DNA from: a virus
Direction: 5' to 3' (one strand)
Length of the DNA stretch: 40,784 nucleotides
IMG/VR virus record: IMGVR_UViG_3300027791_000050
Location: 1 to 40,784 of that record
The position numbers and the translations under genes were made by a program. Under the pieces are notes generated by a model that was not told where the DNA came from, searched no databases, and was given only the letters and a program-made list of their open reading frames with translations. Positions 1 to 40,784 of this stretch are shown here, piece after piece; position 1 is the stretch's first letter; every line of letters begins with the position of its first letter.

Positions 1-823
1 TGAACTACAGCCTAACATGGTAGCATTGAACTCTGATAGAGGTGAGACTTCTTACATCGTCGGTGATACACCAATGAGACTAAAAGATGATGCAACTGAA
101 ATTCAGGCTTGGGCAACTAACGCCGCGAAAGCAGTGACAACAGGTGAAGATGGACTAGTAACTAGAAATACTTACATGGGTCTATTCTATCCATCAGGTA
201 TCACTAGTGATCTATCTGGTAACTTAGTTGCTGTACCATCATCACACATGATGACAAGAACTATGTTGCGTAATGACAATATTGCTTATCCTTGGTTAGC
301 TCCAGCAGGAACTAGACGTGGTATAATCGATAATGCTACAAGCATTGGTTACATTGATGCAGAAGGTGAATTTAACTCAATCAGAACACGTATTGGTATT
401 AGAGATGTGTTATACACTAACTTTATTAACCCAATGGTATTCTTTACAGGTAACGGATTATTGAACTATGGTAACAAAACTTCATTCAATTCTTCATCTG
501 CATTGGATAGAGTTAACGTAGCAAGATTAGTTGCTTACATACGTAGACAATTGATTCTAGCATCTAGACCATTCGTATTTGAACCTAATGATCCACAAAC
601 AAGAAAGTCTATTAAAGCAGTAGTAGAAACATTGTTCCAAGACTTAGTTTCAAAAAGAGGATTATACGACTACTCAGTAGTTTGTGATGATTCAAATAAC
701 ACTCCAGCAAGAATAGATCGAAATGAACTTTGGATTGACATAGCAGTAGAGCCCGTGAAAGCCGCTGAGTTTATCTATGTTCCGGTCAGAATATTCAACA
801 CTGGTGAGTTATCAGGAGCGTAA
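1..823 (+). CDS. 18: Tail sheath protein, C-terminal part (gp18-like), 5' truncated
   Basis: The reading frame is already open at the first complete codon (position 2), so the gene begins before the window. The sheath surrounds the tail tube and contracts to drive the tube through the host envelope. The visible 273 or so codons match the C-terminal half of T4-type sheath proteins: a segment with FEPNDPQTRKS, then RGLYDYSVVCDDSNNTP, then RIDRNELWIDIAVEPVKAAEFIYVPVRIF near the end (quoted in pieces, around residues 195-262 counted from the ATG at 17). These are the hallmark conserved blocks of the family. The tail tube gene follows, the normal T4-like order. An internal ATG at 17 is not the true start because codons before it read through in frame. 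A stable UUCG hairpin follows the stop. Identity is firm; the N-terminus is not visible. Confidence 0.93.
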   Translation, partial: ELQPNMVALNSDRGETSYIVGDTPMRLKDDATEIQAWATNAAKAVTTGEDGLVTRNTYMGLFYPSGITSDLSGNLVAVPSSHMMTRTMLRNDNIAYPWLAPAGTRRGIIDNATSIGYIDAEGEFNSIRTRIGIRDVLYTNFINPMVFFTGNGLLNYGNKTSFNSSSALDRVNVARLVAYIRRQLILASRPFVFEPNDPQTRKSIKAVVETLFQDLVSKRGLYDYSVVCDDSNNTPARIDRNELWIDIAVEPVKAAEFIYVPVRIFNTGELSGA

Positions 824-833
824 AACAAATATA

Positions 834-855
834 CAAAGAGGCTTCGGCCTCTTTG
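834..855 (+). terminator. C(UUCG)G hairpin after tail sheath gene
   Basis: A perfect 9-bp stem (CAAAGAGGC / GCCTCTTTG) closes a TTCG tetraloop with a C-G closing pair, an unusually stable RNA loop. No T-run follows directly, so it may be an intercistronic 3'-end-protecting or processing hairpin rather than a full intrinsic terminator. C(UUCG)G hairpins are known between genes of T4 mRNAs. Confidence 0.7.
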
Positions 856-864
856 AATTAAAAA

Positions 865-872
865 GATAAATA
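865..872 (+). promoter_or_regulatory. T4-like late promoter, GATAAATA
   Basis: GATAAATA differs by one base from the T4 late consensus TATAAATA. It lies 32 bases before the tail tube ATG; with the T4 geometry (element about -13 to -6) transcription would start near 878, leaving a short leader with an AGGAG ribosome site at 893-897. Confidence 0.65.
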
Positions 873-904
873 TATACAAGATATATTAAAACAGGAGATT
901 AACA

Positions 905-1552
905 ATGGCAACAGCCTCAGATACATTAGCAAAACTTTCGGTACAACCTGAAGGCGGAGCAAACCAAAACTTGTTGATGCCAAAACTTCAATATAGATTC
1001 CGAGTGAATTTCATTGATTTTGGTTTTGACGATGATTCTTCACTTATACTTACTAGACAAGTAATAGACTGTGCTAGACCACAAGTTCAATTTGATGAAA
1101 TCACTATGAACGTGTACAACTCACGTGTCTATCTTGCAGGTAAACACACATGGCAAACACTTGCTATCAATGTCAGAGATGATGCTTCTGGTAATGTATC
1201 AAAAGCAGTCGGTGCTCAGTTACAAAGACAATTAGATTTCTACGAGCAGTCCTCAGCGGCAGCCGGCGGAGACTACAAGTTCAGTACTGAAATTCAAATC
1301 TTAGACGGTGGTAACGGTATCAACACACCAACAGTATTAGAAAACTGGTCATTAGCAGGTTGTTTCTTACAACAAGCAAACTATCAGACTCTAAACTATA
1401 GTACATCTGATGCAGTGACTATTGCTATGACTTTACGTTATGATAACGCAATTCAAACAAATGCTGGTGGCGACATCAACGGCGTTCCGGGAGCAGGCGT
1501 AGGACAATCAGGTCTACAAACATTCCCAAGTGCAATTTCTACTGCTACGTAA
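905..1552 (+). CDS. 19: Tail tube protein (gp19-like)
   Basis: This 215-residue protein follows the sheath gene directly and has the layout of T4-like tail tube subunits, which stack as hexameric rings inside the sheath and form the DNA channel. Visible features are the N-terminal block LMPKLQYRFRVNFIDFG (about residues 24-40), a central block around CARPQVQFDEITMNVYNSR with a following GKHTWQTLAINVRDD strand pair, a polar segment DFYEQSSAAAGGDYKF, and a C-terminal block ending in TIAMTLRYDNA. The family has these alternating beta segments in the same order. The ATG at 905 is preceded by AGGAG (893-897) at 7 bases. It has its own late-type promoter and a strong terminator, so it is probably made in large amounts as a single-gene transcript. 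Confidence rests on both synteny and motifs. Confidence 0.88.
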   Translation: MATASDTLAKLSVQPEGGANQNLLMPKLQYRFRVNFIDFGFDDDSSLILTRQVIDCARPQVQFDEITMNVYNSRVYLAGKHTWQTLAINVRDDASGNVSKAVGAQLQRQLDFYEQSSAAAGGDYKFSTEIQILDGGNGINTPTVLENWSLAGCFLQQANYQTLNYSTSDAVTIAMTLRYDNAIQTNAGGDINGVPGAGVGQSGLQTFPSAISTAT

Positions 1553-1576
1553 GTTACAGAATTAATTTAAATAAAG

Positions 1577-1600
1577 AAACTGGTTTCGACCAGTTTTTTT
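1577..1600 (+). terminator. Intrinsic terminator after tail tube gene
   Basis: A stem of about 8 bp (AAACTGGT / ACCAGTTT) closes a TTCG tetraloop and runs into a T-tract to position 1600. This is a classical rho-independent terminator isolating the highly expressed tube gene. Confidence 0.85.
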
Positions 1601-1616
1601 ATGGGTTTTATAAAGT

Positions 1617-1624
1617 GATAAATA
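1617..1624 (+). promoter_or_regulatory. T4-like late promoter, GATAAATA
   Basis: GATAAATA sits just after the previous terminator and 25 bases before the GTG start at 1649. The predicted start of transcription is near 1630, immediately before the AGGAG at 1632-1636. Confidence 0.6.
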
Positions 1625-1648
1625 ATACTATAGGAGAAATAAAAAACT

Positions 1649-3499
1649 GTGGCTGATTATAATACACTTACGTTACCGCAAAAGATAACCGGAGCAATGC
1701 CGGGTGTGCTAACATTATATAATGTTCCTAACCCACCAACGACTACGACAGATGCAATTGCATTAGATGTCGGTGTTGTAGCATTAAATGAACGTATATC
1801 ATATATAAAAAGTCAAGCCACTACGATAGGAGGCTTCTTAGGAGGAGGTTTTGCTGAAGCATTAACCGGAACAACTTATAATTTATCTACTAACTCTCCA
1901 GTAATACAAGATTTTATACCATACATTCCTCCTGGATATACAGTTGGCGATATAACACTCGGGACTATACTTAATGTTACGGAAGGAGTAAGAGATGACT
2001 TTCAAAATCAAGCAACTCAGTTACGACTAGGTAACATTATACCTCAAGATGGAATTGATGATACAGATGATGATACAGATGATGAAATAATACCTCCACC
2101 AATTGATACTCCACCAATACCTGATGAGGTTGATGATGATACAGATGATGAAATAATACCTCCACCAATTGATACTCCACCAATACCTGATGAGGTTGAT
2201 GACGACCTTGAAGACGTTACAACCCCTCCTCCGATATCCGTGCCACCGATAGTTACACCTGACAATAATGCTCCACCGAGAATAGTACCAGATCGATCTG
2301 GACAAGCAAATTCAGAATCTTCCTTTGTAAGGGCTAGAGAGGATCTAAAAACAGGCATTGTGGATGCGTTGACTGGTCGAGTGTATTTGCGTGATTATAC
2401 TCATGCGGCTAAAACATTTTTACCTAATGCACAAGGAAACTCAGGTAAAGTTAAATTTACTTTCCATACTGTATTTGATATCAATGAAGGAGCCATCGTA
2501 GCAAACCCAACTACAGGAAATAACTTAGGTCTATTAGTTAAGTCAGTTAAACTACCTACGTTTAATATAGAAGTACAAGAAATGAATCAATACAATAGAA
2601 AACGTTTGATTCAATCAAAAATTAAATACCAACCAATTGATATTACATTCCATGATGACAATGCATCACAGGTTACTGCAATATGGGACGCATATTATAG
2701 ATATAACTATGCAGATGCTTGGAATCCAGTTGTTAATCCTTGGCAGGGTGCTAGTAAAGGCAGTCCAGGAGCATTTAACAGACGTAATATTTATGATCCA
2801 TCTATCTCAGGTGATACTGAATATGGTTACAGGGGCGATGTACGTGGCGACATTGGTGACGCAAGAACACAGAGCGGAGAGAAAGTACCTTTCTTTAATA
2901 ACATTACAATATATGGCATGTGGGCAGGAACATATATTGCATATACCTTAATCAATCCAGTCATCACTACATTTGACCATGACACATATGACTATGCAGA
3001 CGGCGCCGGCACAATGCAAAATAGAATGACTATCGATTATGAGACTGTAATATACAATACAGGAGAGCAAACCGATGATATGCCGCCGGCGTTTGGTAAA
3101 GATTCGGCTAACTATGACAAAACAAAAAGTCCTCTAGACCAAGGTGGCAACAATCCAGCAGATATCGCCAAACTTTGGCAACGGTTCAATGATGGTGATA
3201 TATCATTTGCAGACTTACAAGCATTATTAAGAAGAGGCACTGAAGGATTAGATGGCCCATTAGATACAGGGAGGCGAATGCTTCAGGAAGGCGCTAGAGC
3301 GGCCGCATTAGCCGCATTAGGTTTAGGGGGAGACACAAATTTCCCGACTAATGCTTCAACACCCGCAGTAGTAAACATTGCTAACCAAGGTGTAGTGACT
3401 GGTGCAACAACTAATACTACAGCGGCATCGAACACAGATCCACAAACAGCAGGTCAACAAATTAAAGGATTTATAGCAGGGGCATTAGGACTAGGTTAA
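1649..3499 (+). CDS. Tail-tube-fold structural protein with acidic-proline linker (gp19/gp54-like)
   Basis: A 616-residue protein starting at GTG, with AGGAG at 1632-1636 (a rather long spacing of 12). Three regions are visible. Residues 1-135 are a non-repetitive head containing a Gly-rich FLGGGFAEAL patch. Residues 140-205 are an acidic-proline linker built from two perfect 22-residue repeats (alternating DDTDDE and PPPIDTPP) plus a diverged third. From about 230 comes a beta-rich domain with VKFTFHTVFD, LVKSVKLPTFNIEVQEMN, KYQPIDITFHDD and, near 450, LINPVITTFDHDTYDYA and MTIDYETVIYNTGEQ. This order resembles tail-tube-fold proteins such as gp19 and the tube initiator gp54, and the gene sits beside gp19. 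It may therefore be a tube initiator or a decorated second tube protein. The C-terminus is Ala/Gly rich. The fold call is inference from pattern; virion location is likely. Confidence 0.55.
   Translation: MADYNTLTLPQKITGAMPGVLTLYNVPNPPTTTTDAIALDVGVVALNERISYIKSQATTIGGFLGGGFAEALTGTTYNLSTNSPVIQDFIPYIPPGYTVGDITLGTILNVTEGVRDDFQNQATQLRLGNIIPQDGIDDTDDDTDDEIIPPPIDTPPIPDEVDDDTDDEIIPPPIDTPPIPDEVDDDLEDVTTPPPISVPPIVTPDNNAPPRIVPDRSGQANSESSFVRAREDLKTGIVDALTGRVYLRDYTHAAKTFLPNAQGNSGKVKFTFHTVFDINEGAIVANPTTGNNLGLLVKSVKLPTFNIEVQEMNQYNRKRLIQSKIKYQPIDITFHDDNASQVTAIWDAYYRYNYADAWNPVVNPWQGASKGSPGAFNRRNIYDPSISGDTEYGYRGDVRGDIGDARTQSGEKVPFFNNITIYGMWAGTYIAYTLINPVITTFDHDTYDYADGAGTMQNRMTIDYETVIYNTGEQTDDMPPAFGKDSANYDKTKSPLDQGGNNPADIAKLWQRFNDGDISFADLQALLRRGTEGLDGPLDTGRRMLQEGARAAALAALGLGGDTNFPTNASTPAVVNIANQGVVTGATTNTTAASNTDPQTAGQQIKGFIAGALGLG
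2066..2197 (+). repeat. Two perfect 66-bp tandem repeats in coding sequence
   Basis: Positions 2066-2131 and 2132-2197 are identical 66-bp units coding for a 22-residue acidic-proline module; a third diverged unit follows in the protein. Perfect identity at the DNA level, including synonymous sites, implies a recent duplication. Confidence 0.85.
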
Positions 3500-3876
3500 T
3501 GGCATTACAAATAACAGAAAGAGAAAACACACTTGAAATTTTTGATAGTTTCTATGCTCAGACACTAAGAGTAAATTCAGGGGACTGGGACTCAGTGTAT
3601 TCTTATTTTTTAGGTGTGCTTAAAGGCAATTCAGAAAATGAAAAAACTAAACAAACTGCATCTCAGTTTGCAACAGTATTGTTTAGAATTGCACAAGAAA
3701 CTGAAACAGACATTCAAATCTTTATGGATTACTTTAGAACAAATGTACAGACAACATTACAAGTAAACTCTGAAATGGCATTTTATCTTAACTTATTAAA
3801 GTCTAAAACAGCATTGTATGGGGTATCAAATGTTCCTACTCCTAATCAAGCAGTACAACGCAACGTAATACCTTAA
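3499..3876 (+). CDS. Conserved small phage protein, probably structural
   Basis: A 125-residue protein whose ATG overlaps the stop of the preceding gene (TAATG), so translation is probably coupled. It is predicted mostly helical, with repeated aromatic positions (FDSFYAQTL, YSYFLGVLKG, FMDYFRTNV) and a C-terminal block LNLLKSKTALYGV followed by a Pro/Asn tail. I recognise its general pattern from small proteins encoded near tail tube genes in marine T4-like phages but know no assigned function. Position between the tube-fold gene and the gp4-like gene suggests a morphogenesis or minor virion role. No catalytic motif, signal peptide or membrane segment is seen. Confidence 0.75.
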   Translation: MALQITERENTLEIFDSFYAQTLRVNSGDWDSVYSYFLGVLKGNSENEKTKQTASQFATVLFRIAQETETDIQIFMDYFRTNVQTTLQVNSEMAFYLNLLKSKTALYGVSNVPTPNQAVQRNVIP

Positions 3877-3885
3877 GGTTAGTCA

Positions 3886-4332
3886 ATGCCTCGTAAACAA
3901 AAATACGCACAAGGTATCTATACTATAAAAAATCCTCATAAGTATGTGGGCAAAGGTAAGCCTATGTATCGTTCAGGCTGGGAACTCACATTTATGATCT
4001 TCTGTGATACTAACGATAAGATACTCAAGTGGGCGAGTGAATCAATAGTAATTCCTTACTTACATCCTTTTAAAGGGAAACGCACTAATTATATTCCAGA
4101 CTTCTTTATAGTATACCAAGATAAGTTTGGAAAAACAAATGCTGAGTTGATTGAGATCAAACCAAAAGCACAGAGCATTATAACAGAAAAAGTACAAAAT
4201 GCAAGACAACAAGCAGTTGTTGCGATCAATCATGCCAAATGGTATTCTGCAAAAGCATATTGTAAAGCACAAGGTATGAAATTTAGAGTAGTGACAGAAG
4301 ATGATCTTTTCTACAATGGCAGATCAAAGTAA
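3886..4332 (+). CDS. 4: Head completion nuclease-fold protein (gp4-like)
   Basis: A 148-residue protein resembling T4 gp4 (also numbered gp50/65), which acts in head completion before tail joining. The opening GIYTIKNPHKYVGKGKP resembles the gp4 start, followed by SGWELTFMIFCD (E33), LKWASESIVIPY, YIPDFF (D72) and ELIEIKPKAQ (E90-x-K92). E33, D72 and E90-x-K92 form a PD-(D/E)xK-type active site like that of TnsA-class nucleases. The acidic residues are all present, so the enzyme could cut or trim DNA, perhaps at the packaged end. Start ATG 3886 has AAGG just upstream (3875-3878). It lies in the virion assembly cluster, 9 bases after the previous gene. Family assignment is confident; catalytic activity is inference. 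Confidence 0.85.
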   Translation: MPRKQKYAQGIYTIKNPHKYVGKGKPMYRSGWELTFMIFCDTNDKILKWASESIVIPYLHPFKGKRTNYIPDFFIVYQDKFGKTNAELIEIKPKAQSIITEKVQNARQQAVVAINHAKWYSAKAYCKAQGMKFRVVTEDDLFYNGRSK

Positions 4333-4339
4333 CTAAATA
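4332..4339 (+). promoter_or_regulatory. Candidate late promoter ACTAAATA abutting the next ATG
   Basis: ACTAAATA is a weaker match to TATAAATA. It overlaps the end of the gp4-like gene and ends 6 bases before the ATG at 4345. If used with T4 spacing, transcription would begin on the A of that ATG, giving a leaderless mRNA. Readthrough from upstream is an alternative. Confidence 0.3.
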
Positions 4340-4344
4340 GATGC

Positions 4345-4833
4345 ATGACAAAGAAACTTGAAGAATTATTTGATATAGCATCTAGTGATGAAAACGAACT
4401 GAATGAACCTATTCCGGGCGTAGCAAAAGAAGTTACTAAAGAAGCATTAAATAACTTAGAGAAGATTGAAACTGCATTACCTACAGTTAGAGGACTAGAA
4501 GCATCTGACAGAGAGTTAGATGATTTAGCCGATAAAGCATCAACAAGTTTCCAAGATTTAATGGACTTAGGTATGCAAGTAGATTCACGTTTCAGTGGAG
4601 ATATATTTAGTGTTGCGAGTAACATGTTAAACCATGCTATTACTGCTAAGACTGCTAAACTAAACAAGAAATTAAAGATGATTGACTTACAATTAAAGAA
4701 AGCAACACTAGATCAACGTCAAGCAAAGGCTGACGAAAAAATTGACAATATTCCTTTAGGCGAGGGCTCAGGCCAAAACTTAGATCGCAACGAATTACTG
4801 CGAGTTTTAAGTGGGAAAAACTCAGAGGAATGA
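4345..4833 (+). CDS. Candidate small terminase subunit (gp16-like)
   Basis: A 162-residue, highly charged, largely helical protein. Residues about 65-125 form an amphipathic helical region (FQDLMDLGMQVDSRF, then SVASNMLNHAITAKTAKLNKKLKMIDLQLKK) resembling in length and character the central coiled coil of T4-type small terminases, which recognise concatemeric DNA and regulate the large terminase. The overall length matches T4 gp16 (164 residues) and the N-terminus begins KKLEELFDIAS in the same style as the gp16 start. A gene of this type near gp4 in the morphogenesis cluster is reasonable, but the large terminase is not in the window. No Shine-Dalgarno is seen before ATG 4345. Alternative: an unrelated coiled-coil head protein. 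Confidence 0.5.
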   Translation: MTKKLEELFDIASSDENELNEPIPGVAKEVTKEALNNLEKIETALPTVRGLEASDRELDDLADKASTSFQDLMDLGMQVDSRFSGDIFSVASNMLNHAITAKTAKLNKKLKMIDLQLKKATLDQRQAKADEKIDNIPLGEGSGQNLDRNELLRVLSGKNSEE

Positions 4834-4839
4834 TAAATA
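4832..4839 (+). promoter_or_regulatory. T4-like late promoter, GATAAATA
   Basis: GATAAATA immediately follows the stop of the terminase-like gene (4833). Predicted start near 4845 leaves a leader of about 17 bases before the ATG at 4862. This supports choosing 4862 over an upstream in-frame ATG at 4811, which lies before the promoter. Confidence 0.6.
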
Positions 4840-4861
4840 TATTATACGGGAACTATACAAT

Positions 4862-5488
4862 ATGAAAAGTTTAAAACATTACATTGCAGAATCCATTCAC
4901 ACTTATGATTGTACGATCAAAGTTGCTGGAGACTGTAGCAAAAATTTCTTAGAGTTATTTAAACATAACTTACAAAAGTTTGAGCCTCAAGAAATCAAGG
5001 GCCCAACTACTACACCGATTATGAAATCACCGTATGGATTTCCCAATCTTTCAAATGAACAAGTTCACATCTTTAAATGTAAATTCGCATATCCAGTAAC
5101 TGAACCAATGATTCAACAACTAGCACAATTGCTAGGGCACAACATTAACTATGTAAGAATGGTTAATACTGCATTTGACGATAGCATTGACAACGAGATG
5201 GTTGGCTATGAAAATGAAATGAAAGATACTCCTTTGTTACAGCATGACGAAATGAATGACAATGGAAAAGAAGCCAGCAAAGAATATGGTGATAAGTATT
5301 TAGATAGTATTCATAAACATGCTGAACATAAGAATGTAGGCAAAGTAGGTTTACCTGCTGATCAAAAGAATACTAAAGATTCATTTGATCCTTGGAAGCC
5401 TTGGACAGATGATTCAGTTAAAGGTGATAAGAGTCCGTTCACTGATATAAAAAGGGCTCCAAAGCCTGAGACATCAGCGGGACTATAA
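4862..5488 (+). CDS. Probable head-internal protein with capsid-targeting-like N-terminus
   Basis: From ATG 4862 the protein is 208 residues and begins MKSLKHYIAES. This resembles the N-terminal capsid-targeting peptide of T4 internal proteins (MKTYQEFIAEA type), which directs proteins into the prohead and is cut after the glutamate of a [LI]xE motif by protease gp21; here the match is IAE before S. Residues about 12-125 form an alpha/beta domain with YDCTIKVAGDCSKNFLELFK and HIFKCKFAYPVTEPMIQQLAQ; this pattern is familiar from conserved marine T4-like virion proteins. The C-terminal third is polar and Lys/Asp rich. An upstream ATG at 4811 is rejected because it overlaps the previous gene and precedes the late promoter. 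Function beyond capsid targeting is unknown. Confidence 0.65.
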   Translation: MKSLKHYIAESIHTYDCTIKVAGDCSKNFLELFKHNLQKFEPQEIKGPTTTPIMKSPYGFPNLSNEQVHIFKCKFAYPVTEPMIQQLAQLLGHNINYVRMVNTAFDDSIDNEMVGYENEMKDTPLLQHDEMNDNGKEASKEYGDKYLDSIHKHAEHKNVGKVGLPADQKNTKDSFDPWKPWTDDSVKGDKSPFTDIKRAPKPETSAGL

Positions 5489-5498
5489 GGATAATATT

Positions 5499-8400
5499 AT
5501 GGATTTTAAAGACATATTAACTAAATTTGACAAAGTGACAGAGAAAGAGTCATTAGTTAAAAAAGAACCTAAAAAGGAATCTAAAAAACCTAGACCAAGC
5601 AATATGCTTACTGAATCTGATTCAGTAACTAAAGAATTTAAACTACCTTCATTAAAAAAGGTCTTTGAAGAATTATCAATCGCCCCGGCATCAGGTCAAC
5701 CTGCACAAGAAATTCAAAAAGATGGACAGACAATCGGAACAGTCACTAATCCAACAGTTGCTAATCAATTAAAAACAGCAATGGATGCAGGCGAACTAAC
5801 TATCGGTGAACAAGAAATACAAGAAGCCGAAGATTGGATTGATGGCGCAGTTAAGAAGCCAGGTGCTTTCAAAGCACAAGCAGAAAGAGCAGGAATGTCT
5901 ACATCAGCATTCGCAAAACATGTACTAGCAAACAAAGACAAGTTTAATGCTAAAACAGAAAAAAGAGCAAACCTTGCTAAAACATTTAGTAAGATGAAAG
6001 AAACAGATACTCCGCCTGAATCATCAATGGATCTTACATCTCCAATTAGTGGCGGTGGCATGAGAGAAAGTGACGGATCAGGTTCATATGGTGGACAATC
6101 TCCACTTTCATATGATACACAACGTTCATCAAAAATGAAAGTAAAAGAAGCAATCAAACTTCCAGAAATTACACCGCAAATGGGCGACAATGGATCTAAT
6201 ACTCAAAGTGTAATCTCAGGTAAAAAAGTAAAAGAAGGCGCTAATATGGCCGCTCAATACGGGCCAGATGACGGATCACACAATTCATCTAATGATGAAA
6301 AAGGTAATGCCGCGGCAAACGCCGCATTGGCAGCCAACGATGCTGACACACCTCAGCTAGTAAAAGAAAAAACTAAGGACTATGATGTGAAACCTACTAA
6401 TAACCCTAAAGCGGCGAAAGGCAAAGTCTTAAATCCTAAAGGAAAGACAGACGGAAAAGCATCACCAGAAACTTATGTAGAGAGTAAATCTCGTAACTTA
6501 CCAAGTATTTCACGTTTGAAATCTATGTGTAACGAAGGTTTATCAACATCTGCTATACAACAACTGCACCCTAAGTGCAATAAAAAAGAACTTAATATTA
6601 TGATTAAAAATACAAAAACAAACTTAAAAGAAGGCGCACATCACATTCTTAAAGCGGCAAAGCACATGGGTCATGCTCATGGTTTATGTAAAGGTGGATA
6701 TTCATGTCCTCATGACGAAGGTTCTGAAGGTGCAAGAGCATACCACGAAGGCTATAAAGAAGGCTTAGACGAAGCATGTGGCATGGGAATCAGAAATGAA
6801 CCAATCGCAGGTATGGAAGAAGGCGTAGCTGGAGCAGTAGCAGGTGGAGTATTAGGTGCAAAAGCAGGCTTTTTACCTAGTGTATCAGGTACTGTAGCAG
6901 GAGCATATCTAGGTCATAAAGCACAACAAGCCGCAGATAATACTAATGAAAATGAAGGCGAAGTTGTAGATACTATGGCATCTTATGGTGCAATGGGCGA
7001 AGCAGAATCTTCTCCAGACGGAAACGTTGGTGCAGATGATGCCGGTGCATATGACAAGTATGATTGGGACGCACAAACAGTCGAAAGAGAAGTTTCTGAA
7101 GACGAATTTGAAGAAGGTAATGCATTCTCAGGAGCACTTGCAAAAGCACATACAGGTGATAAGTTTGAAGTAGGTGGAAAAGAATTCACAAAAACTACAG
7201 AATCTGATGCATACTTAGAAGAAGATGAGTGGACATTTGAATCATTAGAACAAGAACTAAATTTTCATTTAATTGAAGGTAAAGATGGAATGCCTACTAA
7301 AGCACATATAACAAAAATGTGCAAAGACGGAAAGTCTAAAGCAGAGATTTGCAAAATGCATCCGAACTGTGATCAAGGTAAATTAAAAACAATGATTGAT
7401 CATTGTAAAAAAGAAATGAAATCAAAACTTGATGAAGGCTATACAATGTCTATCACTCAAGGTGAAGAAAATACACCAGATAGAGTTAGTGTTAATGCAA
7501 CAGATGCAGAAGCAGACAAGTTAATCAAGTTTGTTAAAGATGTTGGCTTAGGTCAATATGGAGATGCAGAAGTTGCTGATGTTGATGCTGAAGTAGTAGA
7601 CACTGGATCATTTTATGGTAGTCCTGAAGTAGAAGTAGAACCACAAGGTTCACATGATGACATGCTTAAGTTAATGGGTATAGTAGATATGCCTAACGGA
7701 GACTTTGAAGACGAAGTAGAAGCACCAGGTACTGACATTGATGTACAAGTAGATGACGCGGCATGTGAATCATGCGGTGATAAACATGCTATGGAAGAAG
7801 GATGTGGCGATAAGTCTATGGAAGAAACTCAAGGATATGATGACAAAGAAGACGAGTCATTAGGCATGAGAACAGGTAAAGAATCAGGCAAGCATCAATC
7901 AATGAAAGATCGTAGAGATGACTCTTACGGTAAATTCGGTAAGAGAGATGAAGAACACAGAGACATCAAAGAGTATGAAGACGACCATGATGTCAAACCT
8001 CAAGCAGACGATATGCATGAAGAACAAGGCTATGATGACAAAGAAGATGAGTCATTGGGCATGAGAACAGGCAAAGAATCAGATCACAAACAATCAGACA
8101 AAGCACGTAGAGATGACTCTTACGGTAAGTTTGGAAAAAGAGATTCAGAGCATAGAGAAAAATCATTAGAAGAAATGATGGGCATGATTGATGAAATGAG
8201 TCAAGGCTATGATGCTGTAGAAGAAGAAAAAGATGCAGGATTATATGACAAGTATGATTGGAATGCATCTACTGAAGGTGACAAAAAAGTCGATGAAGAA
8301 TCAGATGTAGAAAGAGATGATCATGCTGAAAAAGCAGGTAGAGAAGTTGCACATGATGCAGACTACGATGATCGCAGACATCCAGGCAAAGACGGCAAAG

Positions 8401-9164
8401 ATGTTACTAAAGATATTGAATATGATGAAATGCATGAAGATCAAGGTTATGATGACAAAGAAGATGAGTCATTAGGCATGCGTACTGGTAAAGAATCTGA
8501 TAAGAAACAGTCTATGAAAGATCGTAGAGACGATTCATATGGCAAGTTCGGTAGCAGAGACGAAGAACATGATCATTTAAAAGAAATGATGGCTATGCTT
8601 TCAGAAGTAGGAGCAGAAGCATCAGAAGAACCTACTCAGCCATTATCACAACACGATGATGAAAGACTATTAACTAAAGAAGGCGCAGAGGATGCACCTA
8701 AGGACGATGTAAACGACACTGAGAACGAAGAAATCACTGAGACACAAACTGAAGATCAAAGAGAGTTTGCAGTAGCAGAAGACGATGACTTAGAAGAAGG
8801 TAAGATACCCGCAGGTCTAAAAGCATACCAAGATAAAAAGAAAGGTAAGAAAGGCGATTCTGAGAAAGAGGTTGATGAAGCATGTGGAGACACGAAAGAA
8901 GAAGAAGAACTTACTGAATGGGCTAACGATGCTGGTAAAAACGGCACAGAAACTTCATTTGAACAAGATATCGACTTTATGACTAAAGTAATCTCAGGTG
9001 GACTTAACAAGCAGAAATCAACAGGTCAAACAACTATTCCAGTTATTGCAGGTCAAAATGATCGCACTGGCTACAATGGTGCTGACTTAGTTAAAGAAGG
9101 CTCTGTAATGTCACATGATGGCCTAGCAGGTCTAATGCTTAAGATGGATGAGTTAAGCAAATAA
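5499..9164 (+). CDS. Large acidic repeat protein, probable virion-internal or scaffold-type
   Basis: A 1221-residue, strongly acidic, low-complexity protein; ATG 5499 is preceded by AAGG (5487-5490). Visible parts: a Lys-rich N-terminus; two related modules of about 35 residues near 338-372 and 602-636 with the pattern K-x-M-C-x-x-G-x-S...I...HP-x-C...L-x-x-MI, which look like small helical or metal-binding units; a glycine-zipper stretch near 445-475 (GAVAGGVLGAKAG...GTVAGAYLG); and three copies of a 45-residue hydrophilic repeat starting QGYDDKEDESLGMRTG at residues 778, 843 and 982. It carries several [LI]xEG sites (NLKEG, HLIEG, KLDEG, DLEEG) of the kind cut by T4 prohead protease. The C-terminus (about 1150 on) is more ordered. 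It follows the capsid-targeted gene after 10 bases and ends at a terminator. Function is unknown; a head-core role is inference. Confidence 0.7.
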   Translation: MDFKDILTKFDKVTEKESLVKKEPKKESKKPRPSNMLTESDSVTKEFKLPSLKKVFEELSIAPASGQPAQEIQKDGQTIGTVTNPTVANQLKTAMDAGELTIGEQEIQEAEDWIDGAVKKPGAFKAQAERAGMSTSAFAKHVLANKDKFNAKTEKRANLAKTFSKMKETDTPPESSMDLTSPISGGGMRESDGSGSYGGQSPLSYDTQRSSKMKVKEAIKLPEITPQMGDNGSNTQSVISGKKVKEGANMAAQYGPDDGSHNSSNDEKGNAAANAALAANDADTPQLVKEKTKDYDVKPTNNPKAAKGKVLNPKGKTDGKASPETYVESKSRNLPSISRLKSMCNEGLSTSAIQQLHPKCNKKELNIMIKNTKTNLKEGAHHILKAAKHMGHAHGLCKGGYSCPHDEGSEGARAYHEGYKEGLDEACGMGIRNEPIAGMEEGVAGAVAGGVLGAKAGFLPSVSGTVAGAYLGHKAQQAADNTNENEGEVVDTMASYGAMGEAESSPDGNVGADDAGAYDKYDWDAQTVEREVSEDEFEEGNAFSGALAKAHTGDKFEVGGKEFTKTTESDAYLEEDEWTFESLEQELNFHLIEGKDGMPTKAHITKMCKDGKSKAEICKMHPNCDQGKLKTMIDHCKKEMKSKLDEGYTMSITQGEENTPDRVSVNATDAEADKLIKFVKDVGLGQYGDAEVADVDAEVVDTGSFYGSPEVEVEPQGSHDDMLKLMGIVDMPNGDFEDEVEAPGTDIDVQVDDAACESCGDKHAMEEGCGDKSMEETQGYDDKEDESLGMRTGKESGKHQSMKDRRDDSYGKFGKRDEEHRDIKEYEDDHDVKPQADDMHEEQGYDDKEDESLGMRTGKESDHKQSDKARRDDSYGKFGKRDSEHREKSLEEMMGMIDEMSQGYDAVEEEKDAGLYDKYDWNASTEGDKKVDEESDVERDDHAEKAGREVAHDADYDDRRHPGKDGKDVTKDIEYDEMHEDQGYDDKEDESLGMRTGKESDKKQSMKDRRDDSYGKFGSRDEEHDHLKEMMAMLSEVGAEASEEPTQPLSQHDDERLLTKEGAEDAPKDDVNDTENEEITETQTEDQREFAVAEDDDLEEGKIPAGLKAYQDKKKGKKGDSEKEVDEACGDTKEEEELTEWANDAGKNGTETSFEQDIDFMTKVISGGLNKQKSTGQTTIPVIAGQNDRTGYNGADLVKEGSVMSHDGLAGLMLKMDELSK
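7830..8580 (+). repeat. Three dispersed copies of a 45-codon repeat
   Basis: Units beginning at 7830, 8025 and 8442 code for near-identical segments (QGYDDKEDESLGMRTGKES ... DDSYGKFG). The DNA copies differ at several synonymous sites, so the protein sequence appears conserved by selection or older duplication rather than copied very recently. Confidence 0.8.
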
Positions 9165-9189
9165 AAATAATATAACGTTGAACCCGTTT

Positions 9190-9218
9190 AAATACCCGGC
9201 TAAGTCGGGTATTTTTTT
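9190..9218 (+). terminator. Intrinsic terminator after the acidic repeat protein
   Basis: An 8-bp or longer stem (AATACCCG / CGGGTATT) with a 7-base loop is followed by a run of seven T. It separates the head gene group from the fibre group. Confidence 0.85.
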
Positions 9219-9253
9219 GGCTATTGCCTATATAGCGGCATCTGTTTAACAAA

Positions 9254-9261
9254 GATAAATA
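9254..9261 (+). promoter_or_regulatory. T4-like late promoter, GATAAATA
   Basis: GATAAATA lies between the terminator and the fibre gene. Predicted start near 9267 leaves a 17-base leader containing AGGAAAG before ATG 9284. Confidence 0.65.
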
Positions 9262-9283
9262 CTACTATTAGGAAAGAATTGCT

Positions 9284-12200
9284 ATGGCACAAAGAAATAT
9301 TGACTTCGGAGCATTCCCTGACGATCCAGATGCAGATGCTATACGATCGGCATTTGAGAAAGTTCAGTTAAATTTTACAGAAGTATTCGCTGGATTAGGC
9401 GATCAAGCAGTAGTATCAGTTAACAAGACAGCAGGGCCGGGAGTATACTTAGTGAACGGTTCCCCAGTAGGAAACGTTGTCTTAGGTGCTAACATATCTT
9501 GCGTACAGTTTACTTCAACAACGTTATCATTAACTAGAGATGCACCCGGAAACGGCTCCCCAGGTGGTAGTGCAACTATCACAGACTCGACTCAAACATT
9601 ATATATTGATATACCTAACACTGTAGCAAATATCAGTGACGTAATAGTATCAAACTCAATACAAGGTAATGCAATTATAGGTAATGTGTCCGGAGACTTC
9701 GGATACATATTAGCAAATGCAACATCTGGTAATGGAAACATTAATGCCAACAACATAACATTGTCTGCCGCTCTTATAGCCGCAAATGTCAGTGGTAATG
9801 GAGCTGGACTATCAGCAATCGCTGGTGCTAATGTAACTGGAACTGTACCATTAGCAACAACTGCAGGTACAGTATCAACTATAGCACAACCAAACATAAC
9901 ATCATTAGGTACGTTGACAACACTAGCTGTTCAGTCAACCGTTACTGCGGTAGCATTCACTGCTAACACAGGTTTATTCACTGGAGATGGCGGAGGCTTA
10001 TCAAACATCACAGGAGCAAACGTTACTGGACAAGTAACGAATGCCGCAACTGCAAATATTGTTGCAGGTGCTAATGTAACCGGAGAAGTTTCACATGCCG
10101 CAGTATCAAACTCTGTAGCTGGTGCAAATGTTTCAGGTGCAGTAACATTCGCATCGACCGCTAACGCAGTAGCCGGAGCAAATGTCTCAGGTGAAGTAAC
10201 TAATGCCGCAATCGCAAACTCAGTTGCAGGTGCTAACGTAAGTGGTGCAGTAACATTCGCTGGAACTGCAAACGCAGTTGCTGGTGCTAATGTAAGCGGA
10301 GCAGTTGCTTTTGCAACTACTGCTAATGCAGTCGCAGGCGCTAATGTATCAGGTGAAGTAACTAATGCCGCAACAGCAAATGCAGTGGCAGCCGGTAATG
10401 TAATAGGTACTATAAACTTAGCAACATTCGCTGGAACTGCAAATGCAGTAGCAGGTGCAAACGTCAGTGGAGCAGTAGCATTCGCAACTACAGCAAACGC
10501 AGTAGCAGGCGCTAATGTAAGTGGAGCAGTAGCATTCGCAACTACAGCAAACGCAATAGCAGGTGCTAATGTCAGTGGTGAAGTTGGATTCTCAGCAGTT
10601 TCAAACTCAGTTGCTGGCGCAAACATATCAGGTACTGTAGCAAATGCAACATATGCTGTTACAACAGGTACAGTAGAAACTGCCGCACAACCAAACATAA
10701 CAAGTACAGGCACATTAACATCATTAGATGTTACAGGAAATGTAACTGCCGGAAACTTAACTACAACTGGATTAATTACAGGTGACGGTGGTGGTCTATC
10801 AAACATATCTGTATCAACAGGTTCATATATCGAAAACGGCACAAGTGAAGCAAGACTTGATGCTAGTGGACCGTTCAGAGTTACAGTAGGTGGAACTGCA
10901 AACATATTACAAGTTAAGAATACTGGAACCAAGGTAGAAGTATTAGGTTCATTATCAGTATCTGCAGGTATTGACAACAACATAAACTTTAATAGCACAT
11001 CTAATTTAGGACCCGTAAGTAATGTAACAGTTACTGGTGGTACAGCAGGATCATTCTTAAAAACAGATGGCGCTGGTACTTTATCTTTTGATAGTGCAAC
11101 ATTAGTACCGGCTCAAGGTTCAGATACACAGGTCATATTTAATGACGGTGGCTCTGATTATGCTGGTAACACAGGATTTACATTCAATAAAACAACAGGT
11201 AACTTAAATACACCCGGCTCTATTATTGCTGCCGGCGGAGTATCTGCTGGAATATTAGGCGGAAGTCTAACAACAATAGCACAACCAAATATCACATCTG
11301 TTGGTACTTTAAGTTCATTAATATTAAGTGGAAACTTAAACACTAACAGTGATCTAATTACAAACGCTGGTAACATTACAATTGCAGGCGGTAGTGGAAC
11401 ATTCATCGGCAACGGCAACGGATTAACTAATATACCAGGTGCAAATATAACAGGCGCTGTTCCTACAGCAACTTTAGCAACATTCGCAACTACAGCAAAC
11501 GCAGTAGCAGGTGCTAATGTAAGTGGAGAAGTTACATTCGCGGCAACAGCAAACGCAGTTGCTGGTGCTAATGTATCTGGGGCAGTTGCTTTTGCAACTA
11601 CTGCTAATGCAGTAGCAGGTGCTAATGTAAGTGGAGTAGTAACAAGTGCAACATCAGCAACTACAGCAAGTACAGTAACAACAGCCGCACAACCAAACAT
11701 CACAAGTGTCGGTACATTGTCATCATTATCAGTCACTGGTAGTGTGTCTGCAGGGAATGTGTCAGGCACAGGTGGTGTGTTTACATATGTATCTGGAGAT
11801 GGAGCAAATTTAACAGCAATCACAGGACAAAATGTTTCAGGTGAAGTTGACTTTGCTCAAGTAGCAAACTCAGTAGCAGGAGCTAATGTATCAGGTACAG
11901 TATCAAGTGCTACAACAGCCACAACTTCAGGTACAGTAACAACTGCGGCACAACCAAGCATTACATCTCTTGGTACACTATCAGGATTAGGTGTCAATGG
12001 AATTATAACAGCATCAGCAGTAGTAGCAAATACAGGATTATTTACAGGTGATGGTGGCGGCCTATCAAATGTAGCATCCGCTAATATTTCTGGAACAGTA
12101 GCAAACGCAACATATGCAACATCAGCAGGTAGTTCAGCACTAGCATTAGATATTACAGGGGCATCACAGCCGAACGTTACTTCTGTTGGTACATTAACTA

Positions 12201-12550
12201 ACTTAACAGTGTCTGGTAATATAACTAATCAGACTCACATTATTAAAGACGTAACAACAGTAACTGCAACCGGAACAAATCTAGCAGGTGCTACAGCAGT
12301 AGCCGGAGCAGATATATTCACAGTAACAACACCTAGCAATGACAATGGTGTTTTACTAATGACAGCCGTTGCAGGTTTATGTCTATACATTAAAAATATA
12401 TCAGCATCAAATATATTAAAAGTATATCCGGCACCGGGTGATAACATTGATGGTAGCCCTGGGGCAATGTCAATAGGTCCTAAAGGACATATTCAATTTG
12501 TAGCACATAGTTCATCAGCATGGTATACTGTTGGCGCAACATATGCATAA
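9284..12550 (+). CDS. Repeat-rich tail fibre protein
   Basis: A 1088-residue protein, presumably a trimeric fibre contacting the host surface. The N-terminal segment (residues 5-35, with FPDDPDADAIRSAFEKVQ and NFTEVF) is an attachment-type module seen on marine phage fibres. The body is built of short repeats: an 18-residue unit of the type AVAGANVSGAVAFATTAN in two blocks (about 250-450 and 735-790), TGDGGGLSNI-type units at least five times, and AAQPNITSVGTLSSL-type units. Such Ala/Gly/Val/Asn repeats fit an elongated beta-structured shaft. The last 110 residues are non-repetitive (from about DVTTVTATGTNLAG to the end) and look like a tip or trimerisation domain. Start ATG 9284 follows AGGA at 9270-9273. 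Long reverse-strand open frames opposite the repeats are artefacts. Fibre class is confident; receptor unknown. Confidence 0.82.
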   Translation: MAQRNIDFGAFPDDPDADAIRSAFEKVQLNFTEVFAGLGDQAVVSVNKTAGPGVYLVNGSPVGNVVLGANISCVQFTSTTLSLTRDAPGNGSPGGSATITDSTQTLYIDIPNTVANISDVIVSNSIQGNAIIGNVSGDFGYILANATSGNGNINANNITLSAALIAANVSGNGAGLSAIAGANVTGTVPLATTAGTVSTIAQPNITSLGTLTTLAVQSTVTAVAFTANTGLFTGDGGGLSNITGANVTGQVTNAATANIVAGANVTGEVSHAAVSNSVAGANVSGAVTFASTANAVAGANVSGEVTNAAIANSVAGANVSGAVTFAGTANAVAGANVSGAVAFATTANAVAGANVSGEVTNAATANAVAAGNVIGTINLATFAGTANAVAGANVSGAVAFATTANAVAGANVSGAVAFATTANAIAGANVSGEVGFSAVSNSVAGANISGTVANATYAVTTGTVETAAQPNITSTGTLTSLDVTGNVTAGNLTTTGLITGDGGGLSNISVSTGSYIENGTSEARLDASGPFRVTVGGTANILQVKNTGTKVEVLGSLSVSAGIDNNINFNSTSNLGPVSNVTVTGGTAGSFLKTDGAGTLSFDSATLVPAQGSDTQVIFNDGGSDYAGNTGFTFNKTTGNLNTPGSIIAAGGVSAGILGGSLTTIAQPNITSVGTLSSLILSGNLNTNSDLITNAGNITIAGGSGTFIGNGNGLTNIPGANITGAVPTATLATFATTANAVAGANVSGEVTFAATANAVAGANVSGAVAFATTANAVAGANVSGVVTSATSATTASTVTTAAQPNITSVGTLSSLSVTGSVSAGNVSGTGGVFTYVSGDGANLTAITGQNVSGEVDFAQVANSVAGANVSGTVSSATTATTSGTVTTAAQPSITSLGTLSGLGVNGIITASAVVANTGLFTGDGGGLSNVASANISGTVANATYATSAGSSALALDITGASQPNVTSVGTLTNLTVSGNITNQTHIIKDVTTVTATGTNLAGATAVAGADIFTVTTPSNDNGVLLMTAVAGLCLYIKNISASNILKVYPAPGDNIDGSPGAMSIGPKGHIQFVAHSSSAWYTVGATYA
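10060..10640 (+). repeat. Tandem 54-bp-type repeats in tail fibre gene
   Basis: Around ten to twelve imperfect copies of a unit coding AVAGANVSGxVxxATTAN occur here; a second smaller block lies at about 11485-11645. Several adjacent copies share long identical DNA stretches, making slippage or recombination between copies likely. Confidence 0.8.
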
Positions 12551-12582
12551 TGTTTTGCATCTTTAAGAAGGATAAAAAACAA

Positions 12583-13044
12583 ATGAAACTTAGCAATAAT
12601 TTTACATTAACAGAGTTTGAAAAAAGTCAAACTGCTATACGTCAAGGTTTAGATAACACTATGCCTGAAGAACATTTAGCAAATGCAAAGGCTCTCTGTG
12701 AAAATGTATTGCAAAAAGTCAGAGAACATTTCGGACCTACTACTATTAACAGTGGATATCGTGGGGATGCCTTAAATAAAGCAGTAGGTGGAAGTGCAAA
12801 ATCACAACATTGTAAAGGACAAGCGGCAGACATTGAAGTCCCCGGTGTCTCTACATTTGAGGTTGCTAAATGGATCGAAAGACATACTGACTTTGATCAA
12901 GTCATCTTAGAGTTTTATACTCCGGGCATACCAGACTCTGGTTGGGTACATGTTACCTACAATACAGAAGGTAATAGAAAGAAATCTTTGACTGCATCTA
13001 AAGTAGGTGGTAAAACACACTACTCTCTAGGATTAAATCGATGA
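12583..13044 (+). CDS. M15-type zinc peptidase, putative endolysin or virion peptidoglycan hydrolase
   Basis: From ATG 12583 the protein has 153 residues; AAGAAGGA (12566-12573) gives a good ribosome site. An in-frame ATG at 12520 would overlap the fibre gene by 31 bases and lacks a site, so it is not used. The sequence has the Peptidase M15 layout (D-Ala-D-Ala carboxypeptidase/L-Ala-D-Glu peptidase class): INSGYRGDALNKAVGG, then SQHCKGQAAD with H76 and D83, then GWVHVTY with H123. H76, D83 and H123 are the expected zinc ligands. No signal peptide or membrane segment is seen, so export would need a holin or delivery within the virion. It lies between fibre genes and its TGA overlaps the next ATG. 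Peptidase class is firm; the lysis versus entry role is not. Confidence 0.85.
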   Translation: MKLSNNFTLTEFEKSQTAIRQGLDNTMPEEHLANAKALCENVLQKVREHFGPTTINSGYRGDALNKAVGGSAKSQHCKGQAADIEVPGVSTFEVAKWIERHTDFDQVILEFYTPGIPDSGWVHVTYNTEGNRKKSLTASKVGGKTHYSLGLNR

Positions 13045-15665
13045 GCAACCATCCTACATGGGTAACTACAGCAGGCTCTATCGGCACATACCCGTCGCAA
13101 GTTGCTATGACATTTACTTTTTCAGCAACACCTATTGCTCCTGCTACAAAAATTACATATGCTGTACTTAGTGGTGCTCTTCCTACAGGATTAACATTGA
13201 ATAGTACAACAGGTATACTATCAGGAACACCCGGCATCGTCGGCTCTGATACTACATACAACTTTGCTGTAAGAGCAACAGATGATTATACAGGTGATAA
13301 TCAACGCATAGCAGATAGAACTTTTAGTACAATTATTAGTGGAGTTGCTACACCTACATTTGCTACACCAACTGGAACAATACTAAACACAAACGACACG
13401 GTGTGGAGAGAATTACAAATAGAATATAATAATCCAGTAGCATCTAATCCAGTATTAATAAGAAAAGTGCAAGGTAGTTTACCTCCAGGCTTAGAATTAA
13501 ACAGTAAAGGATTATTAAGAGGCTACCCAGAACCACCTGTTATTAATATTAATTATAGTGCTGTAACTACATCAGTCTTAGCAATATCATCTAGTATTTT
13601 AACAGTATTAAGTACAACTGGCTTTGTTAAAGAAAGACCTATTACATTTTCTGGAACTGTATACGGAGACATCGTAGTTAATAGAACTTATTATGTCAAA
13701 GATATTCTAACTGCAACTACATTTACAATCTCAGGCGCACGTGGTGGAACAGCAGAGGTTCTTGTTGATGGTGTAGGTACATTCAATGCCTCATTACCAC
13801 AGATTCAAACAGGTGAACCAACAGTACAGACATATTCATTTACATTAGAACTATCATCACCATTAGGTAATGCATTAGAATCATATAACATTGTTGTTGC
13901 AAATCAAAATGCACCAATTAGTGCAGGAGGACCTGGCTTCCCGGGTAATACTAGAACACCGAGTATATTGAATACTAGGCCTACAACATTTGATGTTGCA
14001 ACAAATGATCCAACTAACTATGGTTATTATGTATTTCCTAATGATGATATAAACACAACATATTCTCCCGGTACAGAAGCAAATATCGGAACATATCCAA
14101 GTGGAGAATACTTCTCATGGAGAATGCTCGGTAAAGACTTTGATGGAGATGCTTTAGAGTATCAATTTATAGATTTACCCTTAGGGTTAGTAGGAGACTC
14201 TACTACAGGATGGATCACAGGAACGCCTACAATCGCCGCTGACAGCATTTCAAACTATGCATTTAGTGTGAACGTAAGAAAAGCAAGTTTTACTAACGTA
14301 CAGAGTTCTGTATTTAAATTTAAGATGACAGTTTCTAATAATATATTAGGTACAGTTACATGGGTTACCCCTAGCGATCTTGGTAAGATGAATAATAGTG
14401 AAACATCTATTTTATCTGTAAGTGCGACATCAGATGTTACACTTAACTACAGAGTAACAAGCGGAAAATTACCCCCTGAGTTAAAGTTATTAGATAACGG
14501 AGAGATATCAGGTACAGTATCGTATCAACCTACAGACACGTTTTTAAATAAAAATACTGAAACAGAATTTGACTTTACAATCGAAGCATATTCATCTCTT
14601 TACCCTGTTGTACATTCTAGTAGAACATTTACATTAAAAATTGTACAAGAATTTGATCAACCTACTGATACATTATATATTAAATGTGTTCCGGGTGTTG
14701 CAGATAGAAATATAATTAAAGGATTGCTTAATAACACTACACTTATTCCAACAGCAGACTTATATCGATCTGACGATGTTAACTTTGGTAAAGCAACAAA
14801 CATTACATATGAACATGCATATGGAATCTATGCAAGTGACTTTGATGAGTATGTAGCCGCTATTACTAAGAATCATTATTGGAGATATATTACATTAGGC
14901 CAATTAAAAACAGCAGTTGCAAAGAATGCGGCTGGTACAGTAGTATATGAAGTTGTGTACTCAGAAGTACAAGACAACTTAGTTAATCCTAAAGGCAAAA
15001 GTGTTAGTGAAGAAATAATATGGCCAAGAAACATACCATTAAACAAAGGGCCTTGGTATACAAGTGTGACTGATGTATATACAAGTTATGTTAATACAAC
15101 ACCTGCAGGACAGCAGATAGAAACACAAGAAACATTTGAAGAACAGTTATTATCTGATGAAAGTGGTTTGCCTTTATTAACAGAAACAAGTCAACCAGGC
15201 TACTATACAAGTTTGACTCCAGGATATGCAAGAAACTTATTCCCAAACAGTCTACCCAACATGAGAGACAGAACAGGCACAAACTTAGGACAAGAATTTG
15301 ACTTTAGATTGCTTCCTGAATGGATGACAAGTCAACAAGCAAATGGTTCGACATTAGGTTACACTCCTGCTTGGGTCATTGCTTATTGTAAACCAGGAAC
15401 ATCAGCAACGATTAAGAATAATATTGAAACATTATGGTTAGATCCTTTAGGAAGACCGTATACATTAAACACAATTAACTTCCAGTTAGATAGAATAACT
15501 GTAGATAAATCTGTTACGTTTGACTATGATAATAATGTTAGTCCGCCCGCATGGACAGGACTACCGAGTGCTTCTCCAGAGCCTAACCCTATCGACTCTA
15601 AAGATTTTCATGTCTTATTTCCTAGACGCACTATCTTACCAGACGAAGGAAATGTATCTGGCTAA
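13041..15665 (+). CDS. Ig/cadherin-like adhesin, probable tail fibre or baseplate-associated protein
   Basis: An 874-residue protein overlapping the M15 gene by four bases (ATGA). It contains several putative Ig-fold (He_PIG/cadherin-like) domains recognised by the motif L-P-x-G-L-x-L-x-x-x-x-G-x-x-x-G-T/Y-P: ALPTGLTLNSTTGILSGTP near residue 46, SLPPGLELNSKGLLRGYP near 147, DLPLGLVGDSTTGWITGTP near 380 and KLPPELKLLDNGEISGTV near 475. Between domains (about 178-250) sits a module also found twice in the following gene. The C-terminal third (from about 545) is a different, conserved-looking domain with Trp-rich patches. This arrangement is typical of marine myovirus adhesins. No signal peptide is needed for a virion protein. 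Structural role is likely; ligand unknown. Confidence 0.72.
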   Translation: MSNHPTWVTTAGSIGTYPSQVAMTFTFSATPIAPATKITYAVLSGALPTGLTLNSTTGILSGTPGIVGSDTTYNFAVRATDDYTGDNQRIADRTFSTIISGVATPTFATPTGTILNTNDTVWRELQIEYNNPVASNPVLIRKVQGSLPPGLELNSKGLLRGYPEPPVININYSAVTTSVLAISSSILTVLSTTGFVKERPITFSGTVYGDIVVNRTYYVKDILTATTFTISGARGGTAEVLVDGVGTFNASLPQIQTGEPTVQTYSFTLELSSPLGNALESYNIVVANQNAPISAGGPGFPGNTRTPSILNTRPTTFDVATNDPTNYGYYVFPNDDINTTYSPGTEANIGTYPSGEYFSWRMLGKDFDGDALEYQFIDLPLGLVGDSTTGWITGTPTIAADSISNYAFSVNVRKASFTNVQSSVFKFKMTVSNNILGTVTWVTPSDLGKMNNSETSILSVSATSDVTLNYRVTSGKLPPELKLLDNGEISGTVSYQPTDTFLNKNTETEFDFTIEAYSSLYPVVHSSRTFTLKIVQEFDQPTDTLYIKCVPGVADRNIIKGLLNNTTLIPTADLYRSDDVNFGKATNITYEHAYGIYASDFDEYVAAITKNHYWRYITLGQLKTAVAKNAAGTVVYEVVYSEVQDNLVNPKGKSVSEEIIWPRNIPLNKGPWYTSVTDVYTSYVNTTPAGQQIETQETFEEQLLSDESGLPLLTETSQPGYYTSLTPGYARNLFPNSLPNMRDRTGTNLGQEFDFRLLPEWMTSQQANGSTLGYTPAWVIAYCKPGTSATIKNNIETLWLDPLGRPYTLNTINFQLDRITVDKSVTFDYDNNVSPPAWTGLPSASPEPNPIDSKDFHVLFPRRTILPDEGNVSG

Positions 15666-15673
15666 TTTGCATA

Positions 15674-15681
15674 GATAAATA
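15674..15681 (+). promoter_or_regulatory. T4-like late promoter, GATAAATA
   Basis: GATAAATA lies in the 40-base gap between the adhesin and the next fibre gene; predicted start near 15687, leader about 19 bases. Confidence 0.6.
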
Positions 15682-15705
15682 GTATATTGAGAGATTAGAT
15701 AAATT

Positions 15706-17007
15706 ATGAGTACAATTAATACAAACGGAATAGACGGAAATTATCCGACTCCGGGACAAAATAATAGTTCTGAAGGGTTCAGAGATAACTTTACGGCTAT
15801 TAAAAACAACTTAAACACTGCTGGTACTGAAATTACAGAACTACAAGATAAAGTAGTACTTAAGCAAGGTTTGAATAATATTACATTAGATAATAATATG
15901 GGTAATACTTTAATTAGTAATGCCGCTATTAGAACATTTCGTAATACTACATATAATTTAGGTAATAATGTATCAGGTACTGTCGTTGTTGATTGTACAT
16001 TAGGTGACGTACAGTTTGCTACGATTACAGGTGATACAACTTTTCAACTTGCAGGGTGGTCACCAACTGCAACTAAACATACGATCACATTAGATTTAAC
16101 AATTTCAAATACATTAGCAAATCTTAATTTTCCAGCAACAGTAAGTGGTACTCTATTAGAAAACAACACACTTAATTCAGGTAATTTACAAATTGCTACT
16201 GCACCTTACGGGGCAGGAAGATTAGTATATGATCTATCTACAGTCGATTGCGGTAATTCAATCTTAATTGAACCGGTCAATAGACCTTATCAAACATCAC
16301 AGATAGAAACAAGAGATGCAAATACACCGACAGGTTATCAAGGTGATAGAAACGGCGATATTGCTGTTGCACCTGTAATAACTCCGATCACAGTAACTGC
16401 TACAACTATAACTACTAATATCTTTACAGTTGCATCGACTACAGGCTTTTATGTAGGTATGCCAATTCAATTCACTGCTCAAGGCGGCGGAACAATATTT
16501 GGTGGACCTGTTGCAGGCACAACTTATTACGTTTCTGCTATTGTAGCCGATACTAGTCTTGTTGTAACAACAGATACTGCACTTACTACACCTCTTACAC
16601 TATCAACTGCAACAGGAACGATGCAGGCTTCACCTATTGCTTACACATACATTTGTATAGGGAACTTTGATAGTAATGTAACAGCAGGGAACGCACAATC
16701 AGTTACAAGTAATGTTCTTACAGTAGGAGCAACATCAATTGCAAATACTTTTTGGGCAAATCAACCAGTTATCTTTTCAGGCGCTAATGTAACTAACGCA
16801 GGTTTAGTAGCCAATACACCATACTATGTTAAAACTGCACCAACAACAACCACTATGACATTGAGTAGAACTCGTATCGCAGGTGGTGTTGCAGGACCAA
16901 CTGTAGAACTAACAGATGCTACATCGGCACAAGTGGATGGAGTAATCGCAACAATTTATGTGCAAGGACATGATATCTGGAAGCGAGTTACGTTAGACTC
17001 ATTCTAA
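15706..17007 (+). CDS. Fibre-type virion protein with conserved N-terminal module
   Basis: A 433-residue protein. The N-terminus (residues 3-55, with INTNGIDGNYPTPGQNNSSE, FRDNFTAIKNNL and VVLKQG) is a module common on marine T4-like virion fibres and probably anchors the protein. Residues about 60-210 are beta-rich (GTVVVDCTLGDVQFATITGD). Two copies of a module of about 75 residues follow (about 227-305 and 330-410), each with [IV][FL]TV, a P[IV]xF strand and a T-x-YYV strand, ending at a short tail with VYIQGH-like character. The same module occurs once in the preceding adhesin. Only weak GAGAG-like sequence precedes ATG 15706. Virion location is likely from context; exact role unknown. Confidence 0.72.
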   Translation: MSTINTNGIDGNYPTPGQNNSSEGFRDNFTAIKNNLNTAGTEITELQDKVVLKQGLNNITLDNNMGNTLISNAAIRTFRNTTYNLGNNVSGTVVVDCTLGDVQFATITGDTTFQLAGWSPTATKHTITLDLTISNTLANLNFPATVSGTLLENNTLNSGNLQIATAPYGAGRLVYDLSTVDCGNSILIEPVNRPYQTSQIETRDANTPTGYQGDRNGDIAVAPVITPITVTATTITTNIFTVASTTGFYVGMPIQFTAQGGGTIFGGPVAGTTYYVSAIVADTSLVVTTDTALTTPLTLSTATGTMQASPIAYTYICIGNFDSNVTAGNAQSVTSNVLTVGATSIANTFWANQPVIFSGANVTNAGLVANTPYYVKTAPTTTTMTLSRTRIAGGVAGPTVELTDATSAQVDGVIATIYVQGHDIWKRVTLDSF

Positions 17008-17016
17008 GAGGACGCT

Positions 17017-17256
17017 ATGACAGGCATGCATCATCCATTTATAAGTGATTTATCAGATAAATCTATTGAAGACTTACAGGAAGCAATTAGTGAACTTACT
17101 GGTAAGTTAACTTTTGCACATAGAACACAAAACCAACCTTTAGTTAATCAACTTGACATGGTTATGAATAGTTATAAAGATGAACAAAGAAAAAAACTAG
17201 ACAAATTATTTGATGACAAAGATATAGGCGACACTATTAAAGTAGATAGGAAATAA
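17017..17256 (+). CDS. Conserved small helical protein
   Basis: A 79-residue protein preceded by a clear AGAGGAC site. It has HPFISDLSDKSIEDLQEAISELTGKL followed by a charged helix ending DKLFDDKDIGDTIKVDRK (in pieces, residues 6-79). It resembles small conserved proteins of marine T4-like phages with a common LSDKSxEELQ opening but no function I can name. It is predicted to be a helical hairpin and is separated by one base from the next gene, suggesting cotranslation. Confidence 0.7.
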   Translation: MTGMHHPFISDLSDKSIEDLQEAISELTGKLTFAHRTQNQPLVNQLDMVMNSYKDEQRKKLDKLFDDKDIGDTIKVDRK

Positions 17257-17257
17257 A

Positions 17258-17821
17258 ATGACAGCCAGGATCGAAAGAGACTTGAGTTTTTCGACTGCGA
17301 TACATTTTTCTGACACTTTTATCCTCAACGAATATTTTATGACTCTTTCTATGTTAATAGAAACAGAGGATATCATTGAACAAAACATAGCACTAGAAAG
17401 AATACTACATTTCGGTATGATTGTGTTAAACAATTGTGTTTTCATTCATCAAGCCGATACTAAAGCAATACAAAAATATAAAGATGCCGGCATCAGAGTT
17501 TGTGTGTTACCAGAAGAGCCTTTTGATCAGATCATTTCTATGGCTCTACTACAAAAGTTTAACTCTATTACTGAAGGTCGTTTAAAAGTTACAGACTGTA
17601 CACTGAGTTCTAATCTAAGTGACGGTGTTCGTTATTGTACAGTATCAGAAGTAGTAGAGAATACAATAGACAAAGATAACACTAAATGGTGGAACTGCAA
17701 TACTCTATGCATAGAACATTCTGTACCAGTTACAGATGACAATAACATTGTAAAACTTTTTTCTAATGATGACTGGGAAAAACTAGAACTTCAATTTGTA
17801 AAAAAGGGTAAAAAGAATTAA
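17258..17821 (+). CDS. Conserved phage protein of unknown function
   Basis: A 187-residue protein starting one base after the previous stop. It has an N-terminal helical half (residues 25-70, hydrophobic with LNEYFMTLSMLIETEDI) and a more mixed alpha/beta C-terminal half including FIHQADTKAIQKYKDAGI, VCVLPEEPFDQIISMALLQK and a Cys-containing WWNCNTLCIEHS patch. Four or five cysteines are spread through the second half but without a clear metal-binding spacing. I recognise it as a type conserved with its neighbours in marine T4-like genomes but know no activity. It ends before a sigma70-like promoter. Confidence 0.7.
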   Translation: MTARIERDLSFSTAIHFSDTFILNEYFMTLSMLIETEDIIEQNIALERILHFGMIVLNNCVFIHQADTKAIQKYKDAGIRVCVLPEEPFDQIISMALLQKFNSITEGRLKVTDCTLSSNLSDGVRYCTVSEVVENTIDKDNTKWWNCNTLCIEHSVPVTDDNNIVKLFSNDDWEKLELQFVKKGKKN

Positions 17822-17840
17822 GATAACTAACCCTTATTAC

Positions 17841-17868
17841 TTGTATTTTACATTTATTGCTGTATAAT
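17841..17868 (+). promoter_or_regulatory. Sigma70-type promoter for the DnaE-like gene
   Basis: TTGTAT (17841-17846), 16-base spacer, then a perfect TATAAT (17863-17868). The ATG of the next gene is at 17876, 8 bases after the -10 box, so transcription should start at or next to the start codon; there is no Shine-Dalgarno in between. Confidence 0.7.
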
Positions 17869-17875
17869 ATATCAT

Positions 17876-18382
17876 ATGATTAACGATTACTACGGACGCC
17901 CTATCTATACTGAACGAGATTTAGTAGATATCTACATGAAAAATCCTAGTCAACATTTAACAAATACTCTGACGGATATGAAAATAGATATAGATCCTTC
18001 ATTAGAGATCGAAAACGTTCCGGGACTAATAGAACATACACTAGCACAAATGTCAGTCGCAGACTTTGATGAAGAAATGCGAAGCAAATGGCATATGCCT
18101 CAACACTATAGAGAGTTTGATATTGCTAAGTGGTTATTAACACAATGCAAACATGAAGAAGAAATTCAACGTGTAGGTAAAGAACTATTACTGTATCAAA
18201 AACGAGGACAGTTCTTATTACTTCAATACATGAAATACTTAGTTGATTTAATGAGAGAAAACAATATTGTTTGGGGTGTCGGAAGAGGCTCAAGTGTATC
18301 AAGTTTTGTTTTGTTTTTGATCGGTATTCACCGTATAAATAGTATCTACTACGGTCTAGACATCGAAGAATTTTTAAAATAG
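17876..18382 (+). CDS. DnaE-like (C-family DNA polymerase) fragment protein
   Basis: A 168-residue protein. Residues about 95-168 closely follow the DNA polymerase III alpha (DnaE) region just before the catalytic aspartates: a helix ending LLLQYMKYLVDLMRENNIVW, then GVGRGSSVSSFVLFLIGI (DnaE has GPGRGSxxGS), then SIYYGLDIEEFLK (DnaE: GLLFERFL). In DnaE this glycine-serine motif contacts the incoming nucleotide. The protein stops exactly where DnaE continues into its DFDIDF catalytic motif, so polymerase activity is not expected. The next gene starts 9 bases later with a good ribosome site, and I see no frameshifted continuation. T4-like phages use a family B polymerase, so this is likely a repurposed module, possibly interacting with host or phage replication. 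Function unknown. Confidence 0.72.
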   Translation: MINDYYGRPIYTERDLVDIYMKNPSQHLTNTLTDMKIDIDPSLEIENVPGLIEHTLAQMSVADFDEEMRSKWHMPQHYREFDIAKWLLTQCKHEEEIQRVGKELLLYQKRGQFLLLQYMKYLVDLMRENNIVWGVGRGSSVSSFVLFLIGIHRINSIYYGLDIEEFLK

Positions 18383-18391
18383 GATAAGAAT

Positions 18392-19084
18392 ATGAGCAGA
18401 GTATATAAAACAGCAAGAGGTAAATCATTAGACATGGCCTCTTTAATTGCACGACAAGAACAAACACGTGCTGTTAGTAATATTAATGCTATTAACTCTC
18501 GTGGTGATGAGATTGATAGCAATGGTAACATCGTAAAACCAAACACTCAGAGAGTTGCAGACTCTTACGCATCACAAGTAGGAACGCAAGGGGCAGTACC
18601 TCTACAAGAACGTCCTGAGAATCCAAATCTCAGTAAAAGTGCAAATCCAAATGCTCCTTTATCTCCTAAGCAACAGAGAGAACTTGATGCATTAGAAAAA
18701 GAATCTAGTGTAGTTGAAGAAGTAAAACAAGAAACTCCTATGTTAGATAAACTCGTAGAAGAATCAAAACCAGAAGCAGTTACTGAACCAGTTGCTCAAG
18801 CAACATCACAACCTGACCCAGTAGTACAAGAAACTATTGAACCTTCTGAATCAGAAATAATGCAAGCCGACTTAGAACCTATTATTCCCCCTGAAGAATT
18901 CGTAATGAAATCAGCAGACGAAGCTCCAGATAGTTTCGGAGCAGAGGGAGAACTGCATCCTGAAGAGGCTGAGTTAGCAGACTTAGAAGAAGACTTTGAT
19001 ATCGAAGCAATTAAGAAAGAGGCGTTAGAAAACATCATAACAGAAACACCAAAAGCAACATCTAAAAAGAAAGGTAAAAAGTAA
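18392..19084 (+). CDS. Conserved phage protein with disordered acidic C-terminus
   Basis: A 230-residue protein preceded by AGGATAAG overlapping the previous stop. The N-terminal 55 residues are conserved-looking (SRVYKTARGKSLDMASLIAR, then INARGD-like INSRGDEIDSNGNIV). The remainder is Pro/Glu/Gln rich and probably disordered, ending in a Lys tail (TSKKKGKK). A similar N-terminus occurs on small conserved proteins of marine T4-like phages. The next gene follows with no gap (TAA then ATG), so the two are probably translated together. No enzymatic motif is visible. It might act as an adaptor, but that is only inference. Confidence 0.7.
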   Translation: MSRVYKTARGKSLDMASLIARQEQTRAVSNINAINSRGDEIDSNGNIVKPNTQRVADSYASQVGTQGAVPLQERPENPNLSKSANPNAPLSPKQQRELDALEKESSVVEEVKQETPMLDKLVEESKPEAVTEPVAQATSQPDPVVQETIEPSESEIMQADLEPIIPPEEFVMKSADEAPDSFGAEGELHPEEAELADLEEDFDIEAIKKEALENIITETPKATSKKKGKK

Positions 19085-19468
19085 ATGGCAATAGGACTTA
19101 AATCTAATATTAATCGTATTCATTGCAAATCATTAAGAGCAATCAGTGATAAAGTTATTGTACATGGTATGGACTTCGGTGCACAAAAATTAGCATCTGG
19201 TATTATTATGATGGACGATGATAAGAAATCACAAGGCATCAAGCCTCGTTGGGCACAAGTCTATTCTATAGGACCATTGGCTCAGCCAAAGACAGAACTT
19301 CAAGTAGGTCAGTATGTTCTTGTTGGTCATGGACGTTGGACACGTGGTATTAATATCGTAGACGAAGAGGGCGAGAAAACAATTCGTGCGGTTGATCTAA
19401 AAGACTGTATGCTAGTAAGTGATGAACCTCAAAACAACATGGCATTTGGTGACAAAGAAGGCGCATAA
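19085..19468 (+). CDS. GroES-like co-chaperonin (gp31-analogue candidate)
   Basis: A 127-residue protein. Residues 15-115 fit the GroES fold: LRAISDKVIVHGMDFGAQKLASGIIM resembles the GroES opening (L-x-x-x-x-D-R-V-x-V, then T-x-S-G-I-x-x) in pieces; the mobile-loop position is occupied by LASGIIMMDD, followed by AQVYSIGP and QVGQYVLVGHGRW, matching the V-x-A-V-G-x-G and G-D-x-V-x-Y segments. T4 encodes gp31 to replace host GroES in folding its capsid protein, and other large phages carry similar proteins. A GroES-type hydrophobic tripeptide (GIIM) is present. It starts directly after the preceding stop. The call depends on pattern only; confident that it is a real gene. Confidence 0.6.
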   Translation: MAIGLKSNINRIHCKSLRAISDKVIVHGMDFGAQKLASGIIMMDDDKKSQGIKPRWAQVYSIGPLAQPKTELQVGQYVLVGHGRWTRGINIVDEEGEKTIRAVDLKDCMLVSDEPQNNMAFGDKEGA

Positions 19469-19506
19469 AAGTGTGCAAAAACGGTCAAATTACCCGCAGA
19501 AAAGTG

Positions 19507-19535
19507 TTGACATCTTAACACAAACCCTGTATAAT
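19507..19535 (+). promoter_or_regulatory. Consensus sigma70 promoter for the clamp-loader gene
   Basis: A perfect TTGACA (19507-19512), 17-base spacer and perfect TATAAT (19530-19535). The start of transcription should be near 19542, leaving a leader of about 26 bases with AAGAGG (19557-19562) before ATG 19568. It should be read by unmodified host polymerase early in infection. Confidence 0.9.
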
Positions 19536-19567
19536 ATCTGTAATAACTTAAATTCTAAGAGGTATGA

Positions 19568-20491
19568 ATGAAGAATCAATTGTGGGTAGAAAAGTATCGT
19601 CCTAACACAGTAGATGGCTATGTCTTTACAGACGATAATCAAAAAAGTCAAGTAGAAGGCTGGATCAAAGAAGAAAGTTTCCCTCATTTATTGATGTCAG
19701 GTGATCCTGGTACTGGTAAAACAACACTAGCAAAACTGTTAATCAATGAGTTAGGTGTTGAAGAATATGATGTGCTAACGATCAATGCTTCACGTGAGAA
19801 TGGTATAGACGTTCTACGTGACAAGATCAATGGCTTTGTGCAGACTATGCCGTTCGGCAAGTTCAAAGTTGTGCTGTTAGACGAGGCTGATTATTTAACT
19901 CAACCTTCGCAAGCCGCTTTACGAAATGATATGGAGTCATACCACGAGACTGTTCGATACATTCTTACGTGTAACTATGCCCATAAGATCATTCCTGCAC
20001 TAAAGTCTCGGTGTCATCAATATCATATTGCTAAACCCGATTCAACAGAGTTTACAGCAAGAGCGGCGACTGTGCTAGTCACAGAGAACGTTGAGTTTGA
20101 ATTAGATGTGCTAGATACGTATGTTCGTGCAACTTATCCTGACTTACGTAAGTGTCTCAATCAACTGCAAGTAAACAGCAGTAACGGCGCTCTCAGGCCC
20201 CCTCAGAGTGCAGGACAGAGTGAAGATGAACTCTTAGTAGAAGCAACAAACTTATTTAAAAGCGGTAAATTGATTGAAGCAAGACAACAATTGATGCAGT
20301 ATATCGCATTGTACCCTACTCGTATCGAAGACACATATCGTTGGATGTATGAGAACTTAGACTTGTTCGGAGCATCTAATGAACAACGTGATGCAAATAT
20401 TATTGTCATTAGAAATGGTCTAGCAAATCTACCCTTAGTAGGTATCCCAGAGATATCTTTGGCCGCAACTTTAGTTGAGTTGACTTCTTGA
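19568..20491 (+). CDS. 44: Sliding-clamp loader large subunit (gp44-like AAA+ ATPase)
   Basis: A 307-residue AAA+ ATPase of the clamp-loader family, which with gp62 opens and loads the gp45 sliding clamp at primer ends. Walker A is GDPGTGKT (45-52), Walker B is VVLLDEADYL near 100, sensor 1 is ILTCNYAHKI with the arginine-finger SRC motif (LKSRC) just after. The N-terminal WVEKYRPNTVDGYV is a hallmark of clamp loaders. C-terminal helical collar follows from about 190. Two ATGs are present; 19568 is in the correct frame with AAGAGG upstream at 5 bases. The gp62 gene is not in this window. It has its own early promoter. Family is certain; naming follows T4 use. Confidence 0.93.
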   Translation: MKNQLWVEKYRPNTVDGYVFTDDNQKSQVEGWIKEESFPHLLMSGDPGTGKTTLAKLLINELGVEEYDVLTINASRENGIDVLRDKINGFVQTMPFGKFKVVLLDEADYLTQPSQAALRNDMESYHETVRYILTCNYAHKIIPALKSRCHQYHIAKPDSTEFTARAATVLVTENVEFELDVLDTYVRATYPDLRKCLNQLQVNSSNGALRPPQSAGQSEDELLVEATNLFKSGKLIEARQQLMQYIALYPTRIEDTYRWMYENLDLFGASNEQRDANIIVIRNGLANLPLVGIPEISLAATLVELTS

Positions 20492-20494
20492 GGG

Positions 20495-20502
20495 TATAAA
20501 TA
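20495..20502 (+). promoter_or_regulatory. Exact T4 late-type element TATAAATA near ATG
   Basis: TATAAATA is identical to the T4 late consensus. It ends 7 bases before the ATG at 20509, so transcription would begin at or just before the start codon. There is no Shine-Dalgarno close to the ATG. Confidence 0.55.
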
Positions 20503-20508
20503 TTTAAT

Positions 20509-20787
20509 ATGAGATACTTACTAATACAATATATTCGCAAACCAAATGGTCAGATTGACGAATTGGTGCAAACTTCACGTAAACTTAAAAAGTCCGATAT
20601 GAACACAAAAAATGTGATCTTGGATTATTCTGACAATAGTATACAGAAATGTGTAATTGAAGGCAATAACCATGATACGACATTTGAACAGATGACCAAA
20701 TACTACAAACGTATCTATCCTAAACTTATTGAGCAACTTGAAATGGAAGCACCCATAGAAAAGAAAGACAAAAGAAATAAGAAGTAA
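20509..20787 (+). CDS. Conserved small phage protein
   Basis: A 92-residue protein just after the clamp-loader gene. It begins with a beta strand (RYLLIQYIRKPNGQIDELVQ), continues with LKKSDMNTKNVILDYSDNSIQKCVIEG and ends in a helix and Lys-rich tail. The same opening pattern, a strand with RKPxGQIDE and a later NVILD...KCVIEG, is familiar from small proteins next to replication genes in marine T4-like phages, but no function is known to me. It is likely soluble and cytoplasmic. The following methyltransferase-like gene starts one base after its stop, suggesting coupled translation. Confidence 0.7.
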   Translation: MRYLLIQYIRKPNGQIDELVQTSRKLKKSDMNTKNVILDYSDNSIQKCVIEGNNHDTTFEQMTKYYKRIYPKLIEQLEMEAPIEKKDKRNKK

Positions 20788-20788
20788 C

Positions 20789-21565
20789 ATGAATGCATCT
20801 GTACCAGACATGTATGTTTGGGAAATGTTGTTAGACAGTAATAGGTCTAATGCATACATAAAGTATATCAAACAAAATGCAAAAGATAAAGTCATTGTTG
20901 ACTGTGGTGCTGGTTCAGGATTCTTTACTTGGTTAAGTTTAAAATACGGTGCATCAAAAGTTTACAGTTGCGAGATAAACTTCCAGTCTTACAATATCTT
21001 ACGAAATAAATTTAAAAACACAAAAGCAGAAATTTTAAACATAGATATTTTTAATGATACATTACCTAAGGGAGATATCTATATACATGAGATATTTGGT
21101 CATTGTGCATTAACAGAAGGCATCTTATTCTTCCTTGATAATTGTCAAAAGCAACAAATACATAATGTCTTTCCTAACAATCTTAAACTTATATCATGTA
21201 ACATAGATCATCTACAACAAAAAGTAGTAACAGACCTTGATGATAACGATTTAGATACCGATTTGCGTGAATATTTTAAAACAAACAACAAAGAATTAAA
21301 TCCGAACAAGTATCTATATAATACAGATTATACAATCAGTAATAAAGAAACAATATTTGATAGTAATATATTTGATTTGTTAGATTTTAATTTTACTGCT
21401 AAAGGAACTCATACTTATTTTGAAGCAGGGTTTGATGATGAATACTATTCAAGTCTTGCAAAGAAACAAAACTCATGGGACATTAAAAAGCAGGTAACAC
21501 ATCCTTATATCGCATATATACCATATGCGAAAAGTATGCTGAATAGAAACGTAAAGACCTTGTAG
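20789..21565 (+). CDS. Class I SAM-dependent methyltransferase, PRMT-like
   Basis: A 258-residue protein. Motif I is VIVDCGAGSGFFTWLSLKYG (residues about 36-55), the SAM-binding glycine loop, followed by VYSCEIN whose acidic residue should contact the SAM ribose. The segment GDIYIHEIFGHCALTEGILF (about 91-110) resembles the double-E loop of protein arginine methyltransferases, where two glutamates hold the target guanidinium; here E and E lie nine residues apart. A C-terminal beta region (FTAKGTHTYFEAGFDDEY) could correspond to the PRMT barrel. Substrate is unknown; it could modify host or phage proteins such as RNA-binding proteins. It ends just before a terminator facing phoH. Methyltransferase class is confident, PRMT sub-type is moderate. 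Confidence 0.7.
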   Translation: MNASVPDMYVWEMLLDSNRSNAYIKYIKQNAKDKVIVDCGAGSGFFTWLSLKYGASKVYSCEINFQSYNILRNKFKNTKAEILNIDIFNDTLPKGDIYIHEIFGHCALTEGILFFLDNCQKQQIHNVFPNNLKLISCNIDHLQQKVVTDLDDNDLDTDLREYFKTNNKELNPNKYLYNTDYTISNKETIFDSNIFDLLDFNFTAKGTHTYFEAGFDDEYYSSLAKKQNSWDIKKQVTHPYIAYIPYAKSMLNRNVKTL

Positions 21566-21585
21566 GGGCAAATCATTCAGTAGGC

Positions 21586-21613
21586 GAAAGGGTCTTACTG
21601 ACCCTTTCTTTTT
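21586..21613 (+). terminator. Terminator between convergent genes
   Basis: A 9-bp stem (GAAAGGGTC / GACCCTTTC) with a TTACT loop is followed by a T-run on the plus strand. It ends the plus-strand unit finishing with the methyltransferase; phoH approaches from the other side, and its own stop is at 21635. Confidence 0.82.
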
Positions 21614-21634
21614 GGTTCATAAGGACCTATGAAA

Positions 21635-22420
21635 TTATTGATACATCTTTAATACGTGTTCAATAATCTTGTGTCTCCGTATGTCTTTTCGATCAAAAGT
21701 ACATGCTGTCATGCCAGGTACTTTGTGCTGATCAATTCTGTCTTTCAAATCGAGGAGCCCATTATCATGTGTTCTTCGGTCAGTCTGTTCAACATCACCA
21801 TTGATTACGATTTTGCTACCTTCTGCAATCCTTGTCATTAACATTTTTATCTGTGACGGTGTTGCGTTCTGGGCTTCATCTAATATAATCCAAGAGTGTT
21901 TGAAGTTTCTGCCTCGACAAAATGCTAAAGGAGTGATTTCAATTATTTGTTCCTTTAACATGTATTCGATTTCATTCTGTGAGTAATACTCACGTACCAC
22001 ATCGAATAAAGGTCTTACCCACGGTTCCATTTTTGAGTTTAAGTCGCCAGGGAGAAAACCATGTTTTTCGTCATCTACAGCAACAGCAGGACGTGTTAGT
22101 AATATCTTATTACATTCGCCCGATCTTAATGCTCTCATTGCCGCCAACATTGCTAAGTAGGTTTTACCTGTTCCAGCTGGGCCAGAGACCATAACGATAT
22201 CGGTTTCAGGGTCATTTAATGCTATAATATATTTTTCCTGATTTATACTCTGAGGTATTAGTTCGATAGGTCTACGTGACTGTTGCTTTTTTCTATACTT
22301 GCTAAAGTCGATGGACTTAGAGGGATTCATAAAGAATGTATCCTCGGCATCGTGTTGAGTGTCTTTGTGTCTGTATGGTTCATGTTTTTTTCTTAGGGCT
22401 CCAGTTTTGCGTTTACTCAT
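21635..22420 (-). CDS. phoH: PhoH-like ATPase
   Basis: The only minus-strand gene. From the ATG at 22420 the protein is 261 residues, with AGGAAA (22427-22432) as ribosome site; longer starts would run through the divergent promoter region and are rejected. The N-terminal 60 residues are basic and probably flexible. The ATPase core has Walker A SGPAGTGKT, a strand KILLTRPAV with GFLPGDLNSKMEPW (a PhoH family hallmark), Walker B SWIILDEAQNA and a sensor region IVINGDVEQTD. PhoH proteins are widespread in marine phages and related to RNA helicase domains; their role in infection is not established, and a link with phosphate limitation has been suggested. It converges on the methyltransferase gene and diverges from the gene at 22602. 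Confidence 0.92.
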   Translation of the reverse strand: MSKRKTGALRKKHEPYRHKDTQHDAEDTFFMNPSKSIDFSKYRKKQQSRRPIELIPQSINQEKYIIALNDPETDIVMVSGPAGTGKTYLAMLAAMRALRSGECNKILLTRPAVAVDDEKHGFLPGDLNSKMEPWVRPLFDVVREYYSQNEIEYMLKEQIIEITPLAFCRGRNFKHSWIILDEAQNATPSQIKMLMTRIAEGSKIVINGDVEQTDRRTHDNGLLDLKDRIDQHKVPGMTACTFDRKDIRRHKIIEHVLKMYQ

Positions 22421-22474
22421 AAATTGTTTCCTATTTGATATGTTAATATGAGAACAATAAAATGTCATTCTCAT

Positions 22475-22503
22475 AATATACTTACTGGATACAGGTAAGT
22501 AAA
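22475..22503 (-). promoter_or_regulatory. Candidate promoter for phoH
   Basis: On the minus strand TTTACT (22498-22503) and TATATT (22475-22480) are 17 bases apart, giving a leader of about 48 bases to ATG 22420. The match to sigma70 consensus is moderate, but some promoter must lie in this 180-base divergent gap. Confidence 0.4.
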
Positions 22504-22508
22504 ATGTC

Positions 22509-22529
22509 AGTGGCTTTAGAAATGCCACT
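22509..22529. other. Inverted repeat in divergent intergenic region
   Basis: AGTGGC and GCCACT frame a 9-base centre that can extend the pairing by TTT/AAA with a bulge. It lies just upstream of the candidate phoH promoter and next to a late element for the other direction, so it could be an operator or a small hairpin. Confidence 0.35.
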
Positions 22530-22533
22530 TTGT

Positions 22534-22541
22534 GATAAATA
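22534..22541 (+). promoter_or_regulatory. T4-like late promoter, GATAAATA (distal of two)
   Basis: GATAAATA, predicted start near 22547, would give a leader of about 55 bases before ATG 22602 that includes a CGGAG at 22583-22587, too far from the ATG for a typical ribosome site. Confidence 0.5.
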
Positions 22542-22588
22542 CATGCATCCAGCAATACTTTCGTAAAAATCTTTTGCGATCTCGGAGA

Positions 22589-22596
22589 GATAAATA
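22589..22596 (+). promoter_or_regulatory. T4-like late promoter, GATAAATA (proximal), at ATG
   Basis: A second GATAAATA ends 6 bases before ATG 22602; T4 spacing places the first transcribed base on the A of the start codon. Confidence 0.5.
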
Positions 22597-22601
22597 CTAG
22601 T

Positions 22602-23234
22602 ATGACTAAAGCAATTACAGGCGATAATCTTGCTTCCGCACAAGCAAACGCATTCTTCAAAGACATTGACTTTATTAGTATTGTAGATACTATTAAAAAT
22701 ATTTACATGTCTGATGGCGCAATGAATACTTTATTGGATTTTGAAAGAGTCCTGGACGAAGCAGATATTTATGCTTACAGAAACTGGATTAACGGTGAAT
22801 TAGTACAAGGACCTGATGTAGGTCGTTACACATGTAAATGTACTTTTATGTGGCCCTATAAATTAATGCCTGACCCAAGAGCATCATTAAGACTATCAAC
22901 TATTGGTTGTGGTGTTAAGATGATGAAATCTAAAATCGAAGTTCCAGTTGCAGTAACATCATATGAAGACTTTCAATCAGGAAGTCGTTATCCTAAGATG
23001 AAAGAAAATCAAGTTTGGTTTATGCAAATTACTATACCTTTTGAATTGATGGATGACATTAAAGAAGGTAGTGTTGATATTGCTGAAGATACAATCGATC
23101 TATCAGATATTGAAGATGCATACGACAATGATTTAGAGCAAACAAAAACTGAAGAAAATACAGGTAATGACATGGAAGCAGTCGATGATATGACAGCCGG
23201 TGGCGAAATGGACGGAGGAGAATTTCAAATCTAA
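22602..23234 (+). CDS. Conserved marine T4-like protein, probably structural
   Basis: A 210-residue protein. The first 150 residues look like a compact conserved domain (NLASAQANAFFKDIDF, TLLDFERVLDEADIYAYRNW, INGELVQGPDVGRYTCKCTF, RASLRLSTIGCG in order), mixing helices and strands with several Trp/Tyr. The last 50 residues are a strongly acidic, Met/Gly/Asp-rich tail. I recognise the domain type from conserved proteins of marine T4-like phages but cannot assign a function. Two late-type promoter elements precede it, supporting expression with virion genes. Its stop overlaps the next ATG (TAATG), so the two proteins are probably made together and may interact. Confidence 0.72.
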   Translation: MTKAITGDNLASAQANAFFKDIDFISIVDTIKNIYMSDGAMNTLLDFERVLDEADIYAYRNWINGELVQGPDVGRYTCKCTFMWPYKLMPDPRASLRLSTIGCGVKMMKSKIEVPVAVTSYEDFQSGSRYPKMKENQVWFMQITIPFELMDDIKEGSVDIAEDTIDLSDIEDAYDNDLEQTKTEENTGNDMEAVDDMTAGGEMDGGEFQI

Positions 23235-23782
23235 TGACTATAATAAATGAAAGTTTGAATTATTTAGATATGGAAGGACAAATTTATCCGTATATATCTA
23301 TCGATGAGTATGCCGCTAAGATGGGAAGTGATAAAGATATTGTCACAGTAACATTTACAGTTAAGTCAGAATTAGTCGCAGAAGATTTAGTTACATGGTT
23401 TGAAAGAGGCTATGATTATATCTTAGATGCAAGTATTAGTGAAGGCGAACTTGAACCTAACAAATGGTTAGTGTTTGTAGAAATGGAAAGACGTTCATGG
23501 GTAGCACGTAGAATTCTAGGATTAATGACTGAGTTAGAAACACTCACAGGAACTCCTGCAGATGAATATACTGTTAATATAGGTGCTGAAGACTATCCAC
23601 TAGAGTTAGATATTATGAAACAAAAAATTATCTTAAACCCAGCAAAATATCAGATTGAAAAAGAAGATCCAATCGAAGAAGAACTCAATGAAATGAGAAA
23701 TCAAGCAGGACTAGATCACAAAGAGTCTGATACACCAAAAGACGAATACATTAAAAGTATACAAGCCGCAGCCGGCATTTAA
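23234..23782 (+). CDS. Conserved protein coupled to the preceding gene
   Basis: A 182-residue protein starting within the preceding stop codon. It has an alpha/beta domain: VTVTFTVKSELVAEDLVTWFERG, then YILDASISEGELEPNKW and LVFVEMERRSWVARRILGLM (given in pieces), and a polar acidic C-terminus. The alternating strand-helix order with a Trp-Arg-rich centre looks like a small regulatory or structural domain, but I do not recognise a named family. It is likely late-expressed from the GATAAATA promoters upstream of its partner. It ends 57 bases before dnaJ, which has its own early promoter. Confidence 0.7.
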   Translation: MTIINESLNYLDMEGQIYPYISIDEYAAKMGSDKDIVTVTFTVKSELVAEDLVTWFERGYDYILDASISEGELEPNKWLVFVEMERRSWVARRILGLMTELETLTGTPADEYTVNIGAEDYPLELDIMKQKIILNPAKYQIEKEDPIEEELNEMRNQAGLDHKESDTPKDEYIKSIQAAAGI

Positions 23783-23805
23783 TTATAGATTGGGTTAATA
23801 AACTG

Positions 23806-23834
23806 TTGACTTTTCTGCAACAGTCCGTTATAAT
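23806..23834 (+). promoter_or_regulatory. Near-consensus sigma70 promoter for dnaJ
   Basis: TTGACT (23806-23811), 17-base spacer, TATAAT (23829-23834). The dnaJ ATG is at 23840, 6 bases after the -10 box, so transcription should start at the start codon; no Shine-Dalgarno lies between. Confidence 0.85.
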
Positions 23835-23839
23835 ATAGT

Positions 23840-24664
23840 ATGGATTATTACGAAACATTAGGTGTAAATCATACCAGCACTCCCTCAGATATAAAGAAAT
23901 CTTATCGCAGGCTTGCTAGTAAACATCATCCTGACAAAGGTGGAAATCCAGAACAGTTTAAAAAAGTACAAGAAGCATACGATGTTTTAAGTGACCCTGA
24001 GAAGAAATCACAGTACGATAATCCTAATCCGTTCGGTGGACAAAATTCTTTTCAACAAGGTAATCCGTTCGGCGATATCTTCGGTGATATCTTCAATCAA
24101 CGTGGACAACAGCATCAACGTCAGCCACAAAGACCAATGTATCGAACAACATTAAATGTTACATTACGTCAAGCATATACAGGTGGACAGCAATCATTAG
24201 AATTAAATTCACCTCAAGGTAAGAAAGTAGTGAATGTCAATATTCCAAAAGGAGTACAGACTGGACAACAAACTAAATATGATAATCTTGTACAACCAAA
24301 TAGTACAATGGTCATTGATTTTAATGTTATGAATGACTCATTTTTTGAGAGACATGGTCCGCACTTAGTTTCTCCTCATACTATTTCTGTACTAGACTTA
24401 ATTGTAGGGACAGAGATTAAGTTTACTACAATATCTGGTAAAGTAATGAAAGTAAAAGTAGCACCCGGCACTCAACCTAATACTCAGATTAAATTATCAG
24501 GTCAAGGAATGCCGATCAGTGATCCTAGAGGTCCTAATGTAATTTCTGGGCAATTTGGTGACCAATTAATCTTGCTAAAAGGTATAATTCCAGCTACAAT
24601 AGAACAAGGTATTATAAATGAGATCGTAAAATATAAAGATATACAGGACTTGAAGAACAACTAA
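23840..24664 (+). CDS. dnaJ: DnaJ/CbpA-like J-domain co-chaperone
   Basis: A 274-residue protein. Residues 1-62 are a J-domain with the essential HPD at 30-32 (KHHPDKGG), which stimulates DnaK ATPase. Residues 65-95 form a Gly/Phe/Gln-rich linker ([20 protein letters not shown]). From about 100 two C-terminal beta domains follow ([15 protein letters not shown] and [15 protein letters not shown], then [15 protein letters not shown] and [18 protein letters not shown]), typical of class B DnaJ/CbpA with no zinc-finger cysteines. No DnaK is in the window, so it probably recruits host DnaK, perhaps for virion protein folding or replisome remodelling. It is followed after 22 bases by the ClpA-like gene. 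The HPD and full architecture make activity likely. Confidence 0.92.
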
Positions 24665-24686
24665 ATAAATGTAGAGGAACAAAAAT

Positions 24687-26972
24687 TTGAACACATCACC
24701 AGAAATCGAAAACATTATCTCCAGGTCTGTAGAGACAGCAAAGTCCTATAACCACGAATATGTTACTATTGAACATTTACTTCATGCATTAGTAACGCAT
24801 CCGCCGTTTAAGAAAGTATTGAATCAATTTAATGTTGATACTGACTTAATGATCAGTGAGATAGAAGCATATCTTAATGGCTTACATGCTATTGAATCTA
24901 AAGATCCAGAGTGTGTACCTAAGAAAACAAATTCACTAGAACGTGTAATGAACAGAGGCGTCACACAAGTTCTATTTACAGGACGTAGACAAGTTACTAC
25001 TATTGATATATATTTGTCAATAGCAACTGAAGGGAATACTCATGCACATTACTTCTTATTAAAGTATGGCATTGTAAAGGCTCAGTTTATTGACTTTTGG
25101 CAGAAAAATTATAGACACCAAGAAACAACTTCAATCAATGCTGAACAGGCAGATGAAATCTTAGAAGAATACACAACTAACTTAACTCAACTTGCAAGAG
25201 AAGAAAAGTTAGAACCTGTTATAGGTCGTACAAAAGAAATTGATGACATCATTAATGTCTTAGCAAAGAAATTTAAAGCAAATGTATTAATGGTAGGTGA
25301 CCCGGGTGTAGGTAAAACTGCAATCGCAGAAGGCATTGCATCAGCAGTTGTCAACGAAGAAGTACCTGAGTTCTTAGAAGGACATGAAGTCTATTCATTA
25401 GAGATTGGTAGTTTACTTGCTGGCTCAAAGTATAGAGGTGAGTTTGAAGAAAAAGTTAAAGAAGTTCTTTCAGCATTAGAAGTTAAAAAGAATTGTATTC
25501 TATTCATTGATGAAGCACATACAATGGGTGGAGCAGGACAAACGTCTAATGGGTCAGTTGACTTTGCTAACATGATTAAGCCTGCAATTACTAAAGGTAA
25601 TCTTAAAGTAATAGCATCAACTACATGGGAAGAGTACTACGAATCGTTTGAGAAAGACAGAGCATTAATGCGTAGATTCTATCGTGTAACAATCGATGAG
25701 CCTAGCACAGACACAACAGTCAGAATTTTACGTGGCTTGTCAGAAAGATTAAATGATTTTCACAACGTTCATATCACAGAAGATGCGATTGAATCAAGTG
25801 TTGAAATGGCTAACAGATACATACATGATAGAAAGAATCCAGATAAGTCTATTGACTTACTTGATGCCGCATGTGCAAAGCAACGTGTATTAGAGAACAA
25901 AGGTGTTGATATAACAAAGTCATTGATCTTAGATCAAGTAGAGAAGTTCACAGGCGTCCCTGCTGACAAACTTAAAGGGGACAATGTAGATCGTATTACT
26001 AACTTAGACGTTAATGTTAAGAGCAAGTTATATGGTCAAGATAATGTAGTTGACGATGTAATCGAAAGAGTTTATGTATCGTTTGCAGGAATCGGTAACG
26101 AGACTAAACCTATTGCAAGTTTTCTATTCTTAGGACCAACAGGCACGGGAAAAACAGAATTGGCTAAATTGCTGTCTAGTAACTTAGATATGCCACTACT
26201 CAAATACGATATGTCCGAGTATTCAGAGAAGCACAGTGTAAGCAGTTTGATAGGACCTCCCCCAGGTTACGTTGGTTTCAGTGATTCACAAGTGCAAGGC
26301 GGCCGCTTGATATCAGACTTAAGTAAACAACCTCATTCAATTCTATTGTTTGACGAAGTTGAGAAAGCACACCCTGATATCTTTAATATTTTCTTACAGA
26401 TGTTAGATGAAGGTACTATCACAGGATCTAATGGTAAGCAAGTATCATGTAAGAACTGCTTAATCATTCTCACATCTAACTTAGGTAGTGCAGATGGTGA
26501 ACGTTCAAACATTGGCTTCGGTGATCCTGATAAACTAGGCGAAGATGAGAAAGCAATGAAGAACTTCTTTAAGCCTGAGTTTAGAAATAGACTTGACATG
26601 GTTTGTAAGTTTGGTAAACTTGATATGTTAGCAATTAAGAAAATTGTTATTAAGTTTGTTGCTGATCTTCAGAAAGCACTTATTGAAAAGCATAACATCA
26701 CTCTTAACTTTGATGAGAAAGCAATTGATCGTCTTGCTAAAGAAGGATATGATTCTAAATTAGGTGCTAGACCATTAGCAAGAAAGATTGATGAACTCAT
26801 ACGAGTCCCTTTAAGTAAGAAGATTTTATTTGAGAAGATTAAAGATTCAAATATTATGTGTTTAATTGATGATAAAACTGATGCAATTGATTTTGCATCA
26901 ACTAAAAAACAAATAGCACAAGTAGGAGATGACGGTATTATCGAAGTAGAAGATAATCCTAAGTTACCATAA
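24687..26972 (+). CDS. clpA: ClpA-like AAA+ unfoldase
   Basis: A 761-residue protein, close to the length of bacterial ClpA. It starts at TTG 24687 with AGAGGAAC at 24673-24680; the N-terminal sequence from there matches the Clp N-domain (EIENIISRSVETAKSYNHEYVTIEHLLHAL, in pieces). First AAA+ domain: Walker A GDPGVGKTA and Walker B LFIDEAHTMGG. Second: GPTGTGKTE, LLFDEVEKAHPDIF and sensor 2 GARPLAR. No ClpB-type middle coiled coil is present. At about 600-620 the loop ERSNIGFGDPDK carries IGF where ClpA has IGL, the tripeptide that docks into ClpP. This suggests the phage unfoldase can feed host ClpP. Adjacent DnaJ suggests a joint remodelling function. Which proteins it degrades or remodels is unknown. 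Confidence 0.9.
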   Translation: MNTSPEIENIISRSVETAKSYNHEYVTIEHLLHALVTHPPFKKVLNQFNVDTDLMISEIEAYLNGLHAIESKDPECVPKKTNSLERVMNRGVTQVLFTGRRQVTTIDIYLSIATEGNTHAHYFLLKYGIVKAQFIDFWQKNYRHQETTSINAEQADEILEEYTTNLTQLAREEKLEPVIGRTKEIDDIINVLAKKFKANVLMVGDPGVGKTAIAEGIASAVVNEEVPEFLEGHEVYSLEIGSLLAGSKYRGEFEEKVKEVLSALEVKKNCILFIDEAHTMGGAGQTSNGSVDFANMIKPAITKGNLKVIASTTWEEYYESFEKDRALMRRFYRVTIDEPSTDTTVRILRGLSERLNDFHNVHITEDAIESSVEMANRYIHDRKNPDKSIDLLDAACAKQRVLENKGVDITKSLILDQVEKFTGVPADKLKGDNVDRITNLDVNVKSKLYGQDNVVDDVIERVYVSFAGIGNETKPIASFLFLGPTGTGKTELAKLLSSNLDMPLLKYDMSEYSEKHSVSSLIGPPPGYVGFSDSQVQGGRLISDLSKQPHSILLFDEVEKAHPDIFNIFLQMLDEGTITGSNGKQVSCKNCLIILTSNLGSADGERSNIGFGDPDKLGEDEKAMKNFFKPEFRNRLDMVCKFGKLDMLAIKKIVIKFVADLQKALIEKHNITLNFDEKAIDRLAKEGYDSKLGARPLARKIDELIRVPLSKKILFEKIKDSNIMCLIDDKTDAIDFASTKKQIAQVGDDGIIEVEDNPKLP

Positions 26973-26978
26973 TCTTAG

Positions 26979-26986
26979 CATAAATA
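26979..26986 (+). promoter_or_regulatory. T4-like late promoter, CATAAATA
   Basis: CATAAATA, one base from consensus, lies after clpA; predicted start near 26992 leaves a 17-base leader with GGAG (26999-27002) before ATG 27009. It would drive the structural-gene group that follows. Confidence 0.55.
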
Positions 26987-27008
26987 CTCTAATAACACGG
27001 AGATAATT

Positions 27009-27173
27009 ATGGCTAAGATAGTCGAAGACATGGTCGCAATCAAATTAAGCAAAATCGCAAAAGATGATGCTCCTGATGCACCAATCATAACTGATGAGAT
27101 AGCCTCTCAGTTAGAAGCAGTCGCACAAGAGTTAGTTGGCGAAGCAGTTATAGTAGAATTAGTTAGGGGATAA
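27009..27173 (+). CDS. Small acidic protein (54 residues)
   Basis: ATG 27009 to TAA 27173 codes for 54 residues (starts MAKIVEDMVAIKLSKI, ends EAVIVELVRG). GGAG lies 6 bases before the start and a late-type promoter just upstream, so it looks like a real gene although short. It is predicted to be mainly helical and acidic, ILV-rich, without membrane segment or cysteine. The next gene starts 2 bases after the stop. The family is unknown to me. Confidence 0.65.
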   Translation: MAKIVEDMVAIKLSKIAKDDAPDAPIITDEIASQLEAVAQELVGEAVIVELVRG

Positions 27174-27175
27174 TA

Positions 27176-27544
27176 ATGTCACAGTCAACAATTCTTACAT
27201 TATTACCTCAAACTGTCTATAACAATGACGGGACTAATCAAAAATATAATGTTACTGGTAACTCAATACAGGCAGCCGCTTATGTATTAGGTAATCAAGA
27301 CCTACAAACTGTAACATATAAGTTTACAGAAGTAACAGGTAACTTAGTTATAGAAGGTACTCTTGCATCGACTCCTGTTGAGGGAGATTGGTTTAAACTC
27401 TATGAAAAAAATGCAAACAACCAGGCTAATCTGAATGCTAACGTGAATTCTTATCAGAATATATCAGGTAATTTTACATACATGAGAGCAAAGATCAATG
27501 ATTTTGGTAATGGTACAGTACAACACGTAAAAGTAAGTTACTAA
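27176..27544 (+). CDS. Small beta-rich protein, probable virion component
   Basis: A 122-residue protein starting 2 bases after the small acidic gene. It is rich in Asn, Thr and Gln with alternating hydrophobic positions (TVTYKFTEVTGNLVIEGTL, SYQNISGNFTYMRAKINDFG) and ends with GTVQHVKVSY, which suggests a beta-sandwich like those of phage decoration or fibre-tip proteins. No catalytic motif is seen. It lies directly before the large 810-residue gene with one base between, and after a late promoter, so I infer a virion role. The exact function is unknown. Confidence 0.68.
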   Translation: MSQSTILTLLPQTVYNNDGTNQKYNVTGNSIQAAAYVLGNQDLQTVTYKFTEVTGNLVIEGTLASTPVEGDWFKLYEKNANNQANLNANVNSYQNISGNFTYMRAKINDFGNGTVQHVKVSY

Positions 27545-27545
27545 A

Positions 27546-29978
27546 ATGGCAAATATTGTTATCATGCCCGGGGGTTTTCACCCGTTTCATGCAGGACATG
27601 CCGCATTGTATAATAGCATCAAAAAGAAATACGGGGCAAGTTCTGATATCTATGTTGCGGCTAGTGATAGTCAAAAACAGAGACCTTTTCCTTTTAAAAT
27701 TAAAGAAAAATTAGCACAAATCTCAGGTGTTCCAACAGGAGAGTTTGTACAAGTAAGGTCTCCGTTTGTTCCAAAAGAAATCACAGACAAGTATGATCCA
27801 GAGAATGATTCTATTGTTTTTGTACGAAGTGAAAAAGATAGAAACGAATACCCAAAGCCCGGCGGAACAAAGAAAGATGGTACACCGGGGTACTTTCAAG
27901 CATTACCTAAGTCAGGGTCTAAAGTCGGATCATTTAAAGATGTAGGTTACATGGATTACTTACCGACAGAAGAATTTGCAGGTATTACAAGTGCGACTGA
28001 AATTAGAAACGCCTGGCCTAAATTAGATACAGAAGGCAAAGGCAAGTTTGTAGAACAGATTTACCCTCACATTGCAGGCAACGACAAGTTAATTAACAAC
28101 GTAATAAAGTTATTAGATTCTGCACTTACTGATGAAATCACTGAGGGTGATGTCGTACCATTTAAGCGTCCTGATTTACCTGAAAACATACAACAACTCG
28201 TAATCGATTGGTACGGAGATCAAAATAGATACACTAAAGCACAGTTACAATCAAAAGGATACAAAGTAGCAGTTGATGATCATTCAACTAATATTGTAGT
28301 TACTGATAAAAAAGGTAGAGAGTTTACTGTATCAGTAGACAAAGCGATGGACAGCCTAATACAGAGAGCCTACAGAGACCCTGAGCAAGTAGATGAAGTT
28401 AAATACGTTAGTGGATTTATGGGAGCAGACGGCAAACCAACATCTACTCCTACTGCGGCAGATTATGCATCTAATAAAGAATTTCAAAACATGAAGAAGA
28501 AATTAGGTGACAAAATACCTCAACCTACTAAAAGAGATGCAGACGGCAAATTATCACCATTTAAGAAAGACAAACAAGTAGACGAAGCATTTGTAAGTCC
28601 AGAGCAGTTAGATGAAGGTTTAAAAGAAAAACTTGCCATCGGTATCCTTGCATTAGGATTACAATTTAGCAAAACAAATGCAGAGGAAGTATTTGTTTAT
28701 CAGGATACTCAAGGTAAATACGTCACTGCATACTCGAAAGAGGATGTTCCAGATACATCAGACCTAGTTTATTATATAGATACCGAAACGGATGAAGATG
28801 GAAATGTTACTATAGGAGAAAAAAAGTGGCTTAGATTTCCTGCTATAGCAACAGGTGATGCGGAGAAACTCCTGCAATTTATGCCTACACCAAAACCAGA
28901 ATTTATACAGAAAGCAGTTGATGAATTGAAACTTGCCGGCTTCTTTACTGAAACATTCGTTGATCCTGATCAATCAAAGCAATACTGGAACCATGATTCA
29001 CAAAATGTAGGAGTAGGTATGCAAATTGAAATGCCGTTAACAGATACACCAAACTTAAATGGTAGAAGACAAGGATTCAATGAAGGCGAAGAAAGAAGTA
29101 TCATTAGAGATGCCGCAATCAATGCTTTAGTAAATGCTTTTGAAGGACATGAAGATGAATTTGAAAGTAGAGAAGCAATAGAAGCCAATATCTACAGTGT
29201 ATTATCTGATTTAGATGTTGAAGATATCGTAGACCCAGAAATGGATCATCATGGTCAACGTATGGGGAACTTTGCTAGTGGTAGAGTTATAGATGTTGTT
29301 GATAGCAGTAGTGTAATAGATGAAGTTATGCAACAAATAAACTATTTTGACCCAACAGATGATAGAAATTATGTCAGTGAATCATTAGACAAGATTCGTG
29401 GCATGATCAAAGAAACTACAGACGAACAAAAGTCTAAGTCAGTTAACTTACATCGTAAACTCTTTGAACTCTTTGAAGAAGAAAGAGACAATGTTATTAA
29501 ACTAAGAGGCTTCGGCAAAGAAACTGATAAGAAAGTAGTAGACATTAATAAAGCCAGACAAGAAAAACAAGCAAACCAAGAACGTGAAGACAATCGTTAT
29601 AGTGAACAAAGACAAAAGCAAGATAATTATCTAACATCAATACAAGAAATTCTATTTGGATTACATGAAGAATTTGCTGACATGGAACAGTTAGGTCTGA
29701 TGCCTATAGAATTAAAAGATGCATTTGACAACACAACACAACTCATTGACTTTATATCAAATTATAAAGATTCAGAAGATCAAAATGATTTTACTTTTAC
29801 TGAAGAAATGGTTGATAAACTACATCTTAAGACTATTCAACTCAAAGAATACTTCGGTGGTACAAGAGACACTTCAGCACCTAAAGTGTTAAGACAACAG
29901 ACTCCTAGACGAGAGCCCGGCTCGTATTGGAACAAAATTGATTTGTCCGAAACCGCTGATTATATCGAAGAAAAATAA
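27546..29978 (+). CDS. Large protein with N-terminal nucleotidyltransferase (cytidylyltransferase-like) domain
   Basis: An 810-residue protein. Residues 1-160 have the fold signature of the nucleotidyltransferase superfamily (adenylyl/cytidylyltransferases): GGFHPFHAGH with H15 and H18 of the HxGH motif, and ITSATEIR (147-154), matching the second ISxTxxR motif. Transfer of AMP or CMP to a phosphorylated substrate is thus possible. Residues about 200 onward are not enzymatic by appearance: acidic, repetitive, with a hydrophobic segment (IGILALGLQFSKTNA, about 366-380) and a coiled-coil part near 640-740. Motifs EITEG (about 198) and QLDEG (355) look like prohead-protease sites, which could free the enzyme domain in the head. 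No ribosome site is obvious beyond coupling to the upstream stop (one base). A packaged enzyme is inference. Confidence 0.8.
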   Translation: MANIVIMPGGFHPFHAGHAALYNSIKKKYGASSDIYVAASDSQKQRPFPFKIKEKLAQISGVPTGEFVQVRSPFVPKEITDKYDPENDSIVFVRSEKDRNEYPKPGGTKKDGTPGYFQALPKSGSKVGSFKDVGYMDYLPTEEFAGITSATEIRNAWPKLDTEGKGKFVEQIYPHIAGNDKLINNVIKLLDSALTDEITEGDVVPFKRPDLPENIQQLVIDWYGDQNRYTKAQLQSKGYKVAVDDHSTNIVVTDKKGREFTVSVDKAMDSLIQRAYRDPEQVDEVKYVSGFMGADGKPTSTPTAADYASNKEFQNMKKKLGDKIPQPTKRDADGKLSPFKKDKQVDEAFVSPEQLDEGLKEKLAIGILALGLQFSKTNAEEVFVYQDTQGKYVTAYSKEDVPDTSDLVYYIDTETDEDGNVTIGEKKWLRFPAIATGDAEKLLQFMPTPKPEFIQKAVDELKLAGFFTETFVDPDQSKQYWNHDSQNVGVGMQIEMPLTDTPNLNGRRQGFNEGEERSIIRDAAINALVNAFEGHEDEFESREAIEANIYSVLSDLDVEDIVDPEMDHHGQRMGNFASGRVIDVVDSSSVIDEVMQQINYFDPTDDRNYVSESLDKIRGMIKETTDEQKSKSVNLHRKLFELFEEERDNVIKLRGFGKETDKKVVDINKARQEKQANQEREDNRYSEQRQKQDNYLTSIQEILFGLHEEFADMEQLGLMPIELKDAFDNTTQLIDFISNYKDSEDQNDFTFTEEMVDKLHLKTIQLKEYFGGTRDTSAPKVLRQQTPRREPGSYWNKIDLSETADYIEEK

Positions 29979-29997
29979 TTCCATCACTCTAACCTGT

Positions 29998-30005
29998 AGT
30001 AAATA
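29998..30005 (+). promoter_or_regulatory. Weak late-type element AGTAAATA
   Basis: AGTAAATA keeps the TAAATA core. It would give a leader of about 44 bases with AGGAG (30045-30049) before ATG 30055. It is a weaker match than the others. Confidence 0.35.
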
Positions 30006-30054
30006 ATAGTAGTTATATATCGAAGCAACTACATTTAATACATTAGGAGTAAAC

Positions 30055-31053
30055 ATGGCATCGAAGAAAAAACCCGCCCCTAAGAAGGCGACAAAGAAAG
30101 TTACAAAAAAGCAAGAAGAGGCTAATATCCCATTAGAGACACTGCAAAATGCAGTTTCAGAAATTAATGAGAATCCTCCAGAAACACCTGCAGAAGGACA
30201 AGTACAAGTTAATGTAGACTTTCTACGTACAACTAAAGTACATATCGCAATGCCTTGTTATGGTGGAATGCTTACTGAATCGACATTTATGTCATTCATC
30301 AAGTGGGCAAACACCGCACGTCAATTAAACATTGACTGGACACTAGAGACAATGGTCAATGAATCATTGATTAGTAGAGCAAGAAATACTTTGACTGCTA
30401 AGTTCTTACACATGCCAGATGCAACGCATTTAATGTTTATTGATGCAGACATTGGTTGGGAGCCGTGGCACTTATTAGTACTACTAAACAGAGACGTTGA
30501 TGTCATTGGTGGACTATATCCAATGAAGACTATGCCGATCAAATGGGTAGTGAACGGATTCGATGGTGCTGAAGAAGGCCCAGATGGATTCCAAGAAGTA
30601 TCTAAAGCAGGTACTGGTTTCTTATTAATGAAGAAACATGTGTTCGGAAAACTAGAAAGTCATCCTGCTGTGAAGCAATATAAAAATGACATCGGACTTG
30701 ACCCTGTATATGATCAATATCTAAAGACTTACTTTGATACTGCTGTACGTCAGAATCGCTACTATTCAGAAGACTGGACGTTCTGTGAAAACTGGCGTGA
30801 TATCGGTGGAAAAATATACATGGACAAACGTGTCTTATTAAGACATTCAGGTTCATATGTATTCTGTATGGAAAATCAACAGTACTTACTTGACAACATT
30901 GGCCCTATGTATGTTCAACAAGAAGAACAGAAAAGAGCCGCAGGAGAAGCAGAACTAACACCTGATAGTGACGGAAACGTTACATTAGCAGTTGATGCAA
31001 CAGGTATTACTCCGGTGAATGAAGCAACGTTTGAAAAACCCGGAACTTCATAA
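30055..31053 (+). CDS. GT-A-type glycosyltransferase
   Basis: A 332-residue protein with a Lys/Pro-rich N-terminus (PKKATKKVTKKQEE) and a glycosyltransferase core from about residue 60: VHIAMPCYGGMLTES, NESLISRARNTLTAKFL, then LMFIDADIGW with the DAD (130-132) metal-binding motif of GT-A enzymes, GGLYPMK, VSKAGTGFLLMKK and SEDWTFCENW, probably carrying the catalytic acid. AGGAG sits 5 bases before ATG. Such enzymes move a sugar from a nucleotide sugar to an acceptor; in phages, targets include DNA bases, virion proteins or host surface sugars. The neighbouring nucleotidyltransferase-like domain could supply an activated donor, but that is inference. It is the last gene before a strong terminator. 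Family call is firm, acceptor unknown. Confidence 0.82.
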   Translation: MASKKKPAPKKATKKVTKKQEEANIPLETLQNAVSEINENPPETPAEGQVQVNVDFLRTTKVHIAMPCYGGMLTESTFMSFIKWANTARQLNIDWTLETMVNESLISRARNTLTAKFLHMPDATHLMFIDADIGWEPWHLLVLLNRDVDVIGGLYPMKTMPIKWVVNGFDGAEEGPDGFQEVSKAGTGFLLMKKHVFGKLESHPAVKQYKNDIGLDPVYDQYLKTYFDTAVRQNRYYSEDWTFCENWRDIGGKIYMDKRVLLRHSGSYVFCMENQQYLLDNIGPMYVQQEEQKRAAGEAELTPDSDGNVTLAVDATGITPVNEATFEKPGTS

Positions 31054-31086
31054 ATATAGTCCTAAAACTATATAACTAAGTAAAAG

Positions 31087-31113
31087 TGCCCCTCTCCCAA
31101 GGGGCATTTTTTT
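31087..31113 (+). terminator. Strong intrinsic terminator after the glycosyltransferase
   Basis: TGCCCCT / AGGGGCA stem with a CTCCCA loop followed by seven T. A second inverted repeat (CTCTCCCA 31092-31099 with TGGGAGAG 31117-31124) overlaps the stem arm and loop and could form an alternative structure. Confidence 0.88.
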
Positions 31114-31148
31114 GCCTGGGAGAGTTTTCCTGCTATATCCGTAATAGT

Positions 31149-31156
31149 GATAAATA
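31149..31156 (+). promoter_or_regulatory. T4-like late promoter, GATAAATA
   Basis: GATAAATA restarts transcription after the terminator; predicted start near 31162 leaves a 22-base leader with AAGGA before ATG 31184. It should drive the gene set down to the end of the window. Confidence 0.65.
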
Positions 31157-31183
31157 CTTATATTAAATAAAGGATTGATATAG

Positions 31184-32236
31184 ATGAAATTTAACGAAAT
31201 AACAGAGAATGCATCAGCAGGTTCAACCGGTTCCGGTTCAATATCAACTGTCGCATCTCCAATGAGTATGCAATCCCGTAATAATGCTAGTATATATGGT
31301 GGGAAAAAAGCAGGCAACTTACTGACAGGTAAAAAATCAAAGGGCAAATATGCTAATTCTGTCGAAGCACGTAAACATATGAACAAAGTTAACGAAGCCA
31401 ATGTCACTGAAGATGAAAAAAATCGTCGGAAAAATATAAAAAGCGGTCACAATCCAAAAGTCAAACAACTATTGCGTGATGAGGGGACAAAAATCATACA
31501 ACAGTGGGTTAAGAATCTACATGCCCAGTTTCCTAAAATGCCTAAAAATCGTGGCCCAAGTGAAGAATTCCCTTATGGCCCTATAAGCATCGTTAAAAGT
31601 GCTATGAAAAATGGCATAGAAACAACAGCAAGACTTATAGGTGAACGTAATATAAATAGAAATGGCATAGAAAACCTAAAAACAAGACATGCCTATGATA
31701 ATATAATTATACCGGCATCCCAAGAAATATTGCTCAATTTATTACCTCAGATCGATTTTGATAAAATCAAATCAGCATACAATAATCCTAAAATTTTAGA
31801 CACGGAACTCACTGAAGAAGATGTGATGGAAAAAGAAGTTCTTGTTATCCCAGGCTCAAAGAAAAAAGACCGTAGATCAGGTTTTGTGCCGCACGGTGAA
31901 AGCAGAGTAGACCATGAAGTTAAAATGGCTAAGGCTGATCTATTTGCAACAGCAAAGAATGCGAAAGAAATTATGGAATGCTTAAAAGATAGAAGTGAAG
32001 AAGAAGGTATCAAAGGATGGATGCAGTCTTATATTACATTAGCAAATGATTATCTCAATTCAGTCAATGAATCATTACAATATGAAATGCAGATGCATGA
32101 AGATCAACCAGCCGCATACGGAAATGGTGCAGATGATCGGATCAATACAAGAAATAAATTAGACAAAGAACCATACGGCGGACCTAGTTCAAGTTCTCCC
32201 GGCGGTGCTTTACAATCAACAGTGGGCGGAGCATAA
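31184..32236 (+). CDS. Probable virion-internal protein with MKFNEITE start
   Basis: A 350-residue protein. The N-terminus MKFNEITENAS has the [LI]xE arrangement of T4-like prohead-targeting peptides, followed by a Ser/Gly-rich flexible stretch. The central part (about 65-210) is basic and helical. Residues about 240-310 (SRVDHEVKMAKADLFATAKN, MECLKDRSEEEGIKGWMQSY, ITLANDYLNSVNESLQYEM) follow a pattern of helices that I recall from C-terminal parts of several marine phage virion proteins, with E/D-x-x-MAxxxL and GWxQxxI-TxAxDYLxSV. The last 40 residues are Gly/Ser-rich. AGGA lies 9 bases before the start. Stop and next ATG overlap (TAATG). Internal head location is inference. Confidence 0.65.
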   Translation: MKFNEITENASAGSTGSGSISTVASPMSMQSRNNASIYGGKKAGNLLTGKKSKGKYANSVEARKHMNKVNEANVTEDEKNRRKNIKSGHNPKVKQLLRDEGTKIIQQWVKNLHAQFPKMPKNRGPSEEFPYGPISIVKSAMKNGIETTARLIGERNINRNGIENLKTRHAYDNIIIPASQEILLNLLPQIDFDKIKSAYNNPKILDTELTEEDVMEKEVLVIPGSKKKDRRSGFVPHGESRVDHEVKMAKADLFATAKNAKEIMECLKDRSEEEGIKGWMQSYITLANDYLNSVNESLQYEMQMHEDQPAAYGNGADDRINTRNKLDKEPYGGPSSSSPGGALQSTVGGA

Positions 32237-33396
32237 TGAGTTCAATATTAGAAGGTGCTGATATAGCGTATTTAAGAGAGTACAACGAATCTGAAGACGA
32301 GAGACGTTTAGATGCGTTACAAGACTCCATAGGTAGTATTAGAAAAGCAACAAAAGGTGGAAAGTATCTTGGTAGTGATGTCATAGACATTATGGTACAG
32401 GTACAAGGTTTCGCAGAAAAATTAGGTATCGATCCTCAAGAACTAGACTATTACGAAAATCAAGTTAGAGAAGCACAAAACAATTTAGAATCTGCTATTT
32501 ACGGATTAGAAGAACCGTTTGAAGATGCTATCAGAACACTACAAAATAGAATAGATGATGTAAGAATGGATGCTGAAGATTTAGACGAAGCAGGTACTAA
32601 TTGCTGGAAAGGATATGAGAAGAAAGGCACTAAGAAGATGTTTGGTAAGACTGTCAACAACTGTGTTAAGAAAGAATCAGTAGAAGAAAATACACCGGGA
32701 TTTGATCAGGATGCATTTAATAACATCTTTAAAGATAGAAAACCAAAGGCGTCCGGGGATGCCCAAAATGCTGGCGCCAACAGGCGCATTAATAGGTCTA
32801 GACGTTACAAAGATGATTTTAAAAGTTACAAAGATGATTTCAAAAGAAATGAGTTAGATTTTGAATTAGGGCATGAAGATTTAAAAGAAAAGAAAAAGTC
32901 TGGCATGGGTGAAGTCATGGAGATGTATGACGATCATCTTTACCTTATGTATATTAATGGTAAATTAGCGGCACCTACTCCGATCGAAAGAAAAGACAAA
33001 AATACATACGAACGAATTGCTAAAAACATGGGATTTGAAGATATAATGTTTAAGGCTACACCAAGACATCATTATTCTTCTGAGGACTTAGCAGAAGGCA
33101 ATGGTAATATTCGTAAAGTATTTGCAGGTATTGTTCTATTAGGCGGACTACTAGGATTAAACAATTACCAAGCACAAAAGATGTATGATCAGAGTCATCA
33201 GTTACAACAGTTAACACAAGTTTATATGGTTGCTAAAGATAGAGGTGATAAAGAAAAAATGAAAGATGTTAGCAGAAGAATCAGCAATCATAAAACAAGA
33301 ATAGATTTAGGCAAAGGCGATGTTGATTTTGATGGACGTCCTGGCAATGACGATATTAAAGATATAGATTACATAAACCCAATTGAGGAAAGATAA
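32236..33396 (+). CDS. Protein with CWKGYEKKGTKKMFGKT motif and membrane-like segment
   Basis: A 386-residue protein starting within the preceding stop. It starts MSSILEGADIAYL, an ILE-G cleavage-like site. The residues 123-143 contain C123-W-K-G-Y...K-K-M-F-G-K-T-V-N-N-C143, a basic Cys-flanked motif that I recognise from many marine phage proteins without knowing its function; it could form a disulphide or bind nucleic acid. Residues 180-225 are very charged, with a duplicated YKDDFKxY/R segment. A hydrophobic stretch of about 15 residues (VFAGIVLLGGLLGLN, near 294-308) may cross a membrane or pack in a core, followed by a helix with MYDQSHQLQQLTQVYM. More [LI]xEG/A sites occur (DLDEAG, DLAEGN). 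A virion-packaged role is inference. Confidence 0.65.
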   Translation: MSSILEGADIAYLREYNESEDERRLDALQDSIGSIRKATKGGKYLGSDVIDIMVQVQGFAEKLGIDPQELDYYENQVREAQNNLESAIYGLEEPFEDAIRTLQNRIDDVRMDAEDLDEAGTNCWKGYEKKGTKKMFGKTVNNCVKKESVEENTPGFDQDAFNNIFKDRKPKASGDAQNAGANRRINRSRRYKDDFKSYKDDFKRNELDFELGHEDLKEKKKSGMGEVMEMYDDHLYLMYINGKLAAPTPIERKDKNTYERIAKNMGFEDIMFKATPRHHYSSEDLAEGNGNIRKVFAGIVLLGGLLGLNNYQAQKMYDQSHQLQQLTQVYMVAKDRGDKEKMKDVSRRISNHKTRIDLGKGDVDFDGRPGNDDIKDIDYINPIEER

Positions 33397-33896
33397 TGGC
33401 AGAAGAAATTATAAATGACGTTGATGAAAATGGATTTGAAATCATTGACACACCGATACAAGAAGCACTAGATTTATCAAATTTAGCAACTTTTTTAAAA
33501 GAAGCAATAGCAACAGATACTGCTATAGAGTATACTGTACCACTTAATGATGACAGTTCATTTATAAATGCTCACTATTATGATCCTGATAAAGGAGAAG
33601 ATTTCATAACAGAAGCAAAAGTTAATGTAACTGTATTAGAGCATTTGTATAACCCATCAGAGGAAGCAGAATTTAAAGCATGTGATGACTGGTTAATTGA
33701 ACTTAAATTGGATGGAGAACTGTTTTCAAAAGAAGTTAAAATTAACGAAACAGCATCGTTTGAATTTCTCCAAGAAGATATTAACGAAGAAGGCGTAGAT
33801 GCTATTATTGCATCAGGTGTCGGGCGAGTAGAACTATCTATAACTGCAATAGATACAGGCCATGAGTTATCTGAAATAAAGATATCAGTTTCGTAA
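33396..33896 (+). CDS. Acidic conserved-type protein of unknown function
   Basis: A 166-residue acidic protein whose ATG overlaps the previous stop. It appears to hold two beta-rich parts (about 45-85 with AIEYTVPLNDDSSFINAHYY, and 100-166 with WLIELKLDGELFSKEVKI and VGRVELSITAIDTGHELSEI), suggesting a small beta sandwich. N-terminal 25 residues are flexible and acidic with DVDENGFEIID. I do not recognise it. Tight coupling with both neighbours (nine-base gap to the next gene) places it in the same transcript as the putative head-internal proteins. Confidence 0.65.
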   Translation: MAEEIINDVDENGFEIIDTPIQEALDLSNLATFLKEAIATDTAIEYTVPLNDDSSFINAHYYDPDKGEDFITEAKVNVTVLEHLYNPSEEAEFKACDDWLIELKLDGELFSKEVKINETASFEFLQEDINEEGVDAIIASGVGRVELSITAIDTGHELSEIKISVS

Positions 33897-33905
33897 GTTC
33901 AACTT

Positions 33906-34925
33906 ATGAAATTATGTGAACTTAAAGAAGGCATGGGCGGATCATCTGGAGGTGGAACTCCTGGAGCAGGTGGTGCCGGTGGTTCATCATTAGGTCTTCC
34001 TTACCCATCAACATACGAAGAAGAATACGACAAGTTCAAATATCGTAGCCCAGTCCAACGACAAATGTCTTTAACCACTGAAGAACAAGGTGAAATGTTT
34101 ACTGACCATCTCGGAATGCAAGAGATGATGAATGATAAAAAGTGGCCTGGTGACTTGCAACAAGAAGTATTAAAGAAGTATGTCAATGATACTGAGCAAG
34201 GAGAAAACTTTGTCGGAGAAATGAAGTACAAAGGGCTAAAACGTTTAGATAACTACGGTCTATTGCAAAACACAGAGAACTTGCAGTTATTAACAAGATT
34301 ACCTCAGAACATAATCAATAAAATCAATGAGACATGGCAAATGTCTATTCCTAAAATACAAGCAACATCTGTGTCTGATCTAGGATACGAAAAGTATATT
34401 ATGCAATTTGGTTTTCTTACAAAACCAGCAGTAGCAATTGATGCTGATATTATTATGGGAACTGAAAAATGGGTTGCTAGTGTAATCAATGGTGAAAAAG
34501 TAAAACAATGTCATATTTTATCTCCAGAGGGACCAGGTGTTATAACAAATAGACCAAATAATAGTTTGGCGCCTGCAAAACAAAGAGAACTAGCATTTGT
34601 AGAAGCATTAGATAAAATTTATCCTAGAGATGAGTTGCCACAACTTAACATTACTGACTTTGAAAACTCAGAATACACCACACAAAAAATACAAGCTCCT
34701 ATTGATAAACTTAGGCCTTCACAAAATGAACGTTTAAAGAAATACACTAAGAAGGCTATAAAATTATTAAAACAAGGTCAAGAAAAACCTATAGTCATTG
34801 ATAAACGAGGTTATATCATAAACGGTCATCACAGATACGATGCATACAAAAAACTCAACTACAAGACGATTCCTGCGATTAAGGTAAATGCTACCATAGA
34901 AGAACTAATCGATAAATACATGTAA
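33906..34925 (+). CDS. Protein with C-terminal ParB/Srx-like domain
   Basis: A 339-residue protein starting MKLCELKEGM, again a short leader-like N-terminus with an LKEG site, followed by a Gly/Ser-rich linker. Residues about 35-260 are a domain I do not recognise, mixed alpha/beta (MFTDHLGMQEMMNDKKWPG, YKGLKRLDNYGLLQNTENLQ). Residues 265-339 form a ParB-like domain: IDKLRPSQ, then KPIVIDKRGYIINGHHRYDA (GHHRYDA at 307-313 corresponds to the GHRRxxA-type signature), then KTIPAIKVN. ParB/sulfiredoxin-fold domains bind CTP or ATP and act in DNA segregation or as nucleases. No helix-turn-helix follows it. No Shine-Dalgarno is obvious before ATG 33906. Function in this phage is unknown. Confidence 0.72.
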   Translation: MKLCELKEGMGGSSGGGTPGAGGAGGSSLGLPYPSTYEEEYDKFKYRSPVQRQMSLTTEEQGEMFTDHLGMQEMMNDKKWPGDLQQEVLKKYVNDTEQGENFVGEMKYKGLKRLDNYGLLQNTENLQLLTRLPQNIINKINETWQMSIPKIQATSVSDLGYEKYIMQFGFLTKPAVAIDADIIMGTEKWVASVINGEKVKQCHILSPEGPGVITNRPNNSLAPAKQRELAFVEALDKIYPRDELPQLNITDFENSEYTTQKIQAPIDKLRPSQNERLKKYTKKAIKLLKQGQEKPIVIDKRGYIINGHHRYDAYKKLNYKTIPAIKVNATIEELIDKYM

Positions 34926-34939
34926 CAGGAACGAATATA

Positions 34940-35383
34940 ATGCTCTCAGAGAACCTTAAAATACTATTAGCAACATCATATGCATTTGTGATCAAAGCAC
35001 AAAACTTTCATTGGAATATTGAAGGATCTAATTTCCCTCAATATCATAAATTCTTTGATGATTTGAACCATGAAGTATATGAAAACGCAATTGACAGAAC
35101 TGCTGAATATATTCGTACACTAGAATCATATACTCCAGGCTCAATATCACGTTACGCAGAACTCTCATTGATACCAGATCAATTAAAGATACCTAGAGCA
35201 GAGTTAATGTTTGCTGAACTGTATTCAGATAATACAATTCTAATCGAACATCTAAAAGTATGCTATGATTCATGTGAAGAATCAGAACACTATGGTATTT
35301 CAAATTTTATTGCTGAACGAATAGACGCCCACAATAAACATCAATGGATGATACGAAGTACATTAAAGACATCTAGGGAGTAA
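34940..35383 (+). CDS. dps: Dps/ferritin-like protein
   Basis: A 147-residue protein, shorter than bacterial Dps (about 160-170). The Dps signature QNFHWNIEGSNFPQYHKFFDD is followed by AIDRTAEYIRTLESYTPGS. Ferroxidase positions are preserved as H24, H36, D40, D52 and E56, with one extra residue between D40 and D52 compared with E. coli Dps, and the typical spacing D-x3-E. The protein would thus be a four-helix bundle that could form an oligomeric shell oxidising iron and binding DNA. The N-terminal DNA-binding Lys tail of E. coli Dps is missing. AGGAAC lies upstream of ATG. It lies between a ParB-like and a giant protein gene in the presumed head-internal operon. Fold confident; activity inference. 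Confidence 0.78.
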   Translation: MLSENLKILLATSYAFVIKAQNFHWNIEGSNFPQYHKFFDDLNHEVYENAIDRTAEYIRTLESYTPGSISRYAELSLIPDQLKIPRAELMFAELYSDNTILIEHLKVCYDSCEESEHYGISNFIAERIDAHNKHQWMIRSTLKTSRE

Positions 35384-35385
35384 AC

Positions 35386-38300
35386 ATGCTCTCAAATCAG
35401 TTTGAAAATATAATACTGGAATATAAGCAAGATATTACTGCTAAGAAAATGGGCGAGCCACTCATTCAGAGATTCATGGCTGATGCAGATAATGATCCAA
35501 GTATACTTACACCCAAAACAAAAAAACTAGTTGATGCAATACAAAACATTGAATTAGGGCCGTTGTTTGCAAAGCCGGATCCCGATAAGCCCGCTCCAAC
35601 TGAAAAAGAACTAGCAAAAGAAAAAGAAAAATTAGCAATTTTAAAAAATCAACTTGCTGTCTCAATATTAACAAAAATAGAAGAAACAGATCCTACTAAA
35701 AATAAAAATTATGTTCAATGGTTAGTGAGAACATATTCTAATAATACTATGCCTTTAGAAGATGTAGTATCAACGATTGCTGATTACTTAGATAAGTTTC
35801 ACAAGTTAAAAATAAAACGTCATTTAAAGAATGCTGACATCGGCCAGTATAGTAATTTTGATGACTTTATGAATGAGATAGATACATTTCCTAATGACTT
35901 GATAGATGATGACGAAGGGAAAAAGAAAAAATACAATGCAGAAAAGATATATGATGAAAATGGTATCTTAGTTATTCATCCATTAGATAGAGAAGCATCA
36001 TGTCGTTACGGTAGAGGAACTCGTTGGTGTACAGCATCAACAAGAGGTCATAATTACTTTGATTCATATAATAGAAAGGGTCCGCTGTATATGCTTATAC
36101 CACGCAGACCTAATCATGCAGGAGAGAAATATCAATTTCATTTTGAAGACGGTGTCGTTGCAGATGAAAAGGATGATTACTTAAATAATGCACAATTATA
36201 TAAATTAGCGGAAGACTTCCCGGCAATTAAAGATGCATTTAAAGAACAAGCAGAAAAATTCGGTCTTCTTTGGTTACAACAACCTAAAAGAACATTTGAT
36301 GGATCTAACTTTAAAGTAGAAGAATATGTAAAGAACAACGCACCTTATTACTTGTTCAAGCCTACTGATACAGATCAAATCTTTGGCATGGAGAAAGATG
36401 CTGATGGATCAATGAAGGTCACAAAGATAACCAGTACTGGTTATGGTCATAATGAAGATTTATCTACTATTGAAGAACACGATTTGTTTACTAAGTACCC
36501 TGATTTAGTTACTAAGTTCGGCATTGAAGGTGCTAACATCGTTTCTAATCCGACAGTAACTAACACTAAGAACAAGGCGTCGATAGAACAACATAAAAAT
36601 GTTATTGTTATGACTGATAAACACGGTCATAAGACTTCAGTAAAAGCAACAACTGGAAGAGATGATGCTCCAAGAATTGAAGCAATGCGTACAAGCCCAC
36701 TTCCAGGTACTCCTGGAGAGGGCCAAAGGAAAAAAAGCTCCGGCGCTCAGTTACAGTTGAATCCATATGAACTTACATTAGAACACCCTGAATTAATTGA
36801 CATATACGGTACAGTTATACAAAAGAAAATAAAAGAGCAGGCCAAGGTAGTTAAAGATAACGGCGGTGACATAAAAGAATATAATCAAAATGCCTTAAGA
36901 AAAACTGCCGCATTCTTACCTTATAAGTTATACAAAAAAGAAGACGTAGTAATTAAAAGTCATCAAACATCAGATGGCAAGCCTGTATTAGATTATGTTG
37001 TAAGTACAAGAGACGGAACAGCCACTATTATTAACAGAGACATGAGGACAGGTGAAGTAGATTCTGTCGAGCCTGTCAAAACAAATTCAATACGTGGAAT
37101 CACAGGAGATGCTCAACTCCGTTCATTAGTAAATGCACAAGGAGAAGAGTATGGAGACATGGGAGATAAATCATTCCAACGATTATATAGCGGCAATCCA
37201 AGTGATCATCGCAATGATCAGAATGCTTTAGATTTTCTACCATCTATATCATACTTAGAACAACATCCTGGACTAAAAGATTTCTACAAAGAAACAGAGT
37301 TAGCAACACCGAAAATAAAAGAAGTGCCTTCAGGCACTATTAAAGATTACGGTAAAGTTCAAACACCCCCGAATTCTAACTCATACTATAGTGGAAATGA
37401 CTTACAAAATAATGTAAAATCAATGCGTAACTACATTGTACAACCTAAAGATTCAGAAGCAGGGGAAAGTTATGCGATTAGTTGGTCTCCTGAAAGACCC
37501 CAGTATACGGAAACATATCACTCTGATTCTAACGGACGTCAAACTAAGTTAGAAGAATATAAAGACCAGCAACATGTATTAAGAATGTTCCCTGAACTTA
37601 GACAGATGCAATTAAAAGATTGGGAAGCATTTCGTAAGAGAGATCCTGAATATCAACCTACAGAGTTTAGTCAGTACAATAGTCATAGCAGACTTGAAGG
37701 CGTACCCGCATGGACATTTGCACCTGAAGCGGAAGTAGACAATGAACGTGTTGATATCAAACAGTATGGAAATTCTAGTGAGACTCATACTTTACCTATG
37801 TTTGAAGTAAGACCAAAAGAAGAAAATCCTTTCGGAGTAGTAGGAGATACATTCTTTATTGATCTAGCATTAAAAGATAATAGAGGTAAGTACGGAAAGA
37901 TTAGTAGTATCGACATTCAAAGATTCGGTAAAAACTACATGCAAGAGAAAGAAGTTGATGAGTATGGTAGATTCCAAGATGCTGGTCAGCAAAATTTTGT
38001 AGCCGTAGACACGAAGGCAACAGCAGATAAAACTAAATTATCGCCCAAAGAAATTATAGACTTTTTTAAATATTATCCAGAACTTAGAAAGATGGTTAGA
38101 GATGAGAACATACATCCTAAAACTCCTCATCCAGCACTTGCTTCTAAGCCCGACGAAGAAGGCAACATAGAAGAAAATGTAGAACAGTTCGATAACTTTA
38201 AATTAGAGACTACTACACAAACAGTGCCCGGTGTTGAAAAACAATACATTGTACCTAATGAAGAAGAATACACAGGAGAATTCTACACTCTCTTTACATT

Positions 38301-40784
38301 TGACCCATCACAACAACCTGCATTTGAAAATGGAGAATCAGTATTTACTGAGTATGGTAGAGTTAAGGGTTACGGTGATAGAGGATTTACTCAATTAGTT
38401 AGGGGAGAGGGAGAGTCTGATAGAAGTTATTACGGACAAACAAAGACTCCTGGCCATGAAATGGAAGAGGCATATACTGGAAGAATTGAGGGTAGTATGA
38501 CCCCTAATACTCCTGCATACAATGCATTGATGCAACGTTTTCCAGAATTAAAAGAATTACTTACAGAAAAGGGTATAGAAGTTGGTGACATTAGAACTCA
38601 AAATGTAACTGAAGAAGATGTCGTTGAGTTTGGAACAGACAGATTATATACATTTAAAAACAAAGACGGCAGTGATGTCTATATTATTACTCCAGTAAAC
38701 AATCCTCTAAGAGGACAGCACGGAGACATTAAACAATCATCACTTGGCCCTAATGATAGCGGCCGCATGGGCAATGATATCGGTGCAAATTTTAGAAAGT
38801 TAGCATCAGACGAAGAAGGTTATGACGAAGAAAATGAGACCTGGAATAGAGATTCATATGCTATAAACTTTGAGAGTACAGAAAGTAATCCATATCTAAA
38901 TGTACCGTTACTAATAGATCCTTTAAAAGACATTGTTGAATTACAAGTAAAAGCATCTGGCGGCAGAGAAACTGATACCCGACTGACATCAAAAGAAGAA
39001 TTTGAAAATGACGTAATAAAGTCATTTAGTACAATTTCATCATTAGAGGATGGTAGTTCTAATACTAATAACAACTCATATCTTAGTAGAGCAAAACAAA
39101 ACCCAGAGTTATATAAATGGTTACAAGACAAAGCAGAAATACGAAATAGTGAAACTAAAGGTATAGGTCAATTTATTAATTTCTTACCTATAACAACTGA
39201 TCAATTAACAGATGAGCAAAAAGAGATGCCAAAAGTATATGGTATAAACTTAGTTGGTATCGGAAAAATTGGCATCAGTAATCCTCTTTACATGTGGCAG
39301 GGAAGACAAGATGGCTTCGGTGGAGCAGAGTATAAATTAAATGACGAGAAAAGTCAATACAGTTTACAAAATTCAGATTATAAAGAAGCACTTAACGATA
39401 TGCGTGGCATTGAAAACGACCAAAATAATACGTTTCGTAAAATGAATCAATACAAAATGAATAACACTACACTTCTGATTAAGCCTGAGTCTGCTACTAG
39501 ATTTTTAACTATTAACGGCGGTGGTGGCAGACGGATAGCGTCAAATGGATATATGCAAGTTCCTAATGCTAAATTCTTAAACATGGCTAGAGAATTGCCT
39601 AACATAGAAAAGATCATACCTAAGAAAGAATTAAAAGCAATGGGTGCAATGCCCACACAGACATGGGGACCAAGGCAAGTTACAGCATTAGCAGGTAAGC
39701 CGGCATTAAACAATGATGGCAAGTCTTGGATTAAAAGTATAAAAGAATTTAAAATGCCTGATGGCTTAGGCATTGAGTCACATGGTTATGGTATGGATAT
39801 GCCTCATAAAATTTTACCCGCGGGCACTGGATATCTTATAACACTGAATCCTATATCTGATCAACAAAAGAGAAAAAGAGTCGATGGCAAAATACAGAGA
39901 GTTGCTAGTCCATGGAGTACTCTTATGAGAGGATTAAGACAGCGGGGAATAGATTTACCCTGGGATTTCACCCATGAAGTTTTAGATGCCACAAACGGGC
40001 CCCGAGATTCAAAAGAAAATCAATTTATGATTTACTTTGCAAATGACCGCGTTGCATATATACTCGATTCAAATTCCGCAAACTATTCTAAGTATAACTT
40101 AACACAAGAGATGAAGAAAGCATTATTCTTTGATCCGGAAGTAGGTATCTTCCCTGAATTAAAACCTATATTCGATCAATACTCAAAATCAAATAAATGG
40201 TTGCGTGAACATGAATTTCATGCTATAATGTCTCAAGTATTACGTGAAAGTTTAGGAGACAAAAAATACTGGGAACTACAAAAAGAAAAAAACAAACAAA
40301 ACAAACCTAATTACGGTCAACTTGTATTCTTAAAGAACATACGTTTAGCAGGTAGTTATGATAATAACAAATTAAAAGAACTCGGCTTCTTTATGAAGAA
40401 TGGCGAGTGGGCAATATCAAAGCCTAAGTATGATAGCATTGTTAGAGACGGCAAGTTAAGAGAAATGACTATTAACAGACCATTGATTACAGGTAAAAAC
40501 AAAATACCAAACGTAGGCAAAAAGAAAGTACAAGAAAACGTTTGGGCATTTGATGCAGAGAAAGCATTAGAGTTATTAAAAGAACCTTTACTACGAGGTG
40601 GAGGAGATGATGATCCTGATTTAGGTTGTGACATGTGCGGTGGACATGGATGTGGAGCAGGGTACGACATCAAAGATGACTTAGCACGATGGACAGAAAT
40701 GTTAAATCCAGATGCAGATAATAGACCTGAACATCTTACAAACGATTACATTCAACAGAAAATAGAAAAACTAAAAGCAATGGT
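35386..40784 (+). CDS. Giant modular protein, 3' truncated by window (at least 1799 residues)
   Basis: An unbroken frame from ATG 35386 (AGGGAG at 35375-35380, 5 bases upstream) to the window end. Residues 95-290 form a domain I recall from many uncharacterised marine phage proteins: a helical start (NYVQWLVRTYSNNTMPLEDV), DIGQYSNFDDFMNEI, then EASCRYGRGTRWCTASTRG with C206 and C215, GPLYMLIPRR, and YQFHFEDG. The rest is a series of units of about 95-190 residues, each closing with a helix bearing xPELxxx (or variant) at P279, P372, P468, P628, P736, P898, P1053, P1240, P1405 and P1590. Near 1748-1756 is C-x2-C-x4-C, a candidate metal site. It follows the Dps-like gene by 2 bases. No catalytic family can be named; a virion-injected or structural protein is inferred from its context. 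Confidence 0.8.
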   Translation, partial: MLSNQFENIILEYKQDITAKKMGEPLIQRFMADADNDPSILTPKTKKLVDAIQNIELGPLFAKPDPDKPAPTEKELAKEKEKLAILKNQLAVSILTKIEETDPTKNKNYVQWLVRTYSNNTMPLEDVVSTIADYLDKFHKLKIKRHLKNADIGQYSNFDDFMNEIDTFPNDLIDDDEGKKKKYNAEKIYDENGILVIHPLDREASCRYGRGTRWCTASTRGHNYFDSYNRKGPLYMLIPRRPNHAGEKYQFHFEDGVVADEKDDYLNNAQLYKLAEDFPAIKDAFKEQAEKFGLLWLQQPKRTFDGSNFKVEEYVKNNAPYYLFKPTDTDQIFGMEKDADGSMKVTKITSTGYGHNEDLSTIEEHDLFTKYPDLVTKFGIEGANIVSNPTVTNTKNKASIEQHKNVIVMTDKHGHKTSVKATTGRDDAPRIEAMRTSPLPGTPGEGQRKKSSGAQLQLNPYELTLEHPELIDIYGTVIQKKIKEQAKVVKDNGGDIKEYNQNALRKTAAFLPYKLYKKEDVVIKSHQTSDGKPVLDYVVSTRDGTATIINRDMRTGEVDSVEPVKTNSIRGITGDAQLRSLVNAQGEEYGDMGDKSFQRLYSGNPSDHRNDQNALDFLPSISYLEQHPGLKDFYKETELATPKIKEVPSGTIKDYGKVQTPPNSNSYYSGNDLQNNVKSMRNYIVQPKDSEAGESYAISWSPERPQYTETYHSDSNGRQTKLEEYKDQQHVLRMFPELRQMQLKDWEAFRKRDPEYQPTEFSQYNSHSRLEGVPAWTFAPEAEVDNERVDIKQYGNSSETHTLPMFEVRPKEENPFGVVGDTFFIDLALKDNRGKYGKISSIDIQRFGKNYMQEKEVDEYGRFQDAGQQNFVAVDTKATADKTKLSPKEIIDFFKYYPELRKMVRDENIHPKTPHPALASKPDEEGNIEENVEQFDNFKLETTTQTVPGVEKQYIVPNEEEYTGEFYTLFTFDPSQQPAFENGESVFTEYGRVKGYGDRGFTQLVRGEGESDRSYYGQTKTPGHEMEEAYTGRIEGSMTPNTPAYNALMQRFPELKELLTEKGIEVGDIRTQNVTEEDVVEFGTDRLYTFKNKDGSDVYIITPVNNPLRGQHGDIKQSSLGPNDSGRMGNDIGANFRKLASDEEGYDEENETWNRDSYAINFESTESNPYLNVPLLIDPLKDIVELQVKASGGRETDTRLTSKEEFENDVIKSFSTISSLEDGSSNTNNNSYLSRAKQNPELYKWLQDKAEIRNSETKGIGQFINFLPITTDQLTDEQKEMPKVYGINLVGIGKIGISNPLYMWQGRQDGFGGAEYKLNDEKSQYSLQNSDYKEALNDMRGIENDQNNTFRKMNQYKMNNTTLLIKPESATRFLTINGGGGRRIASNGYMQVPNAKFLNMARELPNIEKIIPKKELKAMGAMPTQTWGPRQVTALAGKPALNNDGKSWIKSIKEFKMPDGLGIESHGYGMDMPHKILPAGTGYLITLNPISDQQKRKRVDGKIQRVASPWSTLMRGLRQRGIDLPWDFTHEVLDATNGPRDSKENQFMIYFANDRVAYILDSNSANYSKYNLTQEMKKALFFDPEVGIFPELKPIFDQYSKSNKWLREHEFHAIMSQVLRESLGDKKYWELQKEKNKQNKPNYGQLVFLKNIRLAGSYDNNKLKELGFFMKNGEWAISKPKYDSIVRDGKLREMTINRPLITGKNKIPNVGKKKVQENVWAFDAEKALELLKEPLLRGGGDDDPDLGCDMCGGHGCGAGYDIKDDLARWTEMLNPDADNRPEHLTNDYIQQKIEKLKAM

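Follow-up and report, generated by a model that had tools for sequence, protein, structure and literature searches.

Analysis of the window, i.e., the whole stretch of viral DNA studied here (40784 nucleotides), revealed a giant open reading frame (ORF) whose product is, on balance, likely packaged into the phage head through a T4-type tag, trimmed after an ILE tripeptide and probably ejected, and which carries one WCTA domain followed by decayed copies of half of that domain. In the proposed mechanism, a T4-type N-terminal capsid-targeting sequence (MLSNQFENIILE) would direct the giant protein into the head and a gp21-like prohead protease would trim it after ILE. The trimmed protein would remain with the DNA within the mature head and be ejected into the host at infection, like Alt and the internal proteins of T4. 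Its layout would comprise the tag, a helical region, the WCTA domain and approximately eight to nine tandem modules, probably duplicates of the sheet-and-helix half of that domain that no longer have the Cys helix. The WCTA domain would carry the activity, maybe a Cys-His reaction, and the modules would hold a partner, a role in which LRR, TPR, WG or DUF4116 repeats may replace them in other WCTA proteins.

The giant protein may be an injected tool. It is conceivable, although doubtful, that WCTA proteins constitute a large unrecognised class of head-packaged, ejected effectors, in which a capsid-targeting tag is combined with a Cys-His enzyme domain of a new type and with an array that binds targets and can be exchanged; here the array would have been built by duplicating the sheet half of the domain repeatedly, with decay of the copies. 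Most of what is known of capsid-targeted internal proteins comes from T4, in which they modify the host polymerase or block host restriction. If the broader proposal is true, the occurrence of a tag-bearing family in dozens of distinct phage lineages, including Pseudomonas jumbo phages, would imply that capsid-targeted delivery is common, and the WCTA family would provide named, testable candidates for the earliest cargo that large phages inject. The array itself apparently evolved via duplication and decay of part of a neighbouring domain.

The giant ORF (1799 codons, 35386–40782, plus strand, as are all features of its product given below) starts with an ATG at 35386, with AGGGAG ahead of it, and continues without a stop codon to the contig end, bearing out the open frame of at least 1799 codons reported in the first-pass annotation. 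The source record is a 40784-base fragment of a virus, and since the frame is still open at its end, the gene is truncated. Nine close relatives (L001–L009) had lengths of 1802–2021 aa and 36–59% identity to the window protein, and a far more distant complete relative (L141/L142) had 1529 aa. Complete relatives mostly extended approximately 200 residues further than the point at which the window cuts the protein; after the part corresponding to residues 1616–1799 (40231–40782) they have EGKKLPRTSEFL..TGEKPTG, a sequence missing from the window protein because of the contig end. A PDB sequence search with the whole giant protein found nothing, a kinase domain gave no match in it, and a repeat-array search seeded with L141 returned only the L141 and L142 contigs. 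Pfam matches to Chromo_2 and Flg_hook were disregarded, since their scores were below the curated cut-offs.

The region conserved throughout the WCTA family spans residues 95–292 (35668–36261; hmmsearch E 2e-69, phrog_28193 E 3.6e-8, phrog_17056 E 4.2e-7), with the sheet domain proper at approximately 183–292. In AlphaFold model 1 (residues 1–500, 63 sequences, mean pLDDT 86.9) this domain was built of two strands, the Cys helix region, three strands, a helix, P279 and a further helix. Within the motif GRGTRWCTA (residues 209–217, 36010–36036), G209, W214, C215 and T216 were invariant (63/63 sequences), as were Q250 and H252 in the YQFHFE strand (36133–36141), while D263 (36172–36174) was present in 62 of the 63 sequences. 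Both cysteines highlighted in the first-pass annotation, C206 and C215, were located as stated there; their conservation differed, C215 being found in all 63 sequences but C206 in only 52, so that the latter is no family-wide feature. Foldseek searches of the PDB produced nothing at E <= 0.001, leaving the WCTA domain without a match to a solved structure, and its profile retrieved just short, repeat-like or coiled matches from PDB sequences. Neither Pfam nor NCBIfam had a name for the domain, and a literature search returned no paper joining the terms WCTA and phage.

The invariant Cys and His argue for WCTA as an enzyme, and a catalytic Cys-His-Asp set with the nearly invariant D263 was considered. 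Such a Cys-His enzyme is hypothetical, and the catalytic idea is weakened by a related group, WCVx (hhalign probability 96%), in which W-C is kept and the Q-x-H strand motif is lost. With some reservation, we therein see a possible alternative, namely that the WCTA domain mediates interactions or forms a fold, with a structural role for its Cys, rather than being an enzyme, and that the protein is a head-delivered binding array, e.g., a host-defence inhibitor like T4 IPI. The six invariant positions, including Cys and His, across 63 sequences with identities down to approximately 25% exceed what would be expected for a pure scaffold; the alternative is nevertheless favoured by the absence of H252 from WCVx relatives that retain W-C, by the preservation over long distances of units without the Cys helix, and by the presence of a non-enzymatic restriction enzyme inhibitor among the T4 internal proteins (PMC3012670).

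WCTA domains occur widely among phages, in many cases fused to repeats of other kinds. A degenerate search detected 169 WCTA-encoding stretches in viral contigs but only four in a set in which each bacterial and archaeal species is represented by one genome. The first-pass annotation had described the domain as recurrent but uncharacterised in marine phages; its recurrence in phages and its lack of a name in the domain databases were borne out. Repeat partners among 53 WCTA proteins included DUF4116 (five), LRR (at least two), WG (two) and TPR (one), and on the strength of these partners the PEL modules of the giant protein (described below) most likely bind a partner as well. The WCTA set also contained one LPD22 match and one match to a polyvalent-type ADP-ribosyltransferase (ART-PolyVal); a 2462-aa polyvalent-type protein with a WCTA domain inside is encoded by contig L094 (5442–12827). 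Two WCTA genes, sometimes adjacent, were found per contig in L086 (6871–9017), L022 (8011–11932), L084 and L119, most of them with their own tag-like N-terminus. Foldseek searches against predicted viral proteins placed WCTA-like domains in PA5oct, Caulobacter phage CcrBL9 and some giant-virus bins. The BFVD matches in the latter were from Marseillevirus LCMAC201/202 (one named ankyrin repeat protein), and an Indivirus FNIP-repeat protein matched with 42% over 73 columns; the giant-virus matches could reflect transfer or binning error.

Downstream of the WCTA motif, the protein is marked by a recurring PEL-type motif, and this recurrence is not due to chance. The comparison with shuffled sequence, named as a possible refutation in the first-pass annotation, gave 11 occurrences of the broad motif [FYHNL]P[EDGNA][LIVM] vs. 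a mean of 1.58 after shuffling (maximum 9 in 5000), and seven of the strict motif [FYHN]P[ED][LI] vs. a mean of 0.33 (maximum 3). The remaining window proteins had zero or one broad match each. All ten prolines listed at the outset exist, and the alignment showed eight of these sites to be solid: Pro was found in at least seven of eight relatives at P279 (which sits inside the WCTA domain itself), P372, P468, P628, P736, P898, P1053 and P1590, the last being conserved in all eight. P1240 was Pro in just six of eight relatives, and P1405, with three of eight, was not conserved.

The segments between these motifs were supported as remote copies of one fold. After cutting the family alignment at the PEL motifs, segment profiles were compared by hhalign with reversed segments as control, and segment-vs-segment comparisons reached a median score of 18.8 vs. 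12.0 for the reversed segments (Mann-Whitney p 3e-11). The best pair, consisting of the C-terminal half of WCTA and the first unit (U1), aligned with strands and PEL helix in register (probability 80%, E 1.5e-5). Strands of the distant relative L141 were also alike by eye (PMYIIIPRKPSHPGEKYQFHF in WCTA, PFLRVVPKNPSHEGEEYFI in U1 and NYFLIPKDPSRPGEKYSLTI in U4), and when unit profiles were run against all other ORFs of the loci, approximately eight of approximately 20 non-redundant weak matches lay in other WCTA proteins, immediately behind the WCTA motif. The Cys helix is missing from the copies, which resemble the sheet-containing C-terminal half of WCTA. The original suggestion of degenerate tandem copies, with the Cys motif kept in the first alone, thus held insofar as the profiles exceeded the reversed controls and U1, U2 and U5 converged on one fold; it was corrected in that the copies correspond to the sheet-and-helix half rather than to the whole domain, and in that the eighth segment was unsupported.

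Structure prediction was in line with this arrangement. In model 1, a helical region (residues 3–165, of which 13–165, at 35422–35880, form the all-helical region behind the tag) was followed by the WCTA domain and then by U1 and U2, each with five strands, a helix, Pro and a helix. Model 2 (residues 460–1640, eight sequences) was poor overall, with a mean pLDDT of 49, and contained U4, U5 and U6 as blocks at pLDDT approximately 65–83 with the element order of U1 and U2; it gave no match in BFVD. For U1 (299–379), U2 (385–480) and U5 (779–906) the best solved-structure match was in each case the polo box, with Z scores of 4.5–6.2 (weak, below 8). The polo-box matches could reflect a common arrangement; the landing of the three separately placed units on identical residues of one fold supports a shared fold among them.

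U1 as delimited by its motif covers residues 299–392 (36280–36561, PDL at P372), with five strands and a helix in model 1, the 80% hhalign probability to the WCTA C-terminal half and polo-box Z scores of up to 5.7. It is followed by U2 (393–492, 36562–36861, PEL at P468), also in model 1, with polo-box rows over 385–480 (Z 4.5–4.9), and by U3 (493–655, 36862–37350, PGL at P628), which matched U1 with 44% and the WCTA C-terminal half with 20% and showed five strands and a helix before the Pro at low pLDDT. U4 (656–765, 37351–37680, PEL at P736) had a local pLDDT of 64–83 and L141 strands close to those of WCTA, as given above. U5 (766–915, 37681–38130, PEL at P898; residues 320–447 of the model equal 779–906 of the protein) had polo-box Z scores of 5.0–6.2, the best rows at an rmsd of 2.4–3, and U6 (916–1080, 38131–38625, PEL at P1053) showed strands, helix, Pro and helix and an hhalign probability of 46% to the WCTA C-terminal half. 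Probable units are U7 (1081–1265, 38626–39180, PEL at P1240; 7% to the WCTA C-terminal half, weak model) and U9 (1431–1615, 39676–40230, PEL at P1590, with Pro in 8/8 relatives; 15%). The U8 segment between them (1266–1430, 39181–39675, PNI at P1405) has no conserved Pro and a pLDDT of mostly 23–30, and its status as a unit is unsupported.

The N-terminus carries a putative capsid-targeting propeptide, MLSNQFENIILE (residues 1–12, 35386–35421), with ILE at residues 10–12, proposed from (L/I)xE statistics and the T4 gp21 motif; we infer cleavage after Glu12 and before Tyr13. In model 1 the pLDDT was 52 at residues 1–10 and approximately 90 beyond. The T4 capsid-targeting sequence consists of approximately ten residues, after which gp21 cuts following L/I-X-E (PMC9026906). 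Judged by their sequences, the N-termini of WCTA proteins (MRYKEFLLEYSR, MKSLEFLLEYDR, MKISEILAEA and similar) share this layout, which is newly recognised here. An (L/I)xE within residues 4–20 was present in 36/46 WCTA clusters vs. 137/447 background ORFs (odds ratio 8, Fisher p 4e-10), a result to be read with the short length of the motif in mind, since short motifs are prone to false positives and 31% of the background ORFs have one too. Of 25 carrier contigs, 12 encoded Peptidase_S77, among them every one of the eleven that measure at least 180 kb; it was also present in both PA5oct and Paride, in PA5oct together with a Gp23-type capsid protein. The closest relatives, whose contigs are all fragments of up to 128 kb, gave no S77 match, and the protease was therefore shown just for more distant carriers. 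In CcrBL9, whose WCTA protein has no clear tag, there was no S77 match, as expected if tag and protease go together, this being one case.

Three genes upstream of the giant gene (31184–32236, 32236–33396 and 33906–34925, plus strand) likewise encode an (L/I)xE near the N-terminus and possibly form a head-protein cluster. It is very unlikely that the giant protein instead belongs to the tail or baseplate, with a coincidental N-terminal (L/I)xE: the window does hold tail sheath, tube and fibre-like genes, but these lie more than 18 kb from the giant gene, and its tube and fibre-like products lack an (L/I)xE start, in contrast to the three genes just upstream. The enrichment of the motif across 46 clusters also speaks against coincidence.

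The gene content of the window as a whole is that of a T4-like myovirus, with tail sheath, tail tube, head closure, clamp loader and endolysin genes. The product of 33906–34925 starts with MKLCELKEG, continues with a Gly-rich linker and ends in a C-terminal ParB-N-like domain (PHROG 620, E 4e-11), and is a possible further head protein with a tag, its domain being nuclease-like. The giant gene is immediately preceded by 34940–35383, which encodes a Dps/ferritin-like protein (Pfam Ferritin, E 3e-18). The product of 32236–33396 has a short stretch, GTNCWKGYEKKGTKKMFGKTVNNCVKKE, that recurs in five or more PHROG families without known function; one of its PHROG matches, phrog_727, also matches a gene located downstream of the giant one in the relative L132. 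At 4811–5488 an internal Met gives MKSLKHYIAES, with a layout like the T4 capsid-targeting sequence, and the listed GTG start may be wrong. Further along, 5499–9164 encodes an acidic protein (1221 aa) with repeated blocks like QGYDDKEDESLGMRTGKES..QSMKDRRDDSYGKFG.RD, and 9284–12550 a fibre-like protein (1088 aa) with many AVAGANVSGEV-type repeats. The 168-aa ORF at 17876–18382, possibly a split polymerase, matched phrog_11127, a family of phage DNA polymerases (E 3e-39), as well as phrog_405 over a short stretch, and the 810-aa protein of 27546–29978 has an N-terminal nucleotidyltransferase-like match (CTP_transf_like, E 0.007) followed by a long unassigned remainder.

The PA5oct homologue, EST35_0205, is described in its GenBank annotation as structural by ESI-MS/MS. 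Virion delivery, raised as a possibility in the first-pass annotation, was in this way supported by a head-targeting N-terminus and a virion-annotated homologue, and is presumed for the window protein itself. The word ‘structural’ would also suit a component of the prohead core or scaffold that serves to fill the head or set its size, being either degraded or kept there, with no role in the host, as would the great length and many modules of the protein and the fact that T4 core proteins likewise enter the prohead and are cut by gp21 at the identical motif (PMC9026906). We nonetheless consider such a role rather improbable, because the invariance of W-C-T and Q-x-H across very diverse proteins, the fusion to varied interaction repeats and the occurrence of several WCTA genes in one contig are more typical of functional cargo. 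Packaging followed by ejection is the reading that we prefer.

Compared with known systems, the units of the array resemble the polo box of Plk1 and Cdc5 (the best match of three separate units) in having a sheet and helix in tandem. The polo-box reference consists of a six-stranded antiparallel sheet and a C-terminal helix, and the scores of U1, U2 and U5 were below the level of a confident shared fold; identity was 4–18%, and neither common descent nor phosphopeptide binding is proposed. PcfJ (PF14284) has a conserved Cys and a helix and hairpin in similar order. Weak Pfam matches to it occurred in two of 27 WCTA members (best E 0.07), and one BFVD match was ‘PcfJ-like’ (E 7e-4). Comparison with nine PcfJ sequences gave an hhalign probability below 1%, with no profile match through WCVx as an intermediate either, and kinship is not claimed for lack of a profile-profile match. 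PHROG 28193 and 17056, both of unknown function, match the WCTA region over approximately 125 residues and leave the repeat units unmatched. The same WCTA domain is found in EST35_0205 of PA5oct and Paride_0002, both from Pseudomonas jumbo phages, with 31–34% identity over residues 91–285. These two proteins have a tag-like N-terminus, as in the giant protein, and the PA5oct one is virion-annotated; unlike the giant protein, they measure approximately 480–520 aa and are without the long array of PEL units. The T4 internal proteins, at approximately 8–20 kDa, differ from the giant protein of approximately 200 kDa, which has a different domain set and is known here from sequence alone. T4 Alt and IPI are packed into the head by their tag and ejected with the DNA (PMC9026906, PMC3012670). 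Large-genome WCTA carriers share with T4 a gp21-like S77 protease, through which their WCTA proteins would be processed on packaging, and, like IPI, IPII, IPIII and Alt, most WCTA proteins begin with a short putative N-terminal propeptide ending in (L/I)xE (PMC9026906).
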